A program made the position numbers and the translations under genes. 64,000 nt of DNA, taken from positions 992,001 to 1,056,000 of the forward strand of contig NZ_CP017326.1 in the NCBI RefSeq assembly GCF_001761545.1, given 5' to 3'. Under the pieces are notes generated by a model that made no database searches, was not told the origin of the DNA, and saw only the letters and a list, made by a program, of their open reading frames with translations. The DNA comes from Weissella soli. GTDB taxonomy: Bacteria; Bacillota; Bacilli; Lactobacillales; Lactobacillaceae. Below, piece by piece: positions 1 to 64,000 of the stretch; position 1 is the stretch's first letter; the number at the start of each line of letters is the position of its first letter.

Positions 1-47
1 CTAACTAACTAATAACGGTTATCTTTAATTAATTAGTACTTGGTTAT

Positions 48-428
48 TCAGTCCTTAGTATTATTAGTCTTTAGTAGCTCGACGTTTTGCACATCTGCAA
101 ATTGCACATCTGCAAAACCGCAATCTGCGATTTTGAAATCTGAGACTTCCTTCACCCACTCCTTGAAATTCTTCTTTTCATCCAGAATTTTTGTCGTTCT
201 GGCATATCCCTGAGTTTCCAATTCTTTCCATGCTGATCTTGTTGATCGCTCACCATCTGTCGAATGTTCTGTTAATTCTTCAAAATAGATCTTCCAGTCA
301 TCAGGTAAACTCATGATGTAGCTTAACAATCCTTTAGCTTTTAGGGACAAGTTTTCATCCCTTAAAAAATCGTTGCTGATGATCGTGAAATTATCCCCAG
401 AGCGCTTTCTCCTAATACTTTGAGACAT
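48..428 (-). CDS. Phage helix-turn-helix protein, replication-initiator N-terminal type
   Basis: A 126-residue protein whose N-terminal 85 residues resemble the winged-helix start of phage replication or DnaD-like proteins (conserved LSLKAKGLLSYIMSLPDDW, then STRSAWKELE). The C-terminal tail is short and repetitive (FADVQFADVQNVELL), as in phage replication proteins where a variable linker follows the winged helix. Start chosen at the ATG overlapping the previous stop (TGATG) with GGAG eight bases upstream; a GTG one codon earlier is possible. Last gene of a leftward block of small phage genes. The protein stops early; the +1 frame continues to read NNQVLIN, so a frameshift near the end is possible. 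DNA binding is likely; a replication role is inference. Confidence 0.6.
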   Translation of the reverse strand: MSQSIRRKRSGDNFTIISNDFLRDENLSLKAKGLLSYIMSLPDDWKIYFEELTEHSTDGERSTRSAWKELETQGYARTTKILDEKKNFKEWVKEVSDFKIADCGFADVQFADVQNVELLKTNNTKD

Positions 429-592
429 CACAATTTCTCCATTTCGCTTCCAATTTCATAAATTTTTATTTGCAACTCTTCGCGTTCCTGATCTAATTCT
501 TCAAGTTCACTTTCAAGTGTTTCTTTTTCTTCAGCTAGTCCCTGCCACCGACTATCGTCATCTGGCTCTAAATCGTACGGTGCTACTGCCAT
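428..592 (-). CDS. Small coiled-coil phage protein
   Basis: A 54-residue acidic protein that is almost entirely a predicted coiled coil after residue 20 (LAEEKETLESELEELDQEREELQ). Start at MAVAPYD is chosen because AGGTGG lies five bases upstream. Its stop overlaps the start of the next gene by one base, so the two are probably translationally coupled. No function recognised; it travels with phage early genes. Confidence 0.5.
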   Translation of the reverse strand: MAVAPYDLEPDDDSRWQGLAEEKETLESELEELDQEREELQIKIYEIGSEMEKL

Positions 593-600
593 AATTCCAC

Positions 601-807
601 CTACTTCCATTCATCAATCTCTTTAAATTCGTTCATATCGATATCAAGCAAGATGGCAAGCTTAACCATGGACTTGATTGTGGGATTTGCATTCGCGTTC
701 AGTAGCGAATCTAACGTTCCGGAACCTAAGTTTGTTCCTTGCCTAATCTTAGATACTGAATAATCCTTTTCATTTATGTGTTTACGTACTATTTCACTAA
801 TTGTCAT
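601..807 (-). CDS. Small XRE-type HTH DNA-binding protein
   Basis: A 68-residue protein with a single helix-turn-helix fold (YSVSKIRQGTNLGSGTLDSL, then NPTIKSMVKLAILLDIDMNEF), typical of short Cro/CI-like proteins. A clear AAGGAG lies eight bases before the ATG. It heads the leftward group at 48-807 and faces the YjzC-like gene across a 131-base divergent gap. Likely a phage regulator; the target is unknown. Confidence 0.65.
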   Translation of the reverse strand: MTISEIVRKHINEKDYSVSKIRQGTNLGSGTLDSLLNANANPTIKSMVKLAILLDIDMNEFKEIDEWK

Positions 808-872
808 ATAACTAACTCCTTGTTATATTTTTGATATTTTTTATTAGTCCAAATTTTGATAAGATATAGTTA

Positions 873-915
873 CTCACAAGATTTAACACTGATGATACCA
901 AGATAATCTTGTGAG
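873..915. repeat. Perfect 10-bp inverted repeat in divergent gap
   Basis: CTCACAAGAT at 873-882 and ATCTTGTGAG at 906-915 form a perfect inverted repeat separated by 23 bases, just upstream of the ribosome binding site of the small gene at 939. There is no following T-run, so it is not an intrinsic terminator. It could be an operator with sites two helical turns apart or a leader hairpin. Confidence 0.5.
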
Positions 916-938
916 ATTACTCAGAAAGGAGAATTTCA

Positions 939-1103
939 ATGTCAAAGATTATTAAGCCCGGCTCTGACAATCAAAGGCCTGGCTCATACCATGAAGTTGG
1001 GCCACGTGGTGGTTCAGTTCCAGACGGCCATAACGCCACAATAGACTCTGGCGATAGGCTTCCACCAACTACCAAAAAAGGTAACGGATGGATGCATAAT
1101 TAA
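939..1103 (+). CDS. YjzC-like small protein
   Basis: A 54-residue protein beginning MSKIIKPGSDNQRPGSYHEV and ending RLPPTTKKGNGWMHN. The pattern K-P-G at the start, a GPRGG turn, then S-G-D-R-(L/F)-P-P-T and a C-terminal W matches the YjzC-like family (PF14168), short proteins of unknown function common in Bacillota. AAAGGAG is placed seven bases before the ATG. It is the only rightward gene in the leftward early block, facing the HTH gene at 601-807, and a hairpin terminator follows directly. Family assignment is by eye; biochemical role unknown. Confidence 0.65.
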   Translation: MSKIIKPGSDNQRPGSYHEVGPRGGSVPDGHNATIDSGDRLPPTTKKGNGWMHN

Positions 1104-1107
1104 TCTA

Positions 1108-1140
1108 GGAAAACAGTTGGCTACATCCAGCTGTTTTTCT
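1108..1140. terminator. Bidirectional hairpin terminator
   Basis: AACAGTTGG and CCAGCTGTT form a nine-pair stem (one G-T pair) around a six-base loop, followed by TTTT rightward and preceded by AAAA, so it can end transcripts from both converging genes. The stop codon of the leftward 45-residue gene lies in the loop. Confidence 0.65.
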
Positions 1141-1258
1141 TTACTCTTTTTCCATCGACATAATAGCGTTCACTAAATGCGATTGAACCAATTTGTAACC
1201 AACTCGTATAAGTCTCGTTACCTTTCTCTGAGTACCTTGTCATGTAGTGATGAATCAT
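1121..1258 (-). CDS. Small phage protein, 45 residues
   Basis: A 45-residue ORF starting MIHHYMTRYSEKGNETYTSW. The ATG overlaps the stop of the upstream gene (ATGA), indicating translational coupling, and AAAGG lies nine bases upstream. The HYMTRYSENG-SWLQI pattern resembles short conserved proteins of lactic phage early regions, but no function is known. An alternative ATG at 1267 gives 48 residues with a worse-placed ribosome binding site. Confidence 0.5.
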   Translation of the reverse strand: MIHHYMTRYSEKGNETYTSWLQIGSIAFSERYYVDGKRVKKNSWM

Positions 1259-1425
1259 AGCAACCATCCTTTCCACAACCCATCTAACAAGACCAGCCCA
1301 GTAATGACATCCGCACCAGCAGCGCAGTCAAATAACAAACTGTGGATATCCAATGTGACGCCGACGGTGTACAGGAAGATCCCAAACAAAACAACTAAAA
1401 CACTCACTAACTTTTCGAAAAACAT
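1255..1425 (-). CDS. Small single-pass membrane protein
   Basis: A 56-residue protein starting MFFEKLVSVLVVLFGIFLYT, with one clear hydrophobic segment (residues 6-25) and a less hydrophobic C-terminal half. The internal ATG is preferred over one at 1443 because AGAGG sits seven bases upstream of it. Coupled to the next gene by an ATGA overlap. Function unknown. Confidence 0.45.
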   Translation of the reverse strand: MFFEKLVSVLVVLFGIFLYTVGVTLDIHSLLFDCAAGADVITGLVLLDGLWKGWLL

Positions 1426-1459
1426 ATGTTTACCTCTCAACATAACGGGGCCACACCCA

Positions 1460-1729
1460 TTAATTTTTGTGTTCTTTTATCCAATTACTTGATTCTTCAA
1501 TGTCGAAGTAGCGAGTGCCTTCCATCTGATGGAACGGCATCCCTTGCCTCACATATTTGATTAGCGTGTTATACGATATATGCATCTCCTTAGCAGCATC
1601 CATTGTTTTGAACATGCCACTAGATTGATGCCTATGTTCTAGTTCTTTAATCCTATTTTCTAAAGATGCCGTTGCCCTCCTAACAGCTTCATCCACTATC
1701 AAGCCAATTGCTTCGTTTATATTTGGCAT
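1460..1729 (-). CDS. Excisionase/MerR-like phage DNA-binding protein
   Basis: An 89-residue protein with an N-terminal coiled coil (residues 15-35) and a C-terminal winged-helix segment: MDAAKEMHISYNTLIKYVRQ, then GMPFHQMEGTRYFDIEESSNWIKEHKN. The pattern helix-turn-helix, (G/R)-x-P, short beta hairpin, then a W-containing helix is typical of excisionase/Xis-like and phage MerR-type HTH proteins. GGAGG precedes the ATG. It could be the excisionase partner of the integrase at 6839 or an early regulator. DNA binding is well supported, the exact role is inference. Confidence 0.6.
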   Translation of the reverse strand: MPNINEAIGLIVDEAVRRATASLENRIKELEHRHQSSGMFKTMDAAKEMHISYNTLIKYVRQGMPFHQMEGTRYFDIEESSNWIKEHKN

Positions 1730-1746
1730 GTCTGGGCCTCCTACAG

Positions 1747-2472
1747 CTATTGCTGTTCACCAAGGAACTTATTAATAAAGTACTGCTGACCCTTGCCAGT
1801 CACCTTTGGCGTCTTGGTGGTAACGTTCACACCATTTGAATTGATATGGTTATGTTCCTTAATTTCGAATAACCCAAGCTCCATGCTTTTTTGCGTTGGC
1901 ATATTACGATCTGATCCCATACGTCGCACTAGATAGCCATTCTCCCGCAAATAAGTGAAGAGACGATTCTGTCCCATCTCTACGCCATTTTGTTTAAGCA
2001 ACTTTGCAAGCTCACCAATTAGGATTGATGATTGACTTGCACTCACTGCGTCAGCGAACAAAGCCTTTGGCTTCATCTCAGCAATCCGTTCTTCATATCC
2101 AATGAGTTTCTTGTTCGCATACTCAAGCGAACGTGCCATCATCATTTCTGGTGAATTGAATGCCTTCTCAACTTGTATAAAGTAATTTCGAACTTCGTAT
2201 CCTTTTGTTGTGCCAGACATCATGGCAATGTGCTTTGCCATTTCGATTGTCATTAAGTAGTCATCTAGTTGACGAGTTGCACCATTATTAACAACCGTGG
2301 TTGCAACCACACTTGTAAAATCCATACCTGAATTAAATAACTTAGAATTAGTTTTGAACCAATCATTAAAGCGATATGTTTTTGCAATCTCCAATGCCTT
2401 ATATAATTCACGAGCGCTAACTCGTTGTTCACCTTGTTCAGTTGCCTGAACTTTAATTAATTCATTATTCAT
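1747..2472 (-). CDS. Phage antirepressor (AntA/AntB N-terminus, KilAC C-terminus)
   Basis: A 241-residue protein with two modules. Residues 1-110 match AntA/AntB-type antirepressors (VSARELYKALEIAKTYRFND, then YLMTIEMAKHIAMMSGT and YFIQVEKAF). Residues 130-241 match the KilAC DNA-binding domain found in many phage antirepressors (LLKQNGVEMGQNRLFTYLRE, GYLVRRMGSDRN, and a final TGKGQQYFINKF). It would relieve CI repression or bind early DNA. Start at MNNELIK, 25 bases after the upstream gene, with an AGTAGG-like ribosome site; the longer reading from 2508 overlaps the upstream gene and lacks a site. Part of the leftward early operon behind the Cro-like gene. Confidence 0.8.
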   Translation of the reverse strand: MNNELIKVQATEQGEQRVSARELYKALEIAKTYRFNDWFKTNSKLFNSGMDFTSVVATTVVNNGATRQLDDYLMTIEMAKHIAMMSGTTKGYEVRNYFIQVEKAFNSPEMMMARSLEYANKKLIGYEERIAEMKPKALFADAVSASQSSILIGELAKLLKQNGVEMGQNRLFTYLRENGYLVRRMGSDRNMPTQKSMELGLFEIKEHNHINSNGVNVTTKTPKVTGKGQQYFINKFLGEQQ

Positions 2473-2497
2473 GTTTCGCCTACTTTCTGTCTTCCCT

Positions 2498-2701
2498 TTA
2501 TAGTTCAATTCCTAAAATCTCGGCTGCTACCTTTTGAATTTCAATATCCTTAGGCGTTGTGTTACCAGCTAGTGCGCGACTTACTTGCGCGGGTGTTGTG
2601 TGTAACAGCTTAGATAATTCAACTTGGGTCATACCACGTTGTAGCAAAGCTACTTTGAATGTGATTTTTGTCTTCTTAGCGGCCGACTCTAATTCAGTCA
2701 T
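2498..2701 (-). CDS. Cro-like XRE repressor
   Basis: A 67-residue helix-turn-helix protein (VALLQRGMTQVELSKLLHTT, PAQVSRALAGNTTPKD) that is first in the leftward early operon and divergent from the CI-like repressor, the classic Cro position. GGAG lies nine bases before the ATG. It probably binds the three operator copies in the gap at 2751-2924. Confidence 0.75.
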   Translation of the reverse strand: MTELESAAKKTKITFKVALLQRGMTQVELSKLLHTTPAQVSRALAGNTTPKDIEIQKVAAEILGIEL

Positions 2702-2750
2702 ACAAAATTCTCCTTTCTTATTAATTCATCAAGTTATTGTTGACTTTAAA

Positions 2751-2924
2751 TATCCAAATGGATACAATTAAGACATATAAAAATAAGCTTGTTAAATCCC
2801 ATATATCAACTCTCGCTCGTCCAAAAGCATTTGATATTAGGTGTTTTAATTTGCTCTATCACTTGATGAATTAATTGTAATCCATTAGGATACTTTTGTA
2901 AACATAAAGATATCTACTTGGATA
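2751..2924. promoter_or_regulatory. Prophage switch region: three operators and repressor promoter
   Basis: The gap between the Cro-like and CI-like genes holds three copies of one palindrome: TATCC-AAAT-GGATA at 2751-2764, AATCC-ATTA-GGATA at 2879-2892 and TATCT-ACTT-GGATA at 2911-2924. The first is a perfect inverted repeat. A promoter for the rightward repressor gene is plausible at TTGATG (2863-2868), 17 bases, TAGGAT (2886-2891), overlapping the second operator. The layout matches a lysis-lysogeny switch with CI and Cro binding the same sites. Confidence 0.6.
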
Positions 2925-2958
2925 CTTTTAATTCGTCATATCACTGAAAGGTCTTGAT

Positions 2959-3303
2959 ATGACTGTATTCGAACGTATAAAAGAAATTTCAAAAAAGCGT
3001 GGAATCAACCTAAAAACTACCGCCATTGAAGCTGGATTGTCTGAAAATGCTATTTATAAGTGGAAAATCCAAACACCTGCGACAGATAAATTAAAAGCCG
3101 TAGCTGCGGTCTTAGACGTATCTGTAGATTACCTGCTAGGCAATACTGATGACATGCACAGCAACAAGCAAGATGATATGCCTATTGATCTGGAAGAAAC
3201 ACTTAGCAAGCTCGGTCCTGCTGTTTCATTTGGTGGTAAAGAACTTACTGATGAACAAAAGTTGAAGTTTTATGAGATGGCTAAATTGATGTTTGGTGAT
3301 TAG
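2959..3303 (+). CDS. CI-like prophage repressor
   Basis: A 114-residue protein with an N-terminal XRE helix-turn-helix (IKEISKKRGINLKTTAIEAG, LSENAIYKWKIQTP, ending VAAVLDVSVDYLLGN) and an acidic C-terminal extension without a LexA-type peptidase domain. Such short repressors usually work with an ImmA-type protease, and the next gene begins immediately after this stop codon (TAG-ATG), implying coupled expression. It is expected to hold the prophage silent by binding the TATCC-N4-GGATA sites upstream. Confidence 0.8.
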   Translation: MTVFERIKEISKKRGINLKTTAIEAGLSENAIYKWKIQTPATDKLKAVAAVLDVSVDYLLGNTDDMHSNKQDDMPIDLEETLSKLGPAVSFGGKELTDEQKLKFYEMAKLMFGD

Positions 3304-3714
3304 ATGAATGAAGAAGATTTACGAGATGAACTCCTTGCATTAGCAAGACGACAAGATATTGAAATTATTAATATTGAAACAGACGATGATGCATCACCAG
3401 ACGTTGCTTTTCCTTTCATAAGAAAGATTATGATGAATCCTAACTTTGATACTAGCTACGCCTATAACTTTCGTTTGGCTCATGAAATCGCTCATGTTAT
3501 GTACGCGGATAAGGAAGCTCTTCCCTACTATCGGTTTTCACCCTTCTTTTTGAAGGAAGAGGAAAACTCCGCTAATGATCATGCAATTGAGTTAATTGTG
3601 AATATGGTTTACAAAGACGTACCTACCGAACAACGTAATTGGTTAGACTTCATGAATACACTAGGATTACAATCACAGTTTGAATCCACTGTGAAACAAA
3701 TTTTATATAAATAA
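3304..3714 (+). CDS. ImmA/IrrE-family metallopeptidase
   Basis: A 136-residue protein with the zinc metallopeptidase signature LAHEIAHVMY (residues 58-67), followed by a downstream acidic stretch (KEEENSANDHAIEL) that supplies the third zinc ligand region typical of this family. ImmA-type proteases cleave the partner repressor to induce mobile elements, and the gene is fused back-to-back with the CI-like repressor. Its final codons are within the first copy of a direct repeat that recurs at 4909. Confidence 0.8.
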   Translation: MNEEDLRDELLALARRQDIEIINIETDDDASPDVAFPFIRKIMMNPNFDTSYAYNFRLAHEIAHVMYADKEALPYYRFSPFFLKEEENSANDHAIELIVNMVYKDVPTEQRNWLDFMNTLGLQSQFESTVKQILYK

Positions 3715-3775
3715 AAAAGCCACCTATTGAGGTAGCCTATGAGGTACGTGCAGTCAGGAACCACGTTAAAAGCTA
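3703..3775. repeat. Direct repeat copy 1 with two hairpins
   Basis: This segment and 4909-4975 share the order TTATATAAATAAAAA, a GCCAC-hairpin, ACGT(S) hairpin with an 11-base loop, and TTAAAAGCTA. Here the second hairpin is ACGTG (3746-3750) with CACGT (3762-3766) around loop CAGTCAGGAAC. Read leftward, the first hairpin is followed by a T-run and resembles an intrinsic terminator. The two copies flank the gene at 3804-4880. Confidence 0.65.
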
Positions 3776-3803
3776 GGGCACACTATTTCAAGGAGAAGTA
3801 AAT

Positions 3804-4880
3804 ATGGATAAGCAAGAATTTTCAACTAAAATAAAGCAATTTTCAAAACGGATTGAACAGTTTAAAAATACAATTTCAAACGAAGAACAAACAAAAAATT
3901 CATTGATACTACCCTTCTTCTCGGCTCTTGGATATGATGTTTTTAATCCAATGGAATTCATTCCGGAATTTACAGCTGATGTGTCCGGAATTAAAAAAGG
4001 TGAACGCGTGGATTTTGCGATTAAATTAGATGATCAAGTTGTGATCCTAGTTGAGGCGAAAGAACTAAGTGCCCCCCTTGATAAGCATACTACACAAATT
4101 AATCGTTATTTTAATGTTGTTGACGCAAAGTTTGCAATCATCACTAATGGTAAAGAGTATCGTTTTTACACGGATCTCGAAAAAGAAAATATAATGGATG
4201 GCAAGCCGTTTTTGACGGTTGATCTAACAGATATCAAAGATTCACAAATCAGTGAACTTTTTAAATTTGTAAAAGACAACTTTGATTCAGAAAATATAAC
4301 CAGTACAGCTTCTGATCTGAAATATGTAAGTCAAATTAAGGCATTTTTTACTCAAGCAATAGATTCACCAAATGATGATTTCGTTAGATTAGTTCTTGAT
4401 GAGATCGGATACGATGGTGTTAAGCGACAAAATATTATTGAAGAGTTTAAACCTATGGTTTCTAGAGCTGTACAATCCTTAATTAGCGAGCGTGTAAATG
4501 ATCGACTATCTAGTGCATTGAATTCTACCAGTGTTACGACGTCCGAGGAAGTGGTGGTATCTTCTGACGAGGCAGTACCAGAGAAAACAGAAAACGAAAT
4601 TGTAACTACCGCGGATGAACTTGAAGTTTATACAATTACGAAACTAATTTTGAATAAGATACTCCCTTCTGACCGTATTTTTTATCGGGACAATACTACA
4701 TACTTTAATATTTTGATAGATGATAATAATCGTCGCTGGGTACTACGTGCCTACTTTAATTCCTCACGTTCATGGATCGTATTAAATGACCAAGACAACA
4801 CAAAAATAGAATTCAAACAACCGATAGATATCTATGAATATGCTTCTAAAATTAGCGACATAGCTCAAAACTTTGTATAA
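3804..4880 (+). CDS. HsdR N-terminal-domain-like (PD-(D/E)XK) protein, candidate prophage accessory/defence gene
   Basis: A 358-residue protein whose first 170 residues look like the N-terminal domain of type I restriction R subunits (HSDR_N): SLILPFFSALGYDVFNP, then ERVDFAIKLDDQVVILVEAK, where the D and the E-x-K pair fit the PD-(D/E)XK nuclease core, then INRYFNVVDAKFAIITNGKE. There is no helicase domain, so it is not a restriction R subunit. A low-complexity linker (residues about 245-275) leads to a second domain with NTTYFNILIDDNNRRWVLRAY and SSRSWIVL. Ribosome site AAGGAG is clear. It lies between the repressor/protease pair and the integrase, a usual place for superinfection or anti-phage genes. 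Nuclease activity is inferred from the motif only. Confidence 0.65.
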   Translation: MDKQEFSTKIKQFSKRIEQFKNTISNEEQTKNSLILPFFSALGYDVFNPMEFIPEFTADVSGIKKGERVDFAIKLDDQVVILVEAKELSAPLDKHTTQINRYFNVVDAKFAIITNGKEYRFYTDLEKENIMDGKPFLTVDLTDIKDSQISELFKFVKDNFDSENITSTASDLKYVSQIKAFFTQAIDSPNDDFVRLVLDEIGYDGVKRQNIIEEFKPMVSRAVQSLISERVNDRLSSALNSTSVTTSEEVVVSSDEAVPEKTENEIVTTADELEVYTITKLILNKILPSDRIFYRDNTTYFNILIDDNNRRWVLRAYFNSSRSWIVLNDQDNTKIEFKQPIDIYEYASKISDIAQNFV

Positions 4881-4908
4881 ATGAAATACAGATCCTCCAA
4901 ACATCATT

Positions 4909-4975
4909 TATATAAATAAAAAGCCACTTGTGAGGTGGCATACATACGTCCAGCAAGGAACGACGTTAAAAGCTA
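4909..4975. repeat. Direct repeat copy 2 with two hairpins
   Basis: Second copy of the repeat at 3703. The hairpin is ACGTC (4946-4950) with GACGT (4962-4966) around loop CAGCAAGGAAC. Relative to copy 1 the closing pair changes from G-C to C-G on both sides, so pairing is kept. It also carries a non-coding copy of the sequence that encodes the last codons of the ImmA-like gene in copy 1. Confidence 0.65.
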
Positions 4976-5004
4976 ATTTAAAAATGTGTGGAAAGGATTA
5001 AACA

Positions 5005-5703
5005 ATGCCAACCTCAATATCTATTAGACAAATATCCCAGTTGAAAATTCCAGAAGGAGAGACAGTTGTAGAAAGAGCAGGTGTCCCACTAGGATCAATA
5101 AGACGAAGTGAAACTACATTTATTATTAATAGCGAAAGTTATACTATCTATAACTGTTCATTTAGTAAAGACTATGCTGATAACATTTCCGTATTTATCC
5201 CAGAAATAGATGACTACATAGAACTGAATTCATACAAGAAAAAAATTGAATTTAAACTATATTATAACTCCCATAAAGGAATCATATTCTCAGATGCAAC
5301 CACACCTATAACAAAAAGCTTTCTTAACTGTCTAAATGCTACACCTTCAGTTAATATCGAGTACAAGACTCCGCATTTTAATTTAGAAAGTATTGCAAAT
5401 CAACTAATTGAGACAAAAGGAGTAGGATTTGATTCGGATGACGAAGGAGTAAGCAGTAAGAGCTTTTATGGAAGTGAAGTTGATACTAACCAAGAAGCTA
5501 GCTATGCTCTAGAACAAGATCATTCTACAAAACTAATTGGTTCAATAGAAGTACTTGGTTCACTATATACGATAATGTTTACGCAATCAGGAAGCATTGT
5601 AGCCTACTCTAAAATACCAACAACAAAAGAAGGAAAACCTTTGGAAAATCCAATGTTACACTTCTCTTTAGATGTGCTTAGTACAATTCATTTTTTGGAT
5701 TAG
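5005..5703 (+). CDS. Unknown prophage accessory protein, 232 residues
   Basis: Not recognised. The protein is soluble, with no signal peptide or membrane segment, and beta-rich at both ends. It opens with a repeated-turn region (IPEGETVVERAGVPLGSIRR) and has an acidic middle (FDSDDEGVSSKSF). A good GGAAAGG site precedes the ATG, and the second direct-repeat copy lies just upstream. Its stop overlaps the stop of the opposite-strand gene by four bases. Position between repressor and integrase makes it a candidate lysogenic-conversion or defence gene, but nothing in the sequence proves that. Confidence 0.5.
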   Translation: MPTSISIRQISQLKIPEGETVVERAGVPLGSIRRSETTFIINSESYTIYNCSFSKDYADNISVFIPEIDDYIELNSYKKKIEFKLYYNSHKGIIFSDATTPITKSFLNCLNATPSVNIEYKTPHFNLESIANQLIETKGVGFDSDDEGVSSKSFYGSEVDTNQEASYALEQDHSTKLIGSIEVLGSLYTIMFTQSGSIVAYSKIPTTKEGKPLENPMLHFSLDVLSTIHFLD

Positions 5704-6470
5704 TATACATTAGTCAATGGAATGTAATTTTTAACTATATCTTCAAGTGTTTCTAAATCAGATGATGTTGCATATATTTTATTTTTTTGTATCTTTAGTG
5801 TCATTTCATCATTTTTAATATCAATTTGAACACTTTTAATTTTAATAGGTTGTATAGTCTTAATTGTAATTTTGTAAAATGGGTTTAAATTACTACTATT
5901 TAAATCAATTCCGAGTGTATATGAACAATCATTGAATGTAAATTTGCTCGTTATAAAATCCTTATATTTTTTGAAATCTGACCATACAGATTTTACAGAT
6001 CTAGCAGCAATTTGATATTCGAACTTTAATACTAGTTGTTGATTTGTTGGTTTGTTGACTAAATTGGCATTTATAGTGAAACGCAATTTGTTTGAAGTAG
6101 CTGTTTTTATTGAAAGACTTGATTCTCTTTTTTCAATATCTCTTTTTTTTGAAAGATTTTCTTTATCCATAAATGATATCAAAACCTCTTCAACATCCAA
6201 TAATTGTATCTCATCGGCAAGTTCTAAGCGCACTGAAGGTTCAAATACAACTGTAGAATTTTTTATGTACGCTTTTAGTTTATTAACCCAACGATAAATG
6301 AAATCGCTTTCATTATACAACGCGATTAGTACGGGAGCTAAGCTAAATAATTCTAAATAATTAGGAGCCATCTGATTCACAATTGCATGAATTACATTGT
6401 AAGTGGTGACTATCAGAGTTATGGCAATTAAAAATATAATTAAAATTTTTTTAAAATCAAATTTTTCCAT
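5700..6470 (-). CDS. Unknown two-segment membrane protein in prophage
   Basis: A 256-residue protein with two hydrophobic segments near the N-terminus (about residues 8-30, IILIFLIAITLIVTTYNVI-like, and 38-52) and a long soluble C-terminal part rich in K, I and N. Start at MEKFDFKK is chosen because GGAG lies eight bases upstream; a longer reading to 6539 has no site. It is tail-to-tail with the 232-residue gene and runs against the direction of the lysogeny block, which suggests its own promoter and expression in the prophage state. Very AT-rich. Function unknown. Confidence 0.5.
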   Translation of the reverse strand: MEKFDFKKILIIFLIAITLIVTTYNVIHAIVNQMAPNYLELFSLAPVLIALYNESDFIYRWVNKLKAYIKNSTVVFEPSVRLELADEIQLLDVEEVLISFMDKENLSKKRDIEKRESSLSIKTATSNKLRFTINANLVNKPTNQQLVLKFEYQIAARSVKSVWSDFKKYKDFITSKFTFNDCSYTLGIDLNSSNLNPFYKITIKTIQPIKIKSVQIDIKNDEMTLKIQKNKIYATSSDLETLEDIVKNYIPLTNVY

Positions 6471-6585
6471 CAATGCTACTCCTCTACAAATTGAATTTAA
6501 AAAACTTACTGTTTGTCCTGAAACTGAATCAAAATACAAAAACTAAAATTATATTTAGCAATATACTATTAAATTATTGTATCAT

Positions 6586-6779
6586 GACTCGACAAGTCGT
6601 TAAACTGCTATACCACTCCGTGAATCTCCTGATAAGGCATTACAAAAGGAAAATCATGATAAATAAAAAAGCACACCCTCCATCGCCAAACTTGAGGTGT
6701 GCGTGTAACAAAAAAACAAAGCATCACTGCCCTATTTCTGTATTCGATTATAACAGACCTGAGCAAGTCTATAAACTGC
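6586..6779. repeat. Direct repeats upstream of integrase, possible arm-type sites
   Basis: GACAAGTCGTTAAACTGC (6591-6608) and GAGCAAGTCTATAAACTGC (6761-6779) are imperfect direct repeats about 170 bases apart in the leader of the integrase gene. Between them is a perfect 7-bp inverted repeat GCACACC (6672-6678) / GGTGTGC (6697-6703), with an A-run on its left, so it reads as a terminator for leftward transcripts. The repeats could be arm-type integrase sites or regulatory sites. Confidence 0.4.
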
Positions 6780-6838
6780 CTAATGTGATCAATAACTCCT
6801 CAATTATTCAGGGCCACACCCAAGTTGAGGTATTTTGA

Positions 6839-7987
6839 ATGGCAACAATTAATTATGAACAATATACAAAAAAAGACGGTACTAAGTTATGGGTTGTAAA
6901 AATTCGTTATCGTGACGATTCCACGGGGAGATTAAAAGCTACAACACGACGTGGCTTCACTACAAAAAAAGCTGCTAAAATAGCAGCTGAAACATTATCG
7001 ATTGAACTTCCAAAGGTTGAAAAATCTAAAAGATATCTAGATTCAAACAATATGACCTTAGATAAACTATTCGAGATCTGGTGGTCCAGTTATGAACATA
7101 CAGTAGAAGCATCTACCGCTAGAACAACTAAGATGCTCTTCAAAAATCATATTTTGAACTCATTAGGCAGCTACTTAGTGACCAAACTGTCTGTGCCCAT
7201 CATTCAACAATGGATTAATGCTGAGATGTCTCAGTACGTTCAGTATAACAAATTTGCTAATTACTTGCGATCACTACTCGATTTAGCTGTTTCCATGGAC
7301 ATCATACCAATTAACCCATTTCACAAAATTAAAATACCCCATCGATCAATAAATATTAGAACTCCGAAATCCAAAGCATGGGATTCCGAAGATTTTATAA
7401 AATTTATTAATACGTTAATGGGGCCTTACAGAGCTCAAAACGAAATGGGATTCACTTATTTATGGATCGTTGCCTTCACTGGTATGAGACGTGGTGAGGC
7501 ATTGGCCTTAACATGGGATGATATTGATTGGGATCAAATGACAATATCCGTGAATAAAGCAGTTAAGCTCTCCTCTGAAGGAAATTATGTAGGCGTACCT
7601 AAAACTGTCTCTGGTAACCGTATATTAAGATTTGACAATATGACATATAAAGTGCTCGTAGACTGGCAGACTAGGGCTAATCCAGAACATCGTTTCATGT
7701 TTTCTCAAAAGAGTTCGGATAAACCAGTTAATCTGACACGACCTGAAAAATGGTTTCATGCCGCTGAACAACTAGCCAATGTTCCCCACGTAACCGGGTT
7801 GCATACTTTGCGTCATACATTCGCCACGTTAGCTATCGAGAATGGGTTTACACCTAAACAGGTTCAATATCAGTTAGGACACAGCGATAGTGCAATAACA
7901 ATGGATATCTATACCCATATAACACGTAGATCATCGGATGATATCGGTGCTAATTTTGCTAACAAAATTGATAATAAACTGAATTAG
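6839..7987 (+). CDS. int: Prophage tyrosine integrase
   Basis: A 382-residue tyrosine recombinase. Residues 1-50 are an arm-binding domain (YTKKDGTKLWVVKIRYRDDS, then RRGFTTKKAAKIAA). A core-binding SAM-like domain covers about 65-160. The catalytic domain holds the first arginine in FTGMRRGEALAL, HTLRHTFATL with H-x-x-R, and the nucleophile region LGHSDSAITMDIYTHI with tyrosine. All catalytic residues are present, so it is probably active. GAGG lies ten bases before the ATG. It is the last phage gene on this side, so the attachment site should lie just downstream. Confidence 0.9.
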   Translation: MATINYEQYTKKDGTKLWVVKIRYRDDSTGRLKATTRRGFTTKKAAKIAAETLSIELPKVEKSKRYLDSNNMTLDKLFEIWWSSYEHTVEASTARTTKMLFKNHILNSLGSYLVTKLSVPIIQQWINAEMSQYVQYNKFANYLRSLLDLAVSMDIIPINPFHKIKIPHRSINIRTPKSKAWDSEDFIKFINTLMGPYRAQNEMGFTYLWIVAFTGMRRGEALALTWDDIDWDQMTISVNKAVKLSSEGNYVGVPKTVSGNRILRFDNMTYKVLVDWQTRANPEHRFMFSQKSSDKPVNLTRPEKWFHAAEQLANVPHVTGLHTLRHTFATLAIENGFTPKQVQYQLGHSDSAITMDIYTHITRRSSDDIGANFANKIDNKLN

Positions 7988-8115
7988 AAGTTGCACGCAA
8001 ATACACCCAAAAAATGCACCCAAAAATGCACCCACGGGCACTTATAAAAGTCACAACCGTTGATATATCAGCGTTTCAAAGGCATTGGGAACGAGACCCG
8101 TTGGCTCCTTAAATC
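7988..8115. other. Probable attachment-site region with arm-type repeats
   Basis: Right after the integrase stop are three tandem units (ACACCCAAAAA, ATGCACCCAAAA, ATGCACCCACGG, at about 8001-8034), the layout of arm-type integrase binding sites. The att core is expected between them and the chromosomal terminator at 8126; the stretch AAAGGCATTGGGAACGAGAC at 8079-8098 and what follows is the best candidate. It does not look like the 3' end of a tRNA or tmRNA. The matching core at the left prophage end lies outside the window. Confidence 0.45.
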
Positions 8116-8125
8116 ACTGTATCAA

Positions 8126-8172
8126 AACATCCGCTGAACTAAGGATTTATTTAGTTCAGCGGATGTTTTTTT
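8126..8172 (+). terminator. Strong intrinsic terminator
   Basis: AACATCCGCTGAACTAA pairs with TTAGTTCAGCGGATGTT (17 bp, perfect) and is followed by seven Ts. It is probably the terminator of the chromosomal unit into which the prophage integrated. Confidence 0.85.
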
Positions 8173-8300
8173 ATACATCAATTAGCGTCTGGATGTACCA
8201 TTTTTAGTCGTGAGGTATCCGTTAATACTGTCATCATAATGTTACTTATGAAAAAAATCTCTTTATGCTATATTTTAAAAATGCGAAAAGGAGAAAGACA

Positions 8301-8747
8301 ATGCCCCATAATTTTAAAGAAGAGTTGATCTTCACGTTTTTAATGGCTGGCCTCATGGTTTTGGGGATGACATCTTACAATGTCTTCTTACAAAATGGCT
8401 TTTCAGATACACTAGCTAACGAAATTATCCTCGGGTTCCCCCTTGGATTCCTCGTCGCTCTGATCTGTGACCTCATCGTCATTGGCCCCATTGCCAAACA
8501 GTTAGCGTTCAAATTTATCATTCCCAAATATATGCTTAAAAGTAGCCTCCAAATTGGCATCACTATATCTTTGTTGATGATTCTAGGCATGGTAACCTGT
8601 ATGTCATTATTTGGAATATTGATCAGTAAGCAGGCTCTCTCTGCTTATCCATCAGCTTGGTTGATGAATGTTATTGTGGCCATTCCGTTGCAACTGTTAC
8701 TTGTTGGACCATTATCTCGCAAAGTGCTCGCGCTTGTCCAAAATTAA
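8301..8747 (+). CDS. DUF2798-type four-helix membrane protein
   Basis: A 148-residue protein with four membrane segments arranged as two similar halves, each ending in a conserved turn (GFPLGFLVALICDLIVIGP in the first, NVIVAIPLQLLLVGPLSRK in the second). This internal repeat with a V-G-P/I-G-P motif is typical of DUF2798 membrane proteins. AAAGGAG lies eight bases before the chosen ATG; an in-frame start at 8265 has no site. Single gene; transport or stress roles have been guessed for the family but the function is not known. Confidence 0.65.
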   Translation: MPHNFKEELIFTFLMAGLMVLGMTSYNVFLQNGFSDTLANEIILGFPLGFLVALICDLIVIGPIAKQLAFKFIIPKYMLKSSLQIGITISLLMILGMVTCMSLFGILISKQALSAYPSAWLMNVIVAIPLQLLLVGPLSRKVLALVQN

Positions 8748-8771
8748 AGAAGATCAACTGATTAATTGCGG

Positions 8772-9363
8772 TGTACCCAAAAAGTTAAAGTAAAATAATT
8801 TAGCTGATTAAGCGGCCATTTGTCGGTATTCTACCGGTGAGTGGCCGTTTAATTTTGTTTGAATGCGTGCGTTGTTGTCATACCGTATCCAATCATTAAT
8901 CGCATTAATCAATTCTTTTGCGGGTGAATACTTGTTCAGTGCACCAATTTCAACTTTTAGTTTATTAAAGAAACTTTCCATAACCGCATTATCTAGAGCG
9001 GTCGCACGACGCGACATGCCTTGGATAAGGCGGTTTTGCTTTAACGTCTTGCGCCATGCCAACGTAGCCAAACTTGGCCGCAACAGCCGTGAATGAAGCG
9101 TTCTCCCTAATCGCCCATGAAGCAGCTACCGCAATACGAAATTTCCACGTTATTGCTGGGAGATTAAATAACACATCAGGTCCATGGGCAGCGTAAGCTG
9201 CTATAAGCATACTAAATAACTCTTGAGCAATATCGTAGTGTTTGGCTACTTGGGCCTTTGAGTTGAAGCCTGCGTGATACGCCGGAATCGCCTCAAGTTT
9301 TGTTTGTTTTGAAATTTTTGTCATAAAGAAACCCCCGAAAGTTACTTCAACTTTCGGGGGTAC
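8772..9363 (-). mobile_element. Internally deleted IS3-family element
   Basis: Terminal inverted repeats are visible: TGTACCC-AAAAAGTTAAAGTAA at the left edge (8772 on) and, reading from 9363 on the other strand, GTACCCCCGAAAGTTGAAGTAA. Between them are the 5' part of OrfA and the 3' end of OrfB. At about 590 bp it is under half the length of a full IS3/IS150-type element, so most of OrfB including the first catalytic residues is missing. Exact ends are uncertain by one or two bases. Confidence 0.75.
8808..9324 (-). pseudogene. IS3-family transposase remnant (OrfA start joined to OrfB end)
   Basis: From 9324 leftward the sequence encodes an IS150-type OrfA N-terminus (KQTKLEAIPAYHAGFNSKAQ, VAKHYDIAQELFSMLI, and ASFTAVAAKFGYVG). 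At about 9060 it passes, in another frame, into the C-terminal end of OrfB: WRKTLKQNRL, SRRATALDNAVMESFFNKLK with the last catalytic glutamate in the MESFF motif, and ARIQTKLNGHSPVEYR. The central DD-containing part is absent, so no active transposase is made. Confidence 0.75.
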
Positions 9364-9417
9364 GCCTCATTCATTCCTCAACCTTTTTATTTTTAATGAT
9401 ATATATTTTTTGATTCA

Positions 9418-9696
9418 CTAATAAATTACGTCATCCATATACCCAAAGAACTCGTCATCGGGTTCGATTACAACCTTAGCATTAGGAAACTCAGGCAGTA
9501 TCCCATAGTAAACTTCAAATGGATCGTTAATATCAGCATTGCGAACATCACCAGCATCCGTTTCGATGTCCGAAACATGATATTTACCGGCCTGCTTAAA
9601 GTAGTTTAAAGCGTCGTCATCATCACTTTTCAGATTAGTATCCCACCAAAACAGAACATCCTCGTTGTCATACCTTGCTTTAATTTTAAAGTCCAT
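9418..9696 (-). CDS. Unknown acidic protein, 92 residues
   Basis: Not recognised. A very acidic small protein (KSDDDDALNYF, DIETDAGDVRNADINDPFEV, PDDEFFGYMDDVIY) with mixed alpha/beta character and no membrane segment. GAGGTG lies five bases before the ATG, so translation is likely. It sits 70 bases downstream of the EAL gene on the same strand. Acidity might suggest DNA mimicry, but this is speculation; it may also just be cargo of the island. Confidence 0.45.
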   Translation of the reverse strand: MDFKIKARYDNEDVLFWWDTNLKSDDDDALNYFKQAGKYHVSDIETDAGDVRNADINDPFEVYYGILPEFPNAKVVIEPDDEFFGYMDDVIY

Positions 9697-9767
9697 CTTT
9701 TCACCTCGTTAGTAATTGGGGTGATTTAATGTACTACTCTTAAAAACCATTTTTCTACTTGGTGCGC

Positions 9768-10496
9768 TTATCCTTCATAACAGTCATGATCGGTCTTACC
9801 TCTAATGATATTTTTTTCTGTCCCGAAGTAATACCCTTGCTGAAGACAAACGGACAAACTCTTAGTAATTCTTGATTTTCGTAACGAGTCTATTCTTTCA
9901 ACAACTATCTCAATCCTTTTGGAAAAGAAAAATCGCATAATATTTGCGTAGATAACAAATCCTAAAATATAGAGTACAGATTTATATCCTAAAAACATTA
10001 TTTTAACACGATCATAATATTGCCGATTGCTTTTGTATGATGCGAAAGTATTGATCCCTGCAGTATAATCATCAATCGCAATCTTGTAATTACAAGCTTT
10101 GATTTTTTTTAAGATACTTTCTAATGCCAACAAGAGCTCTGGATCATTCTTCGGTGTGTGTTCAGTAATCTCAATTATCAATTGATGATGGTATTGAGAA
10201 AAGTACTCTAAAAATTGGAAAGTTGAGCCAAATCGGAATTGATCAATATCTATATTGATGGAAAATTTGATATTTGGATGCTCTTTTATCTGCTGTTCCA
10301 GCTCTAACTTAAACCAATTCATGTATTTGTTATATTTATTTTCATTTTCAAGTATTTCATGAAAGATATCTGCAGGAAATTTTTGCGTTTTCATTGATCG
10401 CAGTAAAACTTCAAATTCCTCAAAACCAACCGCGTTTTGACCACAAATTCTTACTATAGGTTGAAAAACTAGATAAAAATGTTCTGATTCATCCAT
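9768..10496 (-). CDS. EAL-domain protein, probable c-di-GMP phosphodiesterase (copy A)
   Basis: A 242-residue stand-alone EAL domain. Signature positions are kept: E-V-L in FEEFEVLLRS, N in FSINIDIDQF, E in LIIEITEHTP, the aspartate pair in IAIDDYTAGI, K in DRVKIMF, E in EIVVERI and Q in QGYYFG. These are the metal-binding and catalytic residues of c-di-GMP phosphodiesterases, although EAL is EVL and DDFGTG is DDYTAG. Start at MDESEHF by comparison with copy B (16898-17647), which has the same upstream sequence GCGTATC(A/G)AAA. It lies behind GGDEF copy A, so one operon or a pair makes and degrades c-di-GMP. Confidence 0.75.
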   Translation of the reverse strand: MDESEHFYLVFQPIVRICGQNAVGFEEFEVLLRSMKTQKFPADIFHEILENENKYNKYMNWFKLELEQQIKEHPNIKFSINIDIDQFRFGSTFQFLEYFSQYHHQLIIEITEHTPKNDPELLLALESILKKIKACNYKIAIDDYTAGINTFASYKSNRQYYDRVKIMFLGYKSVLYILGFVIYANIMRFFFSKRIEIVVERIDSLRKSRITKSLSVCLQQGYYFGTEKNIIRGKTDHDCYEG

Positions 10497-10605
10497 TTTT
10501 TGATACGCTCTCTCTCTATAGAGACTAAACACTTTTTAAGGGCATCATTTTTCAGAAGTAGACAAATGCATTTAACTTAGCTTAAAAATTTAATGTTTGT
10601 TCTAT

Positions 10606-10650
10606 TTAGATTAAAATAGTTTATCCTTATCGAGAAGCAGCGTATCCAAT
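10606..10650 (-). promoter_or_regulatory. Conserved leader of EAL gene, copy A
   Basis: About 45 bases here match 17766-17810 with few changes (shared core TTATCGAGAA and GTATCCAA). In both cases the block lies about 110-165 bases upstream of the EAL start and between the GGDEF and EAL genes. Conservation of non-coding sequence suggests a promoter or leader element for the EAL gene. Confidence 0.4.
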
Positions 10651-10682
10651 GAAATCAAATACTATACTGTCCTTAAAGGAAG

Positions 10683-11768
10683 TCATTGTTGTCTAACCTC
10701 GGCAATTCTTCTGTAATTTTCTTTTTGGAATTTCTTTTGTTCATACATTTTTAAATCGGCAGCATCTATATAATAGTTCAAATCATGATTCATAGTATCT
10801 TCAGCGAATGCTTCCCCCATAGACACTGAGATTCCTAATTCATCAAGATTACTTATATTACTTTGAATCGTTGCTTGAATCATCCGGAGAGTTGCAAACG
10901 TTATGTTTGAAACTAACACTAAAAACTCATCCCCACCCCAACGAGCAATAACTGCCGACGAAGGAAATGTTGATTTTAGCAAATTACTGAAATCTACTAA
11001 CACTCGGTCACCTGTAACATGTCCATAAGTGTCATTTGAATTTTTAAAATTATCTAAATCAAAAATCAAAACCCAAATTTTTTTATTTTCATTTTGAACC
11101 ATTTTGTAGTAATCAGAAACTTTACGACGATTAAATATATTTGTTAAAGGATCTTGATAGATCAATTCAGTAAATCTTTCTTTTTCTTGAACTGAATCTG
11201 AAATATCTGTTGTTACACAACAAATCGCGTATATTTCGCCATGATTATTTTTCACTGGAGAATAGGTAGTATACAAATATAGATCTTGTCCATCATTTTT
11301 CAGAATATCCTCGGAAGTTTGAAAACCCAATGATATTGCGGCATTCACATTATCTTTGAATGCTTTCATATGAAGTGGTGTGAGATATTTGGATACATTT
11401 TCTCCTAATTTAGGATGTAATTTATAATACTTATCCATGAATTCAATGTTTGATTCATTCATATATAAGTAATTAAATTCTAGATCAACGATATAAAAGC
11501 TACCATTTACTAAAATTTCAAAACTATCTTGATATAACGCGCTTTGATTTTCGTATTTATTAAAAAGTGAAAAAAATCTTTTAATACCCAAAAACAGGAA
11601 TATTAATATACCCACTAATAGTAGATATATTATATTTGTTCCAATACCATCGAAAAACTCCGTATAAAGTAACACACCAACGAGCATTGTCAAACCAATG
11701 CTCTGACCATAGATATGCATCAGTAATTTATTACGATATTTTTTTGTAGTTAAATTTGTTTTAAACAT
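10683..11768 (-). CDS. Membrane PAS-GGDEF diguanylate cyclase (copy A)
   Basis: A 361-residue protein: two membrane segments (about residues 18-60), a PAS-like domain (about 75-195, with NGSFYIVDLEFNYLYMN and AICCVTTDIS) and a GGDEF domain (about 205-350). The latter has YQDPLTNIFNRRK, the metal-binding FDLDNFKNSND and an intact active site ARWGGDEFLVLV. The inhibitory I-site RxxD, expected five residues before GGDEF, is absent (PSSA instead). It should make c-di-GMP at the membrane in response to a ligand or redox signal. Start at MFKTNL; the region upstream contains a palindrome shared with copy B. Confidence 0.85.
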   Translation of the reverse strand: MFKTNLTTKKYRNKLLMHIYGQSIGLTMLVGVLLYTEFFDGIGTNIIYLLLVGILIFLFLGIKRFFSLFNKYENQSALYQDSFEILVNGSFYIVDLEFNYLYMNESNIEFMDKYYKLHPKLGENVSKYLTPLHMKAFKDNVNAAISLGFQTSEDILKNDGQDLYLYTTYSPVKNNHGEIYAICCVTTDISDSVQEKERFTELIYQDPLTNIFNRRKVSDYYKMVQNENKKIWVLIFDLDNFKNSNDTYGHVTGDRVLVDFSNLLKSTFPSSAVIARWGGDEFLVLVSNITFATLRMIQATIQSNISNLDELGISVSMGEAFAEDTMNHDLNYYIDAADLKMYEQKKFQKENYRRIAEVRQQ

Positions 11769-11845
11769 AGTTCGTTCCCACCAAAAGTGATTTGATTTCT
11801 CTAAACAAACATTTAATATCCTGCAAATCAAAAATGAATCGAAAG

Positions 11846-11864
11846 ATATGAGATGTTTCATAAT
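11846..11864. promoter_or_regulatory. Palindrome upstream of GGDEF copy A
   Basis: ATATGAGATGTTTCATAAT contains TATGA and TTCATA half-sites. The same arrangement (ATATGATATATTTCATAA) is found at 19024, in both cases about 75 bases upstream of the GGDEF start. Candidate common operator or promoter element. Confidence 0.4.
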
Positions 11865-12003
11865 ATTACTAATTTAAATGTGTATGGAACTTTAATGTTT
11901 TTCAACTATTAGAATAAATTCTCCTTCTAACTATCTAATAATATTATAACTTATTCATCATCTAATTGCCCTGCACTAAACCACCCCCCTCGAGTTCTAA
12001 AAC

Positions 12004-12066
12004 TCAAATTATCATAATAATTGCCAGTACCGCCTCAATAAACGCTTGCGAACATTCGTTACTCAT
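12004..12066 (-). CDS. Possible 20-residue peptide
   Basis: Reads MSNECSQAFIEAVLAIIMII with AAAGG positioned six bases before the ATG. The last eleven residues are hydrophobic. It may be a leftover of a longer gene, because the stop falls amid AT-rich, otherwise empty sequence. Listed only because of the good ribosome binding site; function unknown. Confidence 0.2.
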   Translation of the reverse strand: MSNECSQAFIEAVLAIIMII

Positions 12067-12120
12067 ATGACACCTTTCTATCTTATATCTCAAATTAGTA
12101 ACTTTTAAATTTAGCTTAAT

Positions 12121-12838
12121 TTGACATCTAATGGCATCCAACCAGCTACACCTATTAGTGATGATAACTTATTAAAAAAACTAGGAATTAATATTGACTA
12201 TTTAACTGCCAATAATGTGTTAAAATTAGCTTTCTTATTCCATATTTTTGCTAATCAAGCTAGATTATCAGCAGATACTAATGGTAATTTTAGCCGTTAA
12301 AATTTTAAAGAACCCTAATGATTTTGGCACACGCGGTGATTCATATAATCTAACTAGTGGTGATATTTATTATATTCAACAACTAGCAAAGGATCTTCAA
12401 AGTAACGCTTTTAGAAACAAAATATGTAACCATGTAGTATTGGATAAAGATGTTAATGTATCAATTGAGAATAACAAAGTCTTTATCAATGGTATCGCTA
12501 TGGATAATTTAAAACCTGAGGATGTCTATCAAGATATCAATAATCAAACTTATATTGATTTTCGCGATGCATTTCAACAATTAGAAAAAGCATCTATTAG
12601 TTATGCTAATACTGCTAAATCCGCAGGTGTTATTTCAAATTATTCTGATATGAATAATCGTTATATTGATGTTTCGGGAGTAGCACCTGAGACGCAATTT
12701 ATTTATGTAACTGTTCCATTTGAGTATTTAAATAGTCCTCAACCAATTACAATCAAAGGAATATCTAATTTGTTGACTGGTCCAACTATCGCACAACCAT
12801 TCACACTGATCAAGGGTGGCACTATCGTCACAAATCAT
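12121..12838 (+). pseudogene. Choice-of-anchor-A-type adhesin remnant, frameshifted and truncated
   Basis: Two overlapping frames encode consecutive parts of one protein. The first (from about 12121) reads TSNGIQPATPISDDNLLKKL and ends NGNFSR-stop near 12299; the second continues in another frame with LKNPNDFGTRGDSYNLTSGD, FRDAFQQLEKASISYANTAK, DVSGVAPETQFIYVTVPFEY and QPITIKGISN. The pattern resembles choice-of-anchor A surface proteins. There is no start or signal peptide, a frameshift lies near 12295, and the 3' end is cut by an IS fragment at 12836. So it is dead. Confidence 0.6.
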
Positions 12839-13071
12839 GGCGCAAGATGTTAAAACAAAACCGCATTATCTACAGCATGTCGCGTCGTGCGACCGCTCTA
12901 GATAATGCGGTTATGGAAAGTTTCTTTAATAAACTAAAAGTTGAAATTGGTGCACTGAACAAGTATTCACCCGCAAAAGAATTGATTGATGTGATTAATA
13001 ATTGGATACGGTATGACAATAACGCACGCATTCAAACAAAATTAAACGGCCACTCACCGGTAGAATCCCGA
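12836..13071 (+). mobile_element. IS3-family OrfB 3' fragment
   Basis: About 235 bp nearly identical to the OrfB end of the element at 8772-9363, in the opposite orientation. It encodes LKQNRIIYSMSRRATALDNA, ESFFNKLKVEIG and NGHSPVES, then diverges right after the sequence for SPVE. No terminal repeat is present. Its left edge, CATGGCGCAAGA, is the same internal IS position at which OrfA and OrfB are joined in the first copy. Confidence 0.75.
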
Positions 13072-13116
13072 TTGTCACAGCCGATACCATTTTATGCAAG
13101 TTCCTGCCGTATTAAT

Positions 13117-13932
13117 TTATTTTTTTACGATTAAAGTGTTATTAAATGGATCTGTGATCCGCAGCGTTGTCTCATCAACAACCTGGCTGATAGCTTGATC
13201 CCGTAACATCGCAAAATAATTTTCATCAACCGCCACTTGCCAGTCAACTAAGCCCGTCTCATCACCTTGTCGCATTTCCACCGCGCTACCTAACCACGTG
13301 TTATATGCGTGGTGGTGATGGTACTGATTGTGTGAATAGAAATGGGCACTGTCGGCGATAGCGGCCGTCATGTCCATGCCTAGCAACTCCAAAAAGAAAT
13401 GATCACCCGCTGCCAGATCACCGCCAACAAAATGAACGTGGCCAATGGTGGTCCCAGCTGGGAAACCAGTCCATACATCTTTTTTCTGGGCTAGCAATGC
13501 CCGTACATCCACATCGTTAGTGCCCATGGTCACTAACCCATTGTCCCAGTACCAACTTTCCTTTGGCCGATCATGATATAGCTCAATGCCGTTACCATCT
13601 GGATCATTTAGATAGAACGCTTCACTCACATCATGATCACCCGCACCCAACGGATACTGAATCCGAATCAAGCGCTCGACCAATGCCGCTAAACTAGCCG
13701 TGTCGGGTAATAACACGGCAAAATGATACAGCCCACCGCGTTGTGCTGCAGGTGCCACACCACCAAAAAGAATGTTCAAAAACGGCTGGTCACTTGCCGT
13801 GAAGGCATATGAAAATTCGTGTTCAGCGACCTGCTGTTCAAGCAAGCCTAGAATATCACGGTAAAATATACGCATGGCATATTCGTTTTTTCCTTGCAAT
13901 GTCAGATGCTCAATCTTATATGTAACGTTCAT
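13117..13932 (-). CDS. Two-domain VOC (glyoxalase/extradiol dioxygenase-like) protein
   Basis: A 271-residue protein with two vicinal-oxygen-chelate halves. The first has IEHLTLQGKNEYAMRIFYRD, GLYHFAVLLPD and a metal-ligand stretch DPDGNGIELYHDRP; the second has TIGHVHFVGGDLAAGDHFFL, then HHHHAYNTWLG and TDPFNNTLIV. This architecture matches CatE-like catechol-2,3-dioxygenase proteins of Bacillota. The substrate cannot be read from sequence. AAGGAG lies five bases before the ATG. It is more GC-rich than the neighbouring GGDEF/EAL genes and seems to be an independent unit. Confidence 0.75.
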   Translation of the reverse strand: MNVTYKIEHLTLQGKNEYAMRIFYRDILGLLEQQVAEHEFSYAFTASDQPFLNILFGGVAPAAQRGGLYHFAVLLPDTASLAALVERLIRIQYPLGAGDHDVSEAFYLNDPDGNGIELYHDRPKESWYWDNGLVTMGTNDVDVRALLAQKKDVWTGFPAGTTIGHVHFVGGDLAAGDHFFLELLGMDMTAAIADSAHFYSHNQYHHHHAYNTWLGSAVEMRQGDETGLVDWQVAVDENYFAMLRDQAISQVVDETTLRITDPFNNTLIVKK

Positions 13933-14120
13933 GATGTCTCCTTCAAGTACATGCGTCCAATTTTTCTCTGCGGTTTATCTTAAAGTGGCGGTATTTGATA
14001 CCCAGCACTAAAAGGCAAATGACAGACACTTGTTTAATTCTATAACATCCGGCTGCTTTTGCAATTGAAAAAGGCATGGCCTTCATCCTGATTTTCATCC
14101 CTAGTCCACTACCAAAAAGA

Positions 14121-14161
14121 AAAAATACCAGGAACCACGATGGTGGCTGTTGGTATTTTTT
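14121..14161 (-). terminator. Terminator of the glycosyltransferase/EAL operon
   Basis: AAAAATACCA and TGGTATTTTT form a long stem with an internal CCACGATGG hairpin, just past the stop of the leftward degenerate EAL gene. It can act in both directions. Confidence 0.75.
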
Positions 14162-14166
14162 ACCGA

Positions 14167-14979
14167 CTAATGTTTTAAGGTGTTTTCTAAATATTCTGGT
14201 TTGCCAATAAAGTAGCCTTGGCGATTGCCAACGTAGAACAGATCAGCTAATTCCACACCTTCAATGGCTTCGATTTCAGTCAGATCAACGGTGACATTGC
14301 TGTCTTTGCTTAATCTAACCCAGTCACCAATGTTGTGGTAGAACCAGTCACTATCGCCACTCTTTTGAAATTTCGACAGCGGGATTTTCACACCGGATAA
14401 CATCTTCAGATATTTTTTTACTTTTTTATAGTACTTCATATCTGGGCTAACCTGCTCTAAAATGACCTTGACGCCCATCTTTTTGCTTAATCGTAAATTT
14501 CGTGTCAATCTACTATGCATGACGGGACCAATGGTTTTGGTTGGGTCAATTTGAAATTCAATATGCACATTCATGGGGTAAATCTCACCGGTGAGCCAGT
14601 CAATAAAATAGACATAGCGCGGATCGACCAACTGGGTTAAGCTGATGTTAATGGCTAAAAAAGCATCTGGATATTTGTTCTCTATCGAGCTCTTATTGAG
14701 CAAGTAGATAATCTCGCGCAACGTGAATTTGGCGATATCTTCAGGCAACGACCACTTAGCGTCAGCTGCATCATACTTGCGTAATAACGCTTCATAACCC
14801 GAAACATGACCATCTTTATCGACAATTTTCTGAAAATCGAAGCGGTATTGATCGATACCATCCATTGTTTTGGGGAAGATACCATTCTGTCGCCGCGCCC
14901 AAATGTAACTGACCATGATTGCAATGGCACACGCGATGAAAAATATGAGAGCTATGATAATCAGTACTTCAATCAACAT
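14167..14979 (-). CDS. Membrane-anchored degenerate EAL protein, candidate c-di-GMP receptor
   Basis: A 270-residue protein with one N-terminal membrane helix (residues 3-27) and an EAL-like domain. It keeps GYEALLRK, the asparagine in LAINISLTQL, IEFQID and RQGYFIGKP. The catalytic aspartate pair normally in (I/A)DDFGTG is replaced (VILEQVSPDM), KID is KIP, and the TE after the third motif is ID. It is therefore unlikely to hydrolyse c-di-GMP; degenerate EAL proteins often bind it as receptors. It starts two bases after the glycosyltransferase stop, with its AAGGAG inside that gene, so the products are co-expressed. It probably links c-di-GMP to polysaccharide synthesis. Confidence 0.7.
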   Translation of the reverse strand: MLIEVLIIIALIFFIACAIAIMVSYIWARRQNGIFPKTMDGIDQYRFDFQKIVDKDGHVSGYEALLRKYDAADAKWSLPEDIAKFTLREIIYLLNKSSIENKYPDAFLAINISLTQLVDPRYVYFIDWLTGEIYPMNVHIEFQIDPTKTIGPVMHSRLTRNLRLSKKMGVKVILEQVSPDMKYYKKVKKYLKMLSGVKIPLSKFQKSGDSDWFYHNIGDWVRLSKDSNVTVDLTEIEAIEGVELADLFYVGNRQGYFIGKPEYLENTLKH

Positions 14980-14981
14980 AT

Positions 14982-16316
14982 TTACTCCTTTTTCAAACTT
15001 TTTCTAATAGGGCTAACCCATGCACCAGAGCTTGTATTTTTACCCAAAAAGGCCTTCAATGCCGGGATGAACGTTGTGATAATTGTTAATGGATTGACCA
15101 TCCAGAAAAAAAGCATGTAGAGAGGCGCGAAAATGAAGTAACGCATTTTTGCACCACGGCTATCCAAGATGAGGGCGGCCAACAATTGTAACGTGCCGGC
15201 AATTAATTCAAAGGTAACAAAGATAAATGACATGACAAATCCATGCCAAACTCTTTCCATGTTGCCAGTTGCCAAAAAATAGAGCATCAAAGCAATAAAG
15301 ATAAATGAAGAAATGAAAAAGAAAAACGACCAAACAATTGAAAAGGTGGTGTCAACAAACATCGAAAAAACGTAGCGGTATTTAATCGGATGACGAATGA
15401 ACATTCTAAAGTTTGTTAACCAAACTTCTGTCCCGCCTTGTGCCCACCGCTGTCGCTGCTTATAGAGTTGCGGCAGCGTTTCTGGCACATTCATGTGGAA
15501 AATAATGTCCGGTGCAAAACGCGGTACAATGCCAAACATCAAATGATCCCAGGCAATACTAATATCTTCTGTGCTACGATCTTGACGAAAACCGGCCACG
15601 TTGATTAAGAATTCCTTTTTATACATCGTGTTGGCGCCACTATAAGCGTACATTGAATCGTTCACCGCCGTTTGGCTGCGCTTGATCACGCCAACAATGC
15701 TCGAAAATTCTACTGTTTGTGATTTCCCTAAAATTGTGGTTCGATTTTGAACATCCATATTAGCCGTCACTGCAGCAGTGTTCACATCGGTCTCATCAAT
15801 GAAATAATTCATATACTTCATTAAGGCATCTTTTTCTGGAATCGTATCCGCATCATTACTGAGAATATATTCACCTTTTGCGAAGAAAATTCCTAAATTG
15901 AATCCATGTGCTTTTCCCTGATTCTTTTGTATATTTAGCACCCTGAGTTTTTGATATTTTAATTGTAATGTCTTTAATATTTGTAGCGTATTATCTTTGC
16001 TACCATCATTAATCACTAAAATTTCGTAGTTATCATAATTTAACTGCGTGGCTAGATATTCAATAGTTTCTGCGATCATTGCTTCTTCATTATGGGCCGG
16101 AATCATGATCGTAATTAGAGGTTGTTCTTCCGGCGTCAGCATCCGAAAATGCTTCTCTTTTTTGTTTTTCTTTAGCAATTTGTAACTTAGCGAACCAAAG
16201 AACCAAAATAATGCACCAATAACCGGATAAAGACACAAAATCAAAAAAGCAACCGTGATTACATTGTGTGAAAAATTGCTTAAGAAAGCCCCGTTACTGA
16301 AAAATAGATCATTCAT
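14982..16316 (-). CDS. PgaC-like processive family 2 glycosyltransferase
   Basis: A 444-residue membrane enzyme about as long as PgaC (poly-N-acetylglucosamine synthase). One N-terminal membrane segment, then a GT-A domain with TIMIPAHNEE, LVINDGSKDNT, the D-x-D site LSNDADTIPE, the acceptor site STEDISIAWDHL and the processive motif QRQRWAQGG, then four C-terminal membrane helices. These motifs mark a processive beta-glycan synthase using a UDP-sugar, perhaps UDP-GlcNAc. Start at MNDLFF: ATGAATGA overlap with the PgaD-like gene and GGGAG upstream. It is flanked by two EAL genes and a GGDEF gene, so output is probably set by c-di-GMP. Confidence 0.85.
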   Translation of the reverse strand: MNDLFFSNGAFLSNFSHNVITVAFLILCLYPVIGALFWFFGSLSYKLLKKNKKEKHFRMLTPEEQPLITIMIPAHNEEAMIAETIEYLATQLNYDNYEILVINDGSKDNTLQILKTLQLKYQKLRVLNIQKNQGKAHGFNLGIFFAKGEYILSNDADTIPEKDALMKYMNYFIDETDVNTAAVTANMDVQNRTTILGKSQTVEFSSIVGVIKRSQTAVNDSMYAYSGANTMYKKEFLINVAGFRQDRSTEDISIAWDHLMFGIVPRFAPDIIFHMNVPETLPQLYKQRQRWAQGGTEVWLTNFRMFIRHPIKYRYVFSMFVDTTFSIVWSFFFFISSFIFIALMLYFLATGNMERVWHGFVMSFIFVTFELIAGTLQLLAALILDSRGAKMRYFIFAPLYMLFFWMVNPLTIITTFIPALKAFLGKNTSSGAWVSPIRKSLKKE

Positions 16317-16830
16317 CAGTCGTACGCTCCCTTCCATTTATAATTTGTGATAACTCCTTATTAGCCAAATTTTTATCAGGTGTTACATCATAATATCGAA
16401 CATTGAAACGAAACGCTTCATCGCCGAATCTTTCCGACATAAAATGACTTGCTCGTTTTTGTCGTTCAATACTGTCAATCGCAGCAAACGTTGGCCATTT
16501 TTCCACAAAAGACTCTCTGCGGTTATTTTGAACAATGGTCATTGTAACGGTGTATGTAAGCGTCATAAAAGCTGCAAAGACGAAGATAATTATTAATAGG
16601 TTTATCAACTTAATGCCTTCTGGATACATCCATATTTTCCAACCAATACGCCCATCAGAAGTTAAGTACAGATAGGTACCTATTGTGATGGCGGATGGGA
16701 TAATGAAAAGCACCCAACCAATGAGCGCATAAATAATTTGCTTAACTTTCAAAAGATAGTGTCCTTTTTCGAAGAACAAGTCTGTATAACTATAATTAAT
16801 ATCTGGATTTTTTTGATTTCTTTTTTTCAT
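16309..16830 (-). CDS. PgaD-like two-helix membrane protein
   Basis: A 173-residue protein with two membrane segments (about residues 30-55 and 75-100), a basic N-terminus and a soluble C-terminal part (SFVEKWPTFAAIDSIERQ, GDEAFRFNVRYYDV). Its topology and its place directly upstream of, and overlapping, a PgaC-like synthase by eight bases suggest the partner subunit PgaD, which in PNAG systems helps bind c-di-GMP. Sequence similarity to PgaD cannot be shown by eye. Start at MKKRN; an in-frame TTG three codons earlier is possible. Confidence 0.6.
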   Translation of the reverse strand: MKKRNQKNPDINYSYTDLFFEKGHYLLKVKQIIYALIGWVLFIIPSAITIGTYLYLTSDGRIGWKIWMYPEGIKLINLLIIIFVFAAFMTLTYTVTMTIVQNNRRESFVEKWPTFAAIDSIERQKRASHFMSERFGDEAFRFNVRYYDVTPDKNLANKELSQIINGRERTTDE

Positions 16831-16897
16831 AAATCTCAACTCTTTTGCACTAATACTTTTCTGAATTTACACATTTTAATAACTCACGGTTCAATGT

Positions 16898-17647
16898 TTA
16901 TTTTACTATCTGATCACCTAGATTATTATAATACTCGTAATCCGTGAAACTTCTAATTAAAGTGCTATCCGTCCTAAAATAATAGCCCTGCTGCTGGGAG
17001 ACAGATAATTTTTTCATGATTTTTGATTTTCTTAATGTATCTATTTTTTCAACCACAATTTCAATCTTTTTTGAAAATAAAAACTTGACAATATTCACAT
17101 AAATCACTAAGCCTATTATGATCAATATTGATTTATATCCAAAGAGCGTGATTTTGATTCTGTCATAATATTTTCTATGTTTTTTATAAAGAAATAAAGT
17201 ATTAATACCCTCATTATAATCATCAATTGCAATATTAAAGTGATGATTTTTGATTTTTTTCAAAATATCATCTAACTCAATTAATAATTTAGGGTTATTC
17301 TTAGGAGTATGTTCGGTAATCTCAATAATTAATTTTTCATGGTATCGAGAGAAGTACTTCAAAAAATGGAAAGTCGACTTGAACTGAAATTGGTCAACAT
17401 CTATATTGATCGAGAATTTTATGTCTGGACACGCTTGCATTTTCTTCTCTAACTCTACTGTAAACCAGTCAATATATTGGTTATACTTTTGTTCATTTGC
17501 AAGTAGTTCATAAAACATATTCGCAGGAAATTTTTGAGTCTTGATCGACCGTAACAACACTTCAAATTCTTCAAAAATCAATGTGTTTTTATTACTGATT
17601 TTGACTATCGGTTGGAAAACCAAATAAAAATGTTCTGATTTCATCAT
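16898..17647 (-). CDS. EAL-domain protein, probable c-di-GMP phosphodiesterase (copy B)
   Basis: A 249-residue stand-alone EAL domain closely related to the protein at 9768-10496 over its whole length. Signature residues are kept: FEEFEVLLRS, FSINIDVDQF, LIIEITEHTP, IAIDDYNEGI, DRIKITLF, EIVVEKI and QGYYF. It may be active despite EVL in place of EAL. It lies between the PgaD-like gene and GGDEF copy B on one strand and was probably duplicated together with the latter. Strongly AT-rich, unlike the glycosyltransferase, which hints at different origins. Confidence 0.75.
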   Translation of the reverse strand: MMKSEHFYLVFQPIVKISNKNTLIFEEFEVLLRSIKTQKFPANMFYELLANEQKYNQYIDWFTVELEKKMQACPDIKFSINIDVDQFQFKSTFHFLKYFSRYHEKLIIEITEHTPKNNPKLLIELDDILKKIKNHHFNIAIDDYNEGINTLFLYKKHRKYYDRIKITLFGYKSILIIIGLVIYVNIVKFLFSKKIEIVVEKIDTLRKSKIMKKLSVSQQQGYYFRTDSTLIRSFTDYEYYNNLGDQIVK

Positions 17648-17765
17648 TTTCGATACGCTTTCTTTTTAAGGTTGAAACAACATTTTTAACTGTCATATAC
17701 TTTAATTCGGCGAAAGTGAATGGATGGGTTGAATCCCAGCTTTTAAAATTCAATACTCGATTCAC

Positions 17766-17810
17766 TTAGATTAAAAATGGTTTACCCTTATCGAGAAATA
17801 GTGTATCCAA
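17766..17810 (-). promoter_or_regulatory. Conserved leader of EAL gene, copy B
   Basis: Matches 10606-10650 over about 45 bases in the same position between GGDEF and EAL. Candidate promoter or leader element for the EAL gene. Confidence 0.4.
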
Positions 17811-17880
17811 CGGATTTAGGTATATACTGCCTTTACTTATATTATGAACCAGTGCGATCATTAATGATAGCTATTACTAA

Positions 17881-18951
17881 CTATACCAAGCTAAGAAATC
17901 CTTTTTTAGAATTTTTATGCTTGTACATTTTCTTATCAGCTAAGTCCAAATAGTAAGTTAAGTCATGTTCTTTAGTATTGCCAGCAAATGTTTTCCCAAT
18001 TGATACTGACACACCATAATTTTCAATCTTATTCATTCTTTTCTTGATTGATTCTTCAAAGTCAATTGTTTTTTGATATGAGATGTCCCCCGGTACAATC
18101 GCACAGAACTCATCCCCGCCTGTGCGAGCAACGATTGCTGATTGTGGAAATTCCGTTGCCAATATATCACTAAAATTTACCAGCACCTGATCTCCAGCAA
18201 TGTGTCCATAAGCATCGTTTGCATTTTTGAAATTATCCAGATCAAAGACAAAAAACCACACCTTCCGATCCTCTTTTTGAATATTTTGATAATAATCAAC
18301 GATTTTGCGTCGATTAAATAGATTCGTTAAAGGATCTTGATAAATCAATTCTGTAAATTTTTCTTTTTCTTGCACTGCATCAGTTATATTTGTCGTGATA
18401 CAACAGATGGCATAAATTTCACCCTTACTATTTCTTACAGGTGAATAAGATGTATCCAAATATATATCTCTACCTTCAAAATTTAAGATGTCTTTTGAGG
18501 TATGAAAACCTAATGAAATGGCTGCTTGCACATTCTCTTTAAACAATTCAATATGCGGATCTGCTAAATATTTAGACACATTTTCGCCTACTTTAGGATT
18601 TAATTTATAATACTGATCCATGAATTTTTCATTTGATTTATTCATATATAGATAATTAAATTCCAGATCGACAATATAAAGGCCAACATTCTCTAGTACC
18701 TCAAAGCTATCTTGATATAACCTACTTTCATTTTCGTAATTATCAAACAGCAACAAAATTCTTTTAATGCCCAAAAATAAAAATAATAGCGTACCTAATA
18801 GTAACAAATAAATTATTTTGGTCCCGCCACCATTAGATATTTCCAAAAATAGCAGCACACCAATAATAATTATTAAGGAGAGACATTGACCATAAAAATG
18901 AGTGAGTAATTTTTTACGATATTTTTTTGTTGTAATATTTGTTTTTAACAT
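17881..18951 (-). CDS. Membrane PAS-GGDEF diguanylate cyclase (copy B)
   Basis: A 356-residue paralogue of the protein at 10683-11768: two membrane segments, PAS-like sensor (VGLYIVDLEFNYLYMN, AICCITTNIT) and GGDEF domain (YQDPLTNLFNRRK, FDLDNFKNAND, active site ARTGGDEFCAIV). As in copy A the I-site RxxD is missing (PQSA), so product feedback inhibition is not expected. Start at MLKTNI by comparison with copy A; a TTG or GTG a few codons earlier cannot be excluded. First gene of the leftward polysaccharide cluster. Confidence 0.85.
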   Translation of the reverse strand: MLKTNITTKKYRKKLLTHFYGQCLSLIIIIGVLLFLEISNGGGTKIIYLLLLGTLLFLFLGIKRILLLFDNYENESRLYQDSFEVLENVGLYIVDLEFNYLYMNKSNEKFMDQYYKLNPKVGENVSKYLADPHIELFKENVQAAISLGFHTSKDILNFEGRDIYLDTSYSPVRNSKGEIYAICCITTNITDAVQEKEKFTELIYQDPLTNLFNRRKIVDYYQNIQKEDRKVWFFVFDLDNFKNANDAYGHIAGDQVLVNFSDILATEFPQSAIVARTGGDEFCAIVPGDISYQKTIDFEESIKKRMNKIENYGVSVSIGKTFAGNTKEHDLTYYLDLADKKMYKHKNSKKGFLSLV

Positions 18952-19023
18952 CGGATTCACCAACCATTGTTTAATTTTAGAAAAATCATTTATTATTCTC
19001 TTGATTGTAACCTACTTTACAAA

Positions 19024-19041
19024 ATATGATATATTTCATAA
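19024..19041. promoter_or_regulatory. Palindrome upstream of GGDEF copy B
   Basis: ATATGATATATTTCATAA, with TATGA and TTCATA half-sites, lies 73 bases upstream of the GGDEF start, as in copy A (11846). Candidate shared operator. Confidence 0.4.
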
Positions 19042-19096
19042 AATGTGAATTTATTCAGTTCCCCCTACAATACCTGTTTTAATTAGCAATGCAAAC

Positions 19097-19140
19097 AAAA
19101 AGGCTATAGCATCCATGAGCGTGGATGCTATAGCCTTTTT
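19097..19140. terminator. Perfect bidirectional terminator hairpin
   Basis: AAAAAGGCTATAGCATCC pairs perfectly with GGATGCTATAGCCTTTTT around an eight-base loop. It lies between the c-di-GMP cluster and a gene remnant, and isolates the cluster from transcription coming from the right. Confidence 0.85.
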
Positions 19141-19221
19141 ACCTCTTGCTCACCTAAATTTTCGTCAGAAAATCATGGCCAATTATTCTAATAGTGTTCT
19201 CTGGTCACTCTTGAGGTTTTT

Positions 19222-19322
19222 CTAAATCGGCTGCCCCTCGCGCTGCAAAGTTTGATTTAACTCTGTAAACAACATGGGGTATAAATAGTCAATCACGCCT
19301 GCCATGATCAATAAATCTTGGT
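19222..19322 (-). pseudogene. C-terminal remnant of a lost gene
   Basis: A short open stretch reads LLIMAGVIDYLYPMLFTELN then QTLQREGQPI-stop, like the C-terminal helix of a TetR-type regulator. No start codon or rest of the gene can be found to the right. The remaining bases between 19141 and 19490 hold nothing else recognisable. Confidence 0.3.
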
Positions 19323-19492
19323 CTTGTCTATTTATTCATTAGGTAAACTTGGTTTCCTCACATACAGGATAAAGCTAAAGCAAGCCTCAAAACAATGTAC
19401 ATTAAATCAAAAATGACCAATCTTTAAATAGCTAGTTTGACCATATGAATGATTATCTGATCGCCTGAAACAGTACCAATTTATAAACAAAT

Positions 19493-19533
19493 TAACGGTT
19501 ACTAACAAACTGCCTCTCCGTTAGTAACCGTTA
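19493..19533 (-). terminator. Terminator of the two-component operon
   Basis: TAACGGTTACTAAC pairs with GTTAGTAACCGTTA (14 bp), followed leftward by AATTTGTTTATAAA. It lies just beyond the histidine kinase stop. Confidence 0.75.
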
Positions 19534-19539
19534 GTTATA

Positions 19540-20925
19540 TTATTCTTTGAATTGCGGTACTCGTACCATAAATACTGTCCCCTGTGGTTGATTATCAGTT
19601 ACTGTAATCGTGCCTTTTAATCGTTTCACATAAGATTCAACAATTGACAAACCTAATCCAGTTCCAGGCACAAGCTGTGATCTTGATTCATCAATGCGAT
19701 AAAGTCGTTGAAAAATTTTTTCACGTTCATTTTCCTTGATGCCAACACCTTGATCAGCTACCCGTAGCATGATATCGTCCTTATCGCTAGATAAGCGAAT
19801 ATTTATTTTACTTTCAGTTGGTGAATATTTTTCCGCATTTAGGATCAGTTCATCAATAATATGTTGCCATGCCAATTTATTGGTTTTAACATTCAATGCA
19901 TCCGGCGTATCAATTTGCAGCAGATGTTGACTCGTTTTTTGTCGTTCAATCACACCCTGTTGAAGCAATTTGGCTAAATCAACATTTTCCATTGTTACTG
20001 TTTGATTTTCGAGCCGCGATAATTCAAGTAATTCTTCAATCATGCTTTTCATGCGCTCAGTTTGCTGTGTAATGTAGTACATGGCTTCTGGGATGATTTC
20101 CGGATTTTGTTCACCATGTTTTTTGATTAAATCAACATTCCCTTTGATTGCAGTGATTGGTGTCCGTAATTCGTGTGATGCATCGGCGATAAACTGTTTT
20201 TCCCGGGCCAACTGTTCCTGACTTTGCCGCAGGGCTTGATTAATCACAGCCGTTAAAGCTTGTACTTCATTAGAGGCCCTTTCTGGTATCCGCAGTTTTT
20301 GTGGGTTTTTAGTGATTTGTTCTGAAATATCGAGCAACGGTTCATTCAAACGCTGAATCAATCGGCGTAATTCAATGACACCAAAGATTAGCATAATAAT
20401 CAGTAAACTAGTTGATACAATTAGCAGCGTAAGTATAGCATGCCATATTTGTCCAAAATCCAACCAAATTTCGTAACGTGTTCCCTCTTTATCGACAGTA
20501 GTGGCCTGGTAATAAATACCATGATCATCAACCTGTCTAAAATGGGTAAACGGTACTTTAAATATTTTGTGTGTTAAAAATTGTTCTGTATCATTAGCGA
20601 AATAATACCGACGATGATGCGTGACACGTACCCGCACATTCTTATCGACTTCAGAAATTTGCTCCCACTTTTTAAAATTAGGCACACCATTATTGGTCGA
20701 TTGAACCAAAACCTTCATCACTTCTTCAGCATCGTTGATACGACCACGCACAAGTTCAGTGGTGACTGTCACTTGCATGATCACAACAAACAGGAATATC
20801 GTGATGCCAAAAAATCGCAATAAAGCAACTGTCAACAGCGTTGCTTGACTGTTTGGTTGCCATGGATGGATTTTGATTTTTTTTAAGACACTATCCCACC
20901 ATTTAACTTTTTGAGTTTCTTTCAT
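19540..20925 (-). CDS. Two-component sensor histidine kinase
   Basis: A 461-residue membrane kinase. Two membrane segments (about residues 32-55 and 165-185) flank an extracytoplasmic sensor; HAMP follows, then HisKA with the phosphorylated histidine in FIADASHELRTPITAIKG, and HATPase_c with ILNAEKYSP (N box), ADQGVGIKENEREK and GTGLGLSIVESY. All kinase motifs are intact. Start at MKETQK: GGAG six bases upstream, inside the end of the response regulator gene, which it overlaps by 23 bases. The signal is unknown; partnership with the reductase gene suggests redox or envelope stress. Confidence 0.85.
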   Translation of the reverse strand: MKETQKVKWWDSVLKKIKIHPWQPNSQATLLTVALLRFFGITIFLFVVIMQVTVTTELVRGRINDAEEVMKVLVQSTNNGVPNFKKWEQISEVDKNVRVRVTHHRRYYFANDTEQFLTHKIFKVPFTHFRQVDDHGIYYQATTVDKEGTRYEIWLDFGQIWHAILTLLIVSTSLLIIMLIFGVIELRRLIQRLNEPLLDISEQITKNPQKLRIPERASNEVQALTAVINQALRQSQEQLAREKQFIADASHELRTPITAIKGNVDLIKKHGEQNPEIIPEAMYYITQQTERMKSMIEELLELSRLENQTVTMENVDLAKLLQQGVIERQKTSQHLLQIDTPDALNVKTNKLAWQHIIDELILNAEKYSPTESKINIRLSSDKDDIMLRVADQGVGIKENEREKIFQRLYRIDESRSQLVPGTGLGLSIVESYVKRLKGTITVTDNQPQGTVFMVRVPQFKE

Positions 20926-21592
20926 CATCAACTCCTGCCATACGATAACCAACGCCACGAACGGTTTCGATGTTTAATGGTAATTCTGCGAGCTTATTCC
21001 TCAAGAATCGAATATAGACATCAATAATATTAGGTTGGTTATCATAATTGTCTTGCCATACATTGGTTAAAATTTCATCACGCGTAACCACTTGTTGAAA
21101 ATTCTGCATCAAATAAAATAACAGGTGGACTTCCCGCGCTGTTAAACTGATACGCTGGTCATGATAAACAACTTCGTGAGTGGCTCGGTTGACAAACACA
21201 TTACCAACTGTAATACGATCCAATGCGTTTTTTTGTTTGCGAAGTACCAGTCTGATCCTTGCAAATAGTTCTTCAATTTCAAATGGCTTGGTGATATAGT
21301 CGTCAGCACCCTGATCCAAACCGATGACCTTATCACTAACATAATCACGTGCCGTCATAAAAATTACTGGTATGTTGGATGTAGTACGAATCCGCTTTAA
21401 CAGACTTAACCCATCTAATTCTGGTAGCATCCAATCTAATAAGATGACTGAAATCTGTGCGTCTTTCTGCCAAAGATGCCAACCTTCAAGCCCTGTCATC
21501 GCTTGAATAACTTCATAACCTTCAAACATTAATTCCCGCGATAAAAAGCTCTGTAAAGCAGCTTCATCTTCAATAACCAAAATTTTTGTCAT
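20903..21592 (-). CDS. OmpR-family response regulator
   Basis: A 229-residue regulator with receiver domain (acidic pocket ILVIEDE, phosphoacceptor in VILLDWMLPELDG, VIFMTARD, and lysine in YITKPFEIEEL) and a winged-helix DNA-binding domain (LTAREVHLLFYLMQ, IDVYIRFLRNKLA, VRGVGYRM). Start at MTKILV has GGAAG upstream; an earlier ATG at 21604 has none. It is paired with the overlapping kinase gene. It is the likely reader of the tandem TTCAG repeats upstream of this operon and of the one at 47847. Confidence 0.9.
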   Translation of the reverse strand: MTKILVIEDEAALQSFLSRELMFEGYEVIQAMTGLEGWHLWQKDAQISVILLDWMLPELDGLSLLKRIRTTSNIPVIFMTARDYVSDKVIGLDQGADDYITKPFEIEELFARIRLVLRKQKNALDRITVGNVFVNRATHEVVYHDQRISLTAREVHLLFYLMQNFQQVVTRDEILTNVWQDNYDNQPNIIDVYIRFLRNKLAELPLNIETVRGVGYRMAGVDDERNSKS

Positions 21593-21643
21593 AATCTTCC
21601 TCATCTTAAGTATTTTAGCATAATTTATTTACTTATTTTATGA

Positions 21644-22930
21644 TCACCAATCAAACGATTCGTAATAAACATTGGCCTTGCTAATACCATGATCTTGGAG
21701 AAAATTTTGCCAATGATTGGTCATCGCATGCGGTCCTGCTAATAGATAAAGGGCATCACCCTGCATGACACTGGCCACTTGATCTGACTTAAAACGACCA
21801 ATTTGAAAAATAAAGTGAACGTGGTCCGACTTTACTGCCCTTAGTTCATCGACATAAATGGCATCCTGTTGTCGCTTACTTGAATAAAGAAATGTTACTT
21901 GACGCTTTTGCTGAATAGCGGCTTCTAATACTGACATAAAAGGTGTAATACCAATACCACCAGCAATAATAATCAAGGGTGCCTGCGCATGATGCCCCCG
22001 TAAAAATTGGTGATATTGTCCAAATGGTTTGGATAACTTAACTTCAACTGCCCGTTGCACAGGGTTTAGGTTCTGTAAAAGCTTAGTGAAGTCGCCATCA
22101 CCACGAATGGCGAGCTTCAAAATATGTTGCTCATTTATCGTGTTCACAATTGAAAAGGGGTGCGCTTCACGCAGCCCCCGGTATTTAGGGAACCGAATGA
22201 ATACCCAATCTCCTGGCCGCCAACGGTAATTATCAGGAACACGTATCACTAGTTCCTTAATATTATCAGCGATGGTTCTTTTTTCAATTAAATAGGCTCT
22301 TTTTTCAAAATGTGGCTGAATTAATTTGTAGTACAAATAATAACCAATTACCAAAATTGAAATCATGTTAAATAACATCATAAAACCGTGCAAGCGACTA
22401 ATATAGCCAATCAATTGGACGTGCAAGAAAATTGCAATGACCCCCACTACATTTAACCGATGTAGCCACACACTCAATTCGTGTGTAATAACATGGCCAA
22501 TTTCTGTTTTTATTTTGTTCAGGATCGGAATTCTACGGGTGATCCAGCCAGCCATCATAACAATTGAATATGCTAAAATACCCGAAAAAATGTATAAACC
22601 AATATCACCAGTTAATGAGATTAAGCCACCTGAATGAACCAACATCTTATGGAGCCATGCTGAAAAAACAGCCATTAAGGCAATCATTCCATGCATCATA
22701 TAGACTTCGGGTAGCCCAATTAACCGGTCTAGCCAGTGTGGACGAGTACTAAGGTACATACTTAACAACATCCAAACATATGCAATTAATCCTAACTCAA
22801 TTCCTAGCAAACTATGCTTAAATTGGCTTGGGAGCTCCAACAGAACTAAAACAATGAATGGTAATGGTATGATCACCAAAAATAATCCCCATAAAGTAAT
22901 TCTTATTCTTAACAACCTAGATAATTTCAT
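21644..22930 (-). CDS. Ferric-reductase-like membrane flavocytochrome
   Basis: A 428-residue protein with six membrane helices carrying paired histidines (YMMHGMIALMAVFSAWLHKM and ELSVWLHRLNVVGVIAIFLH), the pattern of ferric-reductase heme domains, followed by an FAD domain (WRPGDWVFIRFP, HPFSIVNT) and an NAD-binding domain (IIIAGGIGITPFMSVLEAAI, FLYSSKRQQDAIY). It should move electrons from NAD(P)H through FAD and heme across the membrane, for example to iron or another external acceptor. Start chosen at MKLSRLL with GGAG nine bases upstream. First gene of an operon with the response regulator and kinase, 51 bases apart. Confidence 0.8.
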   Translation of the reverse strand: MKLSRLLRIRITLWGLFLVIIPLPFIVLVLLELPSQFKHSLLGIELGLIAYVWMLLSMYLSTRPHWLDRLIGLPEVYMMHGMIALMAVFSAWLHKMLVHSGGLISLTGDIGLYIFSGILAYSIVMMAGWITRRIPILNKIKTEIGHVITHELSVWLHRLNVVGVIAIFLHVQLIGYISRLHGFMMLFNMISILVIGYYLYYKLIQPHFEKRAYLIEKRTIADNIKELVIRVPDNYRWRPGDWVFIRFPKYRGLREAHPFSIVNTINEQHILKLAIRGDGDFTKLLQNLNPVQRAVEVKLSKPFGQYHQFLRGHHAQAPLIIIAGGIGITPFMSVLEAAIQQKRQVTFLYSSKRQQDAIYVDELRAVKSDHVHFIFQIGRFKSDQVASVMQGDALYLLAGPHAMTNHWQNFLQDHGISKANVYYESFDW

Positions 22931-23048
22931 TAATGAGTGCTCCACCCTTTTTGCTAAATTTGAATTCAGACAACCATTTAAAATTAATTTTTTTGTCAAT
23001 CCTTTAATATAACTATAAAGCTTCCATCACCTCATTGCGTTTGAGTTT

Positions 23049-23066
23049 CGCTGAATTTTTTCTGAA
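23049..23066 (-). promoter_or_regulatory. Shared 18-bp element with TTCAG tandem repeat, copy 1
   Basis: CGCTGAATTTTTTCTGAA lies 119 bases upstream of the reductase gene and is identical to 47920-47937. Read on the gene strand it is TTCAG-N6-TTCAG, an 11-base period typical of OmpR/PhoB-type response-regulator sites. Here a further TTTTTCAGAATTT continues it on the upstream side. Probable autoregulatory site of the operon. Confidence 0.55.
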
Positions 23067-23114
23067 AATTTTTCAGAATTTCTTTTACTTTAGCTACTAA
23101 TATAATTAGTAACT

Positions 23115-23147
23115 AAAAAGGGGATGTCACCGGCTGGTGACATCCCC
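23115..23147 (-). terminator. Terminator of ABC exporter operon
   Basis: GGGGATGTCACC pairs perfectly with GGTGACATCCCC around a four-base loop, followed leftward by TTTTT. Confidence 0.85.
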
Positions 23148-23161
23148 ATACAAAAGCTAAT

Positions 23162-24766
23162 CTAAATAACAAAATCACGGCGACGATAACCCATAAATCC
23201 CGCTAAAATGAGAATTATCGCAACCAGTAATGTTAACCACCACGGCTGCCATGCAATGGTCTGCACTGGCACCTTTGCAATCCAAGCTGATGGCATCATC
23301 TCAATGACATTCGTGGGAACCTTTAACAGTTTACCTAAATACATCATATAAAAATTAATACCCAAAATCACATACGTGACATAACGCCAACGTGGTGACC
23401 ATCCAAGTAAGAACGTTGCTAGCCCTATAAATAACAAGATACCCGGCCATTGATTTACAGCTAACTCATTGAATTTTGCGATGGCAATGGGCGTTTGCGT
23501 GACAGCAGCTTGGGCCAGGTACAAACTGTACACTGCTGTCACCCATCCCAACGTCGCCAGACTAATACCACCGCCAATATACCCGATAAACATTCTGGTA
23601 CGACTTAATGGCGTTGCAATGACTAAATCAATAACGCCCCTTGCAATATCCGTTTGAGCACGGAATATCAGTGACAGACCCGCCACAATTGAAATTGAAA
23701 ATGGCATGATCGAAACAGTTTGTAGGAAAGTCAAAACTAACTTTTGTCCTAATGTATGGATAATATCTGAACCTAACAATTGTCTCAAGGTATCATTTTG
23801 CGTAACTAATTGCTTCACTTCGTTAAAAATAGAACCATACGACGCCCCCAGTATAAATAGGCCAAACATCCAAGTAATCACAGCTGTACGTTCCAAGTAC
23901 CATTGCAAACTTAGCCAACCACGAAGAGTTACCGGAGCAGTACGCCGGCCATGATCAATATTTATCAAGCCAGTCCCTAAATCGCGGTTAATTGCTAGTT
24001 GAACACTGCCAGCTATGATGATGAGACCGGTCGTGAGGAGTATACCAAAAGGTAACCAGTCATTTCCATGCCCTATCGCACCCTTTTCGATCCACCCAAA
24101 TGGTGACCACCAAGTGTAGTCAGGGTTGATGACATCCGTTATCATACGTACTAAATACATGGATGCAAAGATAAAGTATGTGATCCCCGTAGCGAGGCGG
24201 GCACTTCCAGCAATTTGGGCGACGAACAAACTCAGCGCAACGGATAATAAACCGCCGGCAAATAGTAGGCCCACAAATAAAGCTACGGCATTAATTGTGG
24301 CACCATGGAGATTCAAATAGGTAAGACCAGCAAGCGCAATGAGCCCATTTACTAAAACAGCTTCAATTAGAACAGCACTAATTTGGGCTACCCGGCCGAC
24401 TGCTAGGCCACGTATCAATTCAACGGTTCCTTTATCCTCTTCACCACGCGTATTTTTAATGATTAGTTGAATATTCATTATGAATAGCATAATCACTGAA
24501 AACACCAACATTTCACCAACTCCTGTATCAAAAGTGGTATACGTTTGGGTTTCTGGCAAAACCCCAAACATTGAAGCCATAGCTGGTGTTTTGAGAGTCT
24601 GCACAATGGTTTTAATATTATTAGCTGATCCATACATTCCGTTATAGATCAGACCGATGATGATATTCAAACCACCAATCACGAGCCACCAGATCATCAA
24701 TAGAAGCCAGTCTTTACGCAAATAAAAATTAACTAATGCCCTTGTCTGCGAAAAATTATTTTGCAT
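23162..24766 (-). CDS. ABC exporter permease (12-helix type)
   Basis: A 534-residue protein with about twelve membrane helices in two similar halves, like the fused permeases of drug or antibiotic ABC exporters in Bacillota (TipS/YhgE-like ABC-2 permeases). No substrate can be read. Start at MQNNFSQ: AGGAGG lies upstream and the reading overlaps the ATPase gene by 11 bases, so the two subunits are coupled. Confidence 0.75.
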   Translation of the reverse strand: MQNNFSQTRALVNFYLRKDWLLLMIWWLVIGGLNIIIGLIYNGMYGSANNIKTIVQTLKTPAMASMFGVLPETQTYTTFDTGVGEMLVFSVIMLFIMNIQLIIKNTRGEEDKGTVELIRGLAVGRVAQISAVLIEAVLVNGLIALAGLTYLNLHGATINAVALFVGLLFAGGLLSVALSLFVAQIAGSARLATGITYFIFASMYLVRMITDVINPDYTWWSPFGWIEKGAIGHGNDWLPFGILLTTGLIIIAGSVQLAINRDLGTGLINIDHGRRTAPVTLRGWLSLQWYLERTAVITWMFGLFILGASYGSIFNEVKQLVTQNDTLRQLLGSDIIHTLGQKLVLTFLQTVSIMPFSISIVAGLSLIFRAQTDIARGVIDLVIATPLSRTRMFIGYIGGGISLATLGWVTAVYSLYLAQAAVTQTPIAIAKFNELAVNQWPGILLFIGLATFLLGWSPRWRYVTYVILGINFYMMYLGKLLKVPTNVIEMMPSAWIAKVPVQTIAWQPWWLTLLVAIILILAGFMGYRRRDFVI

Positions 24767-25664
24767 GTTCCTCCTCACTTTCATCTCGATAGTAAGCCAT
24801 GAACAGTTCTTCTAAAGTTGGCATTGCTACTTTTAAATCTATTAACCCATATTTTGCTAACTCAGCCGTCACCGCTGATAAATCCTGATGTTGCACTGAA
24901 AATCGTATCGTATCATTCTTTTGCTCAAAATTCAGTACACCCGACAACGTCGCTAAAGCTTGTGCATCCTTTTGCACACGCGCTTCTACCTTTAAACTGG
25001 CGATTGACTGTAAATCTTTTAAATTACCCATTTCGATGATTTTCCCTTGACGAATAATAGCCAAGCGATCCATCACTTTCTCAACCTCGGCTAAGATATG
25101 TGAACTGAGTAAAACTGCTTTTCCCGCCACTTTTAATGACATTACTTCTTCTTGAAAATTTAACTCCTGTAAAGGGTCCAACCCACTTGTCGGCTCATCA
25201 AAAATGTATAAATCGACATCTGCTGAAAATGCAGCAATCAATGCTACTTTTTGCCGATTACCTTTTGAGTATGTGCGTGCCTTTTTAGTTGGATCTAATT
25301 CAAATTTAGCAATTAATTCATCCGTCTTCGCTGTGTGTTCATGACCACCCATACGCAATAACAGATCAATGATTTCACCACCCGTGAGACTTGGCCACAA
25401 GTATACATCCCCTGGGACGTACGCAATGCGACGATGTGTTATGACCGGTTGTGCCAACATATTGATACCACTTAATTCAACCTTGCCACTGTCTGCTGTA
25501 AGCATTCCCAACATGGTACGAATCATGGTCGACTTGCCAGCCCCATTTGGCCCTAGAAAGCCAAATACTTCACCTGCGTGAATATCGAATGAAACATCCT
25601 TCAAAGCATGAAATTTACCGAAATATTTGTTGATTTGCTCAACCTGCAAAATTTTTTCTGTCAT
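24756..25664 (-). CDS. ABC exporter ATPase
   Basis: A 302-residue ATP-binding subunit: Walker A GPNGAGKST, Q-loop region, signature TYSKGNRQKVALIAAF, Walker B LYIFDEPTSGLDP and switch histidine in LLSSHILAEVEKV. The C-terminal 80 residues are the accessory domain of DrrA-type exporters. Partner of the overlapping permease. GAGGAG lies upstream of the ATG. Substrate unknown. Confidence 0.85.
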   Translation of the reverse strand: MTEKILQVEQINKYFGKFHALKDVSFDIHAGEVFGFLGPNGAGKSTMIRTMLGMLTADSGKVELSGINMLAQPVITHRRIAYVPGDVYLWPSLTGGEIIDLLLRMGGHEHTAKTDELIAKFELDPTKKARTYSKGNRQKVALIAAFSADVDLYIFDEPTSGLDPLQELNFQEEVMSLKVAGKAVLLSSHILAEVEKVMDRLAIIRQGKIIEMGNLKDLQSIASLKVEARVQKDAQALATLSGVLNFEQKNDTIRFSVQHQDLSAVTAELAKYGLIDLKVAMPTLEELFMAYYRDESEEEHAK

Positions 25665-25764
25665 AATGCTCCTCTTTTATCATGAACCAGTATCTAATCA
25701 TGCGTTCATTGTCTATCAAAGTATCGTGACTTGCAAGATAAAACAGCCTACCTTCTCCTGTATT

Positions 25765-25826
25765 AATGAAGCAATAAAAAATTATCCAATCATTGAACTG
25801 ATTGGATAATTTTTTATTGCTTCATT
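25765..25826. terminator. 28-bp perfect palindrome, terminator-like
   Basis: The arms at 25765-25792 and 25799-25826 are perfectly complementary over 28 bp around loop TTGAAC. They contain TTATCCAATCA flanked by an A-run on one side and a T-run on the other, so it works as a terminator in both directions. It sits at the 3' end of the frameshifted DUF1801 gene, touching its stop codon. Confidence 0.7.
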
Positions 25827-26195
25827 TATATTCTGCGATATTCTTGACCATTATACTCAATAATCATCGCTAGCAATTCGGTTAACAAGGGCCTGTCGTA
25901 GTTGTATGGCACTTGAATACTTTCTTTACTAAACGATAATTTGTGTCTATTCAAATAGTCTGCAGATACCTGATTAAATTCTGGGGGTTGCATAAATTCC
26001 CAGCCAATGCTTATTCAGACGAACAAAAATTAATGGGTGATTACTATTTACGCTGGTATTCGGAAAAAAGCCTGGCATCGACCAAGCAATCCGTTCATCC
26101 ACCTTTGGCCAAAGTTCATGAATTCGACTTTGCACAAATCGAAACATTGCAACGTGTTCAGCTGGTAAATCAGTTAAATAGTCTTCTAGGTCCAT
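25826..26195 (-). pseudogene. DUF1801 (YdhG-like) gene with a frameshift
   Basis: The first frame encodes MDLEDYLTDLPAEHVAMFRF, RIAWSMPGFFPN and FVRLNKHWLGIYATP, matching DUF1801 proteins, then stops. A second frame picks up at about 25985 and encodes FNQVSADYLNRHKLSFSKES, IQVPYNYDRPLL and a plausible C-terminus ending in a stop at 25826. One base change in the run CCCCCAGAA would restore a single reading frame of about 120 residues. It could be a true pseudogene or a sequencing error. Confidence 0.6.
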
Positions 26196-26298
26196 GATAC
26201 ATTCCCCGTTTAGGCAGTTGTTGATTTAATAAAGGGACCAAAAAGCCTTAAATGTCTGTCAAAACATATGATAAATGACATTTTAGACTAACAACTGA

Positions 26299-27453
26299 CT
26301 ACCACCAACCATTAGCTTGTCGGAAGGTCACCGCTGCGTCAATAGAACCATAACGAGAAACCGCATAGTTAACCAAACCAGCCGTTTGTGTCGCTACACT
26401 ACCATATCCCCATGATTCCATCGTTTGGCCAAGCCCGTGATAACCATTCGGTGAAACCGCATTAGGATTACCACCTGATTCCGGCAAGACGATATACTTC
26501 CACAACAAGTCAGTACCACCAGCGGCAATGAATTGATCATAAACTGAACCTGAGCCAGAAACTGATGAGGTCGAAGCAACTTCTTCAGTAGAAGCACTTT
26601 GGGCAGCTTCGACAGCAGCGACACTGGCTGCTGCGCTTGAAGCGGCGGCTACAGATGCTGCTGATGACGCAGCCTTTGAAGCAGCCACACTGTTAGCGAT
26701 GGAAGTAGCAGCTGATGACGCGGCAGCAGCCGAAGCCACAGCGCTCGACGCAGCAGCTGATGATGCGGCGGCTTCTGATGATGCTAAGGCCGCTGATTCA
26801 GTTGCCGCACTTGATGCAGTGGCTAACGAGGCCGCTTCTGATGAAGCCAAGGCCGCTGATTCGGCGGCGGCTGAGGCTGCTTCTGATGAGGCCAAAGCTG
26901 CTGATTCAGTGACCGATTCAGCCACCGCACTTGATGCGGCAGCTAATGAGGCTGCTTCTGATGAAGCCAGGGCCGCTGATTCAGCTGCAGATGAGGCCGC
27001 TACTGATGAAGCTAAGGCCGCTGATTCAGTTGCCGCACTTGATGCAGCAGCTAACGAAGCCGCTGCTGACGAAGCCAAGGCCGCTGATTCAGTAGTTGCC
27101 GCACTTGATGCAGCAGCTAATGAGGCGGCGGCTGATGAAGCTAAAGCAGCTGAATCAACTGTGTCAGAGGCCACAGTAGCTGCTGCAGATGAGGTCGCAA
27201 CACTTGTTGCAACACTTGTCGTAGCCGCACTGTCCAAAGTAACCACCTGATCAATATAAATCAAATTGGGGTTGTCAATGGCATTGCGGGCCGCAATATT
27301 TTCAACCGTATCATTCGTTACGGCTGCTAAATGCCACAACGTATCACCTTGAACGACCGTATAGTCGTAGGTGTCAGCACTAGCAGTTGTCGATACAAGG
27401 GTTGCTGCTGCCGCGGCAACAGTTCCCGAAAGAACAGCTTTCACTTTTTTCAT
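26299..27453 (-). CDS. Secreted LysM protein with Ala/Ser-rich repeat linker
   Basis: A 384-residue exported protein: signal peptide (residues 1-26, cleavage after ASA), one LysM domain (about 30-75: YTVVQGDTLWHLAAVTNDTV, IDNPNLIYIDQVVTL), a linker of about 210 residues built almost only from Ala, Ser, Glu, Thr and Val (SAALASSEAAS-type units), and a C-terminal 85-residue domain (VYDQFIAAGGTDLLWKYIVL, PESGGNPNAVSPNGYHGLGQ, ending RQANGWW). The C-terminal domain resembles lysozyme-like/transglycosylase-like domains with the glutamate in PESGGN. Wall-bound by LysM, probably a muralytic or aggregation protein. AGGAG precedes the ATG. Confidence 0.8.
   Translation of the reverse strand: MKKVKAVLSGTVAAAAATLVSTTASADTYDYTVVQGDTLWHLAAVTNDTVENIAARNAIDNPNLIYIDQVVTLDSAATTSVATSVATSSAAATVASDTVDSAALASSAAASLAAASSAATTESAALASSAAASLAAASSAATESAALASSVAASSAAESAALASSEAASLAAASSAVAESVTESAALASSEAASAAAESAALASSEAASLATASSAATESAALASSEAAASSAAASSAVASAAAASSAATSIANSVAASKAASSAASVAAASSAAASVAAVEAAQSASTEEVASTSSVSGSGSVYDQFIAAGGTDLLWKYIVLPESGGNPNAVSPNGYHGLGQTMESWGYGSVATQTAGLVNYAVSRYGSIDAAVTFRQANGWW
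26620..27200. repeat. Degenerate tandem repeats coding for Ala/Ser linker
   Basis: About ten imperfect units of 36-60 bp encode ESAALASSEAAS(L)AAASSA variants in the LysM protein. The repeats also keep the opposite strand open, giving a spurious antisense reading frame. Such repeats are prone to length change by slippage or recombination. Confidence 0.75.
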
Positions 27454-27632
27454 ACATTACTCCTATAAATGGAAATTAGTTTTCGTAGTAAACGTTACAG
27501 TGACGTTGATGTTAACTTAACATGCCAACCCTACCAAATATACATTCCTGCAGAATTACAGATACTTTCTTAGCTAACTTTATTTTTTCTTTCAAAAGGC
27601 AATCTAATTGTAATGAAAACGTTGCCGAAACG

Positions 27633-27670
27633 ACACAAAAAGCGTTTCAATCGCTGAAACGCTTTTTGTG
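27633..27670 (-). terminator. Terminator of second LysM gene
   Basis: ACAAAAAGCGTTTCA pairs with TGAAACGCTTTTTGT around a short loop, a strong bidirectional-looking terminator after the LysM gene at 27714. Confidence 0.8.
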
Positions 27671-27713
27671 GATCATCTGATGCATTTATATGATGAGCAT
27701 GATCTATTTCTGA

Positions 27714-28319
27714 TTACCACCAACCATTAGCTTGACGGAATGAAATGGCATTTTCGATTGAACCATAACGTGAAACCGCATAGTTAATCATGCCCGCCGT
27801 TTGCGTGGCTACGGAACCGGTCCCCCAAGCTTCCTTAGTTTGGCCGAGACCACGGTATCCATTAGCTGAAACTGCATCTGGATTACCACCTGATTCAGGC
27901 ATGACGATTGCAGTCCACATGGCATCGGTCCCACCAGCGGCAATGAATTGATCATAGACTGATCCACTTGTTGTAGTAGCACTAGACGTCGTTGAAGTCG
28001 TCGTAGCGGTGGCGACAGTGGTCGTTGCCTCAGATGTCGTTGTCGTTGCTTCAGATGTCGCAGTTGTGGTTACTGCAGCACTTTCTGCTGTACTTGCATC
28101 AGCTGATACTTCAATTTCTTGACCAATTGACAGAAAATTGACATTAGTGATGCCATTTAATGCGGCTAATTTTTCAATAGTTGTGTTATTTGTTTCAGCA
28201 ATTTCGCTGAGTGTATCCCCAGACTTAACTGAATATGTATCGGCATTAGCTACGCCTGCGGTCATCCCCATTGTGGCTAAAGTCACGACACTGCTTAAAA
28301 TCAATTTTGCATTCTTCAT
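27714..28319 (-). CDS. Secreted LysM protein, short paralogue
   Basis: A 201-residue paralogue of the protein at 26299-27453: signal peptide (about residues 1-26, NADTYSV junction), LysM domain (YSVKSGDTLSEIAETNNTTI, TNVNFLSIGQEIEV), a 45-residue Thr/Ser/Ala linker and the same C-terminal domain (VYDQFIAAGGTDAMWTAIVM, PESGGNPDAVSANGYRGLGQ, RQANGWW). The two differ mainly in linker length, so they may reach different depths of the cell wall. AGGAG lies upstream of the ATG. Confidence 0.8.
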   Translation of the reverse strand: MKNAKLILSSVVTLATMGMTAGVANADTYSVKSGDTLSEIAETNNTTIEKLAALNGITNVNFLSIGQEIEVSADASTAESAAVTTTATSEATTTTSEATTTVATATTTSTTSSATTTSGSVYDQFIAAGGTDAMWTAIVMPESGGNPDAVSANGYRGLGQTKEAWGTGSVATQTAGMINYAVSRYGSIENAISFRQANGWW

Positions 28320-28367
28320 AATGATTGTTTGTCTCCTGTTTTTTGATGAGTAACCTCATCTTGATTA

Positions 28368-28622
28368 CTATTTACAAGAAATAGTCCAACATTTTAACGC
28401 GTTAGGATCGATGACCAGTCCGGTCAAATCACCCTGATTGCTGACAATCCTTTGCCAATCAACATCCACTAGTTTAACAACCACAGCCATGTAAATTTTA
28501 CAATTTGGTAACAGAATACCTCTCAATGTATCAGATATGGTCGATTTTCTTGTTACACAAATGACATAATACTGTTTTTCAAACTGGCCAATGCCCGTAA
28601 ACACGAACTTTGCACCCGCCAA
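28368..28622 (-). CDS. Doubtful ORF, possible gene remnant
   Basis: An 84-residue reading frame starting with TTG and lacking a ribosome binding site. The end (DWQRIVSNQGDLTGLVIDPN) has the look of an SseB-like C-terminus, after which a frame change would be needed. Possibly the decayed end of a larger gene. The stretch 28623-28830 holds no gene; repeated GTTACA motifs are the only pattern seen. Confidence 0.2.
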   Translation of the reverse strand: MAGAKFVFTGIGQFEKQYYVICVTRKSTISDTLRGILLPNCKIYMAVVVKLVDVDWQRIVSNQGDLTGLVIDPNALKCWTISCK

Positions 28623-28832
28623 TTGTTAACCAGTTAATGACCCTGCCGGATTTTCAATGTCCACTCGATTTTCCCCAAAAAAAGTTGTGAATCGACCAAT
28701 CAGCGTGCTATATTACCATATCATTACAAAAAGTTAGTTACACAAATCAACATCCGTAACCAAATGCATGTTACAAATTAACAATCAACTAAGAGAAAAC
28801 CGTGATGTTATCTCATTTTAAGTGGTGTTACA

Positions 28833-28860
28833 CAAAAAAATCCCCCAAAAATTGGGAGAT
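28833..28860 (-). terminator. Terminator of hisC-like gene
   Basis: ATCTCCCAAT and TTGGGGGAT form a short GC-rich stem (one mismatch) followed leftward by a run of seven Ts. Confidence 0.75.
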
Positions 28861-28872
28861 GTGGGAAACGGA

Positions 28873-29868
28873 TTAAATGATTTGCTCGAGTGCCTGCTGC
28901 AATTGCGTCATTTGTGCTGGCGTACCGATCGTAATTCGTAAGCCCTGATCCGCATAGGTATTTACTTGAATTCCAACGGCAAGCAACTCCTGTTGGATGC
29001 GATCAGAACCACTAATATTCACATAAACAAATGAACTGGCCGATTGATTGACGCTGATACCCTTACTTGCAAGATAAGCAATGAAATCAGCCCGGGTTGC
29101 TTTTAAAGCATTAATTTTTTCGACGACGAGTGCATCATAACTCAAGGCCTGCGTTGCTAAATCGGCATTGACATCACTCAAAACAAAGGCCCCCTGGACT
29201 GCTTCCAAGTATGCACGCAATTCAGAATTGGCCAGTAAAAAGCCGACCCGTAAATTAGCTAATCCCCACGCCTTTGACAAAGTACGCAAAACAATCAACT
29301 TGGGATAGGTATCTACTAAATCAACCACACTGACCTGCCCATATTCAGCATAAGCCTCATCGATAACGACATAGGCCGTCGTTTCATCAAGTAGCCGAAT
29401 CAAATCAGCGCGCGTAAATTCAATTGACAAGGGGTTATTAGGATTTGATAGCATAATAATCTCTGGTTGCGTGGCTTGAGCAGTGGCAATCAAACCTGTG
29501 ATACCAAGGGCGACATCGCTGGTGAGCACTTTTCTTTGCAACACTTTAGCAATCTCATAGTACCGGAAAAAATCACGTGAAAAAAATAAGACCGATTCTG
29601 TTGATAACGCATTAATCAACAATGGAATCAGTGCCTCACTACCAGGCCCTGGTAACACATTCGCGACTTGTAACCCCACATAAGCGGCATATTTCGCCCG
29701 CAAAGCATCATGCGTGCTCTTACCATAGTGGTTAAAATCAATGCGGTGCGTATCGATGCTGAGCAAATCACGCCAGTCAACATAGGCATTTTCATTATTC
29801 GCTAATACGACCAAGTCGGTCTGGGTGGGTGCAGCATACACTGGTAAATTCTTTAAGTCTTCACGCAT
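28873..29868 (-). CDS. hisC: Histidinol-phosphate aminotransferase-like PLP enzyme
   Basis: A 331-residue fold-type I aminotransferase, slightly shorter than usual HisC (about 350). Visible motifs: LANNENAY at the N-terminus, GPGSEALIPLLINAL, the PLP-contacting SNPNNPLS, VIDEAYAEYG, and the Schiff-base lysine in RTLSKAWGLANLRVGF. It fits HisC-type enzymes, which transaminate histidinol phosphate and often aromatic amino acids. No other histidine gene is nearby, so it may serve aromatic amino acid metabolism. GAGG precedes the ATG; single-gene unit. Confidence 0.7.
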   Translation of the reverse strand: MREDLKNLPVYAAPTQTDLVVLANNENAYVDWRDLLSIDTHRIDFNHYGKSTHDALRAKYAAYVGLQVANVLPGPGSEALIPLLINALSTESVLFFSRDFFRYYEIAKVLQRKVLTSDVALGITGLIATAQATQPEIIMLSNPNNPLSIEFTRADLIRLLDETTAYVVIDEAYAEYGQVSVVDLVDTYPKLIVLRTLSKAWGLANLRVGFLLANSELRAYLEAVQGAFVLSDVNADLATQALSYDALVVEKINALKATRADFIAYLASKGISVNQSASSFVYVNISGSDRIQQELLAVGIQVNTYADQGLRITIGTPAQMTQLQQALEQII

Positions 29869-29931
29869 TCTAATTTCCTCATCATTTATTAATATTTATG
29901 CGATTATACCACGTGTAGACCGAATTTTCTA

Positions 29932-29965
29932 AACAAAAAAACGATGCAGCTAAACTGCATCGTTT
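29932..29965 (-). terminator. Terminator of phosphoglucomutase gene
   Basis: AAACGATGCAG pairs with CTGCATCGTTT around a five-base loop, followed leftward by a T-rich run. Confidence 0.85.
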
Positions 29966-29979
29966 GATTAGCTTCTATA

Positions 29980-31704
29980 TTAGTCGGCAATCAACGTATC
30001 AATCGTCGCCTTAATTGCGGCGAGTTCCTCGTCGGCAGCTTGAGCCGTAGCCCCCTTTGTCCCTACATAGAACTTAATCTTTGGTTCAGTTCCTGAAGGA
30101 CGTACTGCCACCCATGAACCATCAGCCAGCCAGTACTTAATCACGTTAGCTTTTGGCAAAGTCAACGCTGATTCAGCATGAGTTGCGACATCAATTTCAA
30201 TCTGGGTGGCAAAGTCTTCAACTTTCACGACTGATACCCCACCAAAGTCGGCCGGTGTCTTCGCCCGGAACTTGGTCATTAACGCGGCAATCTTATCAGC
30301 TCCGTCCACACCAGCAAAGGTCAATGACTTGGTATTTTCAACGAAGTAACCATACTTCTCAAACAATTCTTGCACACCGTCATAGACGGTCTTGCCCAAA
30401 GACTTGTAATAAGCAGCGACTTCCGCCATCAAGACCGTTGCTTGGACGGAATCCTTGTCGCGGGCAAATGATTGGACCAAATAGCCATAAGACTCTTCAA
30501 AACCAAACAAGAAAGTGTGTTCATTGGTATCTTCATAGTGTTGAATCTGTTCAGCAATATACTTGAACCCAGTCAACACGTTCACCGTTTCGATGCCAAA
30601 ATCTTTGGCGATCGTCGTCGCAAATTCAGATGACACGATTGACTTGACAATCGCACCATTGGTGGGCAAAGTGCCCGCATCTTGCTTGGCCGTCAAAATA
30701 TAATTAACGAGCACGGCGCCAATTTGGTTACCTGTTAGCAAGGCATACTCACCAGATGGTTGCCGCACCGCCAAGCCCATCCGATCAGCATCTGGGTCAA
30801 CCGCAATGACCACGTCGGCATCCTCAGCCTTCGCCAAAGCAATGCCCATTGATAAGGCTTCTGGATCCTCAGGATTTGGCAACTTAACAGTTGGGAAATC
30901 ACCATTTGGCACAGCTTGTTCAGGAACCATGACAACTTGCTCAAAGCCGGCATTCTTCAATGCTTGGCCCGTAATCAAAGCCCCCGCCCCATGAAGTGGT
31001 GAGTACACCAACTTCATATCTTTACCAACGGTATCAATCAACGCTTGGTTGATTGAGATTTTCTTGACCTCAGCTAGGTAAGCATCATCAACTTCCTTAC
31101 CAATAACAACCAATAACCCATCGGCTTGCAACGCTTCAACATCAGCAACTGCAACTGCAAACATATCGGCTTGCCGAATCGAGTCGGTGATAATATCTGA
31201 TTCCTTTGGTGGCATTTGCCCACCATCTTCACCGTAAATCTTGTAACCATTGTACGCACTTGGATTATGCGAAGCGGTAATCATGATACCAGCATAGGCA
31301 TTTAAATGACGAACAGTAAATGACAACTCTGGCGTTGGACGCAATGACTCAAAGACATAGGCCTTAATACCGTGTGCGCCCAAAACAGCGGCGGCTTCAT
31401 ACGCAAATTCTTGTGAAAAATGACGTGAATCGTACGAAATAGCAACCCCACGATCCTTTACCGCATCATCTAAGCCATCCATCAACCGGGCTAAGCCTTC
31501 AGTAGCTTGCCGGACTGTATAGATATTCATGCGGTTAATACCCGCCCCTAGAATCCCACGCATCCCCGCAGTACCAAAACTCAAAGGGGTATAGAACGCA
31601 TCTTCTTTCTGCTTGTCATCAGTTAGTGATGCCAAGTTTTCTGCTAAATAGGCTGGCAAATCGGTACGATCAGCCCAAATTTGATAATTTTCTTGCCAAG
31701 TCAT
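29980..31704 (-). CDS. pgcA: Alpha-phosphoglucomutase
   Basis: A 574-residue enzyme of the alpha-D-phosphohexomutase family, interconverting glucose 1- and 6-phosphate for UDP-glucose and cell-envelope sugars. Seen: GTAGMRGILGAGINRMN, the phosphoserine loop TASHNPSAYNGYKIYG, the metal loop DPDADRMGLAV, the sugar loop GFEESYGY and the C-terminal phosphate-binding RPSGTEPKIKFY. Length matches PgcA-type enzymes of Bacillota. AGGAG lies six bases before the ATG. It probably supplies precursors for the polysaccharide made by the glycosyltransferase at 14982, among others. Confidence 0.9.
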   Translation of the reverse strand: MTWQENYQIWADRTDLPAYLAENLASLTDDKQKEDAFYTPLSFGTAGMRGILGAGINRMNIYTVRQATEGLARLMDGLDDAVKDRGVAISYDSRHFSQEFAYEAAAVLGAHGIKAYVFESLRPTPELSFTVRHLNAYAGIMITASHNPSAYNGYKIYGEDGGQMPPKESDIITDSIRQADMFAVAVADVEALQADGLLVVIGKEVDDAYLAEVKKISINQALIDTVGKDMKLVYSPLHGAGALITGQALKNAGFEQVVMVPEQAVPNGDFPTVKLPNPEDPEALSMGIALAKAEDADVVIAVDPDADRMGLAVRQPSGEYALLTGNQIGAVLVNYILTAKQDAGTLPTNGAIVKSIVSSEFATTIAKDFGIETVNVLTGFKYIAEQIQHYEDTNEHTFLFGFEESYGYLVQSFARDKDSVQATVLMAEVAAYYKSLGKTVYDGVQELFEKYGYFVENTKSLTFAGVDGADKIAALMTKFRAKTPADFGGVSVVKVEDFATQIEIDVATHAESALTLPKANVIKYWLADGSWVAVRPSGTEPKIKFYVGTKGATAQAADEELAAIKATIDTLIAD

Positions 31705-31932
31705 TATCTTACTCCTGCTTCATAAATAGATCATTGATTCATGTAATCGTTTAATACGTAATTAGTATACCACACCTTAAAATTCACTAAGATTTTGGTC
31801 CCATTTTTTTGTAAATAATTTTTTTACTAGACATAATGTTTGGTTGTGTTAATCTATTTTAGTTAACTATTTGTAACCACCTGTGTTGCTGATGGTTAAA
31901 TAACCTATTAGATTAATCCGGAGAATTGATTA

Positions 31933-32436
31933 ATGATTCGTTTAGCAAACCTAAATGATCTATCGCGTCTAGTAGATATCTACTATCAAAGTGTCGAAAA
32001 AGGCGGTATCACAGCTGATTGGGCAACACCTGATGTTCCTGTGGCTTATCTGAATAATTTAAGTACACATATTAATAATCCGCAATATCCTCTCTATGTC
32101 ATTGAAGATGAGGCCAAAAATATCATCGGCTATTCTTACCTTGCCCCAACCCGGCAACGTGCCGGTTGGAAAAATACCGTTGAAATCACCTACTACTTTG
32201 ATTTAAATCATGTTGGTCGTGGTTTAGGTTCAAAAATGCTGGCATTCATTATTGATGAAGCTACCCGGTTGGGTTATCGTAGTCTATTGGCCACGATTCA
32301 TGCCAAAAACGAAGCCAGCGCGGCACTTTTGAAGAAATTCAAATTTGATCAATGGGGATTTTACCCCGAGGTAGTCTACAATGCCCACCTTGATCAATGG
32401 TTCGATATTGGTATTTTTGGGCGAAAATTAAATTAA
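31933..32436 (+). CDS. GNAT acetyltransferase, phosphinothricin-acetyltransferase type
   Basis: A 167-residue N-acetyltransferase. The order IRLANLNDLSRLVDIYYQSV, YSYLAPTRQRAGWKNTVEIT, then the acetyl-CoA motif HVGRGLGSKMLAFIIDEA and ATIHAKNEASAALLKKFKF matches the Pat/MnaT-like group that acetylates small amino-acid analogues. GGAG lies ten bases before the ATG. Single gene convergent with the ABC operon through a shared terminator. Natural substrate unknown. Confidence 0.8.
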   Translation: MIRLANLNDLSRLVDIYYQSVEKGGITADWATPDVPVAYLNNLSTHINNPQYPLYVIEDEAKNIIGYSYLAPTRQRAGWKNTVEITYYFDLNHVGRGLGSKMLAFIIDEATRLGYRSLLATIHAKNEASAALLKKFKFDQWGFYPEVVYNAHLDQWFDIGIFGRKLN

Positions 32437-32441
32437 TAATC

Positions 32442-32483
32442 AAACAGCCAGTTTACGTCAGATGACGCAAACTGGCTGTTTTA
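32442..32483. terminator. Bidirectional terminator
   Basis: AAACAGCCAGTTTACGTCA pairs with TGACGCAAACTGGCTGTTT (19 bp, one mismatch). It separates the convergent GNAT and ABC permease genes and overlaps the end of the latter. Confidence 0.85.
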
Positions 32484-33707
32484 TAATTTTCGGCGCAGGT
32501 TACGCCAGAATTGCTTGATAATACGATCATCCGAGTAGCTCAACACATTTTTGGCATAAAGCTTTTCGCCAAACTTTGCTATCACGATGACAGCAAGCAC
32601 CTCTAACGATAATGAGAGCCAAGCTTCCCATGGTTGTGCATATTCCACCGCAAACCGACTGGGCATCAAAGTAGGACTAATGAATGGGACAAAACTCAAT
32701 CCCTTAAGAATAATATTCGTGGGTGCACTCGAAACAGCAAAACTCATAATATATCCCACCATAGCCAAGTAAATAACTGGTTGCGTCGCTTGTTGCACCT
32801 GGGATTGCTCATTGACCAGACTGGCAAATATAGTGGCAACAAACAGGTAGCCAACCACGCCAACAATAAACATTAAACTAGAAAAAATGAGAAATTGCAT
32901 ATCAATTCCCACCAAAATGGGTTTTATTTGCTTCACCACCGCATTGTCTTTGAAACCAATCAACATGCCAATAAACCCAATGATGTAAATCATTATTTGT
33001 GTTATTAAGAGACTGAAAATGCCGAGAATTTTACCATAATACTGGACGCGAGTTGAGGTGGTTGCCAACAATATTTCCATAATGCGACTGGATTTTTCAT
33101 TGGCAATTTCTTGGGCAATCAAACCAACATAAACACTTAAAATAATGAAAATAAAGATGCCAATTGCACTCGCAATGACATAATTAGCCGTGTTTTTGAG
33201 TTTACCTCCTGTTGCCGCGCCCTTATTAGATTGTGCTTTTACTGTCAGCCGGGCTGGTGTCTGTAATCGGCTGATATCCGCAGCCGTTAGCTTTAATTGT
33301 TGCGCCGTTTTACCTAATTCAATCTGAGTCAGTGCACTTTGTATTTTGGTTTCATTAAACATCACCGCAGTATCAGCACTGGTGACTAATTGGTAGCCTT
33401 GGTTGGTCTGCCTCAAATAACCGTCAATTTTTGTTTGTTTCAATTGACGCTTGGCAGTATCTACGGTATCAACCGCTGAAAGTTTTGCTTTGATCAAATC
33501 AGCTTTTTTCAGAGTCTGATATAAAGTTGGTTGAGCAACAATGGCTAAGTTGGGTGTCTTATCGCTACCACCCGTCGATACAATCCAACCCACTAATAGG
33601 CCAATTAATGGCACAAACAATGGTGATAACACCAGTGCCCAAAAACCAAATGTTTTAACCCGCACCCGATATGTTTGCCGGGCGACCAATAAAATGTCGT
33701 GCGTCAT
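32481..33707 (-). CDS. ABC-2 type permease (NatB/YhaP-like)
   Basis: A 408-residue permease with one N-terminal membrane helix, a large external domain (about residues 45-170) and five to six C-terminal helices including LIAQEIANEKSSRIMEILLA, a hallmark of the ABC2_membrane_3 (NatB/YhaP) family. Partner of the ATPase at 33704, with ATGA overlap. Sodium or peptide export is typical of relatives, but the substrate is unproven. Confidence 0.8.
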   Translation of the reverse strand: MTHDILLVARQTYRVRVKTFGFWALVLSPLFVPLIGLLVGWIVSTGGSDKTPNLAIVAQPTLYQTLKKADLIKAKLSAVDTVDTAKRQLKQTKIDGYLRQTNQGYQLVTSADTAVMFNETKIQSALTQIELGKTAQQLKLTAADISRLQTPARLTVKAQSNKGAATGGKLKNTANYVIASAIGIFIFIILSVYVGLIAQEIANEKSSRIMEILLATTSTRVQYYGKILGIFSLLITQIMIYIIGFIGMLIGFKDNAVVKQIKPILVGIDMQFLIFSSLMFIVGVVGYLFVATIFASLVNEQSQVQQATQPVIYLAMVGYIMSFAVSSAPTNIILKGLSFVPFISPTLMPSRFAVEYAQPWEAWLSLSLEVLAVIVIAKFGEKLYAKNVLSYSDDRIIKQFWRNLRRKL

Positions 33708-34585
33708 AGGGTTGCCTCCTGACGAAAAATTTCATCAAGCGTTGGCGGAGCCTGCACAAATGCCTGTACATACCCCGATTGAGAGACACGGGTGAAAATA
33801 GTGCGACCGACTGCTTCGTCAGTGACAGTGATTAACCAACCAGCACCCTGTGGTTCAATCTTTAACACACCCTCAATATCGTTTAGATTCTCATTAGTTT
33901 CAACATAGATCTCTGTTTTACCAAAACTATCGCGAATTGTCTGTACGCCACCTTGTAGAATAGGCTTTCCTTGTTTTAACATCGTGAGATTATCCGAGAG
34001 TGCTTCCACCCCACTCATGTTGTGACTTGAAAAGATGATCGCTGCGCCCTTGCGTTTCAATTGCTTAATTTCACTCATCAAAACCTGCGTATTCACTGGG
34101 TCCAATCCTGTAAAAGGTTCATCTAATATTAAAAATTCTGGTTCGTGAATCAACGTCGCAATAAATTGAATTTTCTGGGCATTGCCCTTTGAAAGACTCT
34201 GTACTTTATCAGTGACTTTGCCAACTACCTCTAACCGTTGCATCCAATTCTGTAACTGCACCCGAACGTCTGCGCGTTTCATTCCATGTAATTCTGCAAA
34301 ATAAAGAATTTGTTCCTCAACAGTCCACTTCTGATAAAGCCCTCGTTCCTCAGGCAAAAAACCAATGCGTTTTTGCATGGTCGGTCCAATTAATCGCCCA
34401 TTCCAAGTTATTTGCCCACTATCTGGTTGAATAAAATCCAAGATCATCCGAAAGGTGGTTGTTTTCCCAGCACCATTTTGGCCAATCAAACCCATAATTT
34501 CGCCCGCTTTCACAGTCATGCTTAACTCGCTGACCGCTACTTTTGTACCAAATTTTTTGGATACTTGATTAATTTCCAACGTCAT
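33704..34585 (-). CDS. ABC ATPase (NatA/YhaQ-like)
   Basis: A 293-residue ATP-binding protein with Walker A GQNGAGKTTTF, signature QSLSKGNAQKIQFIATL, Walker B FLILDEPFTGLDP and switch histidine IIFSSHNMSGVEAL. The C-terminal extension of about 80 residues is that of the YhaQ/NatA group. Overlaps the permease gene by four bases, so the subunits are translationally coupled. Confidence 0.85.
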   Translation of the reverse strand: MTLEINQVSKKFGTKVAVSELSMTVKAGEIMGLIGQNGAGKTTTFRMILDFIQPDSGQITWNGRLIGPTMQKRIGFLPEERGLYQKWTVEEQILYFAELHGMKRADVRVQLQNWMQRLEVVGKVTDKVQSLSKGNAQKIQFIATLIHEPEFLILDEPFTGLDPVNTQVLMSEIKQLKRKGAAIIFSSHNMSGVEALSDNLTMLKQGKPILQGGVQTIRDSFGKTEIYVETNENLNDIEGVLKIEPQGAGWLITVTDEAVGRTIFTRVSQSGYVQAFVQAPPTLDEIFRQEATL

Positions 34586-34670
34586 AAAATGCCTCGCCTT
34601 AATCCGAATCGTTTCGGTAATGTTGTGATTAGTTGCATTTGATATCCCCTATTTTAACATTTTACCTACC

Positions 34671-34706
34671 AAAAAATCGTCATTGTCTACCTAGACAATG
34701 ACGATT
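34671..34706 (-). terminator. Terminator of valS
   Basis: AATCGTCATTGTCT pairs with AGACAATGACGATT around a short loop; leftward it is followed by TTTTT. Confidence 0.85.
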
Positions 34707-34718
34707 CCGGTGATAAAT

Positions 34719-37382
34719 TTATTTTGCAGCCTTCAAATCGGCTAAGCGCGCTTCAGTCGCAGCCAACTTAGTCTGCCAATCAGCTAACTTTTCACGTTCT
34801 TCAGCAACGACAGCTTCCGGTGCATTATTCACAAACTTAGCGTTTCCTAACTTACCTGCACCACGTTTAACTTCACCAGTAAACTTCTTCAATTCACCCT
34901 CAAGGCGGGCAATCTCTTCATCCAAATCAATCAGTTCTTCCAATGGCACGAAGATTTCTGCTCCTGAAATCACCGCTGACATTGATAGCTTGGGTGCTTC
35001 GATATCAGCCGCAATTTGCAACTCCTTTGGGTGTACAAAGCGATTGATGTAGTCAGCATTTTCTTCAAAGATACGCTTCAAATTAGCATCTTCAGTCTTT
35101 ACCAAAACGTCAATTTTCGTTGACATCGGTGCATTCGCTTCATTACGAATCGTACGAATTGACGTAATTAATGCCACTAAGCTAGCGAAATCAGCCTCAG
35201 CCGTGTCATTAGTCAACTCAGCGTGTACCTCAGGATAGGCTGCATCGACCAAAGTCTCGCCCGCATGCACCGGCAATTCCAACCAGATCGCTTCAGTCAC
35301 GAATGGCAAGATTGGGTGTAGCAGACGCAATGTTTGATCCAAGACATAGGCTAACACGTGTTGGACGGCATCCTTAGCTGCTTCGTTATCGCCATTCAAG
35401 GTTTCCTTGGTCATCTCGATGTACCAGTCAGCGAAATCATTCCAGATAAAGTTGTACAAAGCACGGTCGGCCTCACCAAATTCAAACTTTTCGAAATTCT
35501 TCGTTACCTTGGCAATCGTGTCATTCAAGCGTGACAAAATCCACTTGTCTGCCAAAGTCAAGGTGTCATAGGCTGGCAATTCTGCCTTCGTATCTTCATT
35601 CAGATTCATAATGACGTAACGTGACGCATTCCAGATCTTATTAATGAAGTTCCATGAAGCATCCATCTTGGCGTATGAGAAATTCAGGTCTTGCCCTGGC
35701 GTTGATCCATTCGTCAAAAACCAACGCAATGCGTCAGCGCCATACTTCTCAATGACATCCATTGGGTCGATACCATTACCTAGGGACTTTGACATCTTAC
35801 GACCCTGCTCATCACGAATCAAACCATGAATCAAAACGTTATTAAATGGCCGGCGACCAGTAAATTCCTTTGACTGGAACATCATCCGGGCAACCCAGAA
35901 AAAGATAATGTCATAACCCGTGACCAACGTATTCGTTGGGAAATAACGCTTAAAGTCTGCTGAGTCTTCATCAGGCCAACCCATCGTTGAAAATGGCCAA
36001 AGAGCTGATGAGAACCACGTGTCCAAAACATCCGGATCTTGTTCCCAGTTTTCAATGTCTTCTGGCGCTTCTTCACCAACGTACATCGCCCCAGTTTGCT
36101 TGTTATACCATGCTGGGATTTGGTGACCCCACCATAATTGACGTGAGATAACCCAATCATGAATATCTTCCATCCATCGTGTGAAGGTTCCTTCAAAACG
36201 TGGTGGGTAGAAATCAACGCGATCATCAGATGCTTGCATAGCCAATGCTTGTTCAGCCAATGGCTTCATTTTAACGAACCATTGTGTCGAAAGTCGTGAT
36301 TCAACCTGAACACCTGTTCGTTCTGAGTGGCCAACGGAATGCACGATTGGTTCAATGTGTAACATCCAGCCGGCTGCTTCAAGATCCGCAACGATTGCCT
36401 TACGTGCCTCAAAACGATCCATACCGTTATACTTACCAGCATTTTCATTCATTGAAGCGTCATCATTCATCGTGTTGATGCGTTCCAAATCATGCCGATT
36501 ACCAACTAAAAAGTCATTAGGATCATGCGCAGGCGTAATCTTAACCATGCCTGAACCAAACTCTGGATCAACATATTCATCGGCAATAATCGGAATTTCA
36601 CGGCCCACTAGTGGTACCAAAACCTTCTTTCCAACTAGATCTTTGTAGCGTTCGTCAGATGGATGCACAGCTACTGCAACATCCCCAAACATGGTTTCAG
36701 GACGAGTCGTTGCAATTTCAATATAGTTCTTGCCATCATAGCTATCATTGGCATCAACAAAGGGATACTTCACATGGTAGAAAGCCCCTTCGTCATCTTG
36801 GTGAATAACCTCGATATCAGACAAAGCGGTCCGGGCCTTTGGATCCCAATTAATGATGTACTCACCACGATAGATTAAGCCCTTGTTATACAGTGTCACA
36901 AAGACCTTGCGCACAGCAGTTGATAGACCCTCGTCAAGCGTAAAACGCTCACGATCATAATCCAATGATAGGCCTAGCTTACCCCATTGTTGCTTGATCG
37001 TTGAAGCATATTCGTTCTTCCAGTCCCACACTTGATCGATGAACTTTTCACGACCGAGATCGTAACGTGAAAGTCCTTGTTCCGCCAAACGTTGTTCAAC
37101 CTTCGCTTGTGTCGCGATACCCGCGTGATCCATGCCGGGCAACCACAAGGTATCAAAACCTTGCATCCGCTTTTGACGAATCAACATGTCTTGCAAAGTG
37201 GTGTCCCAAGCATGGCCCAAGTGCAACTTACCCGTCACATTTGGTGGTGGAATCACGATTGAATAAGGGCGGGCCTTATCATTTCCTGATGGCTTAAACC
37301 GTTTTTCTTGTACCCATTTGTCATAACGACCCGCTTCGACACTCGCTGAGTCGTACTTTCCTGGCATATCAACTTCACGCAT
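34719..37382 (-). CDS. valS: Valyl-tRNA synthetase
   Basis: An 887-residue class I synthetase charging tRNA-Val. Seen: HIGH-type motif [16 protein letters not shown], the editing domain ([20 protein letters not shown]), [17 protein letters not shown], the KMSKS loop [14 protein letters not shown], the anticodon-binding domain and a C-terminal coiled coil ([20 protein letters not shown]). Start at [13 protein letters not shown] seven bases upstream; a longer frame upstream runs into the T-box leader. Expression is controlled by that T-box, so it rises when uncharged tRNA-Val accumulates. Confidence 0.97.
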
Positions 37383-37425
37383 GATACATCCTCCAATTTG
37401 ATATTCTTCAGTCATTTTTACCGCC

Positions 37426-37669
37426 AAAAAAGCCCTGACGATGTTGTAACACATCATCAGGGCGTTCATATACGCGGTACCACCTGATTTTAGGACCATA
37501 CGATCCTAATCTCATTGCTCCTTAACGCGGAAAACGATATTGACTACTCTAAATATGTTTCATCAATATAGCCCATCAGCTACCTTCATCATGACGATTT
37601 GGTCTGTCTTTCACCAACTACAAACTCGCTCAACAACTCGTCACAACTACTCTCTAATGCATTGCTATA
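37426..37669 (-). ncRNA. T-box riboswitch leader of valS
   Basis: On the minus strand the leader carries the T-box core GGTGGTACCGCG (37473-37484) and then the intrinsic terminator GCCCTGATGATGT / ACATCGTCAGGGC with a T-run (37426-37463). Upstream, a stem I distal region GTTGGTGAAAG and a candidate specifier loop TGATGAAGGTAGCTGATG are seen; a GUA valine codon in the latter is the likely specifier. Uncharged tRNA-Val would bind and prevent termination. Confidence 0.85.
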
Positions 37670-37675
37670 AGACTC

Positions 37676-37704
37676 ATTTTACGGTTTTTAAGCTAAAACA
37701 TCAA
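37676..37704 (-). promoter_or_regulatory. Promoter of valS T-box transcript
   Basis: TTGATG (37699-37704), 17 bases, TAAAAT (37676-37681) on the minus strand, placing the transcript start near 37669. The -35 box overlaps the recD2 stop codon. Confidence 0.6.
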
Positions 37705-40229
37705 GCCTTTTCTAAGAAGTCGTACGGCGTCAAGTCACCCATACCGATATTGGGATCAAAGCGTCCTTCCATGATACTGGCAATTGTCAACGTGTCTGGA
37801 TCCGCATCAGCGACGGCCATCTCCGGTGCAGCCGTTTTTGTTGCAGCCGGCTTAGCCGTGGCATGCTTGAGCGTTTCAGCAACCGTCTCGGCCGCATGAT
37901 TCAATTGGTCACGCTTAATTTGCGTCGGTATCTTTGGCATGACACCGTCAATCGCCTCTGCTAAACGTTGTTGTAGGGTCGTCCGGCGGTCCCCCCCCTC
38001 TGTTTCAATGGCCTTTGCAAAGGCCGCTGGTTCACCCAACAGTACGAGCGATTCGCTGGCACGCGTTAATCCGGTATAGAGCAAGTTTCGTTGTAGCATC
38101 CGACCAAATTGCATCACGAGTGGCATAATCACTAAGGCATATTCACCACCCTGTGCCTTATGAATAGTTGTTGCATAGGCGAGCGTGATATTAATGAAAT
38201 CGGGGCGCATGTAACACACCATACCTGCATCGAACTCAACTTCCATATAGTCAGCTTTTTCGGCGTTTTCTTTATCTTTGGCAAGCATGATCGTTTTGAT
38301 ATAGCCGATATCACCATTAAACACGTTATTTTCAGGATCATTCGTTTTTTGCATCACCTTGTCACCAACGCGGAAGCCAAATTCAAACTCACCTTCGCGC
38401 CATTTGATCTCACGGGCACCTGGTTTCAGTGGATTAAATAAACTCTGTCCGAGTAGATTTAAACGATTGACGCCCGCTGCTGTCCGATACATGGGAGCCA
38501 AAATTTGCATGTCCCGGACGCTCTTACCGCGCGCAATCCAACTTTTAACCACCTTTTCGATATATGGTGCGACTTGTGCCATATGAACTGGGAAAAATGA
38601 TCGGTCAGGCTTGCGCTCCAACAAATCAGCGGGCACCGTACCTTCTTTCACAGCACTAGCCAATTCAATAATAGTTGAACCTTTACCTTGGCGATGAATC
38701 GTTTCCAATTCCCGAAAATTCAACATCCCCGAGGCGAGCAAATCATAGAACACACGACCGGGTCCCACTGATGGTAATTGATCCTTATCACCTACTAAAA
38801 TAATTTGCATATTTTTGGGTGCTGATCTTACCACCGTCGCAAAGAGTTCCGTGTCAACCATCGACATCTCGTCAATAATCAATAATTGCCCTTCTAAGGT
38901 CGTAGGTTCAGCATTACTAATTGCTTCACGCCCATTGATGCCTAACAAACGGTGAATGGTACTAGCTTGTTTACCAGTTGATTCTGATAAACGCTTAGCT
39001 GCCCGCCCAGTTGGTGCCGCCAGATTAATCATCTTATCGAGGTCATCTGCCTTGGTGCCATCATTTACCAAAAGCTTTTCATACGCTTCAACAACACCAT
39101 TGATGATGGTTGTTTTTCCGGTACCAGGCCCGCCCGTCAAGATAAATAGCTTATTGGTCAAAGCAGCCAACATCGCATCTTTTTGCAAAGGATCATATTC
39201 AAAGGGGTTGGCGGCCTCCACTTCTGCTAGGGCCTTAGCGGCGGCTTCCCGTTTAAACAGCCCTGCACTTTGATTTAACGCTAACATATTTTGTGCAATT
39301 TCGACCTCGGCCGCATAAATTGTGTAGACAAAGATGCGTTCGCCTTCTGCAACAATCACGTTTTCTTTGGTGAGCGCCAGGACTGCCGTTTTAATTAACG
39401 CCATATCCACAACAATATTTCGCGTACGTTGCAAGAGTTGTTGCGCCTCGCCTAATAACTCATCGACGAGCAGATAGGTATCACCCTTTTCAAAGGTAGC
39501 TGCGTTAATCGCCGCCACGACCCCGGCTTTAATGCGACGCTCATCCAACGGATCCATTTCACGTTGCGCGGCTAACCGATCTATTCTGGCAAATGACACC
39601 CCTTCAATATCTAAAACGAGTTGGTATGGATTGTCTTGCAATACATGTAAGGTCTCTAACCCATATTTTGCATAGATGGCCGCCGCAATTGAGGCACCAA
39701 AGCCATAGTCGTTCAACGCGACGATTGCCCGTTCCATGCCATCTGAAGCTTTAAGTTGTTCGATAATCGTTGTTTGTTGGGCCGGTTTCAAACCAATGTC
39801 ACCTAACACGTCTGGTCGATTTAAAATGATGTCGATCGCGTCAACGCCTAATTCAGCGACAATTTTTTCAGCTGTTTTTTCGCCAACCCCTTCGAACTTG
39901 TCACTCGCCAAATATTTGACGACCCCCGAATTCGTGCTAGCTGCTAACCGCTTGTAATTAGTTGCTTGAAACTGCTCACCAAACTTAGGGTGGTTTTTAA
40001 GGACCCCTTGAAACTCATAACTCGAGCCGATCTGGACATCCCCAAAACTACCGGTCACCGTAATTTCTTTTTCATCATACTCAAAGTTTTGTTTATCGAT
40101 TTTCACCGCTAACACTTTATAAAAATTATCATTTGCCGCAAAGACGATGTTCTGTACTTGCGCCTCCATTGTTGGTGTCTCGTGCGCCTTGGCGGAAGAA
40201 TCACCGAACAAGTCAATTTCATCATTCAT
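37701..40229 (-). CDS. recD2: RecD2-type 5'-3' DNA helicase
   Basis: An 842-residue superfamily 1B helicase. N-terminal OB-like and helix-hairpin-helix region (VGEKTAEKIVAELG, FGASIAAAIYAKYGLETLHV), Walker A ILTGGPGTGKTTIING, Walker B LLIDEMSMVD, then VGDKDQLPSVGPG, RNLLYTGLTRA and ATTIHKAQGGEY for the remaining helicase motifs. RecD2 acts in repair and replication without RecBC. Its start overlaps the TPR gene's stop by eight bases (ATGAATGA). The last 90 residues are low-complexity, rich in Ala, Thr and Lys. Confidence 0.92.
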   Translation of the reverse strand: MNDEIDLFGDSSAKAHETPTMEAQVQNIVFAANDNFYKVLAVKIDKQNFEYDEKEITVTGSFGDVQIGSSYEFQGVLKNHPKFGEQFQATNYKRLAASTNSGVVKYLASDKFEGVGEKTAEKIVAELGVDAIDIILNRPDVLGDIGLKPAQQTTIIEQLKASDGMERAIVALNDYGFGASIAAAIYAKYGLETLHVLQDNPYQLVLDIEGVSFARIDRLAAQREMDPLDERRIKAGVVAAINAATFEKGDTYLLVDELLGEAQQLLQRTRNIVVDMALIKTAVLALTKENVIVAEGERIFVYTIYAAEVEIAQNMLALNQSAGLFKREAAAKALAEVEAANPFEYDPLQKDAMLAALTNKLFILTGGPGTGKTTIINGVVEAYEKLLVNDGTKADDLDKMINLAAPTGRAAKRLSESTGKQASTIHRLLGINGREAISNAEPTTLEGQLLIIDEMSMVDTELFATVVRSAPKNMQIILVGDKDQLPSVGPGRVFYDLLASGMLNFRELETIHRQGKGSTIIELASAVKEGTVPADLLERKPDRSFFPVHMAQVAPYIEKVVKSWIARGKSVRDMQILAPMYRTAAGVNRLNLLGQSLFNPLKPGAREIKWREGEFEFGFRVGDKVMQKTNDPENNVFNGDIGYIKTIMLAKDKENAEKADYMEVEFDAGMVCYMRPDFINITLAYATTIHKAQGGEYALVIMPLVMQFGRMLQRNLLYTGLTRASESLVLLGEPAAFAKAIETEGGDRRTTLQQRLAEAIDGVMPKIPTQIKRDQLNHAAETVAETLKHATAKPAATKTAAPEMAVADADPDTLTIASIMEGRFDPNIGMGDLTPYDFLEKA

Positions 40230-40872
40230 TCTTTGAACCTGCTAATAGTTGTGCGATCTCGTCCAATCGTTGGGCTTGGTTTTGGTATCTGTCACCATCA
40301 ATGGCCTGTGCGGTTGCTAACCAGTGATTACCTGGCTCGCCATGCACTGTCTGTACTAAACCGCGACCAAAGTTGGCATCAAAGCTCTTTGAATTAAGTG
40401 CCAGGGCCTTTTCAAATGCGGCAGCTGCTTGTGTCAAATCTTGCAGGCCCAACCAAATGTTTCCCAGTAAAATAATCGCGGCCTCATCGTCTGCGACCTG
40501 TTCAACACCAGTCAGGGCAAAGACTAAGGCCTGCTTAAAGTCATTTTTAGCGTAAAAAGCTTGGGCCTGCATCATCGTGGCATCATGCAGCAAGGTTGCA
40601 TCGGCAATTTTACCAAAGAATTCGTTTGCCTTGTCGTATGCACCGACGGCATAATACAGATTCCCAACAGCATAATTCAACTGCTGTACAGCCGCGAAAT
40701 TATCTGCAAAAATCCCCAAACTCTTGAGCCCAAGTTCTTCCGCCTCGAGATAATTTTCAGACACGATTAAAACGTTAACCAAATCAACATACGCGGGCCA
40801 ATTTTGTGGTGTGGCTTCAATCGCAGCCACTAATTTTTGCATATCCGTTTGTAGTCCCGTTTGTTCTGTCAT
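40222..40872 (-). CDS. TPR-repeat protein
   Basis: A 216-residue soluble protein composed of tetratricopeptide-like helices: NWPAYVDLVNVLIVSENYLE, YAVGNLYYAVGAYDKANEFF, AFYAKNDFKQALVFALTGVE, LGNIWLGLQDLTQAAAAFEK. TPRs act as protein interaction scaffolds. A TPR gene overlapping recD2 is a common arrangement in Lactobacillales. Partner unknown. Confidence 0.75.
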   Translation of the reverse strand: MTEQTGLQTDMQKLVAAIEATPQNWPAYVDLVNVLIVSENYLEAEELGLKSLGIFADNFAAVQQLNYAVGNLYYAVGAYDKANEFFGKIADATLLHDATMMQAQAFYAKNDFKQALVFALTGVEQVADDEAAIILLGNIWLGLQDLTQAAAAFEKALALNSKSFDANFGRGLVQTVHGEPGNHWLATAQAIDGDRYQNQAQRLDEIAQLLAGSKNE

Positions 40873-40886
40873 GCTTATGCCTCTTC

Positions 40887-41549
40887 TTAAATCGTGTTAC
40901 TTGAATCACTGGTAATGTCTAAATAGGAAACATCATTACGGATAATTTCAACAAATGTCTGACCATCATGCGTTTCCAAAATTGAGGTTGAGGTATTTCC
41001 CAACCCACCCCGGGCTCGTGATTCTGCCAAAGGAGTGCCTAGGAGATATGCCATTCCAGCCGTTAAGGTCATGCCATGAGAAAAGAACACTAGGTTAACA
41101 TCTGCGCCACCATAACCGGCCACTGCTTCAACCACCGCTTGGCGAAACCGTTGTTGGACATGTTCAAAACTTTCTGCTCCCGCAACTTGTGATGCATCAA
41201 AGCGTTCGGGATGATGCCGATAAGCGTCATACATTTCTGGCCAATTTTCTTGAACGTCGACAAAGGTCTTACCTTCCCAAACACCCATGCCAAATTCGAC
41301 CAAGCCCGACTGTAACGTCAGCTCAGGCCGTTGCTTCAGATAACGGATTGTTTCATCAGCAGTTGTACGAGCTCGTTTGATTGGTGATGCGAACGCATGC
41401 GCAAACTTGATATCTTGCAAATGCTTTCCTAATAATTCGATTTGTTGATATGATTCAGGCAAAAGTGGTGAATCACCGTTTGCTCCTTGGAAACGGCCTT
41501 CATTGTTCCATTCTGTTTTACCATGGCGGATAAAATAAAGTTTCGTCAT
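40887..41549 (-). CDS. Histidine phosphatase (phosphoglycerate mutase-like)
   Basis: A 220-residue member of the histidine phosphatase superfamily. The catalytic RHG motif is in LYFIRHGKTEWNNEGRFQGA, then SPIKRARTTADE, and the second histidine in VNLVFFSHGMTLTAGMAYLL. This group includes broad phosphatases as well as cofactor-dependent mutases; it does not look like glycolytic GpmA. Start at MTKLYF with GGAG nine bases upstream. Ends 14 bases before the TPR gene, thus in the recD2 operon. Confidence 0.8.
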   Translation of the reverse strand: MTKLYFIRHGKTEWNNEGRFQGANGDSPLLPESYQQIELLGKHLQDIKFAHAFASPIKRARTTADETIRYLKQRPELTLQSGLVEFGMGVWEGKTFVDVQENWPEMYDAYRHHPERFDASQVAGAESFEHVQQRFRQAVVEAVAGYGGADVNLVFFSHGMTLTAGMAYLLGTPLAESRARGGLGNTSTSILETHDGQTFVEIIRNDVSYLDITSDSSNTI

Positions 41550-41600
41550 GTCTGCTTGCTCCACTTTCATTCGATAATTGATGTTTCCATTATACGCTAA

Positions 41601-41640
41601 AAAACCTACGCGACCAAAGATGATTCCAGGTTTACGTAGG
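41601..41640 (-). terminator. Terminator of DUF1831 gene
   Basis: CCTACG and CGTAGG close a long imperfect hairpin followed leftward by TTTTTT. Confidence 0.65.
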
Positions 41641-41644
41641 TCTA

Positions 41645-41989
41645 TTAAGCTTCTTTAATAAGTAGAATTTCTCGTTCAACTAGCTCGTTGAGGTAGAAAC
41701 GAAACAGCTCCACTAATTCAGGATTTGAGTTTTTGAAGATATTAACCGTATCATTACCTGAAGGATTAACCGTCTTGATCTTGACCCCAGTTAAATTTTT
41801 ATCAATCGACACCTTTAGTTTAATCGATTGGGCCAAGCCCTTGCTGGGTTCAAGAGCTCGTTGCATGATATAAGCACCTGCATTATTTTGCACGAAACCC
41901 GTATCCCCCAACGCATACTTCTTCAAACCTGGATTAAATTCATATGTAACTGTATCACCAGCCACCTTCACCGACTTTTCAAATGCCAT
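41645..41989 (-). CDS. DUF1831 family protein
   Basis: A 114-residue soluble alpha/beta protein (FEKSVKVAGDTVTYEFNPGL, KKYALGDTGFVQNNAGAYIM, ending NELVEREILLIKEA). It resembles DUF1831, a family nearly limited to Lactobacillales and of known fold but unknown role; a role in amino-acid metabolism has been suggested only from context. GGAG lies upstream of the ATG. It stands alone, divergent from the thioesterase gene. Confidence 0.65.
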   Translation of the reverse strand: MAFEKSVKVAGDTVTYEFNPGLKKYALGDTGFVQNNAGAYIMQRALEPSKGLAQSIKLKVSIDKNLTGVKIKTVNPSGNDTVNIFKNSNPELVELFRFYLNELVEREILLIKEA

Positions 41990-42095
41990 GGTCTTTTCTC
42001 CATTTATACATATTGTTATACTTAGTGTACTAATACCTGTTCAGAACTTCAAATGTTTTGATGTTCACAGACACTCTACCTCGAGGAGCAAAACT

Positions 42096-42635
42096 ATGCG
42101 TGAGATTCAAATTAATGACACCACCACCGTTGCTAACCACCGCGTTGGTCAACCAGATTTAAACGAACATCAAACTGTCTTTGGTGGCCGCACCCTGTCG
42201 ATTGTCGATAATACCGCCTCCATTCCAGCCATGCGCGTTGCCCGCAGCATCGTCGTCACTGGGACCATGGATCATATTCACTTTCTCCAGCCTTTCGATT
42301 TACGCCATGCGTTATCAGCCGAATCCTATGTAACTGGGATCGGTTCACGTTCCATCGAGGTTTTTACCAAAATCATTGGCGAAGATATGGAAACTGGAAC
42401 TCGTTTTCTAGGGTTCTATGCCTTCACTACCTTCATCATCCAAGATGCTAACGTACGCATGCCAGCCACCACGCTGATTGCAGACACACCAGAACAAGCA
42501 CAGCTCATTGCTGGTTACACTGATCGCAAGGCACTCCGCGATCAAACCCGCCACGCTGATGAAAGCATTTTAGATACCGTCACCCTGGCGATGCCTTGGG
42601 AAAACAGAAATCATGAAAATCCGCTAACGAACTAG
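42096..42635 (+). CDS. Hotdog-fold acyl-CoA thioesterase
   Basis: A 179-residue single-hotdog protein of the YciA/BACH-like thioesterase type: LNEHQTVFGGRTLSIVDNTA (the N/D-H-x-x-x-FGG core), then VVTGTMDHIHFLQPF and ESYVTGIGSRSIEVFTKI. These proteins hydrolyse acyl-CoA esters. GAGGAG is placed nine bases before the ATG. The last codons form one arm of the terminator. Substrate chain length unknown. Confidence 0.8.
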   Translation: MREIQINDTTTVANHRVGQPDLNEHQTVFGGRTLSIVDNTASIPAMRVARSIVVTGTMDHIHFLQPFDLRHALSAESYVTGIGSRSIEVFTKIIGEDMETGTRFLGFYAFTTFIIQDANVRMPATTLIADTPEQAQLIAGYTDRKALRDQTRHADESILDTVTLAMPWENRNHENPLTN

Positions 42636-42655
42636 TCTTCGTTAGCGCTTTTTTT
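42622..42655 (+). terminator. Terminator overlapping end of thioesterase gene
   Basis: GCTAACGAA pairs with TTCGTTAGC, followed by GC and seven Ts. The left arm is inside the coding sequence, with the stop codon in the loop. Confidence 0.85.
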
Positions 42656-42671
42656 GTCTTAAATAAAATGC

Positions 42672-42716
42672 AAAAAAGCATTGCTCGGCTGAACTTCATC
42701 AACCAAGCAATGCTTT
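42672..42716 (-). terminator. Terminator of butA
   Basis: AAAGCATTGCT pairs with AGCAATGCTTT around a 21-base loop and is followed leftward by a T-rich run. Confidence 0.8.
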
Positions 42717-42728
42717 ATATGATAACTA

Positions 42729-43502
42729 TTAATGGAAGACCATACCACCGTCAACAATCAAAGTTTGACCGGTGATGTAGTTTGAATCTGATCCGGCCAA
42801 GAAGCCCACGGCATTGGCGACATCTTCAGGTTCTGATACCCGGCCTAAGGCAATCCCATCTGAGAATTGAGCCATCCCCCAGTCGTCATCCTTACCAGCG
42901 TTTTTACCAACGTTGTGCGCAACATCATACATCATTGGTGTCTTGACGATACCAGGAGCAAATGCGTTCACTGTGATACCGAGTGGTGCCAATTCCTTAG
43001 CTGTAGTTTGCGTAATCCCACGAATGGCAAACTTAGTTGCGCCGTAGACTGACAATTCAGCATTACCCTCAACACCAGCTTGTGACGTGGCATTGATGAT
43101 CTTACCACCGTGACCTAATGCTTTAAAAGTTTCTGTGGCAGCTTGAATGCCCCAAATTGTCCCATTAACATTTGTCTCAAATGTCCACTTTATCGTGTCT
43201 TCATCAACTTCCAAAATCGGTGTTGTTGGTGCGACCCCGGCATTGTTGATTACAACCGTCAAATCACCAAAGGCATCAGCCGTTTGCTTGACTGCGGCAA
43301 AAACCTCATCACGCTTAGTAACGTCAACAGAAATTGCCAAAGCTGCATCCGCATGCTTGGTATTAATTTCTTCAGCAACACGTGCCACCTTAGTCAAGGT
43401 GCGACCAACTACTGCCACTTTAAAACCATCGTCAGCCAAACGCTTTGCGATTGCTTCACCAATACCTTGTCCTGCGCCTGTTACAAATGCTACTTTTGTC
43501 AT
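42729..43502 (-). CDS. butA: Diacetyl/acetoin reductase
   Basis: A 257-residue short-chain dehydrogenase. Seen: nucleotide-binding VTGAGQGIGEAIAKRL, VINNAGVAPTTPI, catalytic serine, tyrosine and lysine in INATSQAGVEG and VYGATKFAIRG, and the C-terminus YITGQTLIVDGGMVFH, which is characteristic of acetoin reductases (ButA/BudC). It converts diacetyl to acetoin and acetoin to 2,3-butanediol using NADH, a way to re-oxidise NADH. Monocistronic with a near-consensus promoter and two Rex-like operator sites. Confidence 0.92.
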   Translation of the reverse strand: MTKVAFVTGAGQGIGEAIAKRLADDGFKVAVVGRTLTKVARVAEEINTKHADAALAISVDVTKRDEVFAAVKQTADAFGDLTVVINNAGVAPTTPILEVDEDTIKWTFETNVNGTIWGIQAATETFKALGHGGKIINATSQAGVEGNAELSVYGATKFAIRGITQTTAKELAPLGITVNAFAPGIVKTPMMYDVAHNVGKNAGKDDDWGMAQFSDGIALGRVSEPEDVANAVGFLAGSDSNYITGQTLIVDGGMVFH

Positions 43503-43533
43503 AATATTAACCTCACATATTTCGCTTTTTAAC

Positions 43534-43612
43534 TTGTGATTGTTTTAACAACCTTTAACGTATGTAAGTATAATACCACATTCAAAACTTGTCAACGTGA
43601 TATTTTTCACAA
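43534..43612 (-). promoter_or_regulatory. butA promoter with two Rex-like operators
   Basis: On the minus strand: TTGACA (43590-43595), 17 bases, TATACT (43567-43572), a near-consensus sigma-A promoter. ACGTGA-TATTTT-TCACAA (43595-43612, plus-strand reading) abuts the -35 box, and TTGTGA-TTGTTT-TAACAA (43534-43551) lies just past the start of transcription. Both fit the Rex consensus TTGTGA-N6-TCACAA with one perfect half each. Rex represses fermentation genes when NADH is low. Confidence 0.6.
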
Positions 43613-43638
43613 TTTAACCCTTGTTATACCAACACATC

Positions 43639-43675
43639 AAAAAAATCGTCACCTGATTAAAGATGTGACGATTTT
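43639..43675 (-). terminator. Terminator of the SPFH operon
   Basis: AAATCGTCAC pairs with GTGACGATTT and is followed leftward by TTTTT. Confidence 0.8.
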
Positions 43676-43681
43676 GTGAAT

Positions 43682-44503
43682 TTATTTACTTGCACCAGTG
43701 GCCAACAGCTTACCAACGACTGGTAACTGGCCTAATTGACCAACTTGATCACTCGGCACCACAATGGTATTTGCTGGGCTCTTCGCTAGTTCTGTAAAGG
43801 CATTAATTGATTGATTTTGGAAATATTTATCATCTACAGCTTTCAGACCAGCTTGCACTGTGTCAATCCGGTATCGTTCTGCATCTGCCCGTGTTTTAGT
43901 CGCATCCGCTTCGGCTTTAGCCGTCGACATGACCGCATCATTTTTAGCCTTGGTCGTCAGTTGAATCGACTGGGCTTCACCTTCGGCTTTTGCAATAGTT
44001 GCAACTCGCTCACGATCCGCCGTCAATTGCTTATCCATTGCTTCTTGAATCGCTTTTGAGGGCGTCAATTCGTCAATGTTAATACGATCGACATTGATAC
44101 CATACGTATTCGTTAAATCACCAATGGCCACGCTTAATTCTTGATTGATTTTTGCTGTTGAACCTAGCGACTCATTCAAGTCCATCCGCCCGATGATATC
44201 ACGTAGATGACCACGTACTAATTGCGCCATGGATTCAACGGAATCAGTATTTTCATACATATACTTAACCGCATCAGTCACATGATAATTCAAAGTCACA
44301 CTAGCGCTCACATCGGCATTATCCTTTGTGATCACGGAATAGTTTGGCAAGCGCAATGGCTCCATCGCCAAACTTACCGTCCGAACTTTTTGAATAATTG
44401 GTATATAGAACTGTAGTCCCGATTGAACCGTACTGGCATATTTACCTAACATTTCTTTTAACCCGACGTTATTTTGTGGCACAATCTTGATTCCAAATGG
44501 CAT
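43682..44503 (-). CDS. SPFH-domain (stomatin-like) protein without membrane anchor
   Basis: A 273-residue SPFH/Band 7 protein: IKIVPQNNVGLKEMLGKYAS, YIPIIQKVRTVSLAMEPLRL, VITKDNADVSASVTLNYHVT, LRDIIGRMDLNESLGSTAKI, TNTYGINVDRINIDELTPSK, then a long helix with AEGEAQSIQLTTKAK. Most bacterial stomatins start with a hydrophobic hairpin; here the protein begins directly with the SPFH strand. It forms scaffold rings at membranes in relatives. Last gene of a three-gene operon whose first gene carries an NfeD-like domain, the usual stomatin partner. Confidence 0.85.
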   Translation of the reverse strand: MPFGIKIVPQNNVGLKEMLGKYASTVQSGLQFYIPIIQKVRTVSLAMEPLRLPNYSVITKDNADVSASVTLNYHVTDAVKYMYENTDSVESMAQLVRGHLRDIIGRMDLNESLGSTAKINQELSVAIGDLTNTYGINVDRINIDELTPSKAIQEAMDKQLTADRERVATIAKAEGEAQSIQLTTKAKNDAVMSTAKAEADATKTRADAERYRIDTVQAGLKAVDDKYFQNQSINAFTELAKSPANTIVVPSDQVGQLGQLPVVGKLLATGASK

Positions 44504-44534
44504 TTCCCTACTCCTTATTCAATTCCAATTAAGA

Positions 44535-44837
44535 CTATGGCTTCTTGACGCCCTCAGTAATATACAGTTTTAAATTCTCTGTAATCTTGCCCCGGGCTGA
44601 CATATAACTTCTTTCACGACTAATACCATGGCGCAAGCGCTTTTGTTGTTGCATACTAATGTGCGCTATTTCCCGCAAACTTTGATGTTTCGCTTGTCGT
44701 CGTGGCGCTGCTTTTACGGCTGAATGATGCTGATGACGCAGCGCATCAGACTGTTTCAATGCCTTCTGCACCCGTTCCGCGCCAGCATCAGCACTTGCAT
44801 CACTATAGAGCGCACCGATTATATCTAAAAATCCCAT
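44535..44837 (-). CDS. Unknown basic protein, 100 residues
   Basis: Not recognised. Short hydrophobic start (MGFLDIIGALYSD) and then a basic, His/Arg/Gln-rich helical body (SDALRHQHHSAVKAAPRRQA, MQQQKRLRHGISRER). Start at MGFLD with GGAG about six bases upstream. Lies 18 bases after the RHH-NfeD-like gene and 31 before the SPFH gene, so it is part of that operon. The amphipathic N-terminus might contact the membrane. Confidence 0.5.
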   Translation of the reverse strand: MGFLDIIGALYSDASADAGAERVQKALKQSDALRHQHHSAVKAAPRRQAKHQSLREIAHISMQQQKRLRHGISRERSYMSARGKITENLKLYITEGVKKP

Positions 44838-44855
44838 GGCCTCTCCCATCAATTC

Positions 44856-45212
44856 TTACAAAGCTCGTAATGTCAAAATATTGCCATTTGCCTCAATAAT
44901 GACATACGCTTTGTCCATCTCAACTGGATGATTACCATCAATCAAATAACGGTAATAAATACCATCCACGACAACTAACCCATTTTCAGGTGTAATACTC
45001 CTTCCGTTAATCGTGCGACCGACAAACTGCCGTTGTTCAAACGATGATGTAGGTCTAGCAATTAACTGATCATCGAGTGACTTTTCTAATAAATAAGCAA
45101 CTAAGTTATTAATACTCCGGTTCTCTTTATCTGCTTCATTGGCTATACGCTCGTGTAATTCTGGCGTCAGACGAAGTGATAATTGCCCGCTATAATTCTT
45201 TTTTTCTTCCAT
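44856..45212 (-). CDS. Ribbon-helix-helix protein fused to NfeD-like OB domain
   Basis: A 118-residue protein with two parts. Residues 6-48 (YSGQLSLRLTPELHERIANE, ADKENRSINNLVAYLLEKS) match HicB/Arc-type ribbon-helix-helix domains. Residues 66-118 (FVGRTINGRSITPENGLVVV, DGIYYRYLIDG, MDKAYVIIEANGNILTLRAL) follow the beta pattern of NfeD C-terminal OB folds (G-x-V-x-(V/I)-x-G-x-x-Y, then V-x-V-(I/V), G-N-x-L). NfeD proteins pair with SPFH stomatins, and an SPFH gene ends this operon. The fusion of a DNA-binding module is unusual. OB assignment is by eye. ATG at 45212 lies at the predicted transcription start. Confidence 0.6.
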   Translation of the reverse strand: MEEKKNYSGQLSLRLTPELHERIANEADKENRSINNLVAYLLEKSLDDQLIARPTSSFEQRQFVGRTINGRSITPENGLVVVDGIYYRYLIDGNHPVEMDKAYVIIEANGNILTLRAL

Positions 45213-45218
45213 GACCAC

Positions 45219-45246
45219 ATTGTAGCACAAATGATACTATTTGTAA
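45219..45246 (-). promoter_or_regulatory. Promoter of the RHH-NfeD-SPFH operon
   Basis: On the minus strand TTACAA (45241-45246), 16 bases, TACAAT (45219-45224). Only six bases (GTGGTC) separate the -10 box from the ATG, so the mRNA would be leaderless or nearly so. No Shine-Dalgarno is visible. Confidence 0.5.
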
Positions 45247-45322
45247 CTGCATTGATTTTTGGAAACCTCATATAGCAGGTACATTGTAGTTCCTGAAGGA
45301 TGTCCTTACAAATTTCAGTTCA

Positions 45323-45353
45323 CAAAAAAAAGCCGTGATTTTCATCACGACTT
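45323..45353 (-). terminator. Terminator of the 47-kb membrane-protein operon
   Basis: AAGTCGTGAT pairs with ATCACGGCTT around GAAA (minus-strand reading), followed by eight Ts. Confidence 0.8.
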
Positions 45354-45413
45354 ACTAGCTTCATTATCAAGTTTATGGCCGCTACAGCGACCGCTGTCAG
45401 AAGGATCCATGCC

Positions 45414-47105
45414 CTAACGCGGTTGATGATGCTCGCATTTCCTTCTGATTATTTCAACGCCCACGATGAGCCAACTCACCATCGCGACTACTAGACTGAT
45501 AGAGACCCATCGAGCTGGTTGATAAGTGACAAGAAGCTGATTGAGCCCTTGATGACTTTGCACCGTGATGACACCGACAGCATTTTGGTGAAGCGGTTGA
45601 ATAGTTTGACCATTCAATTTAAGGTGCGTTTGTTGGTACTTCACCACCGGTACTTGGATTGGGGTGGCCTGGGGCGCATTCCAATCCACCTGTAACCCCT
45701 GTCGAGTCACTCGTTTATGGAAGGTAGTGGTGCTTGTATAGATGCTATGATTAACCAAGTGGTAAGCGTCCGCTGTTTTACCCATTTTTGGTAAATAGTC
45801 CGACGTATCCTTAGTCAAGCGTTGCAGGCCGGCAGCTAGTTTAGGACTTAACCAGGCTTGGCGAATTTGATGCATCGTACCGTGCTTTTGCACGGATGAT
45901 GAGGTCGTAAAGTTGGTCGACCACTGTTGCGTTTCGCTAGTCACCGTTTGGAGGTTACCCACAAACAATAATGCCAAGACCACAATGCTACCTGTTTGAC
46001 GCCAATGTCTTGGTACCTGAAGATCAGTCTGGACCGTTTGCAGACTTCCTAATAGAATTAGCGGCGTCGCAATAATCATAAAACGCGCTGGAAACTGTAG
46101 AAGCGAACCCAAGATTGGCAAATTGTCTTGTATTAGTTGCCAAGGCATCAATGCACTACTTAGAAAGACAAAAAATAGACCAACAAGTGCGACCACTCGA
46201 TTCGTCAATGATAACAAACGCCAGCGGAAAATTAGCTGGTACAATTGCCACATCACGAGGATGAGAATCGGAATACCCAACCAATGACTCAAAATTGACG
46301 GCACCGTTGTATAGCTTGCTAATACAAAATTAACTGGGTTCATCAATCTGTTGTGCAGTGTTAAATCTAATAGTGTGGCCCACACATTAGCTGTTAACAC
46401 CATAAAAATAAGAGCCGCCAGCAATGTATGTTTGACAAACAACCACCATTGTTGCTGCCTAATCAAACCAATCAACCAAAATGGTATGAGCAGCATGACC
46501 GCCATGAGCGCGGTTAAATTATGAACTTGAACTAGCAAACTCAAACCAATCGCCAACAACCATATTGGCAATGCATGCTCTTTTTGCTGAATCATTTTCA
46601 CTGCGGCTAAAATGACCAGTGGTAGAATAGCTGCAGCCAAGGCAGCTCCTTTTTGCGCTGTTGCCCATGATGTGATTGCTTCAGTATTCAAGTAGATTAG
46701 GCTACCAACTAGCGCCAATCCGCGATCAAGTTCAACTTGGCGTGCCAAATAGAAAAAAGTTAACCCACCAAGATAGAGGATACCGATACTACTGATAATT
46801 TGAAACAACCACCAGCTGCCCGTCACCAACAGCACAGCACCATAGATATAACTAGAAAATGGACCGTAGACCGCATTGATCACCCGGGCACTTTGATTGA
46901 AACCAAAATCACTCACAAAATAGTGAAAATGTAGTGTCTTCAGCTGCATCATGGCATCGTAAATACGATTAAAATGAAATAGCGCATCTCCTTGAACAGT
47001 CGTGACCCCGCCTAAAATCACCTGGTGTCCCAGAATCTGTGGCATCATCACCGCTATACTAACCAGTAGGATCATGACTGGTGGTTTTTTAATCCATTTG
47101 TACAT
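45414..47105 (-). CDS. Large membrane protein, PTPS-related/GT-C-like
   Basis: A 563-residue protein with about ten membrane helices followed by an extracytoplasmic C-terminal domain and one last helix. The region QGDALFHFNRIYDAMMQLKT, then YFVSDFGFNQ and AVYGPFSSYIYGAVLLVTG resembles the 6-pyruvoyl-tetrahydropterin-synthase-related (PF10131) and other GT-C-fold membrane proteins, many of which transfer sugars from lipid carriers outside the cell. Start uncertain: MYKWIKK is used here; in-frame starts at 47120 and 47141 overlap the upstream gene more. Co-transcribed with the COG4705 gene. Confidence 0.6.
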   Translation of the reverse strand: MYKWIKKPPVMILLVSIAVMMPQILGHQVILGGVTTVQGDALFHFNRIYDAMMQLKTLHFHYFVSDFGFNQSARVINAVYGPFSSYIYGAVLLVTGSWWLFQIISSIGILYLGGLTFFYLARQVELDRGLALVGSLIYLNTEAITSWATAQKGAALAAAILPLVILAAVKMIQQKEHALPIWLLAIGLSLLVQVHNLTALMAVMLLIPFWLIGLIRQQQWWLFVKHTLLAALIFMVLTANVWATLLDLTLHNRLMNPVNFVLASYTTVPSILSHWLGIPILILVMWQLYQLIFRWRLLSLTNRVVALVGLFFVFLSSALMPWQLIQDNLPILGSLLQFPARFMIIATPLILLGSLQTVQTDLQVPRHWRQTGSIVVLALLFVGNLQTVTSETQQWSTNFTTSSSVQKHGTMHQIRQAWLSPKLAAGLQRLTKDTSDYLPKMGKTADAYHLVNHSIYTSTTTFHKRVTRQGLQVDWNAPQATPIQVPVVKYQQTHLKLNGQTIQPLHQNAVGVITVQSHQGLNQLLVTYQPARWVSISLVVAMVSWLIVGVEIIRRKCEHHQPR

Positions 47106-47847
47106 CGGCTTCAACCACATCAGTCCGTACCATAATACCAATCAGGACAATAAACATCACCAGCCAAATGATTGATAATCCCTGACTTCCTAGCGCACCA
47201 TTGTGCCACTTGAGTCCGAAATAATCTGCAAAACTGGCGCCAATTGGGCGGGTTAAGATGTACGCAACCCAAAAACTACCTGTTTCCAGCAAGAGATTAC
47301 GCACGAATACCTGACGTACAGTTAATGCAATCACCAACAAAATTGATAGGAATACCCCAGTCAAAAACAGTCCTAACCCAAGATCATTGCCAATGTAGTC
47401 GCCTAACGCGGTACCAAGCATAAAACTAAAGCTTACTGTCAGCCAATAAAACAGTTCTGCCCGCCGTGTTGTAATGGTATGGATTGAAATATCATGTTCG
47501 ACTAGGAACCAACCCATAAAGCTCGCTAACATCAACCCAAAGAACAGGATACTTGCCATGTAATGACTGATATGTAAGCCACCATGCACCGCATCCGCCA
47601 TAATTGTGCCTAAGATGGCTAAGGTAGCCACTGGTAACCAATATGAAATGACGTGATATTGTTTCCGGGTGACTTGCCAATACAGGGTGGCACCAAAACT
47701 AATCACTGCAAAAATTAATGTCGGAATCGGTCCGATTGATTTTGCTAATGTATCACTGAGTGACTCGCCCATACCGGTAGTCACGAGCTTGGTAAGCCAA
47801 AATATCAGTGTAATTGTTGGTACTTTGACCAATAGATTTTCTTCCAT
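47089..47847 (-). CDS. COG4705-type seven-helix membrane protein
   Basis: A 252-residue integral membrane protein with an internal repeat: FWLTKLVTTGMGESLSDTLA in the first half and FYWLTVSFSFMLGTALGDYI in the second, followed by FWVAYILTRPIGASFADYFG. The (Y/F)W-x-T-x-x-x-x-T-x-(G/A)-(E/D)-x-x-(S/G)D pattern is typical of COG4705 (DUF347) proteins of unknown function. Start at MEENLL with GAGG upstream. The shared 18-bp response-regulator-like element lies 73 bases upstream. Confidence 0.7.
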   Translation of the reverse strand: MEENLLVKVPTITLIFWLTKLVTTGMGESLSDTLAKSIGPIPTLIFAVISFGATLYWQVTRKQYHVISYWLPVATLAILGTIMADAVHGGLHISHYMASILFFGLMLASFMGWFLVEHDISIHTITTRRAELFYWLTVSFSFMLGTALGDYIGNDLGLGLFLTGVFLSILLVIALTVRQVFVRNLLLETGSFWVAYILTRPIGASFADYFGLKWHNGALGSQGLSIIWLVMFIVLIGIMVRTDVVEADVQMD

Positions 47848-47919
47848 AATGTGAGACCTCATTTCAATTGACAATATGGTCATTTTACGGAGATAAGCCC
47901 TACCGTCGCTACCAGATTA

Positions 47920-47937
47920 CGCTGAATTTTTTCTGAA
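47920..47937 (-). promoter_or_regulatory. Shared 18-bp element with TTCAG tandem repeat, copy 2
   Basis: CGCTGAATTTTTTCTGAA, identical to 23049-23066 and on the same strand relative to the downstream gene (47847). TTCAG-N6-TTCAG on the gene strand fits an OmpR-type site. Candidate target of the response regulator at 20903. Confidence 0.55.
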
Positions 47938-48033
47938 TTTTTTTCATTTTTTGTTTTGGAGGGTGGTTCCAGAGTTAATTGTTACACCTGATAATCGGGC
48001 CCCTTAGCCAAGCTTTTTAGATTCTTAAAACAT

Positions 48034-48123
48034 AAAAACCGCGATGAGTTTTAACTCATCAGCGGCTAATTCGTGGCATGTTACAGGCTTAAACAAAAAA
48101 ACAAGCCAATAATTGACTTGTTT
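48034..48123 (-). terminator. Two tandem terminators after GlsB/YeaQ-type gene
   Basis: ACAAGTCAATTATTGGCTTG with a T-run (48094-48123), then GATGAGTT/AACTCATC inside CCGC/GCGG with TTTTT (48034-48066), both reading leftward. Confidence 0.65.
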
Positions 48124-48147
48124 CTTTAAACCTATTCATTTTGATGG

Positions 48148-48393
48148 TTATCGCTTTGCGCTGATACCCAAGATATATGACACAACTAGGACAACGATAA
48201 CCGCCCCAATGATTGACGGAATAATTGCCATACCAGCTAAGGTTGGACCCCAGCTACCAAGCAACCATTGACCCACTGCTGAACCAACTAAACCAGCAAC
48301 AATGTTGGCGATCCACCCCATTGCTGCACCACGGTTTGTGATGGCGCCAGCGACAGCCCCAATAATTGCACCAACGATTAACGACCAAATCAT
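48148..48393 (-). CDS. GlsB/YeaQ/YmgE-family small membrane protein
   Basis: An 81-residue protein with three hydrophobic, glycine-rich helices (MIWSLIVGAIIGAVAGAI, WIANIVAGLVGSAVGQWLLG, SIIGAVIVVLVVSYILGISA). The length, the G-x-x-x-G pattern and the central NIVAGLVGSAVG are typical of transglycosylase-associated/stress-response membrane proteins (GlsB, YeaQ). GGAGG precedes the ATG. Probably stress-induced; mechanism unknown. Confidence 0.85.
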   Translation of the reverse strand: MIWSLIVGAIIGAVAGAITNRGAAMGWIANIVAGLVGSAVGQWLLGSWGPTLAGMAIIPSIIGAVIVVLVVSYILGISAKR

Positions 48394-48479
48394 AACTCTG
48401 CCTCCATCTCTTTTTCAAAATTCGGGTCATACAACCCAATACAGATATAATATCATAAGGCTTACTAATATACAAATTT

Positions 48480-48638
48480 CATAACAATCTGATATTACAA
48501 AGAATAACGTTTATTACAAAGCAATTAAAAATATCTCAAAAAGGTTAACACGGGTACTTAATGTGCCTATTTAGTTATCAAATAGGCGAATCTATTGTCC
48601 CAATTGTTGGAACTTGCAACTGTAAGTGACATCCACAC
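48480..48638. other. Intergenic region without gene
   Basis: Nothing coding is seen. The only structure is GCCTATTT / AAATAGGC (48563-48584), a perfect 8-bp hairpin without a T-run. Confidence 0.4.
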
Positions 48639-48674
48639 AAAAAAGAGTTCACCCAAATTGGGTGAACTCTTTTG
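48639..48674 (-). terminator. Terminator of rpsP
   Basis: AAAAGAGTTCACCCA pairs perfectly with TGGGTGAACTCTTTT around AAT. Confidence 0.8.
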
Positions 48675-48746
48675 AAACAATATCAGGCTGAAAGTGACCA
48701 AGATTGGCCACCTAGCATATAAACATTGTTCTCTATCAGAAGCAAA

Positions 48747-49019
48747 TTACTTAGTGTACTTAGCTTCGTGGAACTTCTTCATGATACCTGCTTTTGACAA
48801 CAAGTTCTTAACAGTATCTGATGGTTGAGCACCGTTGTTCAACCATGACAATACCAATTCTTCGTCCAACTTAACTTCAGCAGGTTCAACCAATGGGTTG
48901 TACGTACCAACAGTTTCAATAAAACGACCATCACGTGGTGAACGTGAATCAGCAACAACAACACGATAGAATGGGCGCTTCTTTGAACCCATGCGCTTCA
49001 AACGAATTTTAACAGCCAT
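48747..49019 (-). CDS. rpsP: 30S ribosomal protein S16
   Basis: A 90-residue protein of the S16 family ([40 protein letters not shown], ending [18 protein letters not shown]), full length. GGAGG precedes the ATG, and TATAAT at 49049-49054 (minus strand) is its -10 box. It appears monocistronic here, without the KH-domain, rimM and trmD genes that follow rpsP in many Bacillota. Confidence 0.97.
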
Positions 49020-49048
49020 GTGTAATATCCTCCAGTAATTTTCTACAT

Positions 49049-49135
49049 ATTATATCATAACAAATTTTTTATGATGTGTAAAGTGTTTTACCTTTACACA
49101 TTGATAGCGTGTCAAGTGAATACCCTTTACACCTA
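49049..49135. promoter_or_regulatory. rpsP promoter with CTTTACAC operator-like repeats
   Basis: TGTGTAAAG (49075-49083) and CTTTACACA (49092-49100) form a perfect 9-bp inverted repeat with an eight-base spacer, and a third half-site CTTTACACC follows at about 49128. The left arm covers the expected -35 position of the rpsP promoter (-10 TATAAT at 49049-49054). Looks like an operator in the divergent rpsP/GDPD gap. Confidence 0.45.
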
Positions 49136-49264
49136 TCCGACATCTATAAATATACCCTATCTTAAAAAATCATGCAACCCATTATTCAAAATCTTAGGCC
49201 GATGAATTGTGCTAAAATAGATGCATAATCCCAAATATGTTGAATAAGAATTGAGGCTTTTCTT

Positions 49265-50002
49265 ATGACTGAAGTTATCGCTCACCGTGGATTCCATAAC
49301 CACGTGCCTGAAAACACGTTACCTGCATTCGCATCAGCACTGGCAACTAATGCCGATGCCATCGAAATCGATCTGCACCGTACCAAGGATGGCCACTTAG
49401 TGATCATTCACGATGAAATCATCGATCGTACCACTAATGGCCACGGGTTCGTTAAAGCATTGACCCTAGCTCAAATTCAAACCTACGCCACCCGAAATAC
49501 AAATGGCCCGCTGTTTTATGATGTCCAGGTTCCGACCTTTCGCGATTTATTGACTTACTTAGCCGAAAAGAACTTTACGCGGACCCTAGTCATTGAAGTC
49601 AAAACCGATAAATTGAATTATCCAGGGATCGAACAAGAAATTTTGGATACATTAGCTGAATTTGATCCACAGTATTCGGTTATTTTCCAAAGTTTCAACC
49701 TCAACACACTACATACATTCCGTGAATTAGCACCCACTGCTGAAATTGCGGCACTGACATTTATCATCACCCCAAAAGTATTAATGGGCCGACGCCGTGG
49801 TGATTTTGATTATATCCATCCAGATATCACAAAATTGAAAAGCATCCCCCTGATGTACGCCTTAGCCAAGCGTATTGGCCATATCCGGCCTTGGAATGTC
49901 GACCAATATGCCGACCAACAACGATTAATTCGCGATGGCTTCGCTGGGCTGATCACAAACGAAGTACAAAAAGCCCTTGCCCTTCGTGATTCTATAAACT
50001 AA
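49265..50002 (+). CDS. Glycerophosphodiester phosphodiesterase
   Basis: A 245-residue GDPD-family TIM barrel. Conserved motifs: IAHRGFHNHVPENTLPAF (catalytic HRG and E-N-T), IEIDLHRTKDGHLVIIHDE (metal-binding E-x-D and second H), VIEVKTD and FQSFN. It hydrolyses glycerophosphodiesters to sn-glycerol 3-phosphate and an alcohol, probably in the cytoplasm since no signal peptide is present. GAGG lies ten bases before the ATG. Confidence 0.9.
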   Translation: MTEVIAHRGFHNHVPENTLPAFASALATNADAIEIDLHRTKDGHLVIIHDEIIDRTTNGHGFVKALTLAQIQTYATRNTNGPLFYDVQVPTFRDLLTYLAEKNFTRTLVIEVKTDKLNYPGIEQEILDTLAEFDPQYSVIFQSFNLNTLHTFRELAPTAEIAALTFIITPKVLMGRRRGDFDYIHPDITKLKSIPLMYALAKRIGHIRPWNVDQYADQQRLIRDGFAGLITNEVQKALALRDSIN

Positions 50003-50014
50003 GCACATCTAACC

Positions 50015-50043
50015 CGTAGTACCAACAGTACTGCGTTTTTTTT
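50015..50043 (+). terminator. Terminator of GDPD gene
   Basis: CGTAGTAC pairs with GTACTGCG (one G-T pair) and is followed by eight Ts. Confidence 0.75.
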
Positions 50044-50061
50044 GTTGCGCCGTAATCTAAA

Positions 50062-50102
50062 ATGGCCCCCACAGTTGGAATTCTCCAATTGCGGGGGCCA
50101 TT
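50062..50102 (-). terminator. Terminator of nucleoside transporter gene
   Basis: ATGGCCCCCACAGTTGGA pairs with TCCAATTGCGGGGGCCAT around a four-base loop with small mismatches. Confidence 0.8.
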
Positions 50103-50142
50103 ATTCAATATGCACAAGCTATTGAATAAATTTTATCCTATT

Positions 50143-51384
50143 TTACCAAACAAACAGACCAGCCATGGCTGCTGACAATAATGAAACCAAAATTCCTGAA
50201 ATCAAGATCAATGGCACGTGTTTTGCCACGTAATCTGCAGTGTCTTGTGAAGTCATTGAACGATATTCACCAATTACCATCCCTAAGGTTCCAAAGTTGG
50301 CAAATGACGTTGTGAAGACCGTTAAGCCAGCTAAGAAGTGCTTATCTGCAAACAAGCCAGTCCCTGCCAAAGCAGCCTTAGAAACCTGCCCCATGACCAC
50401 GAATTCGTTAGTCACTAACTTAGTTCCCATTAATTGCGCCATGTGGAAGGCATGTGTGACATCATTTCCTAATAACCACGCAAATGGGAACATGATGACA
50501 CCGAAGATATTTTCTAATGATAGCCACTTAAAGCCAGTCAAAGCAAAGGTATTATCTACCAAAGTCGCCAAACCAACAAACCCAATGACTGATGCAATGA
50601 TGATCAAAGCAACCTTACCCGCACCTAGAATTGAAGCTCCCAAGTAACCAAAGAATGGTTCGCGCTTTTGCTTCTCACCAGTTGCTGGATTGACCGAAAT
50701 ATCTGCTACGATGTCCTCGGCTGGGTCAATCTTGGTTGGATTCAAGATAATTGACATCGCTACCGCTGACAAGATATTCAACGGAATGGCCGTCAACACA
50801 TAGGCGCCTGGCATCATCTTGACATAAGAACCAAGAATGGAAGCTGAAACGGCCGAAATTGACATCATCGCCACCGTCAAATTGCGTCGTGCGCTCATTT
50901 GACGAAGTTGTAACTGAACCACTGGCAAGACCTCAGTTGTACCCAAAAACATCATTTCGATTGAAAAGAAGGATTCAAACTTAGGCTGACCAGTAACTTT
51001 TGATAGACCTTTACCGATGAATTTGATGATTGCTGGCATAATACCGACATACATCAAGACATCAAATAATGGAATAATCACCAGGATAGGTAAAACCACA
51101 CCAGTAACGAAGTTCATTGAGCCCCCCGCTGGTGGTGTGACCCAATCTGGTACCGCAAACGCGATGCCTGCATATGCGGCTTTCAACAACCAGTTGAAGA
51201 AATCTGAGACGGCCATGATAACATCACGACCCCAACTGAATTTCAAGAAGAACCAAGCCAAAATCAATTGGACCAATAAAATGGCCCCCACTGACTTCCA
51301 GCTAATGTTCTTACGGTCATTGGAAAGCAAATAGGCAATCCCAATAAAAACAATGATTCCAATAATATTAATCGCTAATAGCAT
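50143..51384 (-). CDS. NupC-family concentrative nucleoside transporter
   Basis: A 413-residue membrane protein with about ten segments. The N-terminal SNDRKNISWKSVGAILLVQL, the central MNFVTGVVLPILVIIPLFDV, then FFSIEMMFLGTTEVLPVVQL, SAVSASILGSYVKMMPGAYV and C-terminal FANFGTLGMVIGEYRSM correspond to the conserved CNT core. It imports nucleosides with protons or sodium. Single-gene unit. Confidence 0.88.
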   Translation of the reverse strand: MLLAINIIGIIVFIGIAYLLSNDRKNISWKSVGAILLVQLILAWFFLKFSWGRDVIMAVSDFFNWLLKAAYAGIAFAVPDWVTPPAGGSMNFVTGVVLPILVIIPLFDVLMYVGIMPAIIKFIGKGLSKVTGQPKFESFFSIEMMFLGTTEVLPVVQLQLRQMSARRNLTVAMMSISAVSASILGSYVKMMPGAYVLTAIPLNILSAVAMSIILNPTKIDPAEDIVADISVNPATGEKQKREPFFGYLGASILGAGKVALIIIASVIGFVGLATLVDNTFALTGFKWLSLENIFGVIMFPFAWLLGNDVTHAFHMAQLMGTKLVTNEFVVMGQVSKAALAGTGLFADKHFLAGLTVFTTSFANFGTLGMVIGEYRSMTSQDTADYVAKHVPLILISGILVSLLSAAMAGLFVW

Positions 51385-51483
51385 CTCTCTGAATGCCCCT
51401 TAATTTAGAATACGTGGAAAAACCACTTCTACTAGAGTACCAAAACGTTCGGTAAAATGCTATATTTTATTTAAAATGACGAA

Positions 51484-51518
51484 CAAAAAAGGTAGCTGCT
51501 CGCACAACTACCTTTTTG
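51484..51518 (-). terminator. Terminator of APC permease gene
   Basis: AAAAAGGTAG pairs with CTACCTTTTT, symmetrical A- and T-runs. Confidence 0.8.
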
Positions 51519-51521
51519 TGA

Positions 51522-52838
51522 TTACTTACTAATTTTCTTAAATACAATGATACCTAACACAATCATGATCATACCAAAAGCGAAGAACGGTAAATTCGCC
51601 GAATTGGTGATGTAACTAAATAGAATGAAAATACCACCCAAAATAGCAATGATTGGCGTCACCGGGTATAACCAAGTCTTATATGGTCGTTCCTTATCTG
51701 GCATTGTCTTACGGAGCTTGAAGACTGCTAAGAACAATAAGATAAAGAACAACCAACTGATAAAGACAGCTAAATCGGTTAAGGGGTCGAATTGATTTGA
51801 AAGCATTAATCCAATTGAAACCAAGGCCACCAACACTGAACTATTCCAGGGACTCGCAAACCGGTTCAACTTCACAAATGTCTTGGCAAACGGAAAGTTT
51901 CCTTCACTCGCCAAAGCATATGGGACGCGAATCGCTGTAAATGTATAGCCGTTCAACGCCCCATAAACTGAAATCAGAATGCCGACCGTCACCAACTTAC
52001 CACCGATACCACCGAATAACATTTGTGCGACCTGGCTAGCTGTTTCTTGGTTACCCATAATTTGGTTAATGGGCATGTGTCGCAACATGACGATTGACAC
52101 CAACAAATAAATGAGCCCGATAATGGCTAAACCAGACGTTAATGACAATGGCAAATCACGCTTGGGGTTCTTCAACTCCCCGGCGATATTTCCAATACCG
52201 ATCCAACCATCAAAAGCAAACATCGCCGCGACAATCGCCCCACCAACACCGGCAATCGGGTTAATATGACTTCCAGCGGCCAAAGGCAATAGTTGGAAAT
52301 GCACGTCGGCCTTTGAGAACAAACCGGCAAACACAATCAAAGCAATCGGAATTAACTTGAGAATGGTAAACAGTGATTGCGCCCGCGAAGCGAACTTGGA
52401 TCCTAAGGCGTTGATGATTAGAATCGTGATAAAAACAATGATAGCAATATAAATTAAATTTTTACCCTGTTTGATACCAAACAAATTAGTGAATTGCGTC
52501 GTCCAAATAATCGCCAAGGCTGCAATATTGGCTGGATAATACACTAATGTTTGAATCCAACCAAATAAAAACCCATAGATCGGACCATAAGAATATTCTA
52601 AATACTTGGTGGCCCCTCCAGTTTCAGGGAACATGGCACCAAGTTCTGCGACGGTCAACCCACCCGCAATGGTGAAGATTGCCGCTAAAATCCAGGCCAC
52701 AATCACCAAATTTGCGGATCCGGTTCGCTCAGCCATGGCAGCAATTTTGAAAAACACTCCTGCCCCAATTACCGTTCCAACAACTGCCGACAAGGCTCCG
52801 ATCAAGCCCACTTCTCGTTTTAAGCTGGTTTGTCCCAT
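51522..52838 (-). CDS. APC-family amino acid permease
   Basis: A 438-residue, twelve-helix transporter. N-terminal LIGALSAVVGTVIGAGVFFK is the TM1 substrate motif of the APC superfamily; GGLTVAELGAMFPETGGATK is the TM2-TM3 signature; AFDGWIGIGNIAGELKNPKR is TM6. It resembles serine/threonine or LAT-like exchangers. Substrate not determinable. AGAGG precedes the ATG. Monocistronic. Confidence 0.88.
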   Translation of the reverse strand: MGQTSLKREVGLIGALSAVVGTVIGAGVFFKIAAMAERTGSANLVIVAWILAAIFTIAGGLTVAELGAMFPETGGATKYLEYSYGPIYGFLFGWIQTLVYYPANIAALAIIWTTQFTNLFGIKQGKNLIYIAIIVFITILIINALGSKFASRAQSLFTILKLIPIALIVFAGLFSKADVHFQLLPLAAGSHINPIAGVGGAIVAAMFAFDGWIGIGNIAGELKNPKRDLPLSLTSGLAIIGLIYLLVSIVMLRHMPINQIMGNQETASQVAQMLFGGIGGKLVTVGILISVYGALNGYTFTAIRVPYALASEGNFPFAKTFVKLNRFASPWNSSVLVALVSIGLMLSNQFDPLTDLAVFISWLFFILLFLAVFKLRKTMPDKERPYKTWLYPVTPIIAILGGIFILFSYITNSANLPFFAFGMIMIVLGIIVFKKISK

Positions 52839-52977
52839 TTCATCCTCTCAACTCACAAATATGAGCCATATCCTTTATAAAATTTCAAATAAGTAACATT
52901 ATCCCATATGATACCCGCTAAAAGCAAACATTTCATGAGTTTTTAGCGAAAAAATTCGTGATTATCCACATAATAAA

Positions 52978-53012
52978 GAAAAGGCCTTCCAAGTCTCCCT
53001 GAAATGCCTTTG
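52978..53012 (-). terminator. Terminator after mreC
   Basis: AAAGGC and GCCTTT bases close a 20-base loop, followed leftward by TTCTTTATT. It lies immediately after the mreC stop, ending the operon before any mreD gene. Confidence 0.5.
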
Positions 53013-53014
53013 CT

Positions 53015-53863
53015 TTATTTTGGAATCGCGACAGAAACAACCGGAATGTTGTTGAAATCTGTAGCCGGTTCAATATAGATTTTCTTCGATAACCCGTAAT
53101 CATCAGTCACTACGGATGAGACTTTACCAACATACAAGCCAGAGGGCGTAACGCCACCCAAGCCGGACGTAGTCACCAAATCACCCTTCTTAACGGTGGT
53201 ATTGGATGTCGTATTACCCATCACGATACGATTCTTGGATTGGTTAAAGCCCGTGATAATACCGTCAACCGTGTCACCACTCGTCGTGGTCACCCGAATG
53301 GCAAATCGATCTGAAGTTTGATTGTTATCAGAAAGTAATTCAACTTTCGCATTGGTTGTATTCACTTGGGTGACACGTCCAACCAAGCCACCGGATCCCA
53401 TCACTGACATCCCCTTTTTGATACCAGCCGAACTTCCCTGATTGATCACCAATTGGGTTTGCCAATTAACTGGTGAACGCGAAACAACAACCGCATTAAC
53501 GACATCGTAATCAGTTAAGGTATCATTTAACTTCAACTGTGCTTTTAAGGCCTTGTTTTCGTTCTTCACGATTTGAAGCTGCACCTTGGCCTGTGCCAGT
53601 TCATCAACGCGCGACGTCAACTTCTGGTTTGTCTGGTAGGTGTTCAACAAGTTTTGTAAACTATTAAACCCATTATGCACAGTGCCAATTGGGGCAGAAA
53701 CCAAATCAGACATCCAGCCGGTCACATCTGACACAATTTGACTTGGAATTGATGGTGACTCTTGTGAATCTTTCGAGCGGGAACTAACTGTAATAACCCC
53801 CAGGGTTATGATGATTAGTAAGACGGCCACCACCAAACGTCGTGACGAAAAAACATTTTTCAT
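53015..53863 (-). CDS. mreC: Rod-shape protein MreC
   Basis: A 282-residue protein with one N-terminal membrane helix (residues 9-27), a coiled coil (about 65-110, LLNTYQTNQKLTSRVDELAQ) and the periplasmic-type beta domain: VVSRSPVNWQTQLVINQGSS, GIKKGMSVMGSGGLVGRVTQ, KGDLVTTSGLGGVTPSGLYV. It organises cell-wall synthesis with MreB and MreD. Follows mreB by 72 bases. No mreD follows. Confidence 0.95.
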   Translation of the reverse strand: MKNVFSSRRLVVAVLLIIITLGVITVSSRSKDSQESPSIPSQIVSDVTGWMSDLVSAPIGTVHNGFNSLQNLLNTYQTNQKLTSRVDELAQAKVQLQIVKNENKALKAQLKLNDTLTDYDVVNAVVVSRSPVNWQTQLVINQGSSAGIKKGMSVMGSGGLVGRVTQVNTTNAKVELLSDNNQTSDRFAIRVTTTSGDTVDGIITGFNQSKNRIVMGNTTSNTTVKKGDLVTTSGLGGVTPSGLYVGKVSSVVTDDYGLSKKIYIEPATDFNNIPVVSVAIPK

Positions 53864-53935
53864 GTTTGACTCCCTCTACTAATTGAAACAATGGCTAGTT
53901 AGCAGTGCCACTATCCATCGTTTCATTACTTACAA

Positions 53936-54940
53936 TTAGTTATTCTTCAAAACATCGATTGACTTCAATGCTTCACCAGTACCAATAACGACAGCATCTA
54001 ATGGATTTGGGGCGACGAATACTGGGACCTTTGTGGCCTCAGCAATCACCGTATCGAGGTGCTTCAAAAGTGCACCACCACCAGTTAAGACAATACCACG
54101 ATCGATAACGTCCGCGGCAATTTCAGGTGAAGTCTCTTCTAAAGTTTCCTTGATCGCCACGATAATTTCAGCAATCACATCCTTCATGGCAATTGCCACG
54201 TCTTCCGCTAATACTTCAATTGTCTTTGGCAATCCTGTGACCAAGTCACGGCCACGCACCGTTGTCGATGCCATGTCCTTGGCTGCTTCAACATCCGCTG
54301 AACCAATTTCGATTTTCAAACGTTCTGAGGTTTGTTCCCCAATTAAGACTGAATATTTTTGACGAATGTAAGACATGATGGATTCATCCAACTTATCGCC
54401 CGCCATACGAATGGAACGTGATGAAACAATCCCACCCAATGAAATAGTAGCAACGTCAGTGGTGCCCCCACCCATGTCCACAACCATTGAGCCAGTTGGT
54501 TCCATCACTGGTAAACCAGCTCCGACTGCAGCCGCAAATGGTTCTTCGATCACATACGCGTCACGCGCACCAGCGACACGTGCAGCATCAATCACGGCCC
54601 GTCGTTCAACAGCCGTCACACCTGAGGGTACCCCAATGGTCACGTATGGTCGTGAACTATGTCCACCAAGCGCCTTGCCTAAGTAGTACTTCAACATGGC
54701 CACCGTTGTTTCGTAGTCTGCGATAACACCATCACGCATCGGACGAATGGCCTTGATTGAGCCTGGAGTCCGGCCAATCATATCTTTAGCTTCTGAACCG
54801 ACTGCAACGACTTCGTTTGTTTTTGTATTTCGGGCGACGACTGATGGTTCGCGTAAAACGATTCCCTTACCATCGATATACACCAACGTGTTGGCTGTAC
54901 CTAAGTCGATTCCGACATTTCGAGTTCCAAATGAAAACAC
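53936..54940 (-). CDS. mreB: Rod-shape actin-like protein MreB
   Basis: A 334-residue actin-fold ATPase. Seen: [20 protein letters not shown] (phosphate 1), [40 protein letters not shown] (phosphate 2) and [15 protein letters not shown] (adenosine). GTG start with AAGGA upstream. First of mreB-mreC; it positions elongation-type peptidoglycan synthesis. Presence agrees with a rod or short-rod cell, as in many Weissella. Confidence 0.97.
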
Positions 54941-55043
54941 GGCGTTTGTCCTTCTTTTTTCTTATTTATTAAACTTGATTAGGCCGCCCGTTTACAGACG
55001 ACCTCCATCAAATCATTTTTACTTCATACTGTCGTTAAGTCTA

Positions 55044-55469
55044 TCATAGATTGACGTGCTTCGTCCATAAATCTAGCAAATTTTGCCATTGAATTTCTGG
55101 CACCATTTTCCGCTCAAAAGCGCTGATATAGCCATCGGCACTAACAACTAAAAAATCGAAAAGATGAATTTGAACAATTGCTGCACAAACCGCCAATTTT
55201 CTTAAAACTTCCAGATCCATCTGTGAAAAAACCAACCGGCCGCTCGGGTGATTATGGACGATGATAAACCCATAGGCATTCATCGCAATTGCATGCCGAA
55301 AAACATCACGTGGATGGATGACAACCGCATCCAGTGTGCCTTTAGCAATGCACTTAACATGGCGTATGACCAGTTGCGTATCCACGTAAACTGCCCAAGC
55401 TTCTTCTTGGGGGCGCCGACCGCCGACCTCAATCATCCAAGGGATAAACTCATCACTCGTTATTTTCAT
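55044..55469 (-). CDS. radC: RadC-family MPN (JAMM) protein, short form
   Basis: A 141-residue protein containing only the JAB1/MPN domain of RadC: VVIHPRDVFRHAIAMNAYGF, metal-binding IIVHNHPSGRLVFSQMDLEV, then FLVVSADGYISAFER. Usual RadC proteins (about 220 residues) also carry an N-terminal helix-hairpin-helix part, which is missing here. GAGGTGG precedes the ATG, so it seems a real short gene and not a truncation. It lies upstream of mreB, as full-length radC does in many Bacillota. Its role is uncertain. Confidence 0.8.
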   Translation of the reverse strand: MKITSDEFIPWMIEVGGRRPQEEAWAVYVDTQLVIRHVKCIAKGTLDAVVIHPRDVFRHAIAMNAYGFIIVHNHPSGRLVFSQMDLEVLRKLAVCAAIVQIHLFDFLVVSADGYISAFERKMVPEIQWQNLLDLWTKHVNL

Positions 55470-55563
55470 TCTGCCACCTCTTTATTAAAGAGAGGTTATT
55501 TGCAAAGGTGTTTAAAAGAAGCCAACTTGCGGTACACTATTTATATAAGAAAAGGAGAATAGC

Positions 55564-55893
55564 ATGCGTGTTAGTCAATTAAGTCCACTCAGTATCCCCG
55601 CTCAAGATATTCCGCGGGCAGTTCGCTTCTATCGTGAAGTTTTTGATTTACCATCAGTCTTTGGTAAACACGAATCTGCCCATCTGTCACTACATGGTGA
55701 AGGCATCACGTTTATTGAAAACGCTGCGCCCACCAATGTTCAGGTGATTGTCAAGGATACGCCTGCTGACATTCAAAATCATTTCATTAATTACTTCGTA
55801 CCTGAAACACGACCAGCCGAGGTCATTGATCAGGCCACCCACTTCTTTATTGCCGATTTTGAAGGCAACACCATTGAAGTCATTGCTAAGTAA
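55564..55893 (+). CDS. Small VOC-family protein
   Basis: A 109-residue single VOC domain: LSIPAQDIPRAVRFYREVFD, LSLHGEGITFIENAAPTNVQ, HFFIADFEGNTIEVIAK. The D-x-E-G-N-x-I-E-V ending supplies the usual metal ligand. Possible glyoxalase or resistance-like enzyme; substrate unknown. AAAGGAG precedes the ATG. Confidence 0.75.
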   Translation: MRVSQLSPLSIPAQDIPRAVRFYREVFDLPSVFGKHESAHLSLHGEGITFIENAAPTNVQVIVKDTPADIQNHFINYFVPETRPAEVIDQATHFFIADFEGNTIEVIAK

Positions 55894-55950
55894 AAAAGCT
55901 GTATGTTGTTACCGGATAAAATCCATCACGGTCACAGCATACAGCTTTTT
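55893..55950. terminator. Bidirectional terminator
   Basis: AAAAAGCTGTATG pairs with CATACAGCTTTTT around a loop that holds further pairing bases; it lies between convergent genes. Confidence 0.75.
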
Positions 55951-55990
55951 GATTGCCCTTTAGTTGATGTTTGATCAGTCCAACCACTAA

Positions 55991-56587
55991 CTATTCTAAG
56001 TGGCGCAATGCACGAAAAGTTAACAGAATGATCATTTGCACGAAGGCAAAAATTAACACAAATTCAATACTTGAAAGCGAGAACGACTTAACAATCAGTG
56101 ATACCACTTGATTCCAATTGGTAATAATGTCCCAAGAATTCAACCGGGCGTACCGGCCTAAGTACATCCCATAAGCCGATAGTAATGATAAACTACCGAA
56201 AAATCCGAGCACAGACCGGGTGGTTGCCTTTGGAAAATAACTCTCAAAGATAATTTCAGCCGAGCGAGCGCCTAACAAGACCCCTAAGAAAATACCTAAA
56301 ACAAGCATGCCATAGTTAAAACGAGCGCTGCCACCATCCAAGCTATAAATATGCATAAAATCAGTAATCATATACATCGAATTGGGAAAAAAAAGCACCC
56401 AAATCGTGGTTAACGAGATTTTCATTGTCCGCGCAGTAACTTTTTTAATAACCAAACTCAAATCAAATGGAATCACCGCTAAAAACAGATTCCAAATCAA
56501 GAAAGTGAGGTGACTAGGCGCAACGTACAGGACGATCATAAAGAGCGCAATTACCGCATGGATAGTCATGATAATTCGTCGATTCAT
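55991..56587 (-). CDS. DUF1361 membrane protein
   Basis: A 198-residue protein with about six membrane helices. The motifs FLIWNLFLAVIPFDLSLVI, TTIWVLFFPNSMYMITDFMH and YLGRYARLNSWDIITNW are characteristic of DUF1361 membrane proteins found across Bacillota. GGAGG precedes the ATG. Function unknown. Lies 30 bases after mtnN on the same strand. Confidence 0.85.
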   Translation of the reverse strand: MNRRIIMTIHAVIALFMIVLYVAPSHLTFLIWNLFLAVIPFDLSLVIKKVTARTMKISLTTIWVLFFPNSMYMITDFMHIYSLDGGSARFNYGMLVLGIFLGVLLGARSAEIIFESYFPKATTRSVLGFFGSLSLLSAYGMYLGRYARLNSWDIITNWNQVVSLIVKSFSLSSIEFVLIFAFVQMIILLTFRALRHLE

Positions 56588-56617
56588 CTTGTACCTCCGC
56601 TAATCTCATAAAATCGT

Positions 56618-57307
56618 TTATTTAGATGCAAAGAAATCGATCAAGACTTGGGCACTACGACGACCTGCTAAGACAACAAATTCATCATAGGCCATAGCTG
56701 ATTCCCCATCGGCATTATCAGAAATTGCCCGCACAACTGCAAAAGGCACATCAAAGTGGGTCGCAATTTGGGCAACCGCTGCCCCTTCCATTTCAGCTGA
56801 CTGTACTTCCGGAAAGTGTGCCAAAATAGCTTGCTTCTTCGCCTCAGAATCCATGAATTGATCACCTGAAACAATCAAGCCACGCACGGCATTCACCTCA
56901 TCATTTTGAAAACCAGCGGCTAATCCGGCAGACAATTCTTCATCGGCTACAAATCGAGCTGGCTGTTGTGGTACTTGACCAAAAGCATACCCAAAGGCAC
57001 GTGCATCAGCATCTGAGTAGGCTAATTCACTAGCGATCACAATATCCCCAATCTTCAAACCAGTGCCTAATGCACCAGCCGAGCCAGAATTGATCACCGC
57101 GTCAACACCAAAATTAGTAATTAACAAAGTCGTTGTTAATGCAGCGGCTACTTTACCAATGCCACCATTCACAACGACAACGTCAACATTACCGATTTTA
57201 CCGTGATGAAACACTTTCCCAGAGATTTGTGATATTTTGTCCGCATCCATTGCTTCAATCAAACCATCCATCTCGGTTTGTTCAGCATTAATAACTCCGT
57301 AACGCAT
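56618..57307 (-). CDS. mtnN: 5'-methylthioadenosine/S-adenosylhomocysteine nucleosidase
   Basis: A 229-residue MTAN (Pfs). Seen: YGVINAEQTEMDGLIEAMD with the first catalytic glutamate, VVVVNGGIGKVAAALTTTLL, VINSGSAGALGTGLKIGDIV, SGDQFM, and EMEGAAVAQIATHFDVPFAV with the ribose-binding ME. It cleaves adenine from MTA and SAH and feeds the activated methyl cycle. GAGGG precedes the ATG. Follows the small membrane protein by 22 bases. Confidence 0.93.
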   Translation of the reverse strand: MRYGVINAEQTEMDGLIEAMDADKISQISGKVFHHGKIGNVDVVVVNGGIGKVAAALTTTLLITNFGVDAVINSGSAGALGTGLKIGDIVIASELAYSDADARAFGYAFGQVPQQPARFVADEELSAGLAAGFQNDEVNAVRGLIVSGDQFMDSEAKKQAILAHFPEVQSAEMEGAAVAQIATHFDVPFAVVRAISDNADGESAMAYDEFVVLAGRRSAQVLIDFFASK

Positions 57308-57329
57308 TTTTTCCCTCACTATTCGTTAT

Positions 57330-57749
57330 TTAACTAAAAAACAAGATCAACCAGGTAATAATAATCATTAAGCTTAAAAGCCCCATCGTGATATTCAAGC
57401 GACGCCTTAGCCGCATTTGCTTACCCAACGGGGTTAACTTGCGGGTGCTCGGGTCAAGTTCATACCGTCCTTTACCTGTTAAACGGTTTTCTGCCCGGGT
57501 CAATGCCTGTTGATCGCCCCCGGCATAACGCTTCAAGCGTTCGTGAACATCCTCAGCTTGATCAGCAACCGCAGTCGGTTCGTCTAATGACTTGCTTTTT
57601 GGTAACCAGGCCTGCACCCTAGTTTTAACCTTCTGCATTAAGCCGGTCTGCCGTTGACCACGTGATGTTGGTACAGCGGTATCCGCCTTAGGTTCGATGT
57701 CATCAGATTCAACATCATTCAAGAAAAACTTTACTATTTTTTCAAGCAT
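57330..57749 (-). CDS. Single-pass membrane protein between nudF and mtnN
   Basis: A 139-residue protein: acidic N-terminus, central basic and low-complexity region, a conserved-looking segment RLTGKGRYELDPSTRKLTPL, a basic cluster (GKQMRLRRRLN) and one C-terminal membrane helix (about residues 118-137). So the bulk is cytoplasmic with a tail anchor. A related small gene is common at this place in Lactobacillales. The layout is also like the MacP cell-wall synthase activator, but the resemblance is weak. Starts immediately after the nudF stop. Confidence 0.5.
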   Translation of the reverse strand: MLEKIVKFFLNDVESDDIEPKADTAVPTSRGQRQTGLMQKVKTRVQAWLPKSKSLDEPTAVADQAEDVHERLKRYAGGDQQALTRAENRLTGKGRYELDPSTRKLTPLGKQMRLRRRLNITMGLLSLMIIITWLILFFS

Positions 57750-58331
57750 TTACTTCAATCCTTGTTCCAATCGCATAATTTTCCAGTATTGGTAAGCGAC
57801 CACTGTCTTACCATCATCCAGCAAGCCTGCTTCATACAAATCCGTTGCTTCATCAAAGGATAGGTACACCACACCGATATTTTCATCGGCATCCTGTGGT
57901 AATTCCGTTGTGACGGGTTGCAAATCAGTTGCTAAATAAAGATGCATATACTCATCTGCAAAACCGATTGAAGAGTAGAAACCCGCAAATTTTTTGATGT
58001 TACCGGCTTGTAAACGCACTTCTTCATTCAGTTCACGATTGACCGCAGCCAGGGCATCCCCGTGATCACGTTCATCTAATTTACCAGCTGGAATTTCTAA
58101 GGTGACTTTTCGCACTGGCGCACGCCATTGTTTTTCAACAATCATCTTATCGTCGGCAGTCAACGCTAAAATAGCGACGGCACCAGCATGATGCACGATA
58201 TCACGATGTGTCTGGTGGCCATCACTTAAGACGACCGTTTCATCCACCACGTCGATAATATGGCCATGATAAACAACTTCTTCTTTGATGACGGTTTCCT
58301 TAACTTGTGCTTCAAAGGCCTTATCTTCCAT
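57750..58331 (-). CDS. nudF: Nudix hydrolase, ADP-ribose pyrophosphatase type
   Basis: A 193-residue Nudix enzyme (ADP-ribose to AMP and ribose 5-phosphate). The Nudix box is present but altered: EIPAGKLDERDHGDALAAVN followed by RELNEEVRL. Compared with G-x5-E-x7-R-E-x2-E-E, there is a two-residue insertion and the first glutamate is not in its usual place. Similar variants occur in other lactobacilli. WRAPVRKVTLEIPAG supports the ADP-ribose subgroup. Starts three bases after the cold-shock gene. Confidence 0.85.
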   Translation of the reverse strand: MEDKAFEAQVKETVIKEEVVYHGHIIDVVDETVVLSDGHQTHRDIVHHAGAVAILALTADDKMIVEKQWRAPVRKVTLEIPAGKLDERDHGDALAAVNRELNEEVRLQAGNIKKFAGFYSSIGFADEYMHLYLATDLQPVTTELPQDADENIGVVYLSFDEATDLYEAGLLDDGKTVVAYQYWKIMRLEQGLK

Positions 58332-58333
58332 AA

Positions 58334-58543
58334 TTAATCAGCTACCTCAACTAATGCCGCTTGTGGTCCCCGTGAACCTTGGACAATGACAAACTTGACT
58401 TCTTCCCCTGGATTCAAATCACGAACCCGTCGATCTTCAAGCCCTGAAAAGTGGACAAAAACGTCCTCTTCACCTGGTAGTTCAATATAACCAAAGCCAT
58501 TTTCTGCATTCCAATTTTTAACTGTACCAACTAATTTTTCCAT
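58334..58543 (-). CDS. Cold-shock-domain protein
   Basis: A 69-residue CSD protein: GTVKNWNAENGFGYIELPGE (RNP1) and DVFVHFSGLEDRRVRDLNPG (RNP2). RNP1 reads NGFGYI in place of KGFGFI. It binds single-stranded nucleic acid. Here it is locked in an operon with nudF and mtnN, unlike the usual monocistronic cspA with long leader. Confidence 0.9.
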   Translation of the reverse strand: MEKLVGTVKNWNAENGFGYIELPGEEDVFVHFSGLEDRRVRDLNPGEEVKFVIVQGSRGPQAALVEVAD

Positions 58544-58559
58544 ATTATTGTCCTTTTAT

Positions 58560-58928
58560 TTACTTATTGATGACCAAAACTAAAATCACAACCACTAAAT
58601 AAGCCAACACAGTTGCCCATTTAATGATAATCCACCAGCTTTTTAAAAAACGACGGACTTCGAAGTGACCACCAATAAATGCTTGCAATAAGATTAATGC
58701 CATTCCCCAAAGGAAAAACATGATCCATAAATTAACGATTCCAGCGTGCATCCATGTCTGAAAAGCCAGCGCACTCATGCTCCACCATAACACCAGTACC
58801 ATCACATCAAGCGGCTGGACGCCACGCATCCCTGGAATGCGTGTGATGCGATGCCATAGCGCAAAAATCACCACTCCAACTGCCAATGTAATGGCCAGAA
58901 TATATGGCCATTCAACAAAAGTTAGCAT
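58560..58928 (-). CDS. DUF3397 membrane protein
   Basis: A 122-residue protein with four membrane helices, containing QPLDVMVLVLWWSMSALAFQ and FFLWGMALILLQAFIGGHFE, consistent with DUF3397, a family of Lactobacillales membrane proteins. Start at MLTFVEW with AAGGAG five bases upstream. First gene of the cold-shock/nudF/mtnN operon. Function unknown. Confidence 0.75.
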   Translation of the reverse strand: MLTFVEWPYILAITLAVGVVIFALWHRITRIPGMRGVQPLDVMVLVLWWSMSALAFQTWMHAGIVNLWIMFFLWGMALILLQAFIGGHFEVRRFLKSWWIIIKWATVLAYLVVVILVLVINK

Positions 58929-59126
58929 CTCCACTCCTTACTAATCGCGACGTCCAAACACATCGAAATATCTTCTTTTCATTATACAGTAATTTCGCAA
59001 ATGAAAAAGTAAGCAACCGTTTTCACGTCATTTCCTTATATAACTGGGTAGTTGCGACGGGGACAGCCTTGTCAGCACCCGTTAAAATTGCTACAATAGA
59101 TTGAATATTTTGAAAGCGAGTGTATC

Positions 59127-59246
59127 ATGCCCAGAAAACCAAAATCACGCTTAGCAAAGATCAATCAATTTTTCGTCATCATCATGTTAATTCTATCTCT
59201 CGGTGGTGTTTTTGTAGTTTTGCTTCAAGCGTTCTTAGCCTATTAA
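59127..59246 (+). CDS. DUF4044-type membrane miniprotein
   Basis: A 39-residue protein starting MPRKPKSRLAKINQFFVIIM with a basic head and one membrane helix to the end (GGVFVVLLQAFLAY). It fits the DUF4044 family of lactobacilli and streptococci, a conserved tiny gene often missed. Ribosome site is weak (GCGAG). A strong terminator follows at once, supporting a real short transcript. Confidence 0.6.
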   Translation: MPRKPKSRLAKINQFFVIIMLILSLGGVFVVLLQAFLAY

Positions 59247-59257
59247 ATTAATCCATG

Positions 59258-59292
59258 GCGTCCTGTATAAATACTTACAGGACGCCTTTTTT
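59258..59292 (+). terminator. Terminator of DUF4044 gene
   Basis: GGCGTCCTGTA pairs perfectly with TACAGGACGCC around seven bases and is followed by six Ts. Confidence 0.9.
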
Positions 59293-59360
59293 GACCATTT
59301 AAAGAAAACAATTACTAATTGACAGTATCTTTTATCTTTACTTTAAGGTCATTAGTCGGT

Positions 59361-59515
59361 AGTATAATATATCGCAGTGTTAGATTTTACTAACCCGCGA
59401 TGGGCGCACAATTTTAACTTGTTGTGAAGGAAAAATCACATTAAACTACCCTAGCAGAAGTAACACATTATGTGAAAAACTGCGGAAAATTAAACCTTAA
59501 GGAGGAGTAGATTTT
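59361..59515 (+). ncRNA. Structured 5' leader of the BMP-family gene, possible riboswitch
   Basis: After a TATAAT (59364-59369) a leader of about 140 bases can fold as a multi-branch: closing helix CGCAGT (59373-59378) with ACTGCG (59479-59484), then hairpins GTTAG/CTAAC (59379-59394), CACAA/TTGTG (59407-59426) and TCACAT/ATGTGA (59436-59475). AAGGAGGAG follows about 17 bases after the closing helix. It does not match the purine or preQ1 consensus. A ligand or function is not known. Confidence 0.4.
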
Positions 59516-60601
59516 ATGAATCGCTCTACAAAACTTGCAGCCGGTATCGCTGCCGTTATCGTTGTCGCTGGTGGTGTTTACTACGCTACCCAATCAGGCA
59601 ACTCAACCAACAAAAAATTCTCCGTTGCCATGGTCACTGATGCCCCTGGTAACATTGACGACCATTCGTTTAGTGAGGCCGCCTGGTCAGGCTTGAAAGC
59701 TTGGGGTAAGGAAAATGGCGTTAAAAAGGGCGTCAATGGCTATGATTACTTTATTTCAAAGACGAAAGCTGACTTTACACCTAACTTCAACCAAGCTGTT
59801 GCTTCTAAGTTCGACCTGGTTGCCGGGATTGGCTTCGATCTCCAAGCCGCAGTCGAAAAGGCTGCTAAGGCCCACCCAAAGACTAAGTTTGCTCTAGTTG
59901 ACGCTGAAGCAAATTCAAAGCTAAAGAACGTGCAATCATTGATGTTTAATTCTGAGGAATCTTCATACCTAACTGGTGTGGCTGCGGCTACGAAGGCTAA
60001 GGAATTGGGTGACACCACCGTTGGCTTTATCGGTGGTATGAAGGGACCCGTTGTCGGCCGCTTTGAATATGGCTTCCGTTTGGGAGTTGCCTCTGTTGAT
60101 AAGAACATTAAAGTTGATGCAGTCTATGCTAATTCCTATGCTGATCCAGCTAAGGGGCAATTAATTGCCAATGCCATGATGGCTGATGGTGTGCATGTCA
60201 TTAACCACGTTTCTGGTGGTACTGGTAATGGTGCCTTCACCGCTGTTAAGCAACACGACCAAACGTTGGCGGCTGATTCAAAGGATAAAGCCTATATGAT
60301 TGGTGTCGATATTGACCAATCTGCTCAAGGTAAGTACACTTCAAAGGATGGTAAAGCGGCTAACTTCACGCTGACTTCATCACTAACCAACGTTGGTCGT
60401 GGTTTGCAACTTTCTGCAAACGCGGCTAAAGCTGGTAAGTTCCAAGGTGGTAAGGTCACCTACTATGGCTTGAAGGAAGGCGGCGTTTCCGTTATCAAGA
60501 AGAACCTGGATACCAAGACAAAGGCTGCCGTCAACAAAGCTGAAAAGGCTTTGAAAGACGGTTCAATCAAGTTGAAGTACAACAACCAATACGCAAAATA
60601 A
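59516..60601 (+). CDS. BMP-family substrate-binding protein, membrane-anchored, no lipobox cysteine
   Basis: A 361-residue extracellular solute-binding protein of the BMP (TmpC/PnrA) type: FSVAMVTDAPGNIDDHSFSE, GIGFDLQAAVEKAAKAHPKT, GVAAATKAKELGDTTVGFIG, FEYGFRLGVASVDKNIKVDA and the purine-nucleoside-type IGVDIDQSAQG. Relatives bind nucleosides for an ABC importer. The N-terminal segment (LAAGIAAVIVVAGGVYYATQ) has no cysteine where a lipobox is expected, so it is probably held by an uncleaved helix. No ABC permease or ATPase genes follow; the gene is alone. AAGGAGGAG precedes the ATG. Confidence 0.8.
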   Translation: MNRSTKLAAGIAAVIVVAGGVYYATQSGNSTNKKFSVAMVTDAPGNIDDHSFSEAAWSGLKAWGKENGVKKGVNGYDYFISKTKADFTPNFNQAVASKFDLVAGIGFDLQAAVEKAAKAHPKTKFALVDAEANSKLKNVQSLMFNSEESSYLTGVAAATKAKELGDTTVGFIGGMKGPVVGRFEYGFRLGVASVDKNIKVDAVYANSYADPAKGQLIANAMMADGVHVINHVSGGTGNGAFTAVKQHDQTLAADSKDKAYMIGVDIDQSAQGKYTSKDGKAANFTLTSSLTNVGRGLQLSANAAKAGKFQGGKVTYYGLKEGGVSVIKKNLDTKTKAAVNKAEKALKDGSIKLKYNNQYAK

Positions 60602-60616
60602 TACAATAACCCTACC

Positions 60617-60648
60617 AAAAAGGACGACATCGAGATGCCGTCCTTTTT
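60617..60648. terminator. Bidirectional terminator
   Basis: AAAAAGGACG and CGTCCTTTTT form a stem continued by CAT/ATG around a short loop; it lies between convergent genes. Confidence 0.85.
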
Positions 60649-60655
60649 AATTTGC

Positions 60656-62581
60656 TTATTCAAATACAAATTGATTCTTATATAATTCAGCGTAGAAACC
60701 ATCCTGTTGCAACAAGGATTGGTGATTACCTTGTTCAATCACCTTACCATCGCGCAACACGATAATCTTATCCGCATTCAAAATTGTCTTCAAACGATGC
60801 GCAATCACAAATGACGTCCGACCAGAAATGGCTGCCTCCATGGCGGCTTGGATTTGTTGCTCGGTCACCGTATCAACATTCGATGTGGCCTCATCTAAGA
60901 TCAAAACTTGTGGATCGGTGATGATCGTCCGGGCAATCGAAATTTGTTGCTTTTGACCGACTGAAAAAACATTTTCATCATCATTCACCTCAGTGGCATA
61001 ACCATCAGGTAGTGACATAATGAAGTCGTGGATATGGGTTGTCTTAGCCGCATGGATCACTTCTTCATCGGTTGCATCAGGTTTACCAAATGCAATATTG
61101 TCACGAATCGTACCCGTAAACAAAACAGATTCTTGCAAGACGAGTCCCACGTGTGAGCGCAGTGAATCCAGATCAAGCTGCTGAACATCAATCCCGTCAA
61201 ATTCTACCGCCCCATGATCGACGTCATAGAAACGGTTCACCAAATTCATGATCGTGGTCTTACCACTTCCAGTTGGACCAACGATAGCCACCATTTCACC
61301 CTTTTTGGCTTCAATTGTGACATCCTTTAAAATCTGTTTACCTGGTAGATAACCAAAGTCGACATGATTAATCTTGACGCTATTCTTTAATTCATCGACT
61401 ACCAACCCATTTTCAGGTCGCACTTCGTCAGCTTCATCGAAGGTTTCTTGTAGACGACGGGCCCCGGTAATCGCCATTTGCAATTCATTAAATGATGACG
61501 ACACTTGCATGATTGGTTGGAAGTATTGTTGCGCGTATTGGACGAACGTCACCACTAATCCTAACGCCGCTGCTCTTGATAGACTAGCATCGTTCAATGC
61601 AATGATTGAGCCACCAAAGATCACAATCGCGACATTCAACAATGATAATCCGTTCATCATGGGGAATAACATACCACCAAAGACACGTGCCTTGAAGGTC
61701 GCTTTACGTACCTTATCGTTGTGGACTAAGAAACCGTCAATGACGTCATCTTGCAATCCTTCAACAATGATGGCCTTTTGACCTGAAATCTTTTCATCCA
61801 TGTAGGCATTCAATTTACCAACTTCATTTTGTTGCAAATCAGTAAACTTCTTACCTTGACGGATAATCAAAATTGCCAAAATAATGGCTACCGGTGTTAA
61901 GGCCATCGTCAACCAAGCCAACTTAACATTTTGGTTGAACATCATGATGATAATCCCAATGAACAACGCAATATTAGTAAAGACTTGTGACAATGATTGA
62001 TTCAATGAGTTTTGGATATTATCCAAATCAGAAGTGAATCGTGACAAAATATCTCCATCAGCATGACTGTCAAAGAAGGCAATGGTCATGCGTTCGATCT
62101 TACCAAACAAACCTTTACGCATGTTGTTCGTTGAGTGTGATACCACCCGGTTGAACAACAGTGAGTAGATTAGCTGGGCAACTGCTGTGGTCACATAGGC
62201 GAGCAACAACTTCCACATCACATCAAAGAATGGTTGCTTCGATGGCGTTGTGTGTGCGAGATGTTGCAATCCTTGCAAAGTTGTTGGCATATCATTTTTG
62301 GCTAATTCCTTCACCATCTTAGCTGGTAATTGGAAGCCATCCGGAATCTGGCCACCAGGAATAGCCTGTGCGAGTTGCGCTAACACCTTGGTAGCGCTCT
62401 TATGTTGCATGGTTGTCTGTAACCACTCACCCATGCGAGTCAAAGCTTCACCAAGATAAACGGGTGCTTTGACCTGCAAATAGGTCGCCCCAATCACTGC
62501 AATCACAATCACAAAGAATTGTAATTTGTACTGCTTCATATACCGGAAGAAAAATTTGAAGGCATTTGTATATTCTTTCAT
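60656..62581 (-). CDS. ABC exporter half-transporter, YheH/LmrD-like
   Basis: A 641-residue type IV ABC exporter: six-helix domain (1-370) with an extra extracytoplasmic insertion between TM1 and TM2 (residues about 45-110), then ATPase with Walker [14 protein letters not shown], signature modified to [16 protein letters not shown] (S-V-G-Q for L-S-G-G-Q), Walker [14 protein letters not shown] and [10 protein letters not shown]. Pairs with the upstream gene three bases away. In such heterodimers one ATP site is often degenerate. Confidence 0.88.
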
Positions 62582-62583
62582 GA

Positions 62584-64000
62584 TTAATTTTCTTCCTTTC
62601 CCTTTTGTGTCTCGTAAATGTGTTGATAGACGGCCGACGATTGAAGCAATTCAGCATGTGATCCCTGGGCAACTAAACGACCCTCATCCAGTACCAAAAT
62701 AGTATCGGCATGTACAACTGACGAAATTTTTTGGGCAATAATCACCGTCGTCGTCGCCTTCAACTCATGATCTAGGGCTTCTTGGACTAACTTTTCAGAC
62801 TTGGCATCCAAAGCAGACGTCGAATCATCTAAGACCAAGACTTTTGGTGATTTAATGACGCCCCGCGCAATCGACATGCGTTGCTTTTGCCCACCAGAAT
62901 AGTTATTACCACGCTCTTCAACTGGCGCCTCATACTGACCAGGTAACTGATCAATAAATTCTAATGCTTGCGAAATGCGAGCTGCTTGATACAAATCATC
63001 AGGTGAAGCGTCTGGCTTACCTTGCTTTAAATTATCAGCCACCGTGCCTGAAAATAGAATGGCCTTTTGCAAAACGATTGAGATATTCTTTTTTAGAGTA
63101 CCCTTTGATAATGTTTTCAGGTCTTTACCACCGACGGTCACAGTGCCTTCGGTTGGATCAAACAACCGTGGAATCAACTGTGCTAACGTGGACTTACCTG
63201 ATCCAGTTGCCCCAACAATACCAACTAATTGGCCTGATTTGATCGCAAATGAGACATCATGCAACGTCGCGGTGTCATCATTAGGGTATTTGAATGTCAC
63301 ATGCTCAAATTGAATTGATCCCTCTAAGTCAACGACCTCATCCGTGGCATAAGTCATGGCTGGTTTGGTATCCAACACTTCTTGAATACGCTTCAAAGAG
63401 ATCATGGCACGTGACGCCATCATCATCATCATGCCCCCCATAATGATGGCAAACATGATTTGACCCATATAGGTCATAAATGAGGCAACACTTGAAAGGG
63501 CACTGGGATCATTCTCGACAAAGGTTGAGACCAAGTAAATGGCGGCAAAAATGGTCAGTTGTGACACCAGCGTAAAGGCTGGGATCATCGCGGCAAATAA
63601 ATTACCAACTGCCAAATTATGACCCAATAATTCATCAGATGTTGCATCGAATTTTTTAATTTGATTTTTTTCTTGTAGAAATGACTTAACGACACGCGTA
63701 CCGCGCAAATTTTCCTTCGCAATCCCGTTGATTTTATCCATCAACTTTTGGAAGGCACTAAAATGCGGTCCCATTTGGCTCATTAAGCCAGCAGTAATGA
63801 TCAAAATCAATACAACTAAAACAATAATCAACCACCACAACTTTGGCAAAACGTTGATCGCCAAAATAAATGAGCCAATGAACAACATTGGAACACGCAA
63901 TAGGATTTGGAAAATCATCATCGTCAAATTTTGAATTTGGTTAGTATCATTGGTCATCCGCACAACCAAATTTCCAGCGTTGAATTTTTCAACGTTTTCA
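62584..64000 (-). CDS. ABC exporter half-transporter, LmrC/YheI-like, partial
   Basis: The 3' part of a second ABC exporter gene that continues past the window end. About 472 C-terminal residues are visible: membrane helices 3-6, then ATPase with Walker [14 protein letters not shown], canonical signature [18 protein letters not shown], Walker [14 protein letters not shown], where aspartate replaces the catalytic glutamate after Walker B, and [10 protein letters not shown] with Q in place of the switch histidine. So this half carries the degenerate catalytic residues, the partner the intact ones, as in LmrCD-type heterodimers exporting drugs. Confidence 0.88.

Follow-up and report, generated by a model that had tools for sequence, protein, structure and literature searches.

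The locus described here lies within a 64,000-nucleotide stretch of the Weissella soli genome (the window), in which five minus-strand genes are arranged in the order DGC2-EAL2-gtsA-gtsB-pdeB between 18951 and 14167, with a further cyclase and phosphodiesterase pair, DGC1-EAL1, located 2.4 kb away at 11768-9768 (Table 1). Open reading frames and Pfam profiles bore out the positions and strand that an earlier note on this DNA had given for the seven genes; several gene starts used here were chosen from paralogues and sequence. There is an 8-bp overlap between gtsA and gtsB, and gtsB is separated from pdeB by 2 bp, with gaps of 67 bp between EAL2 and gtsA and 233 bp between DGC2 and EAL2. One of the two IS3 fragments is also 87% identical to an IS3 element on a Weissella cibaria plasmid.

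Table 1. Features at the locus, in window coordinates.
Feature	Position	Strand	Description
DGC2	17881..18951	-	PAS + GGDEF; two hydrophobic N-terminal stretches; no RxxD I-site; start by comparison with DGC3 (ORF to 18963)
EAL2	16898..17647	-	EAL phosphodiesterase by sequence; every checked catalytic residue present; loop 6 diverged
gtsA	16309..16830	-	small membrane protein, two hydrophobic stretches, putative synthase partner; ATG start chosen (ORF to 16839)
gtsB	14982..16316	-	GT2 synthase, PgaC/IcaA-like; chosen ATG start overlaps gtsA (ORF to 16337)
pdeB	14167..14979	-	degenerate EAL, membrane-tethered, predicted c-di-GMP receptor
glyoxalase/VOC-family gene	13932-13117	-	after pdeB in transcription order
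ORF with weak likeness to an adhesive domain	12248-12853	+	21.8 bits (cut-off 23.8); runs into IS3 fragment
DGC1	10683..11768	-	PAS-GGDEF paralogue of DGC2; start by comparison (ORF to 11861)
EAL1	9768..10496	-	EAL2 paralogue; start by comparison (ORF to 10532)
terminator-like hairpin, 20 pairs	19096..19141	-	upstream of DGC2; pattern match only
IS3-family transposase fragment	8823..9058	-	left of DGC1-EAL1
second IS3 fragment copy, inverted	12836..13071	+	right of DGC1-EAL1; 95% identical to the first

Both cyclases contain a GGDEF domain (94.8 bits in DGC2 and 105.3 bits in DGC1; Pfam cut-off 23.8) and a PAS_4 domain (33.4 and 29.6 bits; cut-off 23.1), and EAL2 and EAL1 match the EAL profile at 66.7 and 73.0 bits (cut-off 31.3). 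The two pairs are 69% identical in DNA over 2036 bp and are thus paralogous, as the earlier note had proposed. With the GGDEF motif present and the domain above cut-off, the cyclases have the features of active enzymes, and the inactive cyclase sites that the note had allowed for were not seen. No RxxD is present in the cyclases at the position of the I-site. The phosphodiesterases retain the residues associated with EAL activity (E, N, E, DD, K, E, Q), with loop 6 diverged. A hydropathy scan found two N-terminal stretches in DGC2 and DGC3 and one in DGC1 at the threshold used.

DGC3 belongs to a third pair, DGC3-EAL3, which has open reading frames and is located at 963.7-961.7 kb of the genome, 30 kb outside the window. 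A Pfam search of the whole genome (1.68 Mb, one contig) gave three GGDEF and four EAL matches above the cut-offs. A TAA within the third EAL gene was considered as a lesion and rejected, the frame being intact from its ATG. At the protein level, DGC1 is 79% identical to DGC3 and 60% to DGC2, and EAL1 is 72% identical to EAL3 and 64% to EAL2. The dN/dS ratios (Nei-Gojobori) are 0.15 for DGC1-DGC3, 0.14 for DGC1-DGC2, 0.17 for DGC2-DGC3, 0.13 for EAL1-EAL3 and 0.08 for EAL1-EAL2 (dS 2.8, near saturation), with dS saturated for EAL2-EAL3. Ratios of 0.08-0.17 wherever dS is finite indicate that the paralogues are under purifying selection, and no pair looks like a decaying copy.

The genomic settings of the pairs differ, and the operon could be served by DGC2-EAL2 alone, with DGC1-EAL1 and DGC3-EAL3 being mobile-DNA copies that have other targets or none. 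Pair 2 is the only one to adjoin the synthase, pair 1 is bracketed by the inverted IS3 fragments, and pair 3 adjoins phage genes; further on (L002), short stretches of DNA match terminase and capsid genes of phages, which supports a prophage. We nevertheless consider this arrangement unlikely, given that the reading frames of the three pairs are intact and evolve under purifying selection, and that no other c-di-GMP target is in sight, since the genome contains no PilZ protein above cut-off and an Rfam scan of the window returned one T-box and no c-di-GMP riboswitch. Of the proposal in the earlier note that two sensory inputs feed one synthase, the sequence supports a PgaC-like synthase with cyclase and phosphodiesterase genes next to it; the sensory pairs number three in the genome.

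The same five gene kinds have already been characterised in Lactobacillus acidophilus as a gtsA-gtsB-pdeB operon with a cyclase/phosphodiesterase pair (He et al. 2018, PMC6123363). As in the W. soli locus, dgcA-pdeA/gtsA-gtsB-pdeB of strain La-14 has the receptor last in the gts operon, a receptor that is a degenerate EAL with ExLxR kept, a cyclase without an I-site, and a phosphodiesterase with catalytic residues and a diverged loop 6. L. acidophilus PdeB binds c-di-GMP with a Kd of 4.9 µM and does not cleave it, PdeA cleaves c-di-GMP though it lacks the canonical loop 6, and extra DgcA increases surface coverage and Congo red staining (PMC6123363). La-14 differs in its single cyclase, which has five transmembrane helices and is encoded in an operon separate from gts (PMC6123363), whereas the W. 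soli cyclases are of PAS type and belong to three pairs, of which one immediately precedes gtsA in the same orientation; the two systems are likened here by gene kinds and residues. A plasmid of Limosilactobacillus reuteri YLR001 (NZ_CP065541.1, L188) has the same gtsA-gtsB-EAL order, with identities to the window of 65% for GtsB, 39% for GtsA and 26% for PdeB. Unlike the window, its cluster is IS-flanked and has a single GGDEF gene, divergent from gtsA and 28% identical to DGC1 over the GGDEF domain.

Most receptor-bearing gts loci have the order pdeB-gtsA-gtsB. The receptor comes last at the window locus, in the congeners G253 and G260, in three loci of genus g6 and on the L. reuteri plasmid. 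A GtsB tree was built from 42 rows selected among the fetched loci. All its receptor-bearing rows fall in one clade of 31 (support 100/99), which includes L073, where no receptor was seen. The window groups with G253 and G260 at 100/96, its GtsB being 75% identical to that of G253 and 80% to that of G260, in which gtsB is split, and the receptor-last group is weakly supported (81/73). With gtsA and gtsB adjacent, the operon belongs to the gts kind by the genes it contains, by the placement of its GT2 protein in this clade and by the residues of its receptor; its regulators (PAS type, adjacent, on the same strand and in three copies) make it a variant of that kind.

PdeB matches the EAL profile barely above cut-off (33.4 bits against 31.3) and has lost catalytic residues, confirming that the third EAL is degenerate. 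Its residues were compared in an alignment of 48 EAL proteins of 215-310 residues from the fetched loci. All 15 catalytic-class EALs, EAL1 and EAL2 included, keep the E, R, N, E, E, D, D, K, E and Q positions. From the PdeB class (n = 33), five separate EAL genes beside gts that have DD and the last E were dropped (two each at L067 and L084, one at L074), and L075 reads as X among the remaining 28, leaving 27 readable proteins; at L059 and L084 the receptor is divided between two ORFs and fell short of the length used in the alignment. The last catalytic E is lost in 27/27 of these gts-operon PdeBs and at least one D of DD in 26/27 (L076 has both), and K replaces N in three, whereas the R of ExLxR and the Q of QGY are retained in 26/27. 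The window PdeB likewise combines a membrane anchor and an EAL domain in which ExLxR is kept and catalytic residues are lost. This pattern is predicted to allow binding without cleavage, as in L. acidophilus PdeB, making the degenerate EAL the likely c-di-GMP receptor, although with 26% identity to the L. reuteri plasmid PdeB and approximately 39% to congener PdeBs, function is carried over a distance.

In this respect the system resembles pssA-E of Listeria monocytogenes, where the last gene of the operon encodes a degenerate c-di-GMP-metabolism domain that is the receptor for polymer synthesis (PMC4125290), a role that is predicted for PdeB here. The Listeria receptor, PssE, is an I-site GGDEF protein (PMC4125290), while the window candidate is an EAL protein; by analogy the window system would work like Pss, but it is not Pss.

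The distribution of receptors and cyclases across the family is consistent with this role for PdeB. GGDEF genes are not rare, as matches (E <= 0.001) occur in 121 of the 251 family genomes and exceed the Pfam cut-off in 113, contrary to the statement in the earlier note that c-di-GMP signalling is rare in lactic acid bacteria. GtsB was found at E <= 1e-60 in 70/251 genomes, of which 60 could be classed from the gts surroundings (three of the ten unclassed have GGDEF). Genomes with at least one receptor-bearing gts operon have GGDEF in 40 of 41 cases, compared with 4/19 for genomes with receptor-less operons only and 74/181 for those without gts (Fisher p = 1e-9 and 1e-12 respectively; the relatedness of the genomes makes both values too small). 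In the sole exception, G101, PdeB has ECILQ in place of ExLxR and lacks QGY, so that the ligand motif is lost. The contrast is the same within genera g1, g14 and g19 and partial in g4 and g38, where GGDEF is present in 1/2 and 2/3 of receptor-less genomes. A GGDEF gene was present within the fetched stretch at 8/30 receptor-bearing and 1/24 receptor-less loci (p = 0.03), three of the eight being from genus g6 and three from g5.

The same distribution bears on the suggestion in the earlier note that activation occurs via PgaC-PgaD. c-di-GMP would then be bound between GtsA and GtsB, as reported for PgaC-PgaD, with PdeB as an accessory, which would suit the PgaC/IcaA-like GtsB and the fact that gtsA occupies the partner position at almost all gts loci fetched. 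This mode of binding is nonetheless improbable, since receptor-less gtsA-gtsB operons are mostly in GGDEF-free genomes (15/19), indicating that c-di-GMP is not needed by that pair there. Furthermore, GtsA, which the earlier note had termed PgaD-like, has no PgaD or IcaD profile match in Pfam or NCBIfam, leaving the label positional only, and its hhalign probability against the PgaD- and IcaD-position proteins of two reference loci was <1%, a weak negative obtained with single sequences left unnamed by Pfam. PgaCD and IcaAD share with the window a PgaC/IcaA-like GT2 and a small membrane partner, but the window differs in that this partner is not recognisably PgaD or IcaD and that there is a separate predicted receptor, PdeB, which remains the better candidate. 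The self-contained switch envisaged in the earlier note is retained in so far as the synthase lies beside cyclase and phosphodiesterase genes with active-site residues; it would probably not act via PgaCD, and its kind was already known.

GtsB is a GT2 protein (106.5 bits; cut-off 23.3) that matches the NCBIfam PgaC_IcaA profile (TIGR03937) at 308.8 bits, below its equivalog cut-off of 422.3, so that the PgaC-like assignment of the earlier note holds for family and likeness and not for equivalence. The cellulose synthase profile gives 48.6 bits, placing PgaC/IcaA ahead by 260 bits. In G253 and G260 a GH20 gene lies directly after pdeB (71.5 and 63.7 bits; cut-off 22.3), and the nearest solved structure to the G253 protein is 8qce (E = 1e-114), the Lactiplantibacillus paraplantarum enzyme DispLp, which is among five dispersins reported as tested on PNAG. 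This close kind of GH20 occurs beside gts only in G253 and G260 among the fetched gts loci. GH20 is found at E <= 1e-25 in 23/251 family genomes, five of them close (E < 1e-100) and all of one genus, and four of these five also contain gtsB. The profile and the dispersin-type neighbours argue for a PNAG-type polymer (beta-1,6-GlcNAc), a reading we favour somewhat over its alternatives.

The polymer may instead be another beta-glycan, either cellulose-like or a heteropolymer like that of Listeria Pss, which its authors argue differs from cellulose and PNAG (PMC4125290). We hold this to be the less probable identity in view of the profile margin and the GH20 neighbours, even though GtsB falls below the PgaC_IcaA cut-off, GH20 is absent from the window's own genome (E <= 1) and Pfam found in the cluster neither a deacetylase gene nor any of IcaB/PgaB, IcaC and PgaA. 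The composition of the L. acidophilus polymer is itself stated to be unclear (PMC6123363), and no statement that gts makes PNAG was found in the literature searched.

The unusual part of the locus is the regulator pair, which has low identity to relatives, is present in three copies and was not found in the congeners that share the synthase operon. The best matches outside the genome are 37% identical for the EAL (397 family genomes, E <= 1e-20) and 31% for the cyclase (395 order genomes, E <= 1e-40). An EAL match is present in 8 of 28 genus genomes, the window's own included, and six of the seven EAL-bearing congeners were compared, none of them exceeding 30% identity to the window EALs; the seventh, G255, has a weak partial match. 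G253 and G260 have no cyclase beside gts; they have an EAL-EAL-GGDEF cluster elsewhere, together with a longer GGDEF-EAL protein, and over the aligned part the cluster is 25-28% (EALs) and 28-36% (cyclases) identical to the window. A contig scan with cyclase alignment via two narrow peptide patterns, which may not have included the genome of the window itself, gave one locus at 29% and excludes only close kin with those peptides among the contigs scanned. Four Listeria phage records are approximately 27% identical to EAL1, no phage record matched window positions 1-8300, and no plasmid record covered 80% of DGC1. Since the congeners share the operon and the pair is unmatched beyond 37% and 31%, the comparison points to an inherited receptor-synthase operon that in this species is joined to three copies of an orphan regulator pair.

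Taken as a whole, the locus is explained best, and with good probability, as a gts-type operon controlled by c-di-GMP. DGC2 and its paralogues would make c-di-GMP under PAS control and without I-site feedback, and EAL2 and its paralogues would degrade it, with all three pairs presumably feeding GtsA-GtsB in response to putative signals. c-di-GMP would bind PdeB, a membrane-tethered EAL that no longer cleaves it, and PdeB would switch on GtsA-GtsB, probably by contact, to make and extrude a surface polymer, most likely of the PNAG type. The core of this system is known from L. acidophilus (PMC6123363), and is joined here to an unusual enzyme pair present in three genome copies. A search for 'Weissella' with 'diguanylate cyclase' returned no paper with either term in its title or abstract. 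As a more speculative proposal, which we put forward only tentatively, an orphan cassette that differs from the other c-di-GMP enzymes of the genus may have been captured, amplified to three copies and set before the inherited operon, giving one PNAG-type polymer several private inputs; on a broader scale, the EAL receptor would mark which lactobacillar PgaC-like synthases are c-di-GMP-controlled and would decay with cyclase loss.

The dispersin-type neighbour makes the identity of the polymer directly testable, and, because only a single receptor and a single output are predicted in the 1.68 Mb genome, it offers a simple setting in which to test whether the pairs act locally on one target. 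For the family, the co-occurrence of receptor and GGDEF provides a rule by which c-di-GMP-controlled synthases of lactobacilli can be predicted from sequence.

In two congeners of the window species, a GH20 gene of the dispersin type, which bears on PNAG as the polymer, lies directly 3' of pdeB, the gene for the predicted c-di-GMP receptor of the gts operon. Another PgaC-like GT2, about 30% identical to the synthase GtsB, is found near GH20 in nine of the 24 Lactobacillaceae GH20 loci, as seen in short fetched flanks (L167, L171, L172, L175, L176, L177, L179, L182 and L183). In one of the two congeners, G260, gtsB is split into two ORFs, which may mean a dead gts operon or an assembly error; an exosortase-like gene and a second GT2 lie a few genes away from this operon.

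A gtsA-gtsB-EAL cluster also occurs on an IS-rich plasmid of Limosilactobacillus reuteri (NZ_CP065541.1), where it is divergent to a GGDEF gene; gtsA is annotated there as "ABC transporter permease". In the window, two IS3 fragments bracket the DGC1-EAL1 pair. An ORF that reads by eye as a tyrosine recombinase/integrase lies near the left one, and a fragment with weak likeness to adhesive/choice-of-anchor A domains runs into an IS3 fragment.

Elsewhere in the window are two adjoining secreted LysM-type proteins (read by eye). One of them has a long linker rich in Ala and Ser, and also a long antisense ORF. The longest valS ORF overlaps a T-box leader at its 5' end, and the true valS start is therefore probably further downstream.

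Coordinates of the features described
Feature	Location	Strand
GH20, congener	L113 11329-12459	+
GH20, G260	L116 8808-8008	-
gtsB, G260	L116 11280-9956	-
Exosortase-like gene and second GT2	L116 5198-7188	-
PdeB, G101	L070 11391-10609	-
GGDEF gene and gtsA-gtsB-EAL	L188 6120-10020	
Recombinase/integrase-like ORF	window 6839-7987	+
Adhesive-like fragment	window 12248-12853	+
LysM-type proteins	window 26299-28319	-
T-box leader	window 37455-37671	-

Among the family genomes compared, G101 is the only receptor-bearing one with no GGDEF match, and its PdeB has lost both the ExLxR and QGY motifs; judged from sequence, the decay of the receptor appears to be correlated with the lack of a GGDEF match.
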